Below, one piece after another: positions 1 through 64,000 of a stretch of DNA of 64,000 nucleotides. The notes below the pieces were generated by a model. It was not told where the DNA came from. It did not search any database and was given only the letters and a program-made list of their open reading frames with translations. The DNA is from Siphonodentalium dalli (taxonomy: Eukaryota; Mollusca; Scaphopoda; Gadilida; Siphonodentaliidae). The position numbers and the translations under genes were made by a program. The first letter of the stretch is position 1, and each line of letters begins with the position of its first letter. Where the stretch lies: positions 21,948,991 to 22,012,990 of the forward strand of contig CP136061.1 of assembly GCA_032622095.1 (NCBI GenBank). Reading direction: 5' to 3'.

Positions 1-75
1 GACCAGCAGTCTGGGAGAAAATCCGGACAGACAGACAGACAGATAGACAGATCCTACTCTTTTATATATATATAG
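1..75. repeat. Partial dispersed repeat with ACAG tract
   Basis: A short (ACAG)n-like tract lies between a GAAAATCC-type block and an AT-rich TATATATATA stretch, cut by the window edge. This looks like the end of a dispersed element, but too little is present to name a family. Confidence 0.3.
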
Positions 76-700
76 ATTCGGGGAATCAGGCCAGGGGGCA
101 CATAGTGTTTGCCAAACTCCAGGCAGAGTTATCTCCCATCGCTCTGCTGAGATACCACTGCCATAAGGACATTTGGTAAGGATTTCTTATGTGTTCTTAG
201 TTCTTATGTTTTATGATTAAAATTTTCGATGTCTGGCTCAGTTCATATTGTTCTTATCAATACTGAAAGAATTACCATTATTGCAAACTTTTGGTGGTCA
301 AAATAAGACATAGGTGACTAAATATAGTTCCGACGATACGTAAAAATAGATGTATCGGTCCACAAAGTACCATCCTTGTGGCAGTGCTATATCGCAGTGA
401 TAACATAGAGGGTGCTGCATGGAGTTTGAGTGTTTGCTGGTATATAAAATACTAAAACTAGAATCAACATGTGAATGGAAATCATTTCTCTGGCAATTAT
501 TCAAATAACTTTCTTTAAATTACTTGGCTGATTAATTTAATATTGTGTATGTGGAATATTTTTCATATGGTGGGGTCAGGGTCTGCACTGCATGACGCAA
601 AATATTTTGTTGTTAACTGTTTTACCAAATGAAATATTATTTTCTAAATTTTCTAACAAGTTGCCAAATGATATCTGTGGAATATTGTTTTTTTTTAGGT
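76..700. other. AT-rich non-coding stretch, no gene recognised
   Basis: No exon of AASS or any other recognisable gene was found here. A short open stretch around 88-172 followed by GGTAAGG looks exon-like, but its translation matches no family I know and its GAGTTATCTCCC core resembles molluscan repeats. Confidence 0.4.
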
Positions 701-1028
701 TTTGATAACAGGCATTTCAAATACTGCTGTTGTTATTAGCGGGGTCGTCCTGTTCACCCGGCGGCTATTGTTTCGGGTAGGTGTTGGGGCAGGTGTGATA
801 ATCCTCAACATCACAGAGCTGCCGACTATAGTTTTTATCATAATTGTTACGATGGCTAATTTCGACGGCGATGAGCGGCCGGACGATGAGGATAATTGGG
901 GTTTTTGGAAAATTCAAAACTCGAGGAATACAGCGCGTAGAGGGCTCATTTTGGTGTCTAACGAAAGGCCGATATTCGCCCTATCCATACATATTAACCC
1001 CGCCACTGAAAAGACACCGGAAGTTGCA

Positions 1029-1496
1029 TTATGAACTCTCTTGAAATGTCTGAAGGATGTTCGGGTGTGAGCAAGATAACACCAACTGCAGTTTTCGGTT
1101 TGTCGTTCTTGGACCAATTGTGTCGTGGTGATTCCATAGCTGGCGGCCATGGCTCCCTTCCACCCAGAACTCGGTGATGTAATCCGTGAACTTGGTGACG
1201 TTTTCTTCGAGACCTGTGTTGCTTGTCGCAGGGTAATCGTCCAGCGCTTCGAACCAGGCATCACCAACCATCTCGACAGGAACCATAGGGAGGGCTAGAG
1301 CTCTTCTTATGAGGGTCTTTTGGTCGTTGCCTTCAGTGTCTTCGTATAGCTGCTGTAGGTGGCATTTCTTAACATTCTTCAGCACTGCTTGGCCGTAATG
1401 GAATAGGCATCCTTTCATTGTAGCTGACGGAAATGTAGCTGCCAGGGCGTTTTGGGCAGCTATCTCACGTTCCATCACAGAAGATCGTTCCGGCAA
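1029..1496 (-). pseudogene. MULE (Mutator-like) transposase fragment, C-terminal part of catalytic region
   Basis: The - strand encodes about 155 residues with the pattern of a Mutator-like transposase: 'EREIAAQNALAATFPSA' then 'KGCLFHYGQAVLKNVKK', the usual region around the second catalytic acidic residue and the C-x2-H-type 'GC.FH..QA' motif of MULE domains. A segment containing 'EGSHGRQLWNHHDTIGPRTTN' follows, typical of the region after the MULE core ('WNV....RTNN' in relatives). The part between this fragment and the FLYWCH fragment at 1736-2053 is missing, so the gene is broken and cannot encode a full transposase. It may be a domesticated or host MULE-FLYWCH gene remnant, but an old transposon copy is more likely. 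Confidence 0.6.
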
Positions 1497-1735
1497 CAGC
1501 TAAATTTTCTAGATTTTCTCTGGTTGCGAATATCAGAATCTTTTCAGCATGGTTAAATTATAAACATTAATAGAGTTATTACTTGCTTAGTATTCTCTAT
1601 TCTTTAATAATAATTATAATATATATAATATAACATTACACCAGTTTTACTTTAGTTATTACTTGCTTAGTTTTCTTTCTGAATACTAATATAAAGAGCG
1701 TTGCCAGATTAATGAGAATGCGAAATTAAATTTAC

Positions 1736-2053
1736 TCAGTACATACTTCCTATTTCTTCCTGGTATAGCGTTGTTACTGGCTTGTTACTTGTCTTAACAA
1801 GCTTTTTGAGGTCTGCAATCCAGGAATCTGCTGCTACTTGGTTGAAATCAAGTTCGTGGTTATGGTTGCCGCTGTTGGATATCACCATATCGTTCTCAGT
1901 GTTGGTGGTTGCACGGCAGTCTTTCTTGCAACATCGCCAATGAATTCGATCATTTCTCCTTGATTTAACGGAGAATTTGTAGTCATCATATACCAGATAC
2001 TTTCCACCTCTAGTATTTGGAATATAATTTACGTTCACTTGTGTGCTTGCCAT
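1736..2053 (-). pseudogene. FLYWCH zinc-finger N-terminal fragment of a MULE-type element
   Basis: The - strand reads a 105-residue ORF starting with Met. Residues 12-65 fit a FLYWCH zinc finger: 'GGKYLVYDDYKFSV', then 'IHWRCCKKDCRA' with the paired cysteines, and 'GNHNHELD' with the closing H-x-H. FLYWCH domains sit at the N-terminus of many animal MULE transposases, and the MULE core fragment follows on the same strand at 1029-1496. The reading frame stops right after 'LYQEEIGSMY', so about 80-100 residues of linker and the first catalytic region are absent. I judge the pair to be one decayed element. Confidence 0.65.
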
Positions 2054-2328
2054 CGTGTTTATGTCAGACCAGGGAATCTAACAGTATATATATTCAGTAG
2101 TGAACTCTACTTAAAACACTGATAATAATTCATAATACATCTTTACAAACAAATAATAAAACGTGTAAAATAAATAAACTGAATGTGGCTCACGCTATTA
2201 AACGTTATTCACCAACAACAGTTATGGACTGTGACAACACTGGACCGCAGGTGTTTTGATATGGACTATAATCTCCGCCGGCCAAGTCGTTAATCTCTGC
2301 CTGCCGGGTAGACAGGATATACCCGTTA
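2054..2328. other. AT-rich non-coding stretch
   Basis: Low-complexity, A/T-rich sequence following the start codon side of the FLYWCH fragment. I see no gene, splice-consistent exon or terminal repeat here. Confidence 0.4.
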
Positions 2329-2625
2329 TTAGCTGAACTTTACTTTGTAAAGTTTGAGCTATTGCCATGGCTTGGTATCCGCCGTACATGTCTGCGTGTG
2401 TGCATGTGTGAGGCGTCAACAATACAGGCTACAGGTCGTACCTTTGGTCGGATCATTATAAAATTTAGATGTAGATGGGAACGAGTCATTTTGGGGTCAT
2501 TCGGAAAAAAAACATGGCCACCAGTGGCCATCTTGGATTTCAAAATTCAATCCATTAGCATGGGCTACAGGTCATACTGTTCGTCTATTACATTTACCTT
2601 TGCATGTATCAATTTTAAGCTTGTC
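2329..2625 (+). repeat. Single copy of the 160-bp 'AGCTCAACTTTAC' repeat element
   Basis: It starts with the same head (GCT.AACTTTACTTTGTAAAG, TTTGAGCTATTGCCATGG) as the array at 27256-29850 and carries one and a half core units with the recognisable words GGCTACAGGTCGTACC, GGGAACGAGTCATTTTGGGG and CATGGCC. It is a short, presumably truncated member of the family expanded inside the hAT-like element downstream. Confidence 0.7.
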
Positions 2626-2726
2626 TATTGAGAAAACTTGCTTTATACTAAAGTATACAAAAATAATTGTTCAAGTTACCGGTATTAAATATTGAAAAAT
2701 GTCTATCTTCCACATGATATTGATTT

Positions 2727-2875
2727 TTGTGTGAGAATTTATATGTTTCCGCCACACGATGACCACACACTTCTATTCGGCCTGCACTATTATTACATTT
2801 TTCTGTGAGAATTGATATGTTTCCACCACACGATGACCACTCTATTCCGGCCTGCACTATTATTACATTTTTCAG
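2727..2875. repeat. Two-copy direct tandem repeat, ~84 bp
   Basis: Two adjacent copies share GTGAGAATT.ATATGTTTCC, CACACGATGACCAC and GGCCTGCACTATTATTACAT. No gene lies in it. Confidence 0.6.
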
Positions 2876-3098
2876 AAATTTCCGCTCTGCACTGCTCTGC
2901 ACTTCTATTTGACACACAAGAGTACACGAAAAAAGAGATTGACTTTGTTCTTATTTTCATTATTAATAATTTTCCAATAATGCAACAGAACGCGGTACGC
3001 CCAATTAATTACATCCCTTAAATTAGGATGGGGACAGCTATTCATTGGAGATATATTGAAAATATTCCTAATTACATTTTATACCAATGTACTAAAAG

Positions 3099-3351
3099 CA
3101 AGCCTTGAAATAGGGTGTCTGTCATTTGCAGAATGAGGTCCCCAGAGGGTGAATATAGTGATGCTACCCCGCATAGCGGGCTAGCATCACCAAATTCACC
3201 TCTGGGGACCTCATTCTGCTTACACCTCAGCAGAATGAGGTCCCCAGAGGGTGAATTTGGTGATGCTAGCCCGCTATGCGGGGTAGCATCACTAAATTCA
3301 CCCTCTGGGGACCTCATTCTGCAAATGACAGACACCCTATTTCAAGACTTG
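3099..3351. mobile_element. Palindromic MITE, family A (double hairpin), 8-bp TSD
   Basis: The element runs CAAGCCTTGAAATAGGGTGT... to its inverse ...ACACCCTATTTCAAGACTTG and is a palindrome of palindromes: each half contains its own hairpin around TGATGCTA.CCCGC, and the halves are inverse copies of each other. It is flanked by a perfect 8-bp direct repeat, ACTAAAAG (3091-3098 and 3352-3359), which fits hAT-type insertion. The same amino-acid string can be read on both strands, which is a by-product of the palindrome and not a gene. Confidence 0.85.
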
Positions 3352-3362
3352 ACTAAAAGTAC

Positions 3363-5570
3363 CCTGTTGTCCCCACAACTGATAGTGTGGTCGTTGAAGC
3401 AGAATTTGGGGATCAACCCGGAATGAATTGGATACAAGCTGATGTTGGTGTCAATCGACACGGAAAAGCCTCAGGAACAACATATCCAAAATCCGCAAAA
3501 ATCCGCTGTGGGGAAACTTTGTTATCCAAGATGGCGTCCAACATGGTTGTCTATACTACATCAGTTCTCGAAACAAGTCATTATACGATATATTGTGGCA
3601 TCGGAATTACGCCGTTATACCAGTTTGTGTTAAATTATAGCACAGGAGCGAATAGAGTGACACGCACAGAAAATTATACAATCGTGGCCATGAAATGGCT
3701 GTCAAAGTGGCCACAACTGCAAGCAATACAACAAAGAAAGCAACATATTGGATAACCACATATGAGTGAAAATATGTATTGATAATATACAAGTCGGTTG
3801 TTGAATATCTTTAAAGGTACATACATCATTAAACAGATCCATCTGAAGGATTTATTGGCCACTGCACCGCAAGTCAAACCCCAATGATTTGCGTCTTTAA
3901 AGTTTGGGTGTTCTGCTTATCCAACATCCAATTGTCGGGCCAAAAATAATAATATCGGACATGCAACACACGAACTAATGTTTCGCCTCACAGTTCATGG
4001 TAGTTTCATTCGGAATGAGGATTAATTTTTGAATGTAACGCCGAAATTTAAGTGCACACTCTAGCGGTCTAATTAAATGTTAGTTATATTTCCGGAATTG
4101 TCAACACTCCCGGTGATATTAAACAATACATATTTGTAGCAATGCTTATTATACTGTAAAGAAACACTTATATCTTCAATAGATTAGCACCACGTCTCAC
4201 CAGATCAAAGAGACGGTACAACACACATTGTATGTAAGACTAATTTTCATGCTGCTAACAAACCGTGTTCTTAGTAGACAATTTTGTTCAAATTACTTCA
4301 ATCACAACTTTACAACTGGAATATGCAGCTACGCAATGCACACTATTAGTTTTCAGTATATTTTTGTTTGAAAATATCTTACCATTACCACCCACATAAT
4401 CATGCTAAATATCGAGTGATCACCGTTTAAGATGTTATTTCAACGTTAAACATTCACGCAATAGTATTAATTGTGGTTCTGTGTGTAGCAGCTATGTGTA
4501 ACATTAGGGAGAAGGAGTAAACGTGGTGATGCGGTTGAAGAAAATGTAGTAAGTTTCGCGTAGATGTGGCCTTGGTGAATTCAACCAAATATAATTTCCA
4601 GGTATAAACACAGTCTTTGTCACAGAGTATGTAGGCAATTTTGGTCAAGTTTAGAATTTATTGACGATAGTCTATGGTACTCCTTCGTGTTTTAATATAT
4701 TTAGTTCATGGTATACCACCATGCATTCTTGTGATAAAAGCGAAATATTCGTGTTTTATCACTTGATCTGAGGCAACTATGACCAATATTTTGAGACACG
4801 ACAATGGAATATACGCATTTTACCCAGTACTATATGAATATCTTTCATACCGTTTTATATCAGTTAATTTTTAAAGGTTTCATGCTGTAGATATCAAAAT
4901 AAATGATGATCGGTCACATTCGTGAGACTGCTCGGAGTACACATTTTTCTGCTTCTAGAAAAAGGTCTCATAGTCAATACATCTCTACTAAATCCCATTT
5001 AGCTGTTTAATTACACATACATCACACGATTCAAGATAACCAGTACAGAAAAAACTGCGTTATGTTTCCGTTTCTGGGCGTACAAGAGTCAAGATTTAAC
5101 CGTTTCATAAGACCCTGGTTTCGCTTGCTCTCTCGTGAGATACATCAGAGATATTTCGTACATCTCTAATCAAAGGTTTCTCTTATACTCTGCAATCTTT
5201 CTTCCTCGCATAATTCGTGAGTTTGTTCACTCGTATAGGACTAGCTCATTCGATTTTGTCCATTTTGGTGGCCATTTTGGGAAATACATTCTACAGATAT
5301 GGTTTACGACAAAGCATTCTTTGTATATATTTCAATTTATTACGAATTTGGCATTAATTGGAGCGCCTACCGCAGAAATTCAGTATTTTGCGATAACAAC
5401 AGACATTATGGACGCCATCTTGGATCCTGAATTTTCCCATGAGCGGATTTTGGATATGTTGTTCCTGGTGTTTTTCCGCGTCGAATAACACAAAAATCAG
5501 CTTGTATCCAATTTATTCCGGGTTCAACTCTCCAACGACCACACTATGAATAGGAAACCCTGTAGCAGAA
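3363..5570. mobile_element. Long-arm foldback element, ~2.2 kb
   Basis: Sequence at about 3363-3560 (CACAACTGATAGTGTGGTCG, AATTGGATACAAGCTGAT, AAGATGGCGTCCA) recurs inverted at about 5405-5560 (GGACGCCATCTTGGATC, ATCAGCTTGTATCCAATT, CGACCACACTATGA). Arms of roughly 200 bp are clear, and weaker inverse similarity continues inward. The 1.8-kb middle has no recognisable coding sequence. It is presumably a non-autonomous DNA element; target duplications were not identified. Confidence 0.6.
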
Positions 5571-5699
5571 GTCTGATGTGCTTAATCATGGTGCAAATGG
5601 TCTCGTGGAGTTGACTCGTGGTCAGATTTCAGGGATATTGTATGATAATGTGCGGATCATGATTCATGAGTCAAGTAGGAATCTCTGTAGAAATTAGTA

Positions 5700-5870
5700 A
5701 TATTAAACTTAGTCACGTGCGGTCACATGTGATCACATGTGGTCATGTGCGGTTATGACCTACACATGACATCACTAGATTCCATGTTGGATTAGTGATA
5801 GTATGACCAGCATGTGATATCATGTGATGTCAGGTGATGTTATGTGATGTTATATGATTGGTCAAAATCA
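5700..5870. repeat. Degenerate TCACATGTGA / GTGATGTTATGTGAT repeats
   Basis: Short related words (GTCACATGTGATCACATG, ATCATGTGATGTCAGGTGAT) repeat in direct and inverse orientation. This is a simple degenerate repeat of unknown role. Confidence 0.5.
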
Positions 5871-6148
5871 TGAGGGCATTTTTCTCCTGCATAAAAGCAT
5901 TGGTAAAATGACCATTGGTGTGTTCAGTTCAGCTCGCCTTACCTTACTTACAAGAGGTTTCATACTGTGGTCTGAAATACACAGAGAGAGCTATTCAGTC
6001 ATCCTTAAATAAACATATTGAAAACTCAAAAGACTTATATCTCCTAAGATTGACTACACGGCCACAAAAGACATCAATTGGGTATTCACAACCCAGGTTG
6101 GAGTTCTGTTATAATAATGAGATTTTGCATGTCAAAACCATTGTTATA

Positions 6149-6433
6149 CGGTAATGCCCTAAATAATTGACTCCTTAACCACAACATAATGATGGGTTAT
6201 TTTTAAGGATTTAGTCGGAAATATGGCTTATTGCCATTCATCGGAAAGCTCTCAGTGAGAGCTTTCCGATGAATGGCAACAAGCCATATTTCCGACTAAA
6301 TCCTGAAAAGTTACCCATAATTCTCACTGAGAGCTTTCCGATGAATGGCAACAAGCCATATTTCCGACTACATCCTGAAAAATTACCCATAATTCTGCTG
6401 TGGTTAAGGAGTCAATTACTTTGGGCATTACTG
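6149..6433. mobile_element. Palindromic MITE, family B, with an extra inner arm; TA-flanked
   Basis: Ends C.GTAATGCCCTAAATAAT and its inverse GGGCATTACTG, with TA on both sides, as for Tc1/mariner-type insertion. The arm word GATTTAGTCGGAAATATGGC and its inverse make a near-perfect hairpin. This copy carries a second GAGAGCTTTCCGATGAATGG arm, so it is longer (285 bp) than the usual ~213 bp. Confidence 0.8.
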
Positions 6434-6793
6434 TATAACATTACTTTTGTTACAGTGGAATTACCAATAACAGTCCAATTATTCCAATAAGATACCAAAG
6501 TTTAATAAAACAATTTACAGTAAATTTTCATCAATAATGACACCAAGAACAAAGTTCATCTATTTCTCCATTCTTATTGGTGGTGATGTTGTTACAGGCT
6601 TATATGTTTGCACATTTACCCGCTTATTGTCTCCTCTGTAGAGCATAGAGAAGATTGATTTAATATGTATCATGACTTTTGGCATTAACTGCTTGGATCT
6701 CTTTATTTTCTTGAACTTTGTTTTGTTCTTTTTAATACATGTATTGCCAAAACACCAAAGTGCGGAATTTTGTGAGCTTCCTGTGCAATAATA

Positions 6794-7006
6794 CAGTAAT
6801 GCCCTAAATAATCGACTCCTTGACCACAGCAGAATTATGGGTAATTTTTCAGGATTTAGTCGGAAACATGGCTTGTTGCCATTCATCGGAAAGCTCTCAC
6901 TGAGAGCTATCCAATGAATGGCAACAAGCCATATTTCCGACTAAATCATGAAATATTACCCATAATTCTGCTGTAGTTAAGGAGTCGATTATTTAGGGCA
7001 TTACTG
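6794..7006. mobile_element. Palindromic MITE, family B
   Basis: Full hairpin of 213 bp between CAGTAATGCCC and GGGCATTACTG; the left flank is TA and the right flank is altered (AA). About 100 bp following this copy (CATTACCTTTGTTACAGTGG..., to ~7105) repeats the sequence that follows the first copy (6440-6535), so the MITE and its flank were duplicated together. Confidence 0.8.
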
Positions 7007-7110
7007 AAAATAGCATTACCTTTGTTACAGTGGAATTACTGATAACAGTTCAATTATTCCAATAAGATACTAAAGTTTAACAAAAAATTGACAGTAAATT
7101 TTCTGCATGA

Positions 7111-7220
7111 TCAGTGAGAGCTTTCTGATGAATGGCAACAAGCCATATTTCCGACTAAATCCTGAAAAAATACCCATAATTCTGCTGTGGTTAAGGAGTC
7201 GATTATTTAGGGCATTACTG
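7111..7220. mobile_element. Half copy of MITE family B
   Basis: Only one arm is present, from the loop word TCAGTGAGAGCTTTC to GGGCATTACTG, abutting TA and then the family A element at 7227. It is truncated at the loop, probably by the local duplication. Confidence 0.75.
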
Positions 7221-7226
7221 TACATG

Positions 7227-7577
7227 CAAGCCTTGAAATATTGTGCCGGTCATTTGCAGAATGAGGTCCCCAGAGGGTGAATTTAGTGACACTACCCCGT
7301 ACAGTTAGCATCACTAAATTCACCCTCTGGGGACCTCATTCCGCTTAGGCCTCATCTTCAGGGAAGTATCTATAGTCTCAAATTAACATTGTTTTAACAT
7401 TAGTTACTTTCTCCCTTCTGTTCAGTTTCTATATCCCTTCAATCTGATCCTAGGTCTTCCATAGCAGTTGAGGCCTAAGCAGAATGAGGTCCCCAGAGGG
7501 ATAGCTACCATAGCGTCATTAAATTCACCCTCTGGGGACCTCATTATGCAAATGACAGACACACTATTTCAAGCATT
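7227..7577. mobile_element. MITE family A, long form with unique centre
   Basis: The left arm (from CAAGCCTTGAAATA) and right arm (ending ACTATTTCAAGCATT) each hold the GAATGAGGTCCCCAGAGGG word and its inverse. Between them lies a ~135-bp non-palindromic centre bounded by GCTTAGGCCTCA and TGAGGCCTAAGC. The same centre is seen, split, at 26187-30190 and, inverted, at 52560-52780. It shows the long form from which the short ~110-150-bp hairpins are probably derived. Target duplication is not clear. Confidence 0.75.
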
Positions 7578-7610
7578 AAATACATGTTGTAACTTACTAA
7601 CATCAGATAA

Positions 7611-10600
7611 GTATTATAGATGGTCTTATCTCTTCCTATAACAAGTTTTATATAGTTTCCTGGGTATAAAGATGGTCTATCTCTTCCTATAACAAGTTTT
7701 ATATAGTTTCCTGGGTATAAAGATGGTCTTATCTATTCCTATAACAAGTTTTATATAGTTTCCTGGGTATACAGATGGTCTTATCTATTCCTATAACAAG
7801 TTTTATATAGTTTCCTGGGTATAAAGATGGTCTTATCTATTCCTATAACAAGTTTTATATAGTTTCCTGGGTATAAAGATGGTCTTATCTATTCCTATAA
7901 CAAGTTTTATATAGTTTCCTGGGTATAAAGATGGTCTATCTCTTCCTATAACAAGTTTTATATAGTTTCCTGGGTATAAAGATGGTCTATCTCTTCCTAT
8001 AACAAGTTTTATATAGTTTCCTGGGTATAAAGATGGTCTTATCTATTCCTATAACAAGTTTTATATAGTTTCCTGGGTATAAAGATGGTCTATCTCTTCC
8101 TATACCATGTTTTATATAGTTTCCTGGGTATAAAGATGGTCTATCTCTTCCTATACCATGTTTTATATAGTTTCCTGGGTATAAAGATGGTCTATCTCTT
8201 CCTATAACAAGTTTTATATAGTTTCCTGGGTATAAAGATGGTCTTATCTATTCCTATAACAAGTTTTATATAGTTTCCTGGGTATAAAGATGGTCTATCT
8301 CTTCCTATAACAAGTTTTATATAGTTTCCTGGGTATAAAGATGGTCTATCTCTTCCTATACCATGTTTTATATAGTTTCCTGGGTATAAAGATGGTCTAT
8401 CTCTTCCTATACCATGTTTTATATAGTTTCCTGGGTATAAAGATGGTCTATCTCTTCCTATACCATGTTTTTTATAGTTTCCTGGGTATAAAGATGGTCT
8501 ATCTCTTCCTATAACAAGTTTTATATAGTTTCCTGGGTATAAAGATGGTCTTATCTATTCCTATAACAAGTTTTATATAGTTTCCTGGGTATAAAGATGG
8601 TCTATCTCTTCCTATACCATGTTTTATATAGTTTCCTGGGTATAAAGATGGTCTATCTCTTCCTATACCATGTTTTATATAGTTTCCTGGGTATAAAGAT
8701 GGTCTATCTCTTCCTATAACAAGTTTTATATAGTTTCCTGGGTATAAAGATGGTCTTATCTATTCCTATAACAAGTTTTATATAGTTTCCTGGGTATAAA
8801 GATGGTCTTATCTATTCCTATAACAAGTTTTATATAGTTTCCTGGGTATAAAGATGGTCTATCTCTTCCTATAACAAGTTTTATATAGTTTCCTGGGTAT
8901 AAAGATGGTCTATCTCTTCCTATAACAAGTTTTATATAGTTTCCTGGGTATAAAGATGGTCTTATCTATTCCTATAACAAGTTTTATATAGTTTCCTGGG
9001 TATAAAGATGGTCTATCTCTTCCTATACCATGTTTTATATAGTTTCCTGGGTATAAAGATGGTCTATCTCTTCCTATACCATGTTTTATATAGTTTCCTG
9101 GGTATAAAGATGGTCTATCTCTTCCTATAACAAGTTTTATATAGTTTCCTGGGTATAAAGATGGTCTTATCTATTCCTATAACAAGTTTTATATAGTTTC
9201 CTGGGTATAAAGATGGTCTATCTCTTCCTATAACAAGTTTTATATAGTTTCCTGGGTATAAAGATGGTCTATCTCTTCCTATACCATGTTTTATATAGTT
9301 TCCTGGGTATAAAGATGGTCTATCTCTTCCTATACCATGTTTTATATAGTTTCCTGGGTATAAAGATGGTCTATCTCTTCCTATACCATGTTTTTTATAG
9401 TTTCCTGGGTATAAAGATGGTCTATCTCTTCCTATAACAAGTTTTATATAGTTTCCTGGGTATAAAGATGGTCTTATCTATTCCTATAACAAGTTTTATA
9501 TAGTTTCCTGGGTATAAAGATGGTCTATCTCTTCCTATACCATGTTTTATATAGTTTCCTGGGTATAAAGATGGTCTATCTCTTCCTATACCATGTTTTA
9601 TATAGTTTCCTGGGTATAAAGATGGTCTATCTCTTCCTATAACAAGTTTTATATAGTTTCCTGGGTATAAAGATGGTCTTATCTATTCCTATAACAAGTT
9701 TTATATAGTTTCCTGGGTATAAAGATGGTCTATCTCTTCCTATAACAAGTTTTATATAGTTTCCTGGGTATAAAGATGGTCTTATCTATTCCTATAACAA
9801 GTTTTATATAGTTTCCTGGTTATAAAGATGGTCTATCTCTTACTATACCATGTGTTATATAGTTTCCTGGGTATAAAGATGGTCTATCTCTTCCTATACC
9901 ATGTTTTTTATAGTTTCCTGGGTATAAAGATGGTCTATCTCTTCCTATAACAAGTTTTATATAGTTTCCTGGGTATAAAGATGGTCTTATCTATTCCTAT
10001 AACAAGTTTTATATAGTTTCCTGGGTATAAAGATGGTCTATCTCTTCCTATAACAAGTTTTATATAGTTTCCTGGGTATAAAGATGGTCTATCTCTTCCT
10101 ATACCATGTTTTATATAGTTTCCTGGGTATAAAGATGGTCTATCTCTTCCTATACCATGTTTTATATAGTTTCCTGGGTATAAAGATGGTCTATCTCTTC
10201 CTATACCATGTTTTTTATAGTTTCCTGGGTATAAAGATGGTCTATCTCTTCCTATAACAAGTTTTATATAGTTTCCTGGGTATAAAGATGGTCTTATCTA
10301 TTCCTATAACAAGTTTTATATAGTTTCCTGGGTATAAAGATGGTCTATCTCTTCCTATACCATGTTTTATATAGTTTCCTGGGTATAAAGATGGTCTATC
10401 TCTTCCTATACCATGTTTTATATAGTTTCCTGGGTATAAAGATGGTCTATCTCTTCCTATAACAAGTTTTATATAGTTTCCTGGGTATAAAGATGGTCTT
10501 ATCTATTCCTATAACAAGTTTTATATAGTTTCCTGGGTATAAAGATGGTCTATCTCTTCCTATAACAAGTTTTATATAGTTTCCTGGGTATAAAGATGGT

Positions 10601-13600
10601 CTTATCTATTCCTATAACAAGTTTTATATAGTTTCCTGGTTATAAAGATGGTCTATCTCTTACTATACCATGTGTTATATAATTTCCTGGGTATAAAGAT
10701 GGTCTATCTCTTCCTATACCATGTTTTATATAGTTTCCTGGGTATTAAGATGGTCTATCTCTTCCTATACCATGTTTTATATAGTTTCCTGGGTATAAAG
10801 ATGGTCTATCTCTTCCTATACCATGTTTTTTATAGTTTCCTGGGTATAAAGATGGTCTATCTCTTCCTATAACAAGTTTTATATAGTTTCCTGGGTATAA
10901 AGATGGTCTTATCTATTCCTATAACAAGTTTTATATAGTTTCCTGTGTATAAAGATGGTCTATCTCTTCCTATACCATGTTTTATATAGTTTCCTGGGTA
11001 TAAAGATGGTCTATCTCTTCCTATACCATGTTTTATATAGTTTCCTGGGTATAAAGATGGTCTATCTCTTCCTATAACAAGTTTTATATAGTTTCCTGGG
11101 TATAAAGATGGTCTTATCTATTCCTATAACAAGTTTTATATAGTTTCCTGGGTATAAAGATGGTCTATCTCTTCCTATAACAAGTTTTATATAGTTTCCT
11201 GGGTATAAAGATGGTCTTATCTATTCCTATAACAAGTTTTATATAGTTTCCTGGTTATAAAGATGGTCTATCTCTTACTATACCATGTGTTATATAGTTT
11301 CCTGGGTATAAAGATGGTCTATCTCTTCCTATACCATGTTTTTTATAGTTTCCTGGGTATAAAGATGGTCTATCTCTTCCTATAACAAGTTTTATATAGT
11401 TTCCTGGGTATAAAGATGGTCTTATCTATTCCTATAACAAGTTTTATATAGTTTCCTGGGTATAAAGATGGTCTATCTCTTCCTATAACAAGTTTTATAT
11501 AGTTTCCTGGGTATAAAGATGGTCTATCTCTTCCTATACCATGTTTTATATAGTTTCCTGGGTATAAAGATGGTCTATCTCTTCCTATACCATGTTTTAT
11601 ATAGTTTATGGGTATAAAGATGGTCTATCTCTTCCTATACCATGTTTTTTATAGTTTCCTGGGTATAAAGATGGTCTATCTCTTCCTATAACAAGTTTTA
11701 TATAGTTTCCTGGGTATAAAAATGGTCTTATCTATTCCTATAACAAGTTTTATATAGTTTCCTGGGTATAAAGATGGTCTATCTCTTCCTATACCATGTT
11801 TTATATAGTTTCCTGGGTATAAAGATGGTCTATCTCTTCCTATACCATGTTGTATATAGTTTCCTGGGTATAAAGATGGTCTATCTCTTCCTATAACAAG
11901 TTTTATATAGTTTCCTGGGTATAAAGATGGTCTTATCTATTCCTATAACAAGTTTTATATAGTTTCCTGGGTATAAAGATGGTCTATCTCTTCCTATAAC
12001 AAGTTTTATATAGTTTCCTGGGTATAAAGATGGTCTTATCTATTCCTATAACAAGTTTTATATAGTTTCCTGGTTATAAAGATGGTCTATCTCTTACTAT
12101 ACCATGTGTTATATAGTTTCCTGGGTATAAAGATGGTCTATCTCTTCCTATACCATGTTTTTATAGTTTCCTGGGTATAAAGATGGTCTATCTCTTCCTA
12201 TAACAAGTTTTATATAGTTTCCTGGGTATAAAGATGGTCTATCTCTTCCTATACCATGTTTTATATAGTTTCTGGGTATAAAGATGGTCTATCTCTTCCT
12301 ATAACAAGTTTTATATAGTTTCCTGGGTATAAAGATGGTCTTATCTATTCCTATAACAAGTTTTATATAGTTTCCTGGGTATAAAGATGGTCTATCTCTT
12401 CCTATAACAAGTTTTATATAGTTTCCTGGGTATAAAGATGGTCTTATCTATTCCTATAACAAGTTTTATATAGTTTCCTGGTTATAAAGATGGTCTATCT
12501 CTTACTATACCATGTGTTATATAGTTTCCTGGGTATAAAGATGGTCTATCTCTTCCTATACCATGTTTTTTATAGTTTCCTGGGTATAAAGATGGTCTAT
12601 CTCTTCCTATAACAAGTTTTACATAGTTTCGTGGGTATAAAGATGGTCTTATCTATTCCTATAACAAGTTTTATATAGTTTCCTGGTTATAAAGATGGTC
12701 TATCTCTTCCTATACCATGTTTTATATAGTTTCCTGGGTATAAAGATGGTCTATCTCTTCCTATACCATGTTTTATATAGTTTCCTGGGTATAAAGATGG
12801 TCTTATCTATTCCTATAACAAGTTTTATATAGTTTCCTGGGTATAAAGATGGTCTTATCTATTCCTATAACAAGTTTTATATAGTTTCATGGTTATAAAG
12901 ATGGTCTATCTCTTCCTATACCATGTTTTATATAGTTTCCTGGGTATAAAGATGGTCTATCTCTTCCTATAACAAGTTTTATATAGTTTCCTGGGTATAA
13001 AGATGGTCTTATCTATTCCTATAACAAGTTTTATATAGTTTCCTTGTTATAAAGATGGTCTATCTCTTCCTATACCATGTTTTATATAGTTTCCTGGGTA
13101 TAAAGATGGTCTATCTCTTCCTATACCATGTTTTATATAGTTTCCTGGGTATAAAGATGGTCTATCTCTTCCTATAACAAGTTTTATATAGTTTCCTGGT
13201 TATAAAGATGGTCTATCTCTTCCTATACCATGTTTTATATAGTTTCCTGGGTATAAAGATGGTCTATCTCTTCCTATACCATGTTTTATATAGTTTCCTG
13301 GGTATAAAGATGGTCTATCTCTTCCTATACCATGTTTTATATAGTTTCCTGGGTATAAAGATGGTCTTATCTATTCCTATAACAAGTTTTATATAGTTTC
13401 CTGGGTATAAAGATGGTCTTATCTATTCCTATAACAAGTTTTATATAGTTTCCTGGTTATAAAGATGGTCTATCTCTTCCTATACCATGTTTTATATAGT
13501 TTCCTGGGTATAAAGATGGTCTATCTCTTCCTATAACAAGTTTTATATAGTTTCCTGGGTATAAAGATGGTCTTATCTATTCCTATAACAAGTTTTATAT

Positions 13601-16600
13601 AGTTTCCTGGGTATAAAGATGGTCTATCTCTTCCTATACCATGTTTTATATAGTTTCCTGGGTATAAAGATGGTCTATCTCTTCCTATAACAAGTTTTAT
13701 ATAGTTTCCTGGGTATAAAGATGGTCTTATCTATTCCTATAACAAGTTTTATATAGTTTCCTGGGTATAAAGATGGTCTATCTCTTCCTATAACAAGTTT
13801 TATATAGTTTCCTGGGTATAAAGATGGTCTTATCTATTCCTATAACAAGTTTTATATAGTTTCCTGGTTATAAAGATGGTCTATCTCTTACTATACCATG
13901 TGTTATATAGTTTCCTGGGTATAAAGATGGTCTATCTCTTCCTATACCATGTTTTTTATAGTTTCCTGGTTATAAAGATGGTCTATCTCTTCCTATAACA
14001 AGTTTTATATAGTTTCCTGGGTATAAAGATGGTCTATCTCTTCCTATAACAAGTTTTATATAGTTTCCTGGGTATAAAGATGGTCTTATCTATTCCTATA
14101 ACAAGTTTTATACAGTTTCCTGGGTATAAAGATGGTCTATCTCTTCCTATACCATGTTTTATATAGTTTCCTGGGTATAAAGATGGTCTATCTCTTCCTA
14201 TAACAAGTTTTATATAGTTTCCTGGGTATAAAGATGGTCTATCTCTTCCTATACCATGTTTTATATAGTTTCCTGGGTATAAAGATGGTCTATCTCTTCC
14301 TATAACAAGTTTTATATAGTTTCCTGGGTATAAAGATGGTCTATCTCTTCCTATACCATGTTTTATATAGTTTCCTGGGTATAAAGATGGTCTATCTCTT
14401 CCTATACCATGTTTTATATAGTTTCCTGGGTATAAAGATGGTCTATCTCTTCCTATAACAAGTTTTATATAGTTTCCTGGGTATAAAGATGGTCTTATCT
14501 ATTCCTATAACAAGTTTTATATAGTTTCCTGGGTATAAAGATGGTCTATCTCTTCCTATAACAAGTTTTATATAGTTTCCTGGGTATAAAGATGGTCTTA
14601 TCTATTCCTATAACAAGTTTTATATAGTTTCCTGGTTATAAAGATGGTCTATCTCTTACTATACCATGTGTTATATAGTTTCCTGGGTATAAAGATGGTC
14701 TATCTCTTCCTATACCATGTTTTTTATAGTTTCCTGGGTATAAAGATGGTCTATCTCTTCCTATAACAAGTTTTATATAGTTCCCTGGTTATAAAGATGG
14801 TCTATCTCTTCCTATACCATGTTTTATATAGTTTCCTGGGTATAAAGATGGTCTATCTCTTCCTATAACAAGTTTTATATAGTTTCCTGGGTATAAAGAT
14901 GGTCTTATCTATTCCTATAACAAGTTTTATATAGTTTCCTGGGTATAAAGATGGTATATCTCTTCCTATAACAAGTTTTATATAGTTTCCTGGGTATAAA
15001 GATGGTCTTATCTATTCCTATAACAAGTTTTATATAGTTTCCTGGTTATAAAGATGGTCTATCTCTTACTATACCATGTGTTATATAGTTTCCTGGGTAT
15101 AAAGATGGTCTATCTCTTCCTATACCATGTTTTTTATAGTTTCCTGGGTATAAAGATGGTCTATCTCTTCCTATAACAAGTTTTATATAGTTTCGTGGGT
15201 ATAAAGATGGTCTTATCTATTCCTATAACAAGTTTTATATAGTTTCCTGGTTATAAAGATGGTCTATCTCTTCCTATACCATGTTTTATATAGTTTCCTG
15301 GGTATAAAGATGGTCTATCTCTTCCTATACCATGTTTTATATAGTTTCCTGGGTATAAAGATGGTCTTATCTATTCCTATAACAAGTTTTATATAGTTTC
15401 CTGGGTATAAAGATGGTCTTATCTATTCCTATAACAAGTTTTATATAGTTTCATGGTTATAAAGATGGTCTATCTCTTCCTATACCATGTTTTATATAGT
15501 TTCCTGGGTATAAAGATGGTCTATCTCTTCCTATAACAAGTTTTATATAGTTTCCTGGGTATAAAGATGGTCTTATCTATTCCTATAACAAGTTTTGTAT
15601 AGTTTCCTGGGTATAAAGATGGTCTTATCTATTCCTATAACAAGTTTTATATAGTTTCCTTGTTATAAAGATGGTCTATCTCTTCCTATACCATGTTTTA
15701 TATAGTTTCCTGGGTATAAAGATGGTCTATCTCTTCCTATACCATGTTTTATATAGTTTCCTGGGTATAAAGATGGTCTATCTCTTCCTATAACAAGTTT
15801 TATATAGTTTCGTGGGTATAAAGATGGTCTTATCTATTCCTATAACAAGTTTTATATAGTTTCCTGGTTATAAAGATGGTCTATCTCTTCCTATACCATG
15901 TTTTATATAGTTTCCTGGGTATAAAGATGGTCTATCTCTTCCTATACCATGTTTTATATAGTTTCCTGGGTATAAAGATGGTCTTATCTATTCCTATAAC
16001 AAGTTTTATATAGTTTCCTGGGTATAAAGATGGTCTTATCTATTCCTATAACAAGTTTTATATAGTTTCATGGTTATAAAGATGGTCTATCTCTTCCTAT
16101 ACCATGTTTTATATAGTTTCCTGGGTATAAAGATGGTCTATCTCTTCCTATAACAAGTTTTATATAGTTTCCTGGGTATAAAGATGGTCTTATCTATTCC
16201 TATAACAAGTTTTATATAGTTTCCTTGTTATAAAGATGGTCTATCTCTTCCTATACCATGTTTTATATAGTTTCCTGGGTATAAAGATGGTCTATCTCTT
16301 CCTATACCATGTTTTATATAGTTTCCTGGGTATAAAGATGGTCTATCTCTTCCTATAACAAGTTTTATATAGTTTCCTGGTTATAAAGATGGTCTATCTC
16401 TTCCTATACCATGTTTTATATAGTTTCCTGGGTATAAAGATGGTCTATCTCTTCCTATACCATGTTTTATATAGTTTCCTGGGTATAAAGATGGTCTATC
16501 TCTTCCTATACCATGTTTTATATAGTTTCCTGGGTATAAAGATGGTCTTATCTATTCCTATAACAAGTTTTATATAGTTTCCTGGGTATAAAGATGGTCT

Positions 16601-19600
16601 TATCTATTCCTATAACAAGTTTTATATAGTTTCCTGGTTATAAAGATGGTCTATCTCTTCCTATACCATGTTTTATATAGTTTCCTGGGTATAAAGATGG
16701 TCTATCTCTTCCTATAACAAGTTTTATATAGTTTCCTGGGTATAAAGATGGTCGTATCTATTCCTATAACAAGTTTTATATAGTTTCCTGGGTATAAAGA
16801 TGGTCTATCTCTTCCTATACCATGTTTTATATAGTTTCCTGGGTATAAAGATGGTCTATCTCTTCCTATAACAAGTTTTATATAGTTTCCTGGGTATAAA
16901 GATGGTCTTATCTATTCCTATAACAAGTTTTATATAGTTTCCTGGGTATAAAGATGGTCTATCTCTTCCTATAACAAGTTTTATATAGTTTCCTGGGTAT
17001 AAAGATGGTCTTATCTATTCCTATAACAAGTTTTATATAGTTTCCTGGTTATAAAGATGGTCTATCTCTTACTATACCATGTGTTATATAGTTTCCTGGG
17101 TATAAAGATGGTCTATCTCTTCCTATACCATGTTTTTTATAGTTTCCTGGGTATAAAGATGGTCTATCTCTTCCTATAACAAGTTTTATATAGTTTCCTG
17201 GGTATAAAGATGGTCTATCTCTTCCTATAACAAGTTTTATATAGTTTCCTGGGTATAAAGATGGTCTTATCTATTCCTATAACAAGTTTTATACAGTTTC
17301 CTGGGTATAAAGATGGTCTATCTCTTCCTATACCATGTTTTATATAGTTTCCTGGGTATAAAGATGGTCTATCTCTTCCTATAACAAGTTTTATATAGTT
17401 TCCTGGGTATAAAGATGGTCTATCTCTTCCTATACCATGTTTTATATAGTTTCCTGGGTATAAAGATGGTCTATCTCTTCCTATAACAAGTTTTATATAG
17501 TTTCCTGGGTATAAAGATGGTCTATCTCTTCCTATACCATGTTTTATATAGTTTCCTGGGTATAAAGATGGTCTATCTCTTCCTATACCATGTTTTATAT
17601 AGTTTCCTGGGTATAAAGATGGTCTATCTCTTCCTATAACAAGTTTTATATAGTTTCCTGGGTATAAAGATGGTCTTATCTATTCCTATAACAAGTTTTA
17701 TATAGTTTCCTGGGTATAAAGATGGTCTATCTCTTCCTATAACAAGTTTTATATAGTTTCCTGGGTATAAAGATGGTCTTATCTATTCCTATAACAAGTT
17801 TTATATAGTTTCCTGGTTATAAAGATGGTCTATCTCTTACTATACCATGTGTTATATAGTTTCCTGGGTATAAAGATGGTCTATCTCTTCCTATACCATG
17901 TTTTTTATAGTTTCCTGGGTATAAAGATGGTCTATCTCTTCCTATAACAAGTTTTATATAGTTTCCTGGTTATAAAGATGGTCTATCTCTTCCTATACCA
18001 TGTTTTATATAGTTTCCTGGGTATAAAGATGGTCTATCTCTTCCTATAACAAGTTTTATATAGTTTCCTGGGTATAAAGATGGTCTTATCTATTCCTATA
18101 ACAAGTTTTATATAGTTTCCTGGGTATAAAGATGGTCTATCTCTTCCTATAACAAGTTTTATATAGTTTCCTGGGTATAAAGATGGTCTTATCTATTCCT
18201 ATAACAAGTTTTATATAGTTTCCTGGTTATAAAGATGGTCTATCTCTTACTATACCATGTGTTATATAGTTTCCTGGGTATAAAGATGGTCTATCTCTTC
18301 CTATACCATGTTTTTTATAGTTTCCTGGGTATAAAGATGGTCTATCTCTTCCTATAACAAGTTTTATATAGTTTCGTGGGTATAAAGATGGTCTTATCTA
18401 TTCCTATAACAAGTTTTATATAGTTTCCTGGTTATAAAGATGGTCTATCTCTTCCTATACCATGTTTTATATAGTTTCCTGGGTATAAAGATGGTCTATC
18501 TCTTCCTATACCATGTTTTATATAGTTTCCTGGGTATAAAGATGGTCTTATCTATTCCTATAACAAGTTTTATATAGTTTCCTGGGTATAAAGATGGTCT
18601 TATCTATTCCTATAACAAGTTTTATATAGTTTCATGGTTATAAAGATGGTCTATCTCTTCCTATACCATGTTTTATATAGTTTCCTGGGTATAAAGATGG
18701 TCTATCTCTTCCTATAACAAGTTTTATATAGTTTCCTGGGTATAAAGATGGTCTTATCTATTCCTATAACAAGTTTTGTATAGTTTCCTGGGTATAAAGA
18801 TGGTCTTATCTATTCCTATAACAAGTTTTATATAGTTTCCTTGTTATAAAGATGGTCTATCTCTTCCTATACCATGTTTTATATAGTTTCCTGGGTATAA
18901 AGATGGTCTATCTCTTCCTATACCATGTTTTATATAGTTTCCTGGGTATAAAGATGGTCTATCTCTTCCTATAACAAGTTTTATATAGTTTCCTGGTTAT
19001 AAAGATGGTCTATCTCTTCCTATACCATGTTTTATATAGTTTCCTGGGTATAAAGATGGTCTATCTCTTCCTATACCATGTTTTATATAGTTTCCTGGGT
19101 ATAAAGATGGTCTATCTCTTCCTATACCATGTTTTATATAGTTTCCTGGGTATAAAGATGGTCTTATCTATTCCTATAACAAGTTTTATATAGTTTCCTG
19201 GGTATAAAGATGGTCTTATCTATTCCTATAACAAGTTTTATATAGTTTCCTGGTTATAAAGATGGTCTATCTCTTCCTATACCATGTTTTATATAGTTTC
19301 CTGGGTATAAAGATGGTCTATCTCTTACTATACCATGTGTTATATAGTTTCCTGGGTATAAAGATGGTCTATCTCTTACTATACCATGTGTTATATAGTT
19401 TCCTGGGTATAAAGATGGTCTATCTCTTCCTATACCATGTTTTTTATAGTTTCCTGGGTATAAAGATGGTCTATCTCTTCCTATAACAAGTTTTATATAG
19501 TTTCCTGGGTATAAAGATGGTCTTATCTATTCCTATAACAAGTTTTATATAGTTTCCTGGGTATAAAGATGGTCTATCTCTTCCTATACCATGTTTTATA

Positions 19601-21776
19601 TAGTTTCCTGGGTATAAAGATGGTCTTATCTATTCCTATAACAAGTTTTATATAGTTTCCTGGGTATAAAGATGGTCTTATCTATTCCTATAACAAGTTT
19701 TATATAGTTTCCTGGTTATAAAGATGGTCTATCTCTTCCTATACCATGTTTTATATAGTTTCATGGTTATAAAGATGGTCTATCTCTTCCTATACCATGT
19801 TTTATATAGTTTCCTGGGTATAAAGATGGGCTTATCTATTCCTATAACAAGTTTTATATAGTTTCCTGGTTATAAAGATGGTCTATCTCTTCCTATACCA
19901 TGTTTTATATAGTTTCCTGGGTATAAAGATGGTCTTATATATTCCTATAACAAGTTTTATATAGTTTCCTGGTTATAAAGATGGTCTATCTCTTCCTATA
20001 CCATGTTTTATATAGTTTCATGGTTATAAAGATGGTCTATCTCTTCCTATACCATGTTTTTTATAGTTTCCTGGGTATAAAGATGGTCTATCTCTTCCTA
20101 TAACAAGTTTTATATAGTTTCCTGGGTATAAAGATGGTCTTATCTATTCCTATAACAAGTTTTATATAGTTTCCTGGTTATAAAGATGGTCTATCTCTTC
20201 CTATACCATGTTTTATATAGTTTCCTGGGTATAAAGATGGTCTATCTCTTCCTATACCATGTTTTATATAGTTTCCTGGGTATAAAGATGGTCTTATCTA
20301 TTCCTATAACAAGTTTTATATAGTTTCCTGGGTATAAAGATGGTCTTATCTATTCCTATAACAAGTTTTATATAGTTTCATGGTTATAAAGATGGTCTAT
20401 CTCTTCCTATACCATGTTTTATATAGTTTCCTGGGTATAAAGATGGTCTTATCTATTCCTATAACAAGTTTTGTATAGTTTCCTGGGTATAAAGATGGTC
20501 TTATCTATTCCTATAACAAGTTTTATATAGTTTCCTGGTTATAAAGATGGTCTATCTCTTCCTATACCATGTTTTATATAGTTTCCTGGGTATAAAGATG
20601 GTCTATCTCTTCCTATACCATGTTTTATATAGTTTCCTGGGTATAAAGATGGTCTATCTCTTCCTATAACAAGTTTTATATAGTTTCCTGGTTATAAAGA
20701 TGGTCTATCTCTTCATATACCATGTTTTATATAGTTTCCTGGGTATAAAGATGGTCTATCTCTTCCTATACCATGTTTTATATAGTTTCCTGGGTATAAA
20801 GATGGTCTATCTCTTCCTATACCATGTTTTATATAGTTTCCTGGGTATAAAGATGGTCTTATCTATTCCTATAACAAGTTTTATATAGTTACCTGGGTAT
20901 AAAGATGGTCTTATCTATTCCTATAACAAGTTTTATATAGTTTCATGGTTATAAAGATGGTCTATCTCTTCCTATACCATGTTTTATATAGTTTCCTGGG
21001 TATAAAGGTGGTCTATCTCTTCCTATAACAAGTTTTATATAGTTTCCTGGGTATAAAGATGGTCTATCTCTTCCTATACCATGTTTTATATAGTTTCCTG
21101 GGTATAAAGATGGTCTTATCTATTCCTATAACAAGTTTTATATAGTTTCCTGGTTATAAAGATGGTCTATCTCTTCCTATACCATGTTTTATATAGTTTC
21201 CTGGGTATAAAGATGGTCTATCTCTTCCTATACCATGTTTTATATAGTTTCCTGGGTATAAAGATGGTCTTATCTATTCCTATAACAAGTTTTATATAGT
21301 TTCCTGGGTATAAAGATGGTCTATCTCTTCCTATACCATGTTTTATATAGTTTCCTGGGTATAAAGATGGTCTTATCTATTCCTATAACAAGTTTTATAT
21401 AGTTTCCTGGTTATAAAGATGGTCTATCTCTTCCTATACCATGTTTTATATAGTTTCCTGGGTATAAAGATGGTCTATCTCTTCCTATACCATGTTTTAT
21501 ATAGTTTCCTGGGTATAAAGATGGTCTTATCTATTCCTATAACAAGTTTTATATAGTTTCCTGGGTATAAAGATGGTCTATCTCTTCCTATAACAAGTTT
21601 TATATAGTTTCATGGTTATAAAGATGGTCTTATCTATTCCTATAACAAGTTTTATATAGTTTCCTGGGTATAAAGATGGTCTATCTCTTCCTATACCATG
21701 TTTTATATAGTTTCCTGGTTATAAAGATGGTCTATCTCTTCCTATACCAAGTGTTATATAGTTTCGTGGGTATAAA
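7611..21776 (+). repeat. 14-kb satellite array of 51/52-bp units
   Basis: About 275 head-to-tail units of the form AAAGATGGTC..TATCT, TTCCTATA.CA.GTTTTATA, TAGTTTCCTGGGTAT fill this block without other sequence. Two main variants alternate: a 51-bp one (GGTCTATCTCTTCCTATACC) and a 52-bp one (GGTCTTATCTATTCCTATAA). A rarer one (CTTACTATACCATGTGTTAT) recurs at intervals that are multiples of the unit, e.g. about 816, 409 and 3180 bp, so there is higher-order structure. Runs of 51-bp units stay open as MVYLFLYHVLYSFLGIK per unit, but every 52-bp unit breaks the frame, so this is not a gene. If the missing AASS 5' exons lie upstream, the array is intronic. Confidence 0.95.
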
Positions 21777-22071
21777 ATAATAAATATGAATCGAAGACCC
21801 CATTCCGGTCAGATGTTTCTATGAATACATATTGATTTTTATTTAGAATTGTCTGGTACAACATATCTGTATCCCTTTGGGAGACTTGCATACAAAATAA
21901 TTCACTGGCAGGGATCTTTAATGCTGCACCAGTGCCTTCCCGTCTTGAAAGGGTTAAAATAACTCCCTGTTTACAACTTATCATGCCATGTGTGACAGAC
22001 AGCCTCCTTTGTAGAACTGTCACATTAGGATGCATTTTGGCCTGACATAGTACTTATTTATCAACAACCTT
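21777..22071. other. Satellite flank, uncharacterised; - strand open stretch
   Basis: A 93-codon open stretch on the - strand (21754-22035) starts in this flank and runs into the satellite. Its translation matches no family I recognise. Words such as CATGCCATGTGTGACAGACAG and GGTGCAGCATTAAAGATCCC look like dispersed repeat sequence. I do not call a gene. Confidence 0.35.
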
Positions 22072-22075
22072 TTAA

Positions 22076-22487
22076 GGGGGAGGTCAAGCGACCAATTTTG
22101 AATGGGGATTTCCATGCAAATCTGCAGAGCAAATGTTACATAGTTGCATATTCTTCTGAGTGTGACTTGATGTGGTATTGAAAACAGCAGGCATTTATCT
22201 GGCGGGTCTGCTTGGAACTTGTTCCATTATAATGTTGGTGTATTTATTTTTTTGAATTTTATATGATTTTTCAAATGGAGGTCAAGTAATGTAATTCCAG
22301 AAAAAATACTCAAAAATATATTTACTGCAAAATTTTATAATTTACCAAGTGGACCCGCCAGATAAATAAATACCTGTTGTTTCCAATACCACATCAAGTC
22401 ATACTCAGAAGTATGTGCACTCTGTAACTTTTGCTCCGCAGATTTGCATGGAAATCCCCATTAAAAATTGTTCACTTGACCTCCCCC
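22076..22487. mobile_element. Foldback MITE with TTAA ends (family C)
   Basis: The left end GGGGGAGGTCAAG and right end CTTGACCTCCCCC form arms of about 190 bp (sharing GGGGATTTCCATGCAAATCT, TGATGTGGTATTG and GGCGGGTC in inverse). TTAA stands on both sides, as for piggyBac-type insertion, although TTAA could also simply be part of the palindrome. No coding sequence. Confidence 0.75.
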
Positions 22488-23228
22488 TTAACAGTGTTCT
22501 TCATCTGAACCCAGTACTGATATCATATGTACTCTACAGTATCTCACCGGTCTGATATGATCTGTACTCCAGAGTTAAAATGTCACAATTTATTCAACTT
22601 TGACCAACTTTGTGGTATTTTAACATTACAATGCATCTCATCTTGAACACATAAACAGGTTAGATTTATGAATGCCCTGTTATTTTCAACAAATGACATG
22701 GTCACCTGAATGTCACCTGAATGTGGCCTGATCGTGACCTGATCTTGACCTGATAAATTCATAAATATTTATGGAATGTTTTTACTTGGTTATAATTTTT
22801 GTTTAAAGGGACATGTTTTGTTCAATTATTAGAGTTGGATAAAACAGGATAGGACAGGTATATGTTTGACTCTATAAATCTATTTGGCTATATCTATTGG
22901 CTGCCTGTGCCATATATTGCACTAAAAGTATATGGTAAAATTAAATTATTTTTTTTTCCATTTGAAACATGATAAGCCGGGATTTAAAGTAAGGAATTTT
23001 TAAGTTGAAAAAAGGCATAGTATGGTCGGTGTTAGACTGGGGTTGAAGGTTCAAATAAAATTATAAATTATTCCATCTTTCTCTAAAAAGAATCTGTTTT
23101 TTTTTATTTGGAACAAGAGGTTCCACCATGTGTGCTGGGATACCCCCCCCCCCCCTCCATGGTGAAAATTGAAATATGGGCAGATCAGAAACCAAGTTGT
23201 CAAGATCCCATAACCCATGGTTGAGAAA

Positions 23229-23419
23229 CAGTAATGCTCCAAATAATCGACTCCTTAACCACAGCAGAATTATGGGTAACTTTTCAGGATTTAGTCGGAA
23301 ATATGGCTTGTTGCCATTCGTCAGAAAGCTCTCCCTGAGAGCCATATTTCCGACTAAATCCTGAAAAGTTACCCATAATTCTGCTGTGGTTAAGGAGTCG
23401 ATTATTTAGAGCATTACTG
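23229..23419. mobile_element. Palindromic MITE, family B
   Basis: Near-complete hairpin from CAGTAATGCTCCAAATAATC to AGAGCATTACTG, right flank TA. One arm is slightly shortened near the loop, so the copy is 191 bp. Confidence 0.8.
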
Positions 23420-23627
23420 TAGGACAGGTAGATTCCTTGCAATCAAGTCTCTGAATCCAGGGATTTTTTTTGAAAATGGGCCCCATTCCTGGGAAATATT
23501 CAGATTTATTCCCACTATCTGACCCCAACGTTCCCAATTCACAGAAAGTCTTGTTTTCTGAACAAAATATAGGCCTTCCCATTCATTCATTTTATGACAA
23601 ATTTCAAGTCCTCACACCAGGGCTGAG

Positions 23628-23727
23628 AATAAGGTGCTGGACATTTGCAGAATGAGGTCCCCAGAGGGTGAATTTTGTGATGCTACTCTGCACATCAGGC
23701 TAGCATCACCAAATTCACCCTCTGGTG
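23628..23727. mobile_element. Truncated MITE family A
   Basis: Holds GACATTTGCAGAATGAGGTC, CCAGAGGGTGAATTT, the inner hairpin GATGCTA...TAGCATC and CAAATTCACCCTCTGG, then breaks off. The right terminal arm is missing. Confidence 0.7.
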
Positions 23728-24282
23728 GGGTGGGATGGTAGGTAGTTATCCTGAGCCCCACTGGGGTTTTTCATATATAATACTTCGCTGATAAACTTAT
23801 TCAATCCGGGACATTTCCTTAAATGTCATCCATTTTATTGGTATAATAAAGAAACTCATTGATAAGAAAGTGTTTTCTTGAAGATAAATTATTTCTGGGT
23901 CAGGCTTGAGAGTCCTTTCTGTTTAATTATGGAAGTACTTGTGAATTTAATGTTATCAGAATCCATGCTGTTGATTCAATAGGTGCTCCAGCTGGTGTTC
24001 TTAAATTCAAAAACGAGAACAGGACACCCAAACTTAATGTTATTTTCGACATTCAAGTGTTCATGATATATCTTCGTCAGCAATCTGAACTATAAATACA
24101 CCATATGGCACATAGATTTGATCAGGTAACGACAGGGGGTGAAAATGGGCTGCATTCCATTCCCAACTAGTACTGTCTAGTACTTAGGTTTATTCCCAAT
24201 TTCTGACCTGAAATTCCAATTACCAGAAAGTCTCTTGCTTTCTGGACAATAACTAGGACTTCCCATCCATGTAATTATACCC

Positions 24283-24710
24283 CCCCCCCCCCCCCCCGTC
24301 ACAAAAGATGGGGGTATACTGATTACATGCATCTGTCTGTCTGTCTGCCCACATGTGCGTCTATCCGTCCGTCCGCTCATATGTCTCAATCTATGAAATT
24401 TGGTATGCAGGTTTGGCATCAGGAGGACTTTCAAAAGAGGGTTCATTGACATTGGGCACATTTTCTGTTCAAGAGTTATCCCTCTTTGTTTATCTTAAAA
24501 TGTTGGATTTCTGTCCATCTGCTCATATATCTCAACCGTGGGTTGTCGGATCTCGATGAAATTTGGTTTGCAGGTTTGGCATCAGGAGGGCTTTCAAAAG
24601 GGGGGTTCATTGACGTTGAACACATTTTCCGTTCAAGAGTTATCCTCTTTCTTTATCTGAAAATATTGGATTTCCGTTTGTCATTCGTTAGAATTGTCAA
24701 GTAATTTGTT
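24283..24710 (+). repeat. C-tract head plus two ~160-bp units
   Basis: A run of C residues is followed by GGGGGTATACTGATTACATG, CTGTCTGTCTG and then two direct copies sharing GCAGGTTTGGCATCAGGAGG, CATTGACRTTG and GTTCAAGAGTTATCC. Same architecture as the element at 38778-39430. Confidence 0.6.
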
Positions 24711-25110
24711 CGTTCATCACATTTTTTTTCACAACTTGGTATCCGATCTGCCCATATTTCAATTTTCACCATGGGGGTATTCCAGCACCTGTGGTGCAGC
24801 CTCTTGTTCCAAATCGAAAAAAGCATATTCTTTTTAGAGAAAGATGGAATAAATTGGCAATTTTATTTGAACCCTCAGCCCCAGTCTTGCACTGACCATA
24901 CTTTACCTTTTTTAAACTTAAAAATTCCTTACTTTAAATCCGGGCTCATCTTATTTCAAATGGAAAAAAATAGAAGAAATTTTTTAATTTACCATATACT
25001 TTAGTGTAACATACGGCACAGGCAGCGCATAGATATAGCCAAATAGATTTATAGTAAAACATATACTTTACAATATAACTCCACCTGTCAAACATAAACA
25101 TTTTTGTAAA

Positions 25111-25756
25111 CTTAAATGTCTTGTATCAATTTATTACATGATGTCTAAATGTCATTTATTGATTTACATAGACATTAAACTTGATTGATCCTACCATTAT
25201 TCCATTCAATAAACCCATTCTATAAATTGTGATATTAAACGTTCATTTAATAACAGGAAATAGTGCCAGGTGACATTTGACTTCCAGTTTGTCATCTGTT
25301 TATCTTCCGTACGCTATACCTCAAAATACTATGGCTTCCAATATTTTTCCAACAAATTATAATGAATGAAGAGATTGAAAAGCTATGTCATTAAATAGAC
25401 GACATTAAATATGGCAAAGAGTCTTTATTTATCTGGGACTATTTCTTCACGCGGGCAAACAATGCATAGCTATGTGAAACATCATCGCATGCCTTATAGA
25501 AGCCAATATTAGTTTCACGTCCCATTTGTTTATTTAAGTACATGTATGTTTGGTCAAGGTTTTGGATCATGTCCAGACCTAATTTACTGGACTAGTTTTG
25601 TAAATTCCGCTATAAACTGGGGACTCGCTGTACATGTAGATCCTCTATATGTAGTGTAATTTTATCTTGATATATAACTTATGTTATGAATTTTGACCTG
25701 AATACTAAATATTAAAAAGAAATAAAAAAAATAATACATTTTTATACAGAGAATAG
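25111..25756. other. AT-rich intronic sequence upstream of AASS exon A
   Basis: No repeat family or gene recognised. It leads into the duplicated splice-acceptor region at 25761. Confidence 0.4.
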
Positions 25757-25760
25757 TCTG

Positions 25761-25835
25761 CCTCATACATTCACCCATTCTGAACCTCTTTTTCAGGAAT
25801 GTTCAAGCTGAGGGGAAATTTATGTCTAGAATTTG
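25761..25835 (+). repeat. Duplicated 3' splice-site unit upstream of AASS exon A
   Basis: CCTCATACATTCACC, TTCTGAACCTCTTTTTCAGG and a degenerate copy of the first ~30 exon bases occur here and again 75 bp later at the true boundary (CAG at 25794-25796 and at 25869-25871). Using the upstream AG would read GAA TGT TCA AGC TGA, an immediate stop in the AASS frame. It is a decoy or a remnant of the duplication. Confidence 0.75.
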
Positions 25836-25871
25836 TCTCATACATTCACCCTTTCTGAACCTCTTTTTCAG

Positions 25872-26048
25872 GAGTATGCAAACAGAGGGGCAATTATTCA
25901 GGAGGATATGTCTGAAGCCTCCTTCATCATCGGTGTTAAACAGGTGCCAGAGGACATCCTCCTTCCTGACAAAGCATACGCCTTCTTCTCACACACGATC
26001 AAGGCTCAGGAAGCTAATATGTCTCTACTTGACACCATAGTTCAGAAG
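25872..26048 (+). CDS. AASS: AASS exon A: N-terminal reductase domain
   Basis: 59 codons, phase 0 at both ends, between TTTTTCAG and GTATGT. The translation starts [16 protein letters not shown] and contains [16 protein letters not shown] and [14 protein letters not shown]. The last stretch is the hallmark FSHTIKAQ segment of the lysine-ketoglutarate reductase N-terminal (alanine dehydrogenase/PNT-like) domain, implicated in substrate binding. It aligns collinearly with the vertebrate segment beginning DYVKAGGILQEDISEA. The acceptor region is duplicated 75 bp upstream. The exon before it is not in the window. A family A MITE begins only 17 bases after the donor. Confidence 0.95.
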
Positions 26049-29000
26049 GTATGTCCATCCCTCTCAAGCCTGATTTTAGTGTGTCTGTCATTTGCCGAAT
26101 GAGGTCCCCAGAGAGTGAATTTAGTGATGCTACCCCCGTACAGCGAGTTATAATCATCAAATTCACCCTCCGGGGACCTCATTCTGCTTAGGCCTCAACT
26201 AGGGCCTGACGAATTGGCAATTTCAACATCGAATCTCGAATCGAATCTTTTTAGTAGATTCTTTAGTAGATTCGCGGTACCGATCAGTATGTGGTACGAG
26301 CAAAAATGGGGGCAAATGTCAGATGATTTTATAACGTCAGTGAGATAACTCAGATTACGGTTCATTGAACTTAATTTCTATAATATGGTATGAACAATAT
26401 TTAATCACAGTTTAAAACAGTTTAATATATGGGAATGGCACGACATCATTTCATATTTTGTGCCACTGCCACTATGCGTGAAGTTCATGAAAAGTAAGCA
26501 GTTTGGAACTTTGGTGTCTGATTCGAGTCATTGCAAACGGAAACTCTTCTGCGCATGTATGCTTCACAGCAGGCATGCCCGATATCAAAATTGCGCATCG
26601 TGACTTGGGAATTGTGCTTACGCAAATGGCATTGCAGAGAACTATACATAGTATCCCAACTTGGGCCTGTTCGTCAGAATGCTGAACGGTCAACAATATT
26701 CCATTTCCCGGTTAACATATGATGTTTAAAGATGTTGGTCGGATTTGGATACGACATGATGGAGCCCATAATGTTTATTTAATATATTTATATAATTTTA
26801 CTTTTGAATTTAAAAACATATGATATTATTTGATTGAGCTGATGTCAGATACCGACATACAAATACGTCCCACAAGAAATTCACTCGCTTCGGCAGCTGG
26901 GGCTGGGCTATATCGCGACATTGCTGGATTTATGTGGTGGTCTGGAGGAAACCGTGTGCGCTACGATTACTGCAAACTCCATGCAGGGTTTACCTCAGGA
27001 AGTCTGACTGGTGCGCTCTGGTAGATATTGCGATTATGGTACAACCGCGATGAACACGCGAACCATCACAGTCCTATGCCTGCAGGTTGCACGAGTTGCA
27101 CCAACCTTCAACGCGAGTAACCCGCACTGGGACTGGGAGGCCAATATATATATGAGCAGTGAGCTTTTGGGCAACTTACACACATTGGACCACGGAGGTT
27201 CCAGATGGTCGGGAAAGAGACTCATGTTAAGTATTGGGGATATAATGAACAATTATTAGCTCAACTTTACTTTGTAAAGTTTGAGCTATTGCCATGGCTT
27301 TGTCGTCCGTCGTCCGTGTGTGCGTGTGTGCGTAACGCGTCAACAATAGAGGCTACAGGTCGTACCTTTGATCGGATCATTATGAAATTTGTCATAGCTG
27401 TTGACATCAACATTTGTACCGGAATGATTCATTTTGGGGTCATACGGAAAAAAAACATGGCCGCCAGCGGCCATCTTAGATTTCAAAGTTCAATCCATTA
27501 GCACGGGCTACAGGCCTTACTGTTCGTCTGATCGTCATGAAATTTGTCATGGATGTTAATATTTACATGTAGATGGGAACGAGTAATTTTGGGGTCATTC
27601 GGCCAAAAAACATGGCCGCCAGCAGCCATCTTCGATTTTACTCTTTGCATGACTAAATCCTTTAGCACGGGCTACAGGTCGTACCTTTAGTCAGATCGTC
27701 ATAAAATTTGTCATGGATGTTAACAATGACATGTAGATGGGAACGAGTCATTTTTGGGTTATTCGGGCAAAAAACATGGCCGCCAGCAGCCATCTTGGAT
27801 TTTACTCTTTGTATGACTAAATCCTTTAGCACGGGCTACAGGTCGTACCTTTAGTCTGATAATCATGAAATTTATCATGGCTGTTGAAATTGGAATGTAG
27901 ATGGGAACGAGTCATTTTGGGGTCATTCGGACAAAAAACATGGCCGCCAGTGGCCATCTTTGTTTTCAAAATTCAATCCATTAGCACGGGCCACAGGTCG
28001 CACTGTTCGTCTGATCGTCATGAAATTTGTCATGGATGTTAATATTGACATGTAGATGGGAACGAGTAATTTTGGGGTCATTCGGCCCAAAAACATGTCC
28101 GCCAGCAGCCATCTTGGATTTTACTCTTTGTATGACTAAATTCTTTAGCACGGGCTACAGGTCGTACCTTTAGTCTGATCATCATCAAATTTGTCATGGA
28201 TGTTAACAATGACATGTAGATTGGAACGAGTCATTTTGGGGTCAATCGGCCAAAAAACATGGCCGCCAGCAGCCGTCTTGGATTTTACTCTTTGCATGAC
28301 TAAATCCTTTAGCACGGGCTACAGGTCCTACTTTTAGTCTGATCATCATAAAATTTGTCAAGAATGTTAATAATGACATGTAGATGGGAACGAGTCATTT
28401 TGGGGTCATTCGGCCAAAAAACATGGCCGTCAGCAGCCATCTTGGATTTTACTCTTTGTATGACTAAATCCTTTAGCACGGGCTACAGGTCGTACCTTTA
28501 GTCTGATCATTATAAAATTTGTCATGGCTGTTGATATTGGAATGTAGATGGGAACGAGTCATTTTGGGGTCATTCGGACAAAAAACATGGCCGCCAGCGG
28601 CCATCTTTGATTTCAAAATTTAATCCATTAGCACGGGCCACAGGTCGTACTGATTGTCTGATCATCATGAAATTTGTCATGGATGATAATATTTACATGT
28701 AGATGGGAACGAGTAATTTTGGGGTCATTCGGCCAAAAAACATGGCCACCAGCAGCCATCTTAGATTTTACTCTTTGTATGACTAAATTCTTTATCACGG
28801 GCTGCAGGTCGTACCTTTAGTCTGATCATCATAAAAATTTTGTCATGGATGTTAACAATGACATGTAGATGGGAACGAGTAATTTTGGGGTCAATCGGCC
28901 AAAAAACATGGTCGCCAGCAGCCATCTTGGATTTTACTCTTTGTATGACTAAATCCTTTAGCACGGGCTACAGGTTTGTATCTTTAGTCTGATCAGCATA

Positions 29001-32000
29001 AAATTTTTCATGAATGTTAATAATGACATGTAGATGGGAACGAGTCATTTTGGGGTCATTCGGCCAAAAAAGATGGCCGCCAGCAGCCATCTTGGATTTT
29101 ACTCTTTGTATGACTAAATCCTTTAGCACGGGCTACAGGTCGTACCTTCAGTCTGATCATCATAAATTTTTCATGGCTGTTGAAATTGGAATGTAAATGG
29201 GAACAAGTCATTTTGGGGTCATTCGGACAAAAAACATGGCCGCCAGCGGCCATCTTGGATTTCAAAATTTAATCCATTAGCACGGGCCACAGGTCGTACT
29301 ATTCGTCTGATCATCATGAAATTTGTCCTGGATGTTAATGTTGATATGTAGATGGGAACGAGTAATTTTGGGGTCATTTGGCGGAAAAAACGTGGCCGCC
29401 AGCAGCCATCTTGGATTTTACTCTTTGTATGACTAAATTCTTTAGCACGGGCTACAGGTCGTACCTTTAGTCTGATCATCATCAAATTTGTCATGGATGT
29501 TAACAATGACATGTAGATTGGAACAAGTCATTTTGGGGTCAATCGGCCAAAAAACATGGCCGCCAGCAGCCATCTTGGATTTTACTCTTTGTATGACTAA
29601 ATTCTATAGCATGGGCTACAGGTCGTACCTTTAGTCTGATCGTCATAAAATTTGTCATTGATGTTAACGATGACATGTAGATGGGAACGACTCATTTTGG
29701 GGTCATTCGGCCGAAAACATGGCCGCCAGCAGCCATCTTGGATTTTACTTTTCTCTTCATGTCTATAAACTAGTATTAGACATTCAACTTTCCACATTCC
29801 TAATCGCTCCATTGACTGTAATATATTAAATTATTCCCTTTCCAAGTTGAGCTACAGTGTCATTGACACTTTCATTATAGATAATGCAGTCTATTCCCGG
29901 TGATAAAGGACTTGTAATATAAACGATTCAAAATATCCCAAATCACCCAACCGCTTTCGATTCGAATCGGAACGTAAGATTCGAAATCAAATTGAATCTC
30001 GAAGCTTCGTTGGGCCCTAGCCTCAACTTCTAGGAGATATCGATAGTCTCATTAGTTACTTTTTCCCTTCTGGGAAGTTCTATATCCCCTAATTTGCTTA
30101 ATCAAGGTGACTAATGTGTGAACATCACCAATTTAAACTCGGGAACTTCAATATGATCCTAGGTCTCCCATAGCAGTTGAGGGCCTAAGCATAATGAGAT
30201 CCCCAGAGGGTGAATTTGTTGGTGCTAGCCTGCTATGCGGGATAGCATCACTAAATTCACCATCTGGGGACCTCATTCTGCAAATGTAAAGTAATCTTTT
30301 TTTCTTCTGTTTCAGAACATTTTATTAATTGACTATGAAAAAATGGTAGATGACAGTGGTAATCGAGTCGTGGCATTTGGTAAATATGCCGGTGTTGCGG
30401 GCATGATAAACATTCTGCATGGGATGGGCCTCCGGTTGCTGGCACTGGGACATCACACTCCTTTCATGGTAAGTGCTGAGAAGATTTACCATTATAATCT
30501 GATTCTCGTTTTGCTTTGCATGAAAATGTTTTTTTATGCAACAGATTCTTTTTTCTTACCTTACCTTACTCGTATTTAAATTCGCGCAGTACTATTTTTC
30601 AAAAATATTTCAATAATAAATTTAAACATCAAGCCTTGAAATAGGGTGTCTGTCATTTGCAGAATGAGGTCCCCAGAGGGTGAATTTGGTGATGCTAGCC
30701 CGCTATGCGGGATAGCATCACTAAATTCACACTCTGGGGACCTCATTCTGCAAATGACAGACACCCTATTTCAAGGCTTGTTAAACATATATGTAATTAG
30801 GCTTCATTGACAACAACCACTTAAATAGTTTATGATTTCAGAGGACATCAAGTATTTTATAGTTGAGTCATACATACAACTCATTAACCATAACGTCTCT
30901 TATTTCCCCATGGATTTGCTCAACTTTTTGAGTTGTACCATTTTTCACTCAGTTTTAAATTGGGGCACATTCTGCAAATGGGTGTGTGAAAAATAGTACT
31001 GTGTGTATTTAAATATGAGCAAGGTAGTTCAAAATACATTTAATTCATTTAATCAGGAACTTAATTCAGATGAAGCCCCTTAATTGTGCAGACGTGGCTT
31101 GTGAGTTGCTGTGTCTACTGATTCCCCCATTAGGCTAAATAAAAAAATACCTCTGTTTAGGATAACAGGATAATAAAATACAGGGGTGGGGGGGGGGGGG
31201 GGATAACAAAGTAATTTTATTTTATTTTTTCATTTCATTATTATTTCTACCATTCTGTTCTATGGAGGAGGGAATTGGAGAGGAAGCTTTTTATTCTGGG
31301 TGTCCGAGGGTACAGGGACTGGAAAGTGGGTCACTTCCTAAGGCGATTTATGGAATTCAGCAGCATAAAATGACAAAATAATGACTGTTGTATTGTTCAC
31401 TATCTTTAAAGCAACTGCTTTTTCGCATTTCTACCTTCCGGTCGCATATTTTCATATTTTAAGTGAAATAAATAAAAAAAAGAGGAAAATACAATAAAAA
31501 TACGATAAAATGATGAGGCGGTGTGTTTTGGTAGGGGCGAATGGGTTACCCTAAACACAGGTATATTTTAAACAGCCTTAGCCCAGCACCTTCTTTATCA
31601 TTGTTAGGCCAGATAAACTAAATCGTTCATTTCTCAGGGAAAGTCGCGTCCCCCAAAATACTTCACGGCATTTAAAGCATATTTATCACCTGCCATAAAT
31701 AAGTAAATAAGTAAAGCAAATTGACAACACTCAAGATGAACCAATGCCCTATTTATATAAAATTATATCACCCTCGTACAAAGCCTTGAAATAGGGTGTC
31801 TGCTGAGGCCTTAGTAGAATGAGGTCCCCATATGTAGGATAGCATCACTAAATTCACCCTCTGGGGACCTCATTCTGCAAATGACAGACACCCTATTTCA
31901 AGGCTTGCCCTCGTACAAGTCATTGTTTTTTTCATAGCAGTTCAGTATATTGTCCATGCTGAGTGTTTTTGGTGAATATGGGACTAAAATAAATATTATG

Positions 32001-35000
32001 TGTTAAATACCAGCCTCTTCACTAAAATAATTTGAAATATATTATAAATAAAAATATCTGCCTCGATCCCTCATCACTTTGAAAAAGAAGTATATTCCCT
32101 GAGAAAGGAACTAGTTTCTTTATCTGGCCTGACCATTCGAGTGTGGTTTTGTTGTATGTAATATTGGTAGTGATGAGTCGATAAGGAATAGGGATCTCAT
32201 TCCGATTACTATTGGCTGAATGCTCTACTATATTTATGTGACTTCTCTTACTAATACTAGTCAGACAGAATCTTGCAGTTCACAACTTCCTTGCATAAAT
32301 GAACTGGAGTTGCATTTGAATCATTTGATATTTGCTGCTAACTTTATATTTGTATACATACTCTCAGGTGCCTAATCGTGATGGCCTAATAATAGTGATG
32401 GGTGGGGATTTAAGCTGAAATTAATAATAGTGATGGCAATTTCGCTCAATGCCAAATAATAGTGATCATTTGGAATTTTCTCCCAAATTAATAATCATGC
32501 TGACACTATTATTAGTCATCTGAGAGTAGGTGTGGTGGTTATTGCCCTCCACCTTCATGACTAAATTATTTTGTTCATGTATAAATATATTGGTTGTTTA
32601 TATCAATAAACAGCCCATTGAATATGAACGAGTATTTAGTTGTCAATGAACAAGCTTATACTTTGAGTGCCCCTTCATTTCCTTTAACCCTTTCAGTGCC
32701 AGGGGCCGATCTCATCGGCCCTAATTTACGGTCTGTAAAATCGTCCCTAAAAAAAAACAAAAAAACATTTAGATTTCTTTGGGTTGAATTTGTTTTGGGT
32801 ATGCTTAAGCATGCTATAGCGAATTTAAAAACAAACTGGATAAAACCTTAGGGGCATGTTATAACTCAAAACTATCACCAATTATTCATAGTAATAATTT
32901 TGATGCCCATGAAAAACGTAAGATTCCCTGGCACTAAACCAACAAAATAAGTCTGTTAAAGAATATTTGAAAAAATTATTAAAATTGTAAAAAATTGTAA
33001 AAAATAATAATAAATGATGAAAAATTGTTAGGCCAATGCATTCTCTTATATATGCGAGGCGACCTATGGTCGACTCGCATATATAAGAGAATGCATTGGC
33101 ACAGGGTATATGGATTGATATAAAAATCGGACCTGGCACTGAAAGGGTTAAAAATATATATGAGGTTTATTAGATTCGGAAGAACATAAATGCCAATATC
33201 TCAGATATATATATTGTCTTACAACCCAATTTATTATGGTATTTTTCTGTTCTTCGTAGATTAGAAACTGATAACTTTAATACGATTTGAAAAGTGACTT
33301 CAATTATATGAAAATAACCTCTTCACTGCTAATGACGTTGAGTGCTGGGCCGATGATATTATGGCCATTTTGCAGTGGAAAATATAACGGGAATATCATG
33401 AAAACCATAAAACTGACTCAGTTGAAAGGCTATTATCACTCACAATCATGGAACATCTTACACTGTCTAAAACTTTGAGATACATTTGTTCTGATGCACC
33501 AATCTCTGAGTTCTAGTTATGAATAATGGCCGACTGCTACGGTGCTGAAGTAGGTCCATACTCCATATTATAAGTTACGGGACTCTTAGTGGTCGGATAT
33601 GGTGTCATGTGAGGCGAAGTGAGATTAATATTAGGCGAGGCCGTAGGCCGAGCCTAATATTGATATCGCTGAGTCTCACATGACACCATATTCGACCACT
33701 AAGCGTCCCGTAACGTATTTATTATGTCAGTGGACAAAATCCAGCATATCCCTTTAATTAATCGTCGCTGTAATTTATTGTAATTTGGTAAGATAAATGT
33801 GTCGTCTATGGCCATTAACTTATGTAACGTCACAGTGACGCGTCATGGGCGTTGAACGTCAACGCATTGAGTCAATGGCTAATTACCAGAAGTAGGACAA
33901 CTTGTTGAGTTTGATAGTTAATTTATGAGTCTTTGGAATTCCTCAAATATATCGCATGCAGGTTTTGGTACATGGTACTATGTCTTTAAATTCACAGAAA
34001 ATGATTTCCGACAGATATCCCCTTTCTTGGCGCCAAAATACACCACAAATATTCCCGAGGCGACTGAGTTTCTGAAAAAACAAGATGGCGGATAAGCACC
34101 TAATATTGATTTCATATTAGGTCACCGACCCAATATGGGTTCATATACCGTCACTAGATATCGATGCTGATTGGCTAATCGCAAGAGCTGACATAATAAA
34201 GACGTATAGCACACTGTGACATTTTACTTTATACTCAGTGCTGACGTATAGCAGCCATGATGTTAAAGTTGAACAATATTAAAAATATTATTTCCTGTCA
34301 ATCAGGCTCATTAAATTTTCCAGTAGGGGTTTTTTCTTGGGTAGGTAGAGAGCAGACAAAAAAAATAAAATGTTAAATTTGGCCTAAAATCACCATCATA
34401 GGATAACAAACGCGCTCTTGAATTATTGACTATTATTACTCAAAATGTTCCAAACCTGTAATTTACATATCATCGGTGGCTTCTAAAACGTCATACTTCA
34501 GGAAAATAAAATTGTACAGGAGACACAAAAAACTATTTATCTCTGGAAATGGAATTAGTATCTGCCAATAACTTTGCACTATAATATTTTATATCACAGT
34601 TGTTATAATATTTTTTGTTTTAATAATTTTTATTCAGATCTCACATAGTTGTTATAATAGATAAACTTCCATATTCAGTAATCTCTTATTTGATGAGAAA
34701 ACATGATTTTATGGTGTTATATGACATTGCATTAGTAAAAATTTGTGAGATGCAACATTTTAGTTTTGACGTTTTGTGCAGCTTCCTTAGTCTCTGTCAC
34801 TCAGGATAAGGAGGATATGCCATCGAGCCATTCCTCTTCAAATCAATCCAATCCGAATTATTAGGTCTGAACCGGTTAACCACTCAACAGGTTAACTGGT
34901 CAACAAGTTAACCAGTCACCGTGGCTGTGACCGGTCATGAAAATTGCTGGACCGGTTAACCGTAAGCCGATAATGCAGTACTTCATCACCAACATATAGT

Positions 35001-38000
35001 CAGATACATGTAGCAAAAAGCTGGGACCCCAAGGGTTAACATACCTCAGGCAAATGGAACTGTTTTGTACATGTTATGACGAGGAGAATTGTAGAATAAT
35101 TATGATAACTTGTGTAACAAGTTAGTACTACGTGTATTAGTCTATTGCAACGTAATATATATTGCTGATATTTAAACTGATAATAAAGATACATAATTTA
35201 GCATATTGCATTCATAATGAAGTGGTTTTTTGTTTGATGCTTTTCTATCATGTTAGGAACGGTGTCCACTATCAACAAGTACACAAGTCTGACACATTTA
35301 TAAGCATAAACTCATAGCATGCAGTACAGTAATGCCCTAAGTAATTGACTCCTTAACCACAGCAGAATTATGGGTAACTTTTCAGGATTTAGTCGGAAAT
35401 ATGGCTTGTTTCCATTAATCAGAAAGCTCTCAATGAGAGCTTTCTGGTGAATGGCAACAAACCATATTTCCGACTAAATCCTGAAAAGTTACCCATAATT
35501 CTGCTGTGGTTAAGTAGTCGATTACCTAGGGCATTACAGTATATAGTCTTTGATATCATTTCTATGTAGACCCAGGAGTTTTCACACTAAGACATTTTGT
35601 TGTCGATCTTATTTTCTCCATACTTTTAAATACGAGACCTGTACATTACAGGCCTGTTAATTAGCATCGGCTATCGGAAAAGCCCGGAAATAGTGTGTAT
35701 GACATTTGCAGAATGAGGTCCCCAGAGGGTGAATTTAGTGTTGCTAGCTCACCGTGTTGGATAGCATCACTAAATTCACTATCTGTGTTTATGATTTATT
35801 CTGGACAACACCAAACTGGTCTCAAATTTGTAAGCCCTGTCCTGAGTGGCATCAGAAGCTTAGTTCTACAATAGGGTCCTGCGAATTGGAGATTTTGATC
35901 GAATCGAATATCGAATCGAATCGAATATCGAATCGAATATCGAATCGAATCATACCTGTGTGTTGCATTCTCAATTAGGTATTTAATGTCAATGATTAGA
36001 CGATTTGTGAAACGTTCTGTGAACTTTCATGAAGTTCCATCATAACTTATGTGGCGATCAACCGTCGTTCCTGATACTATTAACTTCAATTGAGAATTGT
36101 TGAGAGAGAAAAAACATTAAAACGTCCATGCGGTCGTCACGACGATTAAATATATAACCACTAAACGGATTATCGGAATTAAAATCACGCGCAATTTTTA
36201 GAGTTTGCATGTACATGCACAATTGCAAATCGCCACTGGGAAACACCTGAAACTGAAAGCACTTTTCGACGCCGGGAACACGTGTTGTTTACATTCTCAG
36301 CGATATTACATAACGCGGAATCTGAGACGTATAGTCGGCGGATAACGCTAGCGGTTGCTCAGTCTCATCGCTAGTCTAATTTACGTGCGTCGTCGGTCCA
36401 TCGACGATTTCCGAGCTTTTGGCTACCATGTTCAAAGCTAGAATGCAGATGTATTTAGTCGTCCTATATTGGCTAATTACTGGCTATACTTATATTTAAT
36501 ATCATGCGAACGTTCGCGATGTATAATAAGAATTATAAGCTGCATATATTCATAAATTTTGGGAATGATATGGCACAGAAACAGCTAAGATCGATCTGTG
36601 TACTTGTCCGTAAACAGCCTACTTTTTATATGTTTGTATATTCGAAATTTCGAATCGAATTCGAATCGAATTTGACTTTCGAATCGAATCTCGAATCGAA
36701 TATCGAATATTCGCAGGACCCTATTCTACAACTTAGCAGATTTTTTTGTCAGAAAATAATTGAGAATATGAAACAAATAACTTATTCGATTCTAGACCTT
36801 CAGTTTTATAATTTCGCTGTTGGATTATTCAATGCATTAACACACAATAGTTTAGCAGTTTAAAGGCCCACTTAATTTTTGAATACCTAGATAACATTAT
36901 ACACAACTTATTCCATATTTTATACCATTTGGAAGTGGAACAAAAGTTACATATATTCTATCAGAATGCGGAACAGATGTGGCCTAGAAGTGTCGACCAA
37001 GTGATAGAGATTCTCAGATTCATTCCAAGACTTCTGCCATTGTCAACCCAGAATGCATCAGAATTCAATCTAAGAGATATAGTTATTCCCCTTCCATTGA
37101 GAATAATAGACTTTACAGTATAGTCCGGATCAAAATTAAGCACAGAACACACCTCGGTACCGTGACAAAAACAACATTTTCCCAGTTTATTCGACTGGAT
37201 CAGTTGATAATACATGTACAGTGATATATAATATGGAATATGTTGGATATAATATGATCTGGTGATTCGTAAATTAAGTGGGCCTTTTAATAATTTTTAG
37301 ATCCCATTTAAACTACTCAATATCTAATATAGCCTTTTTTCAGCTGTAATTTCGAATTTGTTAATATGTTCACTTATAGTTGTACCGTACCCCTGAGGGT
37401 GTGAAGGGGCAGTGTAGGATTGGCTCGATTCCTGTGTGCCCAAACGTCCATCATACCACACGCTCAGGTATATTCACTGTGTTTAATTAAAAACACATTG
37501 AAAACTTCGCTCTTTCCACATGCTTCGCGATCTTTTATTAGCCTTCTTGAAATAGTTATAATCAGTTTTATATAGCGCTAAGTGCTTAACCAGTTAAATG
37601 TTTTAATGTAATTTTAAACATTACACTATGAACTATATAATACTCATAATTGTGTCTTCTTTCGTGAAATTACATTTATATTACACTGAAAAAAAATTAA
37701 CTGGTGAAGGTGAATTTATTTCTCAAGTTGAATGTTCTATTTATTTACTTTAAATTGAAGGTGTTTACTAAAAAAGATAACACATTTCTGCACCTTAAAA
37801 TTGTTTCAAATTAATTTTAATTCTGATTTTGTTTTCACATTTTTCTATAATAAATTCCTATTTGTATGTTTATAATTTATTTAGGCCCCTGTGATTAGTG
37901 GGTTTTTGGTCGAATTAAATCTCAAATCGAATAGTTCTTAAAAAATTTGAAAATAAATCGATTATCAAATAGAATATTTCCCAATCTTGGTCGCCGAAAT

Positions 38001-38779
38001 TATAAGATAAAGAAATGTTTCCCGTTTTCGTCTGTATGTCTGAATTTTAGTGAACGGTGGATCATCATTTCTTCTAAATATGGCAAACAATTTGGCAAAT
38101 ACCATATTGTCAATTTTCGTGTGCACTAAATAAAAACTTCCCAATTAGAGTGAGGACATTAAAGGTGAATTCCCTACTTTATCGATTCAAAATGTGGAAT
38201 TGGAGATGATCCATTTCAGAATTACGATAACACGGTTTTCTCAAAAATAATTTGGGTGTTTGTTTGAAGGCATTTGACATGAACTGTTGTTGTGAATGTT
38301 CAAATGTTACCAACAATTGCATTTACATTCACTGTTTTGTAGTATTCAAAATTACTATTAGTTGTTTCAAAGTTGTTTTGAATTCGAAACGAATATCGAG
38401 GATGAATCAAATAAAACAAAATGAATATCAAATATTCACAGGGGTCGAAAATTCTTGATATATCGGAATGCTGTGCTGAATTGTTTACCGTAATTTGATT
38501 AATCCATTGAACATGACGCTTCCTTCTAGCACATTGGACCCAGTCACAACTATCGGAACAGTGAGATGGCTCGACGAGCTGTAAGGGATGCTGGGTATGA
38601 AGTCGCTCTCGGTAACATGCCGAAATCTCTGGGACCTATGACCTTTGTGTTTACTGGATCAGGAAACGTTTCTCAGGTATGTCACACAAACAGGTTCATC
38701 AGAGGCTTAAACCCTTTCTTTACTAAATGGATTCTCCCATTCAGTTATAACAATATACATTGGAATAGTCTATTATTAT

Positions 38780-38813
<34 letters not shown>

Positions 38814-41800
38814 CAACGAAGTTAGGGGGGTATACTGGAATCAGCTTATCCGTCTTTCGTCCGTCTGTCCGTGAACACAAATTTGTCCGGAGTTTTTCTC
38901 AGTTGTTTTTTTTATCAATTTCCGTGAAACTTGGCACAGACATCAACCACCATGGGAACCTGTGCAACTGCGAAAATGACGTCTGTCGGACATTTTTTGG
39001 TGGAGTTATCCCCCCTTTTTGGACTTAGAAATTTTTCGCAACATGTTTAATTTTGTTCGAGCTCTTATTCCTACATTTTTAGGTCAATTTTTAAAAAACT
39101 TGGCACAGATATTTAGTACCAATGGAACCTGTGCACCTGCAATTATGACATCTGTCCGACATTGTTTGGTGGAGTTATCCCACTTTTCCGACTTAGAATT
39201 TTTTTTGCAACATGCATAATTTTGTCCGAGCTTTTATTCCTACATTTTTAGGTCAATGTTTATTAATCTTGGCACTGATATTTAGTACCATGGGAACCTG
39301 TGCACCTGCGATTATGATGTCTGTCCGACTTTTGTTTGTTAAGTTATTCCCCTTTTTCGACTTAGAACATTTTCGCAACATGCATAATTTTGTCCGAGCT
39401 TTTATTCCTACATTTTTCAGTCAATAGGTTTAAGATTAGGGTTAGAGTTGTGCACCTGCAATGGGAACTGTTATTTTATTATTTAACTAAATGTTTACTG
39501 ACATGTGAAACATCTTAGTATTTTAAAAACACGAGACAGTCACACCTCTAGTTTATATTGGGGGATGTTAAGTAATTTTATAGGAATTACCACTGCATAT
39601 TTTGCCACGCCCCAGCAATGTTCTTGTTAGCGCTATACTTGTACTATGACATAAATGACAAACAAAGATACATATTAAGATGAAACAGAAGCATATCATA
39701 GGGAATTGAACACAGACTATTAACTATGTCCCACCTCCAGTAAGAAACAATGTCTTTGATTGGTCAATAACTTATAATAATGTTGTCTTACCAAGTGGAT
39801 ATGACATTGCCTTTCGGGGTAATATAGCTAATATTTTCTGATATTTTATTGAAATAATTCCTCATGAATGAGTATAACAAAATTTCTACATGTATTTACT
39901 GATAAACTTCTGAATTTTTTAAAGGGAGCTCAAGAAATATTTCAAGAATTTCCATACGAGTATGTGTCGCCAGAATATTTACCCAAGATTTCCAGAATAG
40001 GAGGTGAGCAATACATGTTATCGCTGCAGTGAATTGATCTGAGCGAAGTATCACGTTGAGTGGAAGAGGTCAGATCTCTGGATCAAATGAGCCACTGCTG
40101 GCATCAAGTTGGATCCAGCGATCTGACCTCTTCAAATTCTGTTATGAATTGAAACCCCATATGTAGGCCACTAGTATAACAAGAATAAACAAGGAACTAA
40201 TGAGTGGTTCCGCCTCCAATTTTCACCCAGAGTTATGGCCCTTTGTTGAATTACCATCGGCATATTTTGCCACTCCCTAGTGATGCTCTTGTTTATTTTT
40301 ATAATTGTTTGTAGTAACTTTTTTTGTGGGTGATTTTAACAAATGACGATTGTGTATTGAGTAGAGAGGGTGATTTTAACAGATGACGATTGTGTATTGC
40401 AGTCACTAAAAAGCTGTATGCTTGTGTATTGAGTAGAGAGGGTGATTTTAACAGATGACGCTTGTGTATTGCAGTCACTAAAAAGCTGTATGCTTGTGTA
40501 TTGAGTAGAGAGGGTGGTTTTAACTGATAACGATTGTGTATTACAGCCAATAACAAGCTGTATGCTTGTGTATTGAGTAGAGAGGGTGATTTTAACTGAT
40601 AATGATTGTGTATTACAGCCACTAACAAGCTGTATGCTTGTGTATTGAGTAGAGGGGGTGATTCTGATGACGATTGTGTATTGCAGTCACTAAAAAGCTG
40701 TATGCTTGTGTATTGAGTAGAGAGGGTGATTTTAACAGATGACGATTGTGTATTGCAGTCACTAAAAAGCTGTATGCTTGTGTATTGAGTAGAGAGGGTT
40801 GTTTTAACTGATAACGATTGTGTATTACAGCCACTAACAAGCTGTATGCTTGTGTATTGAGTAGAGAGGGTGGTTTTAACTGATAATGGATTGTGTATTA
40901 CAGCCACTAACAAGCTGTATGCTTGTATAGTGAGTAGAGAGGGTGATTTTAACTGATAATGATTGTGTATTACAGCCACTAACAAGCTGTATGCTTGTGT
41001 ATTGAGTAGAGAGGGTGGTTTTAACTGATAATGATTGTGTATTACAGCCACTAACAAGCTGTATGCTTGTATAGTGAGTAGAGAGGGTGATTTTAACTGA
41101 TAATGATTGTGTATTACAGCCACTAACAAGCTGTATGCTTGTGTATTGAGTAGAGAGGGTGGTTTTAACTGATAATGATTGTGTATTACAGCCACTAACA
41201 AGCTGTATGCTTATGTATTGAGTAGAGAGGGTGATTTTAACTAATAATGATTGTGTATTACAGCCACTAACAAGCTGTATGCTTATGTATTGAGTAGAGA
41301 GGGTGATTTTAACTAATAATGATTGTGTATTACAGCCACTAACAACTGTTTGCTTGTGTATTGAGTAGAGAGGGTGGTTTTAACTGATAATGATTGTGTA
41401 TTACAGCCACTAACAAGCTGTATGCTTGTGTATTGAGTAGATAGGGTGGTTTTAACTGATAACGATTGTGTATTGCAGCCAATAACAAGCTGTATGCTTG
41501 TGTATTGAGTAGAGAGGGTGGTTTTAACTGATAACGATTGTGTATTGCAGCCAATAACAAGCTGTATGCTTGTGTATTGAGTAGAGAAGGTGATTTTAAC
41601 TGATAACGATTGTGTATTGCAGCCAATAACAAGCTGTATGCTTGTGTATTGAGTAGAGAGGGTGGTTTTAACTGATAACGATTGTGTATTGCAGCCAATA
41701 ACAAGCTGTATGCTTGTGTATTGAGTAGAGAGGGTGGTTTTAACTGATAACGATTGTGTATTGCAGCCAATAACAAGCTGTATGCTTGTGTATTGAGTAG

Positions 41801-44800
41801 AGAGGGTGGTTTTAACTGATAACGATTGTGTATTGCAGCCAATAACAAGCTGTATGCTTGTGTATTGAGTAGAGAGGGTGGTTTTAACTGATAACGATTG
41901 TGTATTACCGCCACTAACAAGCTGTATGCTTGTGTATTGAGTAGAGAGGGTGGTTTTAACTGATAACGATTTTGTATTGCAGCCAATAACAAGCTGTATG
42001 CTTGTGTATTGAGTAGAGAGGGTGGTTTTAACTGATAACGATTGTGTATTGCAGCCAATAACAAGCTGTATGCTTGTGTATTGAGTAGAGAGGGTGGTTT
42101 TAACTGATAACGATTGTGTATTGCAGCCAATAACAAGCTGTATGCTTGTGTATTGAGTAGAGAGGGTGGTTTTAACTGATAACGATTGTGTATTACCGCC
42201 ACTAACAAGCTGTATGCTTGTGTATTGAGTAGAGAGGGTGGTTTTAACTTATAACGATTGTGTATTGCAGCCAATAACAAGCTGTATGCTTGTGTATTGA
42301 GTAGAGAGGGTGGTTTTAACTGATAACGATTGTGTATTGCAGCCAATAACAAGCTGTATGCTTGTGTATTGAGTAGAGAGGGTGGTTTTAACTGATAACG
42401 ATTGTGTATTGCAGCCAATAACAAGCTGTATGCTTGTGTATTGAGTAGAGAGGGTGGTTTTAACTGATAACGATTGTGTATTACAGCCACTAACAAGCTG
42501 TATGCTTGTGTATTGAGTCGAGTGGGTGATTTTAACTGATAACGATTGTGTATTACAGCCACTAACAAGCTGTATGCTTGTGTCGTGAGTCGAGAGGACC
42601 ACTATGTGAGGAAGAAGGGTGGAAAATTCGACAGCGATGAATTCGATCAACATCCAGATAGATATGTATCTACCTTCAGTCATAAGGTCAGTGGCAGGTC
42701 TTCAGTTAGGATAGGATAGGAGCATTTTATTTGCAATAGACACATGGAAAGTACAAATATAAATATATATTTTAAAGGCCCACTTAATTTTCGAGCCCCC
42801 AGATCACATATATAAAATATATGCCATAGTATATACCATTTACACAGGGGCCTGTAACGCACTCCGCTGTCTGCCCCCCTTTTGCGCTGCCTATATACGC
42901 CGCTTCTATATACGCGCCTGCTTCACGCTAATGGTAGTATAATAGACACAAAGGGAACTGTAGAAATTCACCTTTTTACCATCCCTCGGCAATTGGACAA
43001 ATTTAGGCCATTCACACCAGTAATGCTAACAATATAGCCACGGATGTATTGGCGAAGAATTCATCTTTCAATCAATACCACAAACTCCCATCAGAACCAT
43101 TCATATACATAGCATTTGATAAATTTTTAACCACCGAATATTGTCTCCGAAGATTCTAATACTGAGCGGTGATTGGCTGCTTCTACTATTGCAGTCATAG
43201 CCCGGTGGCTTAGGGTCAAAATTTAGCAAAATCGTGACAGACCGGATTAAAGCATGAAACTTTGCCGATATGTAAAATGGGATATGGGAAATGTTTTTAG
43301 AGGGGGGTGCCCGGGCTGCGGGTCATGGTTCAGGAGAATTTCTGGTTTCCATGGTAACGTCATAAAATATTTGGGGAAAAGTGAAAAAATGCCCCAGTAT
43401 GGAAACAGTTAGACTTGTGTTTGAATAAATGATGTGAACTCATAGTGAAATCAATGGTCCATCAACTGAACTGGGACACTATGACATGTAGGGTCAAGGT
43501 CAACCACTAAGGTTAAGGTCATTGGAAAATATATCATTTTTCTGTCTATTTTTTATTGATGGTCTCATATGCCGCCAACCCTCATGCTTTAGTCAAAAGG
43601 CATTCCCTTTCATATATGCACAAACAAATAGGGCATCACCACCATGTTCAATTTGGTATATGATATACTTTATTTCATATGGTCGTTGTTTACTTTTGAT
43701 AACCTTAAGTTTAGATCATCACATTTTTTAGATACCACTTTTTATGGTATTTGTGCAATTACGGCCTGGACTATGCTAAAGATAAATACAGTGAATTTTA
43801 ATTTTACCCTCACAAATAAATATTAAATATAGTCATACGACGTAAATATAGAGCGATTGTGTTGTGTTAATATTAGTATTAGAGTTTTTGGGTTGAGTTG
43901 GTAATTTTAATACACAACATATATCTTGTTGCCATGGCAACTGTTAGCGAAAATATCGCAACATTACCATTTTCGAATGAAAATGATAAGGCTTTGCGAA
44001 TAATTTCTCAGAATTAATTCCACCGACATGTCCTATATCAGAAATTCATTCACTTCGGAGGTAAAATATTGACTTATATGAACATAATTATGGTTTCCAT
44101 GACAACCATTATCCCAAATAATGTCACAATATCCAATTTAATTGACTTTTTGTGTATTACTTCCTCAATTTCGTTCAGAAAAACTTCAATGCGTAATACT
44201 ATCCGCGGGGTAAGTTAGTTATAAATGTCCATTACAAATAATATGTTGGGTGGACCCAATGTACTTGTTTCCATAGCAACTGTTTCAAATTTGATCACTG
44301 ACATAGTAACATTTCTGTCAACTTCAGTAGACTTTAGAAGATTATCGAATGCTAAAATCCACATGGGTAACATATTATTACCGAAAAAGGCAACCACATA
44401 AATTAATTATACCTGTTGTACTATTCCATGTAATTCGATTCTGTCCTATCCATGCAAAAATGAAAAACACGTTGTTCTATGATCGGAGACGTGGCTAGAT
44501 GGTCTCCCCTGGGAGTGTCTGCCTTGGAATTTTCAACTGAACCCTCCCACTTGATCCACACCAACATATGGGTCTGGTCCAACCATTTTTGACGGAGATA
44601 TGTCCCTTTTCGACTCAGATGTGACATGTGGATCATAAAAATACAGGTAAAATTCGAAAATGGTTTGGTTCAATGAATGTTATCTGTTATGCCCCTTTTT
44701 GTCTGGGGACGGGAACTTCATTTAGTGTGTACAATTTAACCCTCTCTGTTAAACTTTCCACCAACGCCCCAAGGTCTCATGGGAGCATGATTCTCTCAGT

Positions 44801-47800
44801 CCATATCCATACTGCTGTGTACCGGTACTCCCTGATAGTACGGTCGTTGTCACACCCCATGTCTTTTGATCTAGATTGTAGATCCCTTCAGGCCGTGGTC
44901 TTTTTCCATTCCCTTTTCTCAATTTTCAGCCGATGTTTATCAAAACTCGACTGTTAATATGGCGAGAGACCGTTGGCGGGCGTCCTTGTATAACAGCGCC
45001 TTTTTTTATGGATTCTGACCATTTTTGAACGATTTTTGATGAAAAACATGGCCGCCGGCTGCTATCTTGGATTTCACTCTTTGTATGACTAAATCCTTTG
45101 CCACACCATACAGACCATATCCCTCATCGGTTCAACACCAAACTTCATACCAATCATCTGGGTGACCTCCGTTAAAAAACATGACTGCCAGCAGCTATTT
45201 TGGATTTCAAAATTGAATCCATCGCCGCACATTGTAACCCGCATTTATGATATATTTTATACATGTTAACTGACCTTTGGAAAAAATGAGCAGAACTGTG
45301 CAATGTAAGTGAGGCATACATTTACTTATAAATATTCCAACTCAATGGAACCAAAATCGTCATTTTGACTAAAAATGACCGGCAAAATGGCGGCTAAATT
45401 ATGGGGGGAGTAGATATATTGCCCCAGCCCGCCGTGCAATCACTTACAAGTTGTGGTTGATAGATAAAATCGACTTATATGCCTTCTACATTGAATACTA
45501 ACATTGCTGATACACCTTGGTTAATAGTTACTATTGTAACCACTGACATTACCAGAACTATTGGATTTTTCTCTCACAAAGTTAATATATGATTATGAAT
45601 TATGTATATGCAAGTCTGGAAGGTATGAATGGCCGTGTGTGGGTTATTTGTATATCTGGAAGAGCTGTATGGTCATTTGTGAGGTGTATATGTATACAGT
45701 GTTCGCGCTGAACCGAACAATATTGTGGGCAAAAGTTTGGCCAAATGTATAACAATTTATTCAAATTAAATCCTCATTTTCTGAGCAGTTCAGAATTGAT
45801 GGCTAAACTTGTTTTAAACTTTATTTGTTACTCAGAATAAAATCATAATTAAAACAACTTTAAACAACAAAATATTTTAGGAACATAATTATAGGTCGCT
45901 AACTAATAAAGTAATGAGCTGTGTTATTTGTCATTGCTATTTTCTCCGGGATAAAAACAAAATGTTGCTTATTATCGTGAGATGATAACTGTTGAATATC
46001 TATTGATTTCAAACCTTTCATGATGTGAAGCTAGGTCATTATTAGACGGGAGGCAGGTTTTCATGGTACGATATTTCCGAAGTGCGAAATACTTTCGTAA
46101 CCCTAACTTCGTAGAGTCTGTCGATCTATTCAGCGCTTTTGAATTAGCTTCCCGTCTTCATTTGGGGTAAACAAAATGTTTGGCCAAATTAAATTGTTAT
46201 TGGCCAATTTCGAAAAAAATTGGCCATTGGCCAATTTGGCCACTGACAGTGCGAACACTAAGTATACCTGGGGTGACCGTATGGTCATGGTTAGGGTGTA
46301 TATGTATATCTTGGGTGGTTATATGGCCATCGGTGTGGATAATATGTATACTGGGGTGACTGTATGGGTAATGGTGAGGTGAATAGGTATACATTGCGTG
46401 ACTGTATGAGCATGACTGTGGTGAATATGTATACAGGGAGTGACTATATGGTTATGGGTCAGGCCTGGGAGTGTACCTGGTGTGCCTACATGGTGACTCA
46501 TTACTGCATGGACATGTGTGAGGTGTACAGGTGTACCCACTTGTGGCTGTATGGCCATGTATGAGGTGTTTGTCTATAAAACAGGTGGCCATATGGCCAT
46601 TGGTGGGGTGTATATGAAGGCATTGATTTACTCTGTTGTCATGGTTGGTGTATATGTATATCTCGAGTGACTATATGGCAATGGGTGTGGTGAATAGGTA
46701 TACAGGGAGTGACCATATGGTCAATGGTGAGGTGAATATGTATACAAGGAGTGACTATGATCCTGTGTGTGGACCATAGGTATACAAAAAGTGACCATAT
46801 GGTCATGGGTCAGTTGCAGGAGTATACCCGGTGTACCTGCATGGTGACTCATGTCTGTATGTCCATGTGTGGGGTGTGCATGTATACCCAAGTTTGGCTG
46901 TAGGCCACAGGTGAGGTGTTTGTGTATAAAGCATTTAGCTGCATGGCCATTGGTGAGGTGTATATGTATACCTGGAATGATTCAATGGTCATGGGCGGGT
47001 GTATATGTATATCTTGAGTGGTTATAGGACCATGGTTGTTGCGAATATGTATACATGGAGGCCAATAGTCAGGTGAATATATGTATACAAGGAGGGACTG
47101 TATTATAGCCCATCACTGTATGATCATGCATGTGGTGAATAGATATATAGTGACTATATAGTCATGGGTCAGGTGTATGAGTATACTTGTTGTGCCTGTA
47201 TGGTGACTCGGGCTGTATGGTCATGGGTGAGGTGTTTGTATATAAAGTGAGTGGTTATATGGTCATTTGTCTGGTCTATATATAGAGAGACACTATGGCC
47301 ATGGGTGTGTCGCAAAGGTGGGCCTATGGTGGCTATCGATTTCCACAATAACTCAAGTATATGCTAATCAATAGAGATGTTTAGTTTTCAGTTGATTAAG
47401 TAACATTTAAATAACCAAGTACTAGTGAGTTACAATTTGATACCTGTTCAGAACAGCATAGAATAATGTATGGGATATATGTGGATTTTTTACATATCTG
47501 ATTGCCATTTTGCAAGCCATCTTGAGTAATTTTGTCTAACAAATACCACTGTGTGACACATTTAAGACAGTTCAAAACGATAAGATAAACACCTTTAATA
47601 CCAAAGATAGTTCAATTTTACTTGAAAAAAAATGGTCCAAACCTGAAAAGTTAATTTGTATATCACATTTGTGAGAGAGAAATCCAATATGTCTGGTAAT
47701 GTCAGTGGTTACAATAGTAACTATTAACCAAGGTGCATCAGCAATGTTAGTATTCAAAGTATAGAAGGATTATAAGTCGATTTAATTCATGAACTACAAC

Positions 47801-50800
47801 TTGTAAGTGATTGCAAGGCGCGCTGGGGCAATATATCTAAACATTTTCCATAATATGACTGCCATTTTGGCGGTCATTTTGAGTCAAAGTGACCATTTTG
47901 GTTCCATAGAGTTGGAATATTCATAGGTAAAGGTGTGCCTCATTTACAATGCACAGTTCTGCTCATTTCTTTTTGTAATATGACTAGGATCCCAATGGTG
48001 ATTTTATGTGAAATTTTATAGCACGTTCTGTAAAATCAAAATTTTGAGAGAACGGAACGGACTGCGACTCACAGAATGGCATATTTCATTGCTCCAATGA
48101 TCAGTTAACAATAAAAATATATAATAAATGCGGGTTGCAGCGTGCGGCTACGGATTCAAATTTAAAATCCAATGATCTGTTAACTTAAACAATTTAAAAT
48201 AAAGTTGCAATTCTCATCAGTTTCAAACAGCAGAAACTAATCTAGAAAATATTAGTGAAAAATAGTCACATTTTCCACAACCAGTGGCCATTTTGATGGC
48301 CATCTTGGAATCGGGATTTCCAATTTTGCCATAAAATGCTAGCATTGTGTCTTAGCTTCACAATAATATATACATTTGTATACAATTGTCAAGATTTACT
48401 CTCTATAATTTGCATCAAACTAACTTATAGTGCCTCGTCTTAAAACACGGCGACCATGTGGGACGCCATCTTGTTTCGTCTCTACACAGCCACTTTCTTT
48501 CCGTGTTAACATTGCTTAAAAGTTGAGGGACATAAAAATAAAGAAAATGAGTGAGGTGAAGTGAAGACCTGTGGTGTGCGGTGTAGAAGTACCCTATCAG
48601 CTTCCAGACTATTATATTTGCATTTGCATTGCCATCGCGTGACCTTTTGACATCTTGTGACGTCGTCAGTGATATAGAGTATTCCAATACCTACAAAATG
48701 ACACACCACCTGTTAAATTCAATCACAATGACATCCCCATAAATGGGATACTATTTCCCCCACCCCATCATAATGGTAACACATTAGGGTACATACCAAT
48801 ACCAAAGAAGTTAAGTTATGGGGTGCACCAGGGGTCCTACAAGCCCATGGACTAATGCAACAAATTGAGGTAGGTTAATTATACAGACAAATAATATGAC
48901 CTAAAGTGATAAAGACAGCATTATTTTTACAATGACTTTGACCTTGACCTTTCGCGATGACCTTGACCCTTGAGATGAGTACTGGCGGTCCGTTATGGAG
49001 AATATATGTATATAAATAATATTATATAACTATATCCACCAATAAGTCAACTGCTATCATCAATATACTTCATATATGATCATTTTTCAGAATTCTCAGA
49101 AATCACACACTGTTGCTATGGTAACACCATTTTTTAGGAAACTGAGTGTTAAGAAGCGTGTCAACGTTGGTATCCAATGTCTCCAGTATATGGGCTTTAT
49201 GAAAAAATATGTTGCTGAAAATCCACAAAACATTTTACGAAACCCTTTTTTTTTATTACAAATGACAGGCTATTACCATGGCAGTTGGGCAGCTCAGATA
49301 CAAAATTCTGAAATTTCAGACCCTGATTATGACAATTCAAACAGTTCAAACTGGAAAATGAAATACATCTATAAGCCAGTTCATACACCAAATTGAGGGC
49401 AAGAAACCTCCAATTCTACATAAATTACATGGTTTGGGTTAATTGCGAAATAGGTACATTTAGGGGCAGGTGAATGTTGAATTACTTGTTGTAAATGAAC
49501 AAATTAATAAATGACCTTGACCTTAGTGGATGACCTTGACACAAATGTCTCTCCCCATTTATATTATGAAGTGGCCAACCACTTGTATTCTCAACGTTGT
49601 TACTAATATCAAACATAGTACCAATTAGTTTCACAGAAACAGGTATTTCCTGATTCCTCCAATTTTCCAGATGCTGTTGCCATGGAAACCAGATTTATTC
49701 CTCACCAATATATGGTAGTCCGGGCACCCCCCGCCAAAAAGATTACCCTTTGTTCAAAGAACATATGTACCAAATGTCATGCTTTAATCCGGCCAGTCAC
49801 GATTTTTTTGTTAATCCACTGGGCTATCATGGAAAGGTCAGGTCATAATGAATATTAAAATGAGGCGCTGCGTGATTCGTAAACAAAAAATGAAAAAAAA
49901 GTTGGAATTATCGACAGATTTCTCCTCTATAGAAATTGTTTACTGACGATGTGTTGATTTGTATGAGTAAATAAATTATTAGCCGACAAGAAATCCCTGA
50001 GCGCTAGATATTTAGTTGATCGTTTGACCGATTTTTAATTATAGTAAGCCATGCGGGGGTGAATTATTTACACTCTTCGGAGACAATATTCGTTGGTTAA
50101 AAATTTATCAAATGCTATGTATATGAATGGTTCTGATGGGTATGGGAGTTTGGTATTGATTGAAAGATGAATTCTTCGCCGATGCATCCGTGGCTATATC
50201 GTTAGCATTACTGGTGTGAATGGCCTAAATTTGTCCAATTGCCGAGGGATGGTAAAAAGGTGAATTTCTACAGTTCCCCTTGTGTCTATTATACTACCAT
50301 TAGCGTGAAGCAGGCGCGTATATAGAAGCGGCATATATGGGCAGCGGAAAAGGGGGACGGACAGCGGAGCACGTTACAGGCTCCTGTGACTGTTTGAAAG
50401 AGGAAGCTTCAAAACATTGTATTATCAACTTATCCGGTGTAATAAACTGTGAACATGTTGTTTTTATTGAGTTACAAGCGTGTTTTTGTGCATAAGTTTC
50501 ATCTGTATTTTAGTGAAAAGCCTATTACTTTCAATAGAGGGGGAATAACTATCTTAAAGATAGAGTTATTCCCCTTCCATTGAAAATACATTTTTAGTTA
50601 GAATTATGATGCTTTCTGGGAGCCATAATGGGGGGAATCTTTCTATGATTTCAGCTGTTTTCTATTTCTCTATGGGCATCTTCTGAGACAGACGTTTCAA
50701 ATGGTGAGGAATTATAATATTTTAATCATATTTTATGGTATAAATTGTTATTAAAACCGTATATCAAGGCACTAAAAAAATAATAATCGGTGACTCAAAA

Positions 50801-53800
50801 ATTATGTGGGCTTTATTAACAGAAAATAGATGTATATTGTTAGAGGTGATATACTCAAAACTGACTGTCTTGCTATCACCCCTGAATGTGGTGACTGGTG
50901 ATTATTAGTTGTTGACAGGTGAATTAATTGGACTGTTATTTTGGGTTACGTTCATTGTGTGCAGACTTTATTTTTTAATAGGCATTGTTAGGATGATGCT
51001 ACAAATGGTGGTTCATATGTATAGGCACCTACAGTAATGCCATAAGTAATCGACCCCTTAACCAGAGCAGCAGAATTATGGGTAACTTTTCAGGATTTAG
51101 TCGGAAATATGGCTTGTTGGCATTCATCGGAAAGCTCTCAGTGAGAGCTTTCCGATGAATGGCAACAAGCCATATTTCCAACTAAATCCTGAAAAGTTAC
51201 CCATAATTCTGCTCTGGTTAAGTTGTCGTTTACTTAGGGCATTACTGTACTTTGTTTTCACTGCCAGAAACTGAAATAGTGGACAAGGTAAAGTATATTG
51301 AGTGGAATTTTCAAGAGGTCAGTGTACGTGTTTTGTCATAGTCAAATATATTGAGCGGAATTTTTGTATAAATTTGGTGTAAACATATATTATTTATTTC
51401 CAATCCTGATAGCGTACATGTAAGTAAATAACATCAGTTCAAATAAATATAAATAGTACATGTATGCATAAACAGATTTATTTGAAATGGGATTAAACAA
51501 CAAGCCCATAGGCTTAAATTATGTATGTTCCCATTGTGTTGCCCACCCCCTCACTAAGTCAAGAGGGGTAGATCGGACAGGAAGGAGTGGAAATATTCAA
51601 CAATATTGTAGAGAGATACATGAATTGCTAGTGTCGAGAGAGGTGGAGGGTGATAAAGAGAGATAGCGGAGAAAAGAGGTGAAACAAACTGAGTTGATGT
51701 AATTATGCACAATATTCATGCACCAGACACTATGGGAGGGGGGATCTGCCTTAAACAAGCCTTGAAATAGCGTGTCTGTCATTTGCAGAATGCGGGATAG
51801 CATCACTAAATTCACCCTCTGGGGACCTCATTCTGCAAATGACAGACACGCTATTTCAAGGCTTGGCCTTAAATGTATAAACATTTCATGAATAAGTGAG
51901 TCTATAAATTTAAAGCTTTTTATACGCCCATTTAAAAAAAACAGGACGTAATATGTTATTGGTCCATCCGGCAGGGAGGGGGGGTGATGCTTCCTTCCAT
52001 TCACTTTTTCTTTTCTGGATGATAACTAATTCTGAACTGAAGCGAATGAAATTTAGTATGTGGGTTTACTAGCACAAAATACAGGTCAAATTCAAATTTG
52101 GGTTTCGCCTGCCAATTTTCATCAGAGTTACGGCCCTTTTTGTTGGAATTTGCCCTCAATTTTTGTTTACGGATGATAAATTGAGTAAGTTTGAACTGAA
52201 TGGAATGAAATTTTAGTATGTGAGTTTACTAGCCTAAATTACAGGTTGGGTTCCAATTTGGTTTCTGTCTGCCAATTTTCACCAGAGTTGTGGTTATTTT
52301 TGAAGTTACCACGGGCATATTTTGCCCTGCCTTAGCGATGCTCTTGTTCAGCCAAGAATTAGTATTTTACTTCGCATTTTAAGATTTTAAGCCGAGAGGC
52401 AGGATCGGGGTGTTTTAAAGTAAACAGTATGTAATAAATTTAGGCTCCCAGCAGGGACAGGGGGGTATGGCTCCCAAACTGGCCAAATGTTTAACATTAG
52501 TTGGGAATTTCAGACCAAAATTTGCAGAATGAGGTCCACAGAAGGTGGGAATTCCGTGAAATTCACCCCCTGGGGACCTCAACTACTATAGGAGACCTAG
52601 GATCAGTATTGAAGTTCCCCAGTTGAATTTGGTGATGTTCACACAATAGGCACCTTATTCAATTTATCTTCTGCAAATTTGAGGATATAGAAACTGAACA
52701 GAAGGGAAAAAGTTACTGAAAACAATTTTAATTTCAGACTGTAGATACTTTAGAGAAGATGAGGCTTCCCAAGAGGGTGAATTTAGTGATGCTAGCCCGC
52801 TGTGCAGGATAGCCTCACTAAATTCAACATCTGTTGACCTCATTCTGCAAATGTCAGATACACTATATCCAGACAGATTTGTTGTTTTTAGACTAAAATT
52901 AAAATCATTTCCTGAAATATTGTTAATTTGAATTATCCCAAAACCTCACTCAACAAAAGAGACTTTCCGGCGATCTATATAGATTCTCATTTTATTTACC
53001 GAACTAAAGATGGTGGTATCTCTCGCCTGAATCTGTTGTAGCAACAAAAAACTAAATGTTTTGTTCCTAATAAACTCATGGAACTGGAACTGGAACTGAA
53101 AATGTTCATATGTTTAGAAAATCTGAACATTTCAAAACATTCCTATGGAGAGATAATACATTTTCGATCTAATAACTCATCTGGATTGGCTCACAACCAC
53201 ACCAATTCTTGTTTTTTGATATGCCCTTAGTACTAGATTCTATAAAGTTTTATATATGATTATAGTCTGTACGTGTGCGTGGATATGAAATACAAGCATC
53301 TATTCTATTATTTATACTGATACTTGTTTTAGGGGGTAGCAGGAAGACAGCCTGGTAGGCTAGGCTACCCCCAACAATATACTGCTTTACCTTATTATGT
53401 ATTACTGCCATTGTATAATTCATGTGTATTGTAAATAAATTATCCTATCCTATCCTATCCTAGTCGCGCACCAAAAGCGACAAAATGTGTGCCATAATGT
53501 CACACATTTGAAGCCATAATGTCACACATTTGAATGCTTTTGATGTGCTGAAAGCACCAAAATGTGTGCCATAATGTCACACATTTTGGCACTTGTGTCG
53601 GTTTTGGCACATGTCAAAACATGCGAAAATTTGCCATTACAAAGTGGCCCTAATAGTATTCCATACTTGAGATATATAAAAGCGACAAAATGTGTGCCAT
53701 AATGTCACACATTTTAACGCTTTTGATGTGCCGAAAGCACCAAAATGTGTGCCATAATGTCGCACATTTTGGCGCTTGTGTCGCTTTCGGCGCATGTCAA

Positions 53801-56800
53801 AACATGCGAAAACTCGCCATTACAAAGTGGCCCTAATAGTATTTCATACTTGAGATACCAGTTGGACAATTCAAACCCAGAGGGGTGCAAATGAAATTTC
53901 CAAAGACTTGAAAATTTCTGTGGGCGGGATACCCAGATTCAAGCCCTAGATTATTTATATCCGCGTACTAATGACAATGTCTCTTGCAATTTCAGATAGC
54001 GCCATACACATCCTGCTTAATAAATGGGTTATACTGGGCTGTAAACAGTCCACGTCTCATGACCATTCCAGATGCCAAAGTTCTGCTTCAACCGCATGTA
54101 GCTCCATGGTTGCCGCAGAAACCAGGGTGCCCCATTCTTCCACACAGACTGATTTCCATTTGTGATATATCTGCTGATCCCGGAGGCTCCATTGAATTTA
54201 TGAAGGAATGCACAACAATTGACCAGCCATTCTGTTTATATGATGCAGAGCAAAATATGAATACCGAAAGGTTCGCCAAACTTTTGATCTTATTTCAATT
54301 TTTTATTGATTAATGTATTATTGTTGTTTACAAGTCTCCAGTTCACAGACCTATGTGCTGTATCTATGCAAAGGCTCACAATTTCTGCACAAACTCAGTA
54401 ATTATGCCCCCTGTAATGAAGTTATGGTGGTATATAGGAACCAGCTTGTCCGTCCATGGATGCAACTTTATCCGAGCTTGTATTCCTACATTTTTTTTTA
54501 AAACTTGGCACAGATATTTAGTACCATGGGAACCTGCGCACCTGTGATTAGGAGCCCGATCCAACTTTTGCTAGTTGAGTTATCCATAGATAATAGAAAT
54601 TTTTTGTAACATGCATAATTTTGTCCGAGCTTTGTATTCCTTGTTAATTGGCTATCCTTGATGTAGCCAAATTGCACTGCAGGGGTATCCTTAGTTCAAT
54701 TGCGACGATTGTGTTTGGAACATTGTACAGCGATCTAGTCTATGAACTAATTGTCATGTGCGCGAGGGCGCTGATTTATTGGCTAAGGATTTGTATGAAA
54801 TTGTATCCCTTATCTACATCTGTATCCAATCTTCGTATTTATCATGTTGGCTTCAGTATTAATGTAATCACACAATTAACATTAAAGATGCATACTCCGA
54901 TTAAACAACCCTATTTCTATTTCGTTGGCTTCAGTGGTAAAAAATATTTGATCCAGTCGAGGAACCCATCCATCAAAGCTCAGAGTTATTAGATTTTGAT
55001 TTTTGAAATATGTTTATTTTTCACCAATGGAAATATTTGGCGGCCTGGGAAAAATCAGCTGACTTCTTACAAAAATAGTACAGGCACGCGCCGTTACTAG
55101 ATGTCATGCAAGGTCACTGCTCAATATACAATCAGCGCATTGGTGGCAATCGCAAATTATTCAGAATGAAAAGTATCGCCATCAACAAGAATACATTATG
55201 TTGTGATAGATGACAGGAGGGTACATGCATTATACTTATTTATGAATCGGTAATCATGTTTTATCCATACAAATATACATGTTATATGATACCATGCTGG
55301 TTACACATGGAAATACTATGTGTTTACATTGGTGACAACACTTGTTGGGGAATTCCAATTTGAATTAGGAATCACCATATATGGAAGTTGCAAACCACAC
55401 TCGCTCGTCGTACAAACCGCCAAGAAATAACATTATAATGGGACTTTTTCGGCAAATATGATATCGTGCTTGGTATCACTGTGAGTATTTATTGGTAATA
55501 CTCTAATTTGGATAACTAAATTGGCTTGTGGTGAAATTTCGTTGATTTAACTGGATGAGTCGGGGACCATTGTGTACCTTTATACTCTGTTCAGTTTGAA
55601 ATTACAGGCACAATTGGTTTTTGCAGGTCATTAATAATTTTATGCCTGTCAAATAAATTTTCACGAGTACCGTATATGCTATGTGTAATGAGTACCATAT
55701 ATGCTATGTGTTACCGGACATGAGTACTGTATATGCTATGTGTTACCAGACATGAGTGCCGTATATACTATGTGTTACCAGGCATGAGTACCATATATGC
55801 TGTTTTAACGGACATGAATATTGTATATGCTATGTGTTACCAGGCATGAGTACCATATATGCTATGTGTTACCGGACATGAGCACCGTATATGCTATGTG
55901 TTACCGGACATGAGTACCGTATATGCTATGTGTTACCAGACATCAGTACTGTATATGCTATGTGTTATGGGACAATTCAGGTATCTAATAAAATAAAATT
56001 ATTAGACATAACTTGAAATAAGATATATTTTGTCTAATTTGGTTCATACCACCTTCTCGCTAATGAACAACTATATATGTATATTTTTATGAGTGTGCCA
56101 GATATGACTTCTTATTAATTATAATGAGCCCCAGTAATTGGTAAACACCAACACAAATAGAACACTGAAAAAACTCAAGATTCACCAAGATTTGTTTCTG
56201 TAACCATTGGGTGCGTACTATGTACTATTCGAAAGTCGTTGCATTTTGTTTATTTGAAGAAAGAACTCAATTTTGTTTGCCACAAGCCTAATATCGACTA
56301 TGTTTAGATGCATTGAAAACACCATTATCTCTTGAAATGATTGTAGTTTTGCTGGTAACGGTGTACTGATCTGCTCCATTGATAACATGCCAGCTCAGAT
56401 TCCAAGGGAGGCAACTGATTTCTTTGGAGTGCTGCTGTTTCCATACATTGAACAGATGGTAAGAATTAGTTTCAAAACATGGCTCGTTTGAGAGGAGGAA
56501 TATTAAAAGGACATATTAAAAAAAAACCAAAATTATATATACTTAATTTGGTAAGAGGTATCTTAACCCTTTGAACCCGAGAGACCGGAATACCGGTCCA
56601 ATCCTTATATTCCTTAATCCTGGGAGACCGGAATACCGGTCCGGAAATCAGACGATATTTGACACAAAATTACAGCTCAATAAACGCACATATCAACTAG
56701 AGTTGTACTTCTACTTTGCACACACGTGTCACATGTTTACCAACGTGACTTTGATCAACAAACTGTCGACAGAGGGTTTGTTTCTTTGCGCATGCGCAGA

Positions 56801-59800
56801 GGCCTATTTCGAGAGAAAAATCCCCGCTTTTATCGTCGGAAAAGGGGAAGTATTTCGTTAGAAATTTCGCGATCAATGCCCAAATTAACTAGAATAGTGC
56901 TTCTATACTTTGCGCGAATGAGTCGCATGTTCATACCTCTGATTTTAGCAGCCAGGTGGTCTGTTTCTTCGCGCAAGCACACAGGTGCATTTTGAGAAAT
57001 GCCCTCTATTGTAGGCAAAGTGTAAGAATTTCGTTATAAATATATAGCGCGACCAAAGGAAGACGCAATATATCTATATACATGTACATGTATATTGAAC
57101 GTGGAATAGACTGTCTCGTTGAAATATATTGTGACATATTTCACCGCACACTTATTCAGTTAGCATAGTAGATTGCCGTATAGTTGAGCGTGTATACATG
57201 GACATGTATGTACGTCCCAATTAAGAGCTTTATGAGTTACGCCGTCAGAACACTATATAACGTCAGGTGCCTCGGGTTGGGGTCATTTAACGTTCAGGAC
57301 TTCAGGGTTCAAAGGGTTAAGACATACCTACATGGAAGAATTCCGAACAAATTTGTCGATATAGCTCTGAAAATAAATTATTTGTTTCTTATATTTGTCC
57401 CCCGAAAAATTTATATACGGGGGACTATAGAAACGGGCACCGTCCGTCCGTCACACTTTTGAGTACCTTCATGGTGTAATCAACTCCTCTTACAGTTTTC
57501 ATCCTAGAGATTTGAAACTTCAGAATATTGTTGTCCATATATTGAAGATGTGCAACATGTATATAGATGACGGACAAATTATTTTTTGACAGAGTTATTA
57601 ACCCTTTTCGACTTAAAAATTTCAACATTTTTTATACTTTCTGTATGAGGGTACCTTCATGGTGTAATCAACTCCTCCTACAGTTTTGATCGTAGATATT
57701 TGACATATTGGAGATGTGCAACATGTATATAGATGACGGAAATATTTATTTTTTTACGGAGTTATTAACTCTTTTTGACTTAGAAAAATTTCAACATTTT
57801 TTTTAATTTCTTCATCAAAGGGGCATCGACTTGCCATGTTGTCGGGGGACACTGTGGTCGGCTGACCTTTTTTTGTTTTATAAATTTGAGATTGTTTCGT
57901 TTGTGCCAGTTTGTTTGTAGACCATGGGCAGAAAATCTAGATCTGTAGTTGCTCTGAATCATTTACAGTACCACATAATTTTGATGATTGAAATGAAATG
58001 CAAAATATAACTTTTCGGGACATTCAGTTTCAGAATTCAGATGAATACAATAGCACCGTTTTTATACGTCGGGGCCTGTACATTGTGTTCAAAGTTGTAT
58101 TTTTAGTCGAGTTTTTTTCCAAAACTCGACTTATAGTTTGATGAGGGACGGTGGGCGGCGGACGGGCGGCGGGCGGGCGGGCGGGCGGCGTGTTTTGCTT
58201 ATAACTCAACCGTTTATTGACGGATTAAAAATTTGGTGTGTGAGTACATATCCATGCACGTAAGCTGCAGACAAAAAAATCGGGTTTGTCCGCACATTTA
58301 TTACAGAGTTATGGCCCTTTGAATTTTCAGCTCGTTAGCGCGATAACTTCAACAAACGTTATCCGATTTGATTGAAATTTGGTATATAGGTGTCTCCCAA
58401 GAATATCTCGGATGAGTTCGAAAACCGGCCTCGTCCGATAAAATTTGATAGAGTTATGGCCCTTAATTAGTCATTTTTCACGAATTTCAGCTCGTTAGCG
58501 CGATAACTTCAACAAACGTTATCCGATTTGATTGAAATTTGGTACATAGGTGTCTCCCAAGAATATCTGGGATGAGTTCGAAAACCGGCCTGGTCCGATA
58601 AAATTTGATAGAGTTATGGCCCTTAATTAGTCATTTTTCACGAATTTTCAGCTTGTTAGCGCGATAACTTCAACAAACGTTATCCGATTTGATTGAAATT
58701 TGGTTTATAGGTGTCTCCTAAGAATATCTCGGTCGAGTTCGAAAACCGGCCAGGTCCGATAAAATTTGATAGAGTTATGGCCCTTAATTAGTCATTTTTC
58801 GTGAATTTTTAGCTCGTTAGCGCGATAACTTCAACAAACGTCCTCCGATTTGTTTATAGGTGTCTCCCAAGAATACCTCGGATGAGTTAGAAAACCGGCC
58901 CGGTCCGATAAAATTTGATAGAGTTATGGTCCTTAAGTAGTCATTTTGTACGAATTTTGAGCTCGTTAGCGCGATAACTTCAACAAACGTCATCCGATTC
59001 AACTAAAATTTGGTATATAAGTGTCTTCCAATAATATCCTAGACGAGTTCGAAAACCAGCCTGGCCCAATAAAATTTGATAGAGTTATGGCCCTTAATTA
59101 GTCATTTTTCGTGAATTTTTAGCTCGTTAGCGCGATAACTTCAACAAACGTCCTCCGATTTGTTTAAAATTTGGAATAGACATACTTGCCAAGAATATTT
59201 CGGACGAATTCAAAAACCAGCCTGGCCCGATTAAATTTGATGGAGTTATGGCCCTTAATTAGTCATTTTTCGATTTTACCTATTAATTAGTCTACCGATA
59301 CTGATGCACACCAATTGGCGGTAGCCACCGGCGGTAAGCCACCGAAAACGAGACACAGCATCTCTGATGCCACCTCTTGTTTATGACTTGAATGGGTCTT
59401 TCTCAGACATATAATGCTTGTAGAAAGGTAATTCAGGTATTTATCAATCTATTTCGATACGGGGAAAAATTGAAAAGCAAATATTATTTGGTGTATTTTG
59501 GAGCACAAACTGCCATCTGGCATAAAAGCATACCATGTGAATATTTCTGACCAAACTTGATAATAGATAGCACTGAAAAACATTCTACCTTTCTTGTACC
59601 TAATTTGTCGTGCAATCTTCATGGAAAAATGACCAGGTGAATTAAATAATTAGGTATCCCGATGCATATAAAGTCTGTAGCTAAAGTATTTAACCTTTTT
59701 ATAGGTCTATTTTGATTCCCAAACAAGACAGGATTATGTGACAAAAGCAAGAATTATTAGGTACAGTAATGTCCTAAATAATTGACTCCTTAACCACAGG

Positions 59801-62800
59801 AGATTTATGGCTAATTTTTCAGGATTTAGTCGGAAATATGGCTTGTTGCCATTCATCGGAAATGGTGAAAAGTGAGAGCTTTCCGATGAATGGCAACAAG
59901 CCATATTTCCGACTAAATCCTGAAAAGTTATCCATAATTCTGCTGTGGTTAAGGAGTCGATTATTTAGGGTATTACTGTATAATCTGAGACTTCAAATTA
60001 CTGTCAGTGATCCAGCTAAATGCGCTTAGCCCTTTCATGATGGGAGCTGCGCTGGTGCAGCATTAGAGATCATGTGCCAGTGCATATGCGAGTCTTGGGA
60101 GCCTCCCATATATAAGAGAATGCACTGGCTTACAAGGTCAAGTTAAATAATGTTAGACCAATGTATCCTCTTATATATGCGAGGCTCCCTATTGGAGACT
60201 CGCATATATAAGAGAATGCATTGACACAGGGTTTTCGCAAAATTACAGGAAGCTTCAGTCAAGGAAGGGTTAACCTCTTCGCTGCTAAATAACGTTATGA
60301 CGTCGTGTGCTGGGCTGTTGACGTTATTGCCATTTTCCAATGGGAAACTATAACGGGAATACCACAAGAACTATAAAACTGACTCGGTTGAAAGGCTATT
60401 ATCGTTCACAATCGTTGAACATCATACACTGTTAGAAACTTGGAGATACAGTTATTCCGATGCACCAATCTCTGAGTTCCAGTTATGTTTAATGGCCTAC
60501 TTCTAGTGTGCTGAATTAGGTCCGTAGTACCTACGGACCATATAGCACACGGCATGCACTTTTACGTCCGTAATAGTTACGGACGTCATAGCAGCGAAGA
60601 GGTTAATTTCCTGTATGGCTAGAATTATGACTAGCGTCAAGATTCTTGTTATTTTCTGATATATTATGAATTTTCAGTTACTTTGTGATGCCAACGTTCC
60701 ATTCCAAGATCTGGAAGTTGATCCTGTAGTGAAAAATGTAAGTATATATTTAACTCTACTTAGATAAGATGTAATAACGCCACACAAAGTCATTTTCCAT
60801 TTTCTCAGACCCACGTTCATGGTCCCGGAAACTCGCATGTGCAACCTTACTGTTCGTGTTCAATCTGTCTGAGAAAGTTACAACATAATTGTGATACATC
60901 TTTATACAAAGACGCACGGAATTTAGATCGAACAGACCAGTTTACTAGTTCAGATTTCCTAGTCATTACTCTAACTGGTAACTATGTTCAAACATTTGTT
61001 AAACATGTGATGCATTTCGATTGTAATCTCAGTAAAAATGTGTCGGTCATACTTGACTGGGCGATTTTTTTATGAAATAAATCATATTAGTTAATAACAT
61101 CTTTTGGGGAAATAATGGCCACAGGCGACTGAAATTAAACCAGATATCCAATGCAGAGTTGGAATGCGTTGTTGTCGTGTGCCCCAGAAATAAAAAAATA
61201 GATAGATGGCCTGATAGACGGGGAAACTGACTTTGAATGGCCTAACTAGGGGATTAATGCTTATTTAGTAGCACTACGGGGCCAATAATGGTCCACTCCC
61301 ACTGTATTAAAGTTGAATCTTTCCTTTTATGTCAAATTTAATTAAATTGAAATTATTTGCTTTATTTTTTTTACGACAAAGTCTAAAGTTTGCAATCAAT
61401 GTAAACAACATAGATCAGTTTCTGAGATTGAATTATGCTGTGTTACTATTTCCCTTCCATATTTTCCTACACAGATGTCTCTTAAAGGGACACTTTATAT
61501 CCTTTCAAGGATAAACATGCCTATAGTAGTATGACTTTTCACCTTGGTGTAAACAATATTTATTTCAAAAAAATCAAACATTTGACATAAACATAATATA
61601 CATGTAGAATATATAGATTTATGAAGAGGATTGGACAACAAGCAAAATGCTTTTTTAAAGTCCTCTCCTCGTGGAATAAATGTTACCTCAAGTGACAAAA
61701 ATATCACTTGGGGTAAAGCAGACGGGATATATACTTTTGATTGATTGGAATATTATTTAGGATTGAGATACGGTATAACATTGTAATACGGAAGTTAAGG
61801 ATGAGAAAGGGAATGAAAGAGAATGAGAGAGAGAGGGGAGAGAGAGAGAGAGAGAGGTTTGACACAACATACATTCGATACAAAATAACACAAAAAACAT
61901 CCGTTCAGTGGGGAAATCACTTGCACGAATGCGTCACGACCACAGAGGAGAAAAAGCACTTTTCACCTTGGGATACCTTGAATATATATTCCAGGCGATC
62001 ATCACTGCCAATGGAAAACTTACACCAAACTTTGAGTACATTACTGATATGCGAAAAGCAAGGGAAGTGAGGTAGGTAATGTTATGCATTATCAAATTAT
62101 TTGGCAATTAAGATATCAAAAGCTCAAGGTCGGGAACCTATGTCATTTTTTTCAAAAATGGTGACAAGTTGTCACACATGGTAATTTCAACATTTGTTTT
62201 TTCCATATTTTTCAAAGATATCTACAATTCATCAGACCAATGAGCTACAGTAATGCTCTAATTAATCGACCTCTTAACCACAGCAGAATTATGGGTAACT
62301 TTTCAGGATTTAGTCGGAAATATGGCTTGTTGCCATTCATCGGAAAGCTCTCGCCGAGAGCTTTCTGATGAATGGCAACAAGCCATATTTCCAACTAAAT
62401 CCTGAAAAGTTACCCATAATTCTGCTGTGGTTAAAAAGTCGATTACTTAGAGCATTACTGTATTTAATATTATGTGATGAGCAAAGACAGGAATAGGATG
62501 AATCCTCACATAAACATGTTGAAACAGTCTCAAATAACATAAAGAATTTACTTAAGATCATTTATTGTGCTCTATTTGTCCATTACAAAGACATTTCGGA
62601 CAAATAATGTTGAACTTTTTAAAGAGGTGGAGATGACTTTCAAATTACCTGCCCGAAATAGCATGCATGCTAAAATTAGATTTCTAGATTTTCCCAGTGA
62701 CAGTGGGTTTGCTAAAATTAAGAGGCGGACAATCATGTTAGTGAATGTCAAACAACCAATCACAAGCGTGGATCAGGCTTAGATAGTCACGTGAGATAAA

Positions 62801-62984
62801 ATATTCATTATTATTGCACACAGGTTGATGATGAATGAGTCTAATATAAAACTTTTCAGATCGGTTCACAAAACAGGGAAGCTGGAGCCAGGCAAGAAGG
62901 GTGTTCTAATTTTAGGTGCTGGATATGTCAGTTTACCAGTGGTGGAGTACCTATCCAGACATCCTAACATCTGTGTCACGGTTG
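25872..62984 (+). CDS. AASS: AASS, lysine-ketoglutarate reductase / saccharopine dehydrogenase, partial gene (10 exons)
   Basis: Join of ten exons: 25872-26048, 30316-30468, 38530-38676, 39925-40003, 42559-42686, 53996-54270, 56347-56458, 60678-60737, 61995-62071, 62860-62984. All introns are GT-AG and the junction phases agree, giving 444 codons plus one base without a stop. The protein is the mitochondrial bifunctional enzyme that condenses lysine with 2-oxoglutarate to saccharopine and then oxidises it to glutamate and aminoadipate semialdehyde. The visible part covers most of the reductase domain (residues ~1-400 of this fragment) and the first nucleotide-binding motif of the dehydrogenase domain (GAGYVSLP). 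The N-terminal exon(s), with the targeting sequence, and about half the protein at the C-terminal end lie outside the window. I compared it with the vertebrate protein from memory, not by search; the match is collinear and strong in every exon. Confidence 0.95.
26200..30019. mobile_element. hAT-like non-autonomous element, 3.8 kb, 8-bp TSD
   Basis: Ends TAGGGCCTGACGAA and the inverse TTCGTTGGGCCCTA, with subterminal GAATCTCGAATCGAATC-type repeats at both ends. It is flanked by a perfect 8-bp duplication GCCTCAAC (26192-26199 and 30020-30027), as hAT transposases make. No transposase was recognised: the first kilobase (26300-27250) has only short unmatched open stretches, and the rest is a 160-bp tandem array. 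It must depend on a transposase elsewhere. The smaller element at 35872-36723 has closely related ends. Confidence 0.85.
27256..29850 (+). repeat. ~160-bp tandem array element (about 14 units)
   Basis: Starts GCTCAACTTTACTTTGTAAA and closes with the inverse AAGTTGAGC, apparently between TA dinucleotides. Units of 156-167 bp repeat CACGGGCTACAGGTCGTACC, TGTAGATGGGAACGAG, CATTTTGGGGTCATTCGG, CATGGCCGCCAGC and CTTTGTATGACTAAATCC. Alternate units end in either TTTACTCTTTGTATGAC or TTTCAAAATTCAATCC, so there is a two-type higher-order pattern. It is nested in the hAT-like element. The architecture recalls bivalve 'pearl'-type elements with ~160-bp cores; that link is inference. Open stretches on either strand are repeat artefacts. 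Confidence 0.85.
30316..30468 (+). CDS. AASS: AASS exon B: reductase domain, HHTPF motif
   Basis: 51 codons, phase 0 at both ends, after TTCTGTTTCAG and before GTAAGT. It reads [38 protein letters not shown] and [18 protein letters not shown] and the GHHTPF segment are highly conserved in lysine-ketoglutarate reductases and line the active-site cleft between the two subdomains. The polypyrimidine tract starts only about 10 bases after the remains of the MITE arm, so the acceptor has survived very close to transposon sequence. Confidence 0.95.
30630..30780. mobile_element. Palindromic MITE, family A, short form, 8-bp TSD
   Basis: 151-bp near-perfect palindrome from CAAGCCTTGAAATAGGGTGT to its inverse, hinge CCCGCTATGCGGG. 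The perfect 8-bp target duplication TTAAACAT sits at 30622-30629 and 30781-30788. This is the cleanest copy for defining the family. Confidence 0.9.
30789..31770. other. Intronic sequence with a G-tract
   Basis: AT-rich AASS intron between exons B and C. A G-run occurs at about 31185-31202. No gene or recognisable element seen. Confidence 0.4.
31779..31907. mobile_element. MITE family A, short asymmetric form, 8-bp TSD
   Basis: Ends CAAAGCCTTGAAATAGGGTG and ACCCTATTTCAAGGCTTG with target duplication CCCTCGTA (31771-31778 and 31908-31915). The left arm has lost part of the inner hairpin and keeps GCTGAGGCCTTAGTAGAATG, a trace of the long-form centre. Confidence 0.85.
31916..32359. other. Intronic sequence, nothing recognised
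   Basis: AT-rich, no open reading frame with a recognisable product, no repeat family identified. Confidence 0.4.
32362..32527. mobile_element. Small TA-flanked foldback element
   Basis: Ends CTCTCAGGTGCCTAA and inverse ATTAGTCATCTGAGAG between TA dinucleotides. The interior repeats AATAATAGTGATG in both orientations. Probably a mariner-type MITE, from the ends alone. Confidence 0.6.
32688..33147. mobile_element. piggyBac-like non-autonomous element, TTAA-flanked
   Basis: Ends CCCTTTCAGTGCCAGG and CCTGGCACTGAAAGGG, each directly against TTAA (32684-32687 and 33148-33151). TTAA duplication with CCC/GGG ends is the piggyBac signature. The interior has a strong hairpin at about 33035-33100 (ATTCTCTTATATATGCGAGG and inverse). 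The same hairpin occurs twice at 60075-60230. No transposase. Confidence 0.8.
33311..33550. mobile_element. Left part of a TTAA-type MITE (family of 60274-60602)
   Basis: AACCTCTTCACTGCTAATGA, then ATAACGGGAATATCA, GTTGAAAGGCTATTATC and GCACCAATCTCTGAGTTC follow the order of the complete copy at 60274-60602 but the right end is absent. Confidence 0.65.
33562..33722. repeat. ~160-bp inverted repeat (hairpin)
   Basis: TTACGGGACTCTTAGTGGTC, GGTGTCATGTGAG and TAATATTAGGCGAGGCC pair with GGCCGAGCCTAATATT, CTCACATGACACC and GACCACTAAGCGTCCCGTAA. This is a strong cruciform or RNA hairpin. A further weaker inverse pair (TTATTATGTCAG / CTGACATAATAAAG, 33720 and 34190) suggests it belongs to an element reaching ~34200. 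Confidence 0.7.
34200..35320. other. Intronic sequence; ACCGGTTAACC word cluster at 34870-34965
   Basis: Mostly AT-rich. Between about 34868 and 34965, ACCGGTTAACC and CAGGTTAACTGGTCAAC recur in both orientations, as do the subterminal repeats of the GAATCGAAT elements nearby. It may be a fragment of a related element. No gene. Confidence 0.4.
35327..35539. mobile_element. Palindromic MITE, family B, TA-flanked
   Basis: Complete 213-bp hairpin, CAGTAATGCCCTAAGTAATT to its inverse, with TA on both sides. The arm word is GATTTAGTCGGAAATATGGC. Confidence 0.85.
35685..35790. mobile_element. Truncated MITE family A
   Basis: GACATTTGCAGAATGAGGTC, CCAGAGGGTGAATTTAGTG and the inner hairpin arm ATAGCATCACTAAATTCAC are present; the right terminal arm is missing. 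Confidence 0.7.
35872..36723. mobile_element. hAT-like non-autonomous element, 852 bp, 8-bp TSD
   Basis: Ends TAGGGTCCTGCGAAT and ATTCGCAGGACCCTA, with arrays of TCGAATCGAATATCGAAT inside each end. It is flanked by a perfect 8-bp duplication TTCTACAA (35864-35871 and 36724-36731), which also fits the usual nTCTAnAn hAT target preference. The interior codes for nothing recognised. Ends are related to those of the 3.8-kb element at 26200-30019. Confidence 0.85.
36864..37285. mobile_element. TTAA-flanked MITE with AGGCCCACTTAA ends
   Basis: Ends AGGCCCACTTAATTTTTGAA and TTCGTAAATTAAGTGGGCCT with TTTAA on both sides (36859-36863, 37286-37290). The same terminal word bounds the 8-kb palindrome at 42776-50815, and both carry ATAGTTATTCCCCTTCCATT inside, so this is the short member of that family. 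Confidence 0.75.
37290..37880. other. Intronic sequence, nothing recognised
   Basis: AT-rich, no coding sequence or repeat family identified. Confidence 0.4.
37885..38446. mobile_element. Divergent hAT-like element with GAAT-rich ends
   Basis: Ends GGCCCCTGTGATTAG and ATATTCACAGGGGTC, with AAATCGAATAG and GAATATCGAGG-type words inside. It looks like a decayed relative of the element at 35872-36723; a target duplication is not visible. Confidence 0.45.
38530..38676 (+). CDS. AASS: AASS exon C: reductase Rossmann motif
   Basis: 49 codons, phase 0 at both ends, after TTCCTTCTAG and before GTATGT. It reads [37 protein letters not shown] and [20 protein letters not shown] is the nucleotide-binding glycine loop of the reductase half, and AVRDAGYE and MPKS.GP are family landmarks. 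The adjacent intron holds a C-tract element beginning about 100 bp downstream. Confidence 0.95.
38778..39430 (+). repeat. C-tract element with three ~171-bp units
   Basis: A ~34-base C-run is followed by GCAACGAAGTTAGGGGGGTA and a CCGTC-rich segment. Three direct units follow, sharing TTTTGTCCGAGCTTTTATTC, CTACATTTTTAGGTCAAT, TTAGTACCATGGGAACCTGT and GGAGTTATCCC. A shorter relative is at 54405-54645. Open frames here are repeat artefacts. Confidence 0.75.
39431..39924. other. Intronic sequence with a short repeat remnant
   Basis: CATATTTTGCCACGCCCCAG near 39597 matches the 3' tail of the elements at 40200-40297 and 51930-52350. The rest is AT-rich with no gene recognised. Confidence 0.45.
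39925..40003 (+). CDS. AASS: AASS exon D
   Basis: 26 codons plus one base (phase 0 in, phase 1 out), between TTTTTTAAAG and GTGAGC. It reads [20 protein letters not shown] then KISRIG; it continues the Rossmann helix after GSGNVSQ (vertebrate GAQAIFNELPCEYVEP). The final G joins CC of the next exon to make Ala. The acceptor has a modest pyrimidine tract. Confidence 0.93.
40195..40300 (+). repeat. 3' tail fragment of a dispersed repeat
   Basis: Contains CAATTTTCACCCAGAGTTAT, GGCCCTTT and GGCATATTTTGCCACTCCCT then GATGCTCTTGTTT, matching the end of the element at 51930-52350. Confidence 0.6.
40325..42558 (+). repeat. 72-bp minisatellite derived from the exon E splice acceptor
   Basis: About 30 direct units of 72 bp end exactly at the AASS exon starting at 42559. 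Each unit holds a branch-point-like ACTGATAAC or ACTAATAAT, the acceptor TGTATTACAG or TGTATTGCAG, and the start of the exon (CCACTAACAAGCTGTATGCT, then TGTGTATTGAGTAGAGAG) before a diverging GGTGATTTTAAC or GGTGGTTTTAAC. In the AASS frame each unit reads [15 protein letters not shown] and then a TGA or TAA stop. The array is most uniform at about 41450-42430 (CCAATAACAAG subtype). The unit next to the exon has GAGTCGAG, as in the real exon, so the array grew from this boundary. Long open frames on the - strand result only from the 72-bp length being a multiple of three. Confidence 0.95.
42559..42686 (+). CDS. AASS: AASS exon E, preceded by ~30 copies of its own acceptor
   Basis: Two bases completing Ala, then 42 codons, phase 0 out, donor GTCAGT. 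It reads [36 protein letters not shown] and VSTFSHK, matching the vertebrate segment [20 protein letters not shown]...HPERYISRF. Only this last copy of the acceptor leads into an uninterrupted frame: it has GTCGTGAGTCGAGAGGACCA where array units have GTATTGAGTAGAGAGGGT. How the spliceosome selects it over the upstream copies cannot be read from sequence. Confidence 0.95.
45030..45240 (+). repeat. Fragment of the ~160-bp repeat family
   Basis: AAAAACATGGCCGCCGGCTG, CTTGGATTTCACTC and TTTGTATGACTAAATCC match the core unit of the array at 27256-29850, here in the left arm of the 8-kb palindrome. Confidence 0.6.
45595..47345. repeat. Degenerate minisatellite at the centre of the 8-kb palindrome
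   Basis: Imperfect units of about 45-60 bp share GTGACTATATGGTCATGG, GTGAGGTGTATATGTATAC and similar words. The array is interrupted by the element at 45698-46259. Units are too diverged to count exactly. No coding role is evident. Confidence 0.75.
45698..46259. mobile_element. hAT-like element nested in the central minisatellite
   Basis: Ends AGTGTTCGCGCTG and CAGTGCGAACACT with TTGGCCAAAT / TTTGGCCAAATT words inside. Flanking 8-mers ATGTATAC (45690-45697) and AAGTATAC (46260-46267) agree at 7 of 8 positions, as an aged target duplication would, although TGTATAC also recurs in the minisatellite itself. 562 bp, no transposase. Confidence 0.6.
50820..51031. other. Intronic sequence, nothing recognised
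   Basis: Short AT-rich spacer between the 8-kb palindrome and the next MITE. Confidence 0.4.
51032..51247. mobile_element. Palindromic MITE, family B, TA-flanked
   Basis: Complete hairpin, CAGTAATGCCATAAGTAATC to GGGCATTACTG, TA on both sides. The hinge is CTCTCAGTGAGAG. Confidence 0.85.
51756..51865. mobile_element. MITE family A, shortest form, 8-bp TSD
   Basis: 110 bp from CAAGCCTTGAAATAGCGTGT to its inverse, with the left inner arm deleted. Both arms share the substitution AGCGTG / CACGCT (other copies have AGGGTG / CACCCT), a sign of arm-to-arm conversion. The target duplication GCCTTAAA is perfect (51748-51755, 51866-51873). Confidence 0.9.
51930..52352 (+). repeat. Dispersed repeat with two ~150-bp units
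   Basis: Head TATACGCCCATTTAAAAAAA, then two units sharing GAACTGAA..GAATGAAATTT, TATGTG.GTTTACTAGC, CTGCCAATTTTCA and CAGAGTT. It ends CGGGCATATTTTGCCCTGCC then GATGCTCTTGTT. Its tail recurs at 39590 and 40200. Confidence 0.65.
52517..52870. mobile_element. MITE family A, decayed long form
   Basis: Arms with TTTGCAGAATGAGGTCC and CCTCATTCTGCAAATGTCAG enclose the long-form centre in inverse orientation (GGAGACCTAGGATCA, AGAAACTGAACAGAAGGG). It is more diverged than the other copies and its outer ends are eroded. Confidence 0.65.
52960..53461 (+). mobile_element. Probable 3' end of a retroelement with (ATCCT)n tail
   Basis: The segment ends ATTGTAAATAAATTATCCTA followed by repeated TATCC, a short-repeat 3' tail of the kind seen on non-LTR retrotransposons and SINEs. 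A mirrored (AGGAT)n word occurs at 42710 with TTTATTTGCAATAGACAC. No reverse transcriptase sequence is recognisable here. Confidence 0.35.
53466..53850 (+). repeat. Two-copy ~207-bp tandem repeat rich in ATGTGTGCCATAATGTC
   Basis: AAAGCGACAAAATGTGTGCC begins both copies, about 207 bp apart, and both end TTACAAAGTGGCCCTAATAG. Inside, AAAATGTGTGCCATAATGTC and ACACATTTTGGC repeat several times in mirrored arrangement. The array ends about 145 bp upstream of AASS exon F. Confidence 0.75.
53996..54270 (+). CDS. AASS: AASS exon F: reductase C-terminal part, CDISAD motif
   Basis: 91 codons plus two bases (phase 0 in, phase 2 out), after GCAATTTCAG. It reads [14 protein letters not shown], then [59 protein letters not shown] and QNMNTE. 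IAPYT..LING.YW and CDISAD.GGSIEFM..CTTI are strongly conserved in lysine-ketoglutarate reductase and lie at its active site. The donor (AAAG|GTTCGC) is weak: G at +5 is kept out by C/G differences from GTRAGT. It is still the only GT that joins in frame to the next exon. Confidence 0.94.
54405..54645 (+). repeat. Short relative of the C-tract ~171-bp element
   Basis: ATTATGCCCCCTGTAATGAA, GGTGGTATATAGGAACCAGC and one unit (CTTGGCACAGATATTTAGTA, CCATGGGAACCTGCGCACCT) match the element at 38778-39430. Confidence 0.65.
54646..55655. other. Intronic sequence, nothing recognised
   Basis: Contains a 114-codon open stretch (54648-54992) on the + strand whose translation matches no family I know and has no splice-consistent link to AASS. 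I treat it as chance. No repeats identified. Confidence 0.4.
55660..55975 (+). repeat. ~32-bp minisatellite, about 9 copies
   Basis: Units of the form GAGTACCGTATATGCTATGT then GTTACCGGACAT repeat head to tail with point differences. Some units are shortened. It lies in the AASS exon F-G intron. Confidence 0.85.
56347..56458 (+). CDS. AASS: AASS exon G
   Basis: One base completing Ser, then 37 codons; phase 0 out, donor GTAAGA. It reads [20 protein letters not shown] then [17 protein letters not shown], matching the vertebrate segment [45 protein letters not shown] is a family signature near the end of the reductase half. The acceptor (GAAATGATTGTAG) has a poor pyrimidine tract, as does the donor upstream, so this intron has weak signals at both ends. 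Confidence 0.94.
56567..57316. mobile_element. piggyBac-like non-autonomous element, TTAA-flanked, 750 bp
   Basis: Ends CCCTTTGAACCCGAGAGACC and GACTTCAGGGTTCAAAGGG against TTAA (56563-56566, 57317-57320). GAGACCGGAATACCGGTCC occurs twice near the left end. The interior has a diverged ~180-bp duplication (words TTTGCGC, GTTTCTT.GCGCA, ATTT.GAGA). No transposase recognised; open stretches at 56571-56995 match nothing I know. Confidence 0.75.
57396..57850 (+). repeat. GTCCCCCGA-ended element with ~170-200-bp units
   Basis: Starts TGTCCCCCGAAAAATTTATA, followed by the inverse ATATACGGGGGAC, and closes TGTCGGGGGACA. Two units share ACCTTCATGGTGTAATCAAC, GATGTGCAACATGTATATAG and GAGTTATTAAC.CTTTT.GA. 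No gene. Confidence 0.7.
58101..59382 (+). repeat. GTCGAGTTTT-headed element with six ~160-bp units
   Basis: A head hairpin (AGTCGAGTTTTTTTCC, AAAACTCGACTTATAG) and a GGCGG-rich run precede six units at 150-160-bp spacing, each with CTCGTTAGCGCGATAACTTC, AACAAACGTTATCCGATTTG and GATAGAGTTATGGCCCTTAA. The tail is GAGACACAGCATCTCTGATG, CCACCTCTTGTTT. Coding potential is nil. Confidence 0.85.
59383..59763. other. Intronic sequence, nothing recognised
   Basis: AT-rich spacer with no gene or repeat family identified. Confidence 0.4.
59764..59978. mobile_element. Palindromic MITE, family B, TA-flanked
   Basis: Complete hairpin, CAGTAATGTCCTAAATAATT to GGGTATTACTG, TA on both sides; the loop carries a short AATGGTGAAAAGTGAG difference. 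Confidence 0.85.
60030..60269. mobile_element. Decayed TTAA-type element with ATATATAAGAGAATGCA hairpins
   Basis: CCCTTTCATGATGGG at the left and AGGAAGGG against TTAA at the right. Inside are two copies of the hairpin TCTTATATATGCGAGGC / GCATATATAAGAGAATGCA found in the element at 32688-33147. It shares its right TTAA with the next element. Confidence 0.55.
60274..60602. mobile_element. TTAA-flanked MITE, CCTCTTCGCTGCTA ends
   Basis: Ends CCTCTTCGCTGCTAAATAAC and GTCATAGCAGCGAAGAGG directly against TTAA (60270-60273, 60603-60606). 329 bp, no coding sequence. A left-part copy lies at 33311-33550. Confidence 0.8.
60678..60737 (+). CDS. AASS: AASS exon H
   Basis: 20 codons, phase 0 at both ends, after GAATTTTCAG and before GTAAGT. 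It reads [20 protein letters not shown], matching the vertebrate [20 protein letters not shown] that leads from the reductase half towards the linker. Short, but splice signals, phase and position agree. Confidence 0.92.
60738..61994. other. AASS intron H-I, no element recognised
   Basis: AT-rich, with a GA-microsatellite (next entry). A 78-codon open stretch at 60839-61075 matches no family I recognise. Confidence 0.4.
61826..61858 (+). repeat. (GA)n microsatellite
   Basis: GAGAGAGAGGGGAGAGAGAG-type run in the AASS exon H-I intron. Confidence 0.8.
61995..62071 (+). CDS. AASS: AASS exon I
   Basis: 25 codons plus two bases (phase 0 in, phase 2 out), after ATATTCCAG. It reads [20 protein letters not shown] then KAREV, matching vertebrate [24 protein letters not shown]. 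Two donors compete: GAA|GTGAGG and, five bases later, GTGAG|GTAGGT. Only the second keeps the frame into [19 protein letters not shown] of the next exon, so I end the exon at 62071. Confidence 0.9.
62248..62460. mobile_element. Palindromic MITE, family B, TA-flanked
   Basis: Complete 213-bp hairpin, CAGTAATGCTCTAATTAATC to AGAGCATTACTG, TA on both sides, in the AASS exon I-J intron (788 bp in total). Confidence 0.85.
62860..62984 (+). CDS. AASS: AASS exon J: start of saccharopine dehydrogenase domain
   Basis: One base completing Arg, 41 codons and one base (phase 2 in, phase 1 out), after AACTTTTCAG and before GTAAGG. It reads [31 protein letters not shown] and [18 protein letters not shown] is the GxGxxxxP nucleotide-binding loop of the saccharopine dehydrogenase half (vertebrate VLVLGSGYISEPVLEYL). 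An alternative acceptor 36 bp upstream (CACACAG|G) would add 12 in-frame residues; homology favours the one used here. The following exons are beyond the window. Confidence 0.94.
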
Positions 62985-63099
62985 GTAAGGAAACTAAAAT
63001 AATAATCACGGTCTCATGTAATGCTCAACCAATTAATTTCTCTGAGACACTTTTCAACAAAAATTTTGGAGATCTATTATAATCAGCATGTCCATCCGT

Positions 63100-63690
63100 G
63101 CTTGGGTCCATCCTCTGTCTATCATTTTCTCGCATGATAACTTGAGCAATATTCAACAGAAATTCTCTATATTTGGTACGTGGTTCCCATTTGAGATGAC
63201 ACAGCCCAAGTTTGAATGTGGTCACTGTCCGATGATTTTTTTACTAAGTTATGTCCCGTTTTAGAATTATAAATCACTGTTTTTGTGTTGTCCACATGGT
63301 AACTTGAACAATATTCAAGAGAAATCTTGATATTTGGTCTGTGGTTCACATTTTAGAAGATTCAGGCCAAGTTCAAATTTGGTCAAGGTCCAATAATTTT
63401 TGATGGAGTTACATATGCCCATTTTTCAACTTAGAAATCTCTGTTTTCGGGTTTTCCGCATAGTAACTAACTTTAGTTATATTCAACAGAATTTCTTGAC
63501 ATTTGGCACGTGGTTCTCTCATTTGAGAAAAGTTTTATTTTATTCCATTTAGAAAAAACATTTGTGTTTTCTCAATGATAAATTGAGCATTCTTCAAAAG
63601 AATCTCTTGATACTTGGTATGTGGCTCACCTTTGAGAACATGCAGGTCATCGTCTAGTTTGAGTCCAATTTGGCCAGAATTTGAATTATT
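63100..63690 (+). repeat. Degenerate ~120-165-bp tandem units
   Basis: Four related units share GATAACTTGAGCAATATTCA, CTTGATATTTGGTACGTGGT and GAGTTA..T..CC words. Same general architecture as the other 160-bp-core elements but a separate sequence family. Confidence 0.6.
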
Positions 63691-63699
63691 TGTTCTTTA

Positions 63700-64000
63700 A
63701 AAAAGCTAACGTCCCATAAAGTCACATACTTTTATAACTGAAAATAAATATTTTATAATGTTTTCTTGAAGAAGGGAATATTCATATAATAGTACATGTA
63801 TGATATAGACAGGGACCAGCCTAGACCAGATTTTCAGGGCGAAATGACTTCGCCCTACTATAAAAATAAGGCGAAGTGGCCGTTCTATAGGGCGAAGTGA
63901 GTCTACAAAATTTACATTGATCAGTACTACGACAGGAGTCGCTATAGAACGAAAATAGGAGAGATGTAATATGTCAATTAAACTTATGAAACAATGGTTG
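63700..64000. other. Intronic sequence to window end
   Basis: Holds GGGCGAAATGACTTCGCCCT and related GGCGAAGT words near 63837-63900, a small inverted repeat probably belonging to another element cut by the window edge. No exon seen. Confidence 0.4.

Follow-up and report, generated by a model that had tools for sequence, protein, structure and literature searches.

The closest described relatives of the locus reported here are the mirages of lancelet (Branchiostoma) genes, minisatellite-like tandem duplications of an intron-exon boundary in which the units contain splice signals, the interior is homogenised and the boundary unit is divergent. In the available text of the two accounts, mirages are described in Adh3 and in the globin genes BflGb6 and BflGb9 (PMC3087553), with PGBD5 and troponin C as additions (PMC3902484). 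A human relative, as far as the accessible text describes it, is the VNTR in intron 18 of ABCA7, which is likewise intronic and shows a length tied to splicing; its unit starts with a donor, and a single unit can be kept in the mRNA (PMC5954066). The available part of a further paper describes test pre-mRNAs whose 3' splice site had been duplicated: identical acceptors stand in tandem, part of the exon follows the upstream acceptor, and it is the distal site that is used (PMC5389562). Those constructs were engineered and had two copies, whereas the array described below is natural and has about 30. The design reportedly goes back to Reed and Maniatis in 1986 and was used again in the later paper.

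The array in AASS is a real, locally born, long mirage, and adds a large new case to a peculiarity known from lancelet genes. The 36% GC and the long introns of this DNA fit a lancelet poorly. Like that of BflGb6 it lies on the acceptor side, and Adh3 has units of 10-72 bp (PMC3087553, PMC3902484); the two BflGb6 haplotypes, however, carry 6 and 3 units of 150-160 bp, whereas AASS has 31 upstream units of 72 bp. The ABCA7 repeat differs in lying on the donor side, in its 25-bp unit and frame-shifting retention, and in having measured effects and a disease association (PMC5954066). AASS is not among the genes named in the available text of the lancelet accounts (PMC3087553, PMC3902484), and the titles and abstract openings among the literature matches listed told of no comparable array in AASS or in any mollusc.

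The AASS gene

The window, the whole stretch of 64,000 bases that was analysed (36% GC), contains part of AASS (lysine-ketoglutarate reductase/saccharopine dehydrogenase) on the plus strand. Exons were located by tblastn with human AASS and then read at base level; the exon that follows the array was matched with an E value of 6e-07. The final model comprises ten exons that join into 1,333 nt, stop-free and with all introns GT-AG, and on that ground a pseudogene was rejected; across these ten located exons the host gene is intact and the authentic boundary is kept. The structure and Pfam matches were made with hand-joined residues, two residues short of the final model near its last two exons. 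A total of 447 of these residues matched the solved human AASS (8dda; E 1.8e-168), 5l76 matched the opening stretch of the second enzyme part (E 4.2e-07), and the AlaDh_PNT_N and AlaDh_PNT_C domains were above cut-off. Homology stops near residue 514 of 926 and the first exon, sought in the window, was not found, so the gene presumably continues past the window. Splice scores here and below derive from approximate Shapiro-Senapathy-type matrices and are a coarse guide. The donor of the exon at 61995 lies at 62072 (GAG/GTAGGT, score 9.0) and the acceptor of the last exon at 62860; the exon at 53996-54270, with an apparently weak donor (AAG/GTTCGC at 54271, 3.8), was placed by frame and homology only. 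Two exons flank the array:

39925 to 40003, plus strand: AASS exon before the array, ending in phase 1, donor GAG/GTGAGC
42559 to 42686, plus strand: authentic AASS exon of 128 bp, acceptor ATTACAG/CC, donor AAG/GTCAGT

Anatomy of the array

Tandem Repeats Finder (TRF) returned a repeat of period 72 at 40350-42597, with 31.3 copies, 95% matches and a score of 3850. Splitting by hand resolved 32 units, counted in the assembled sequence of one haplotype, which span the intron-exon boundary and occupy 87% of the 2,555-bp intron before the 42559-42686 exon:

40327 to 42594, plus strand: 72-bp minisatellite of 32 units (31 upstream plus the authentic boundary, U32), in the founder register TGGGTG...GTCGAG
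40329 to 40368, plus strand: U1, the 5'-terminal unit, cut to 40 bp and without acceptor (register split)
41877 to 41948, plus strand: U23, acceptor AG changed to CG (register split, acceptor scan)
42165 to 42236, plus strand: U27, acceptor AG changed to CG (register split, acceptor scan)
42453 to 42524, plus strand: U31, boundary unit that keeps the founder junction GTCGAG/TGGGTG (register split, junction reading)

U2 to U31 are full units of 68, 71, 72 or 73 bp, and U32 is the exon's own 3' splice site. The shortening of U1 looks like a deletion between the two TTGTGTATT words of the unit. Pairwise identity among U2-U31 averages 94.2% (gaps left out; minimum 86.1%), and 32 of 435 pairs are identical; the interior of the array is homogenised, with the boundary unit excluded. 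At lags of one to eight units, likeness is highest at lags 4 and 1 (96.3 and 96.2%). U23 and U27 share the CG change at a distance of 288 bp, or four units, which suggests block duplication, and the recurrent subtypes U9/U11 and U23/U27 point the same way.

Local origin and growth

The left flank of the array reads TTTTGTGGGTGATTTT and the U31/U32 junction GAGTCGAGTGGGTGATTTT, which identifies U31 as exon sequence ending in GTCGAG fused to intron sequence beginning TGGGTG, with one base common to both. The intron flank joined in U31 is still present at 40326-40331, and the segment that was duplicated, exactly 72 bp long, spans 42523-42594. The original prediction had traced the array to the 3' splice site of the exon itself and regarded the unit next to the exon (GAGTCGAG) as intermediate in sequence. 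That unit is U31, with the founding junction preserved, and junction and left flank together uphold the derivation; on these comparisons a local origin is well supported. Three exon positions separate the upstream units from the exon: base 26 is A in all 30 full upstream units and C in the exon; base 27 is T in 28 of 30 and G in the exon, with U9 and U11 keeping G; and base 33 is A in 29 of 30 and C in both the exon and U31. When the exon boundary with 100-base flanks was compared with the window outside the array, the best match, of 36 bp and E 3e-05, fell where the query covers the following intron; other short matches had E values of 0.017 or worse. An unrelated repeat family was rejected as the source, there being no convincing second copy within the window.

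The array most likely began when a 72-bp segment, the last 36 intron bases and first 36 exon bases, was tandemly duplicated where a single base matched. Exon bases 26-27 of the upstream copy would then have changed (CG to AT), and slippage or unequal exchange, multi-unit blocks included, would have expanded the altered copy to about 30 units, with the outermost units spared homogenisation. This is the order of events that we infer.

A second duplicated acceptor and the repeat background

A smaller duplication of an acceptor lies further upstream in the same gene; the original prediction mentioned neither it nor the in-frame cassettes described below:

25759 to 25833, plus strand: diverged copy of the next exon's 3' splice site and first exon bases, lying 75 bp upstream; decoy AG ends at 25796, stop as fifth codon
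25872 to 26048, plus strand: AASS exon with the duplicated acceptor; authentic copy starts at 25834

The two copies, 25759-25820 and 25834-25895, are identical at 54 of 62 positions and lie 75 bp apart; their last 19 intron bases are identical, and decoy and real acceptor both score 9.0. The AASS region is repeat-rich. Between 22000 and 64000, nearby direct repeats, defined as at least 40 bp long, at least 80% identical and no more than 2.5 kb apart, make up 20.6% of the non-exonic sequence and 4.7% of the exonic sequence. Two of the 20 exon boundaries, both acceptors, fall inside such repeats, and the donor at 62072 lies outside every listed segment. Against a cover of 20.6%, two in 20 is no excess, and boundary targeting by the duplication process was rejected.

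Other elements in the window

In a 14-kb array at 7618-21776 a 51-bp unit is repeated about 276 times with 94-95% matches; the array is not open in one translated reverse frame. A short dispersed element, TGGGGACCTCATTCNGCAAATG, has 14 matches on both strands with at most 2 mismatches (0.00 expected), at 3123, 3306, 7251, 7533, 23642, 26089, 30265, 30654, 30735, 31862, 35703, 51820, 52519 and 52832; several form nearby opposite-strand pairs, and the element is perhaps a MITE. A 156-aa open frame on the minus strand (1032-1499) has a match to a MULE transposase domain below the Pfam cut-off, and a run of 32 C occupies 38781-38812. A 420-aa open frame runs antisense through the AASS array (41339-42601, minus strand) with one Pfam match below cut-off; we rejected antisense coding and think that the frame probably stays open just because the unit length is a multiple of three. 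Rfam and tRNA scans of the window gave no match, and a bacterial promoter and terminator scan, not meaningful for this DNA, gave 1 promoter-like site against 9.2 expected.

Decoy acceptors and the choice of splice site

The acceptor AG is kept in 28 of the 30 full upstream units (CG in U23 and U27), and U32 is the authentic boundary, so the roughly 30 near-identical acceptors predicted ahead of the real one are indeed present. A branch-point-like CTRAY, whose A lies 20-21 nt upstream of the exon start, occurs in 26 of the 30 and not in U2, U3, U7 or U28. Both signals had been attributed to the unit correctly; the accompanying figure of about 37 exon bases becomes 36 in the founder and 39 in the cassette described below. 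Entry from the 39925-40003 exon into any of the 28 AG decoys leads to a stop after 9-32 codons (17 in most), as expected, although the right frame that each decoy was thought to enter fails in U15 and U16. The 28 decoys score 4.3-6.7 against 4.5 for the authentic acceptor, and the ten authentic AASS acceptors range from -3.7 to 10.9. Since the decoys score like the authentic site, acceptor strength does not explain which is chosen, and no RNA fold that hides the decoys was found in three 144-nt stretches (z -0.72, 0.14 and -0.10). The puzzle of how a distal acceptor is selected is thus a real one, but it has precedent in the lancelet mirages and in the engineered pre-mRNAs with two copies of a 3' splice site.

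Our favoured reading, which we consider likely to be correct, is that the array is a locally born minisatellite of the mirage kind, near-neutral, from behind which the authentic acceptor is most probably still chosen. The authentic acceptor alone would open the complete 128-nt exon with its good donor, the decoys holding only 36-39 exon bases, and it is on this ground that we expect its use to continue; use of a decoy would mostly lead to an early stop and mRNA decay. Near-neutrality of the array is likewise a judgement from sequence. The available text on lancelet mirages is consistent with it: going by RT-PCR and earlier data, these mirages do not seem to disturb regular splicing, or are inferred not to (PMC3087553, PMC3902484). 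In the available account of duplicated beta-globin 3' splice sites, upstream copies with 14, 55 or 205 exon bases all gave splicing to the distal site only (PMC5389562). The 205-base construct behaved like the others, so a truncated exon is not established there as the cause of distal choice.

Published observations, each taken from the available text of its source, count against near-neutrality: distal splicing of the duplicated beta-globin sites was very inefficient, so that decoys could lower AASS output (PMC5389562); two U2 snRNPs could bind when the duplicated 3' splice site was a stronger one (PMC5389562); and longer ABCA7 arrays went with lower expression and more exon skipping (PMC5954066). 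The array might act as a length-dependent damper, with decoys occupying U2AF/U2 or diverting transcripts to stop-containing isoforms and longer alleles giving less AASS. The equal scores of decoys and authentic site and the early stop behind every AG decoy would suit such a role, as would the beta-globin inefficiency and the donor-side precedent of ABCA7, but the lancelet mirages were reported without interference in splicing and the sequence analysis found no sign of regulation. We regard this role as unlikely. For the regulated or leaky loss of lysine catabolism suggested in the original prediction, the sequence weighs neither for nor against.

In-frame 39-nt cassettes

The junction between units creates a GT 39 nt past the acceptor. 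The founder cassette consequently combines a branch-point word, an acceptor, 39 stop-free in-frame nucleotides and a GT donor, and 26 of the 30 full units retain AG-39 nt-GT, in frame and stop-free between the neighbouring exons, as potential 13-residue micro-exons. The exceptions are U15 (frame shift by a 1-nt deletion), U16 (stop inside the 39 nt) and U23 and U27, which are without AG. The best-scoring candidate is in U18:

41551 to 41589, plus strand: U18 cassette of 39 nt in frame; its acceptor scores 4.7 and its donor AAG/GTGATT 8.3, the donor of the exon itself scoring 8.4

Eight other junction donors score 6.2, and U9 and U11 also carry a GTGAGT word that scores 6.8. Splicing of some units into the mRNA, each adding 13 residues to the LKR domain, would exploit this geometry, but a single founder event explains it, with a one in three chance of a multiple of three. 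Moreover, 19 of the 31 junction donors score 3.6, under all ten authentic AASS donors (3.8-10.3); the remaining three score -0.3, 4.7 and 5.3. Neighbouring cassettes would leave introns of 33 nt, which would limit joining to distant ones. In raw counts, which differ modestly, minority cells number 33 in 38 columns of the exonic half against 48 in 35 columns of the intronic half, with 12 against 11 variant types; we counted this against near-neutrality. Several of the exonic-half changes alter the peptide, which speaks against micro-exon use. We take neither the geometry nor the exonic-half variation as evidence that cassettes are used, and consider their inclusion very improbable. There is a slight chance that the array serves as a store of some 26 in-frame micro-exons from which the LKR domain could acquire a new exon, which would show intron and exon gain at an intermediate stage.

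That an assembly artefact has inflated or reduced the copy number we judge least probable of all: the draft-genome version of one lancelet mirage appears, in the available text, aberrantly assembled (PMC3087553), but an artefact is not expected to create the many distinct changes between units, the three length changes besides the truncated end unit, or the recurring subtypes.

Implications

The AASS array is a natural, large-scale counterpart of the duplicated-3'-splice-site experiment, with 28 near-identical acceptors, all upstream of the real one, in a conserved metabolic gene. The weight of acceptor order against exon completeness is directly measurable here from cDNA. If the host is not a lancelet, the array extends mirages to another lineage.
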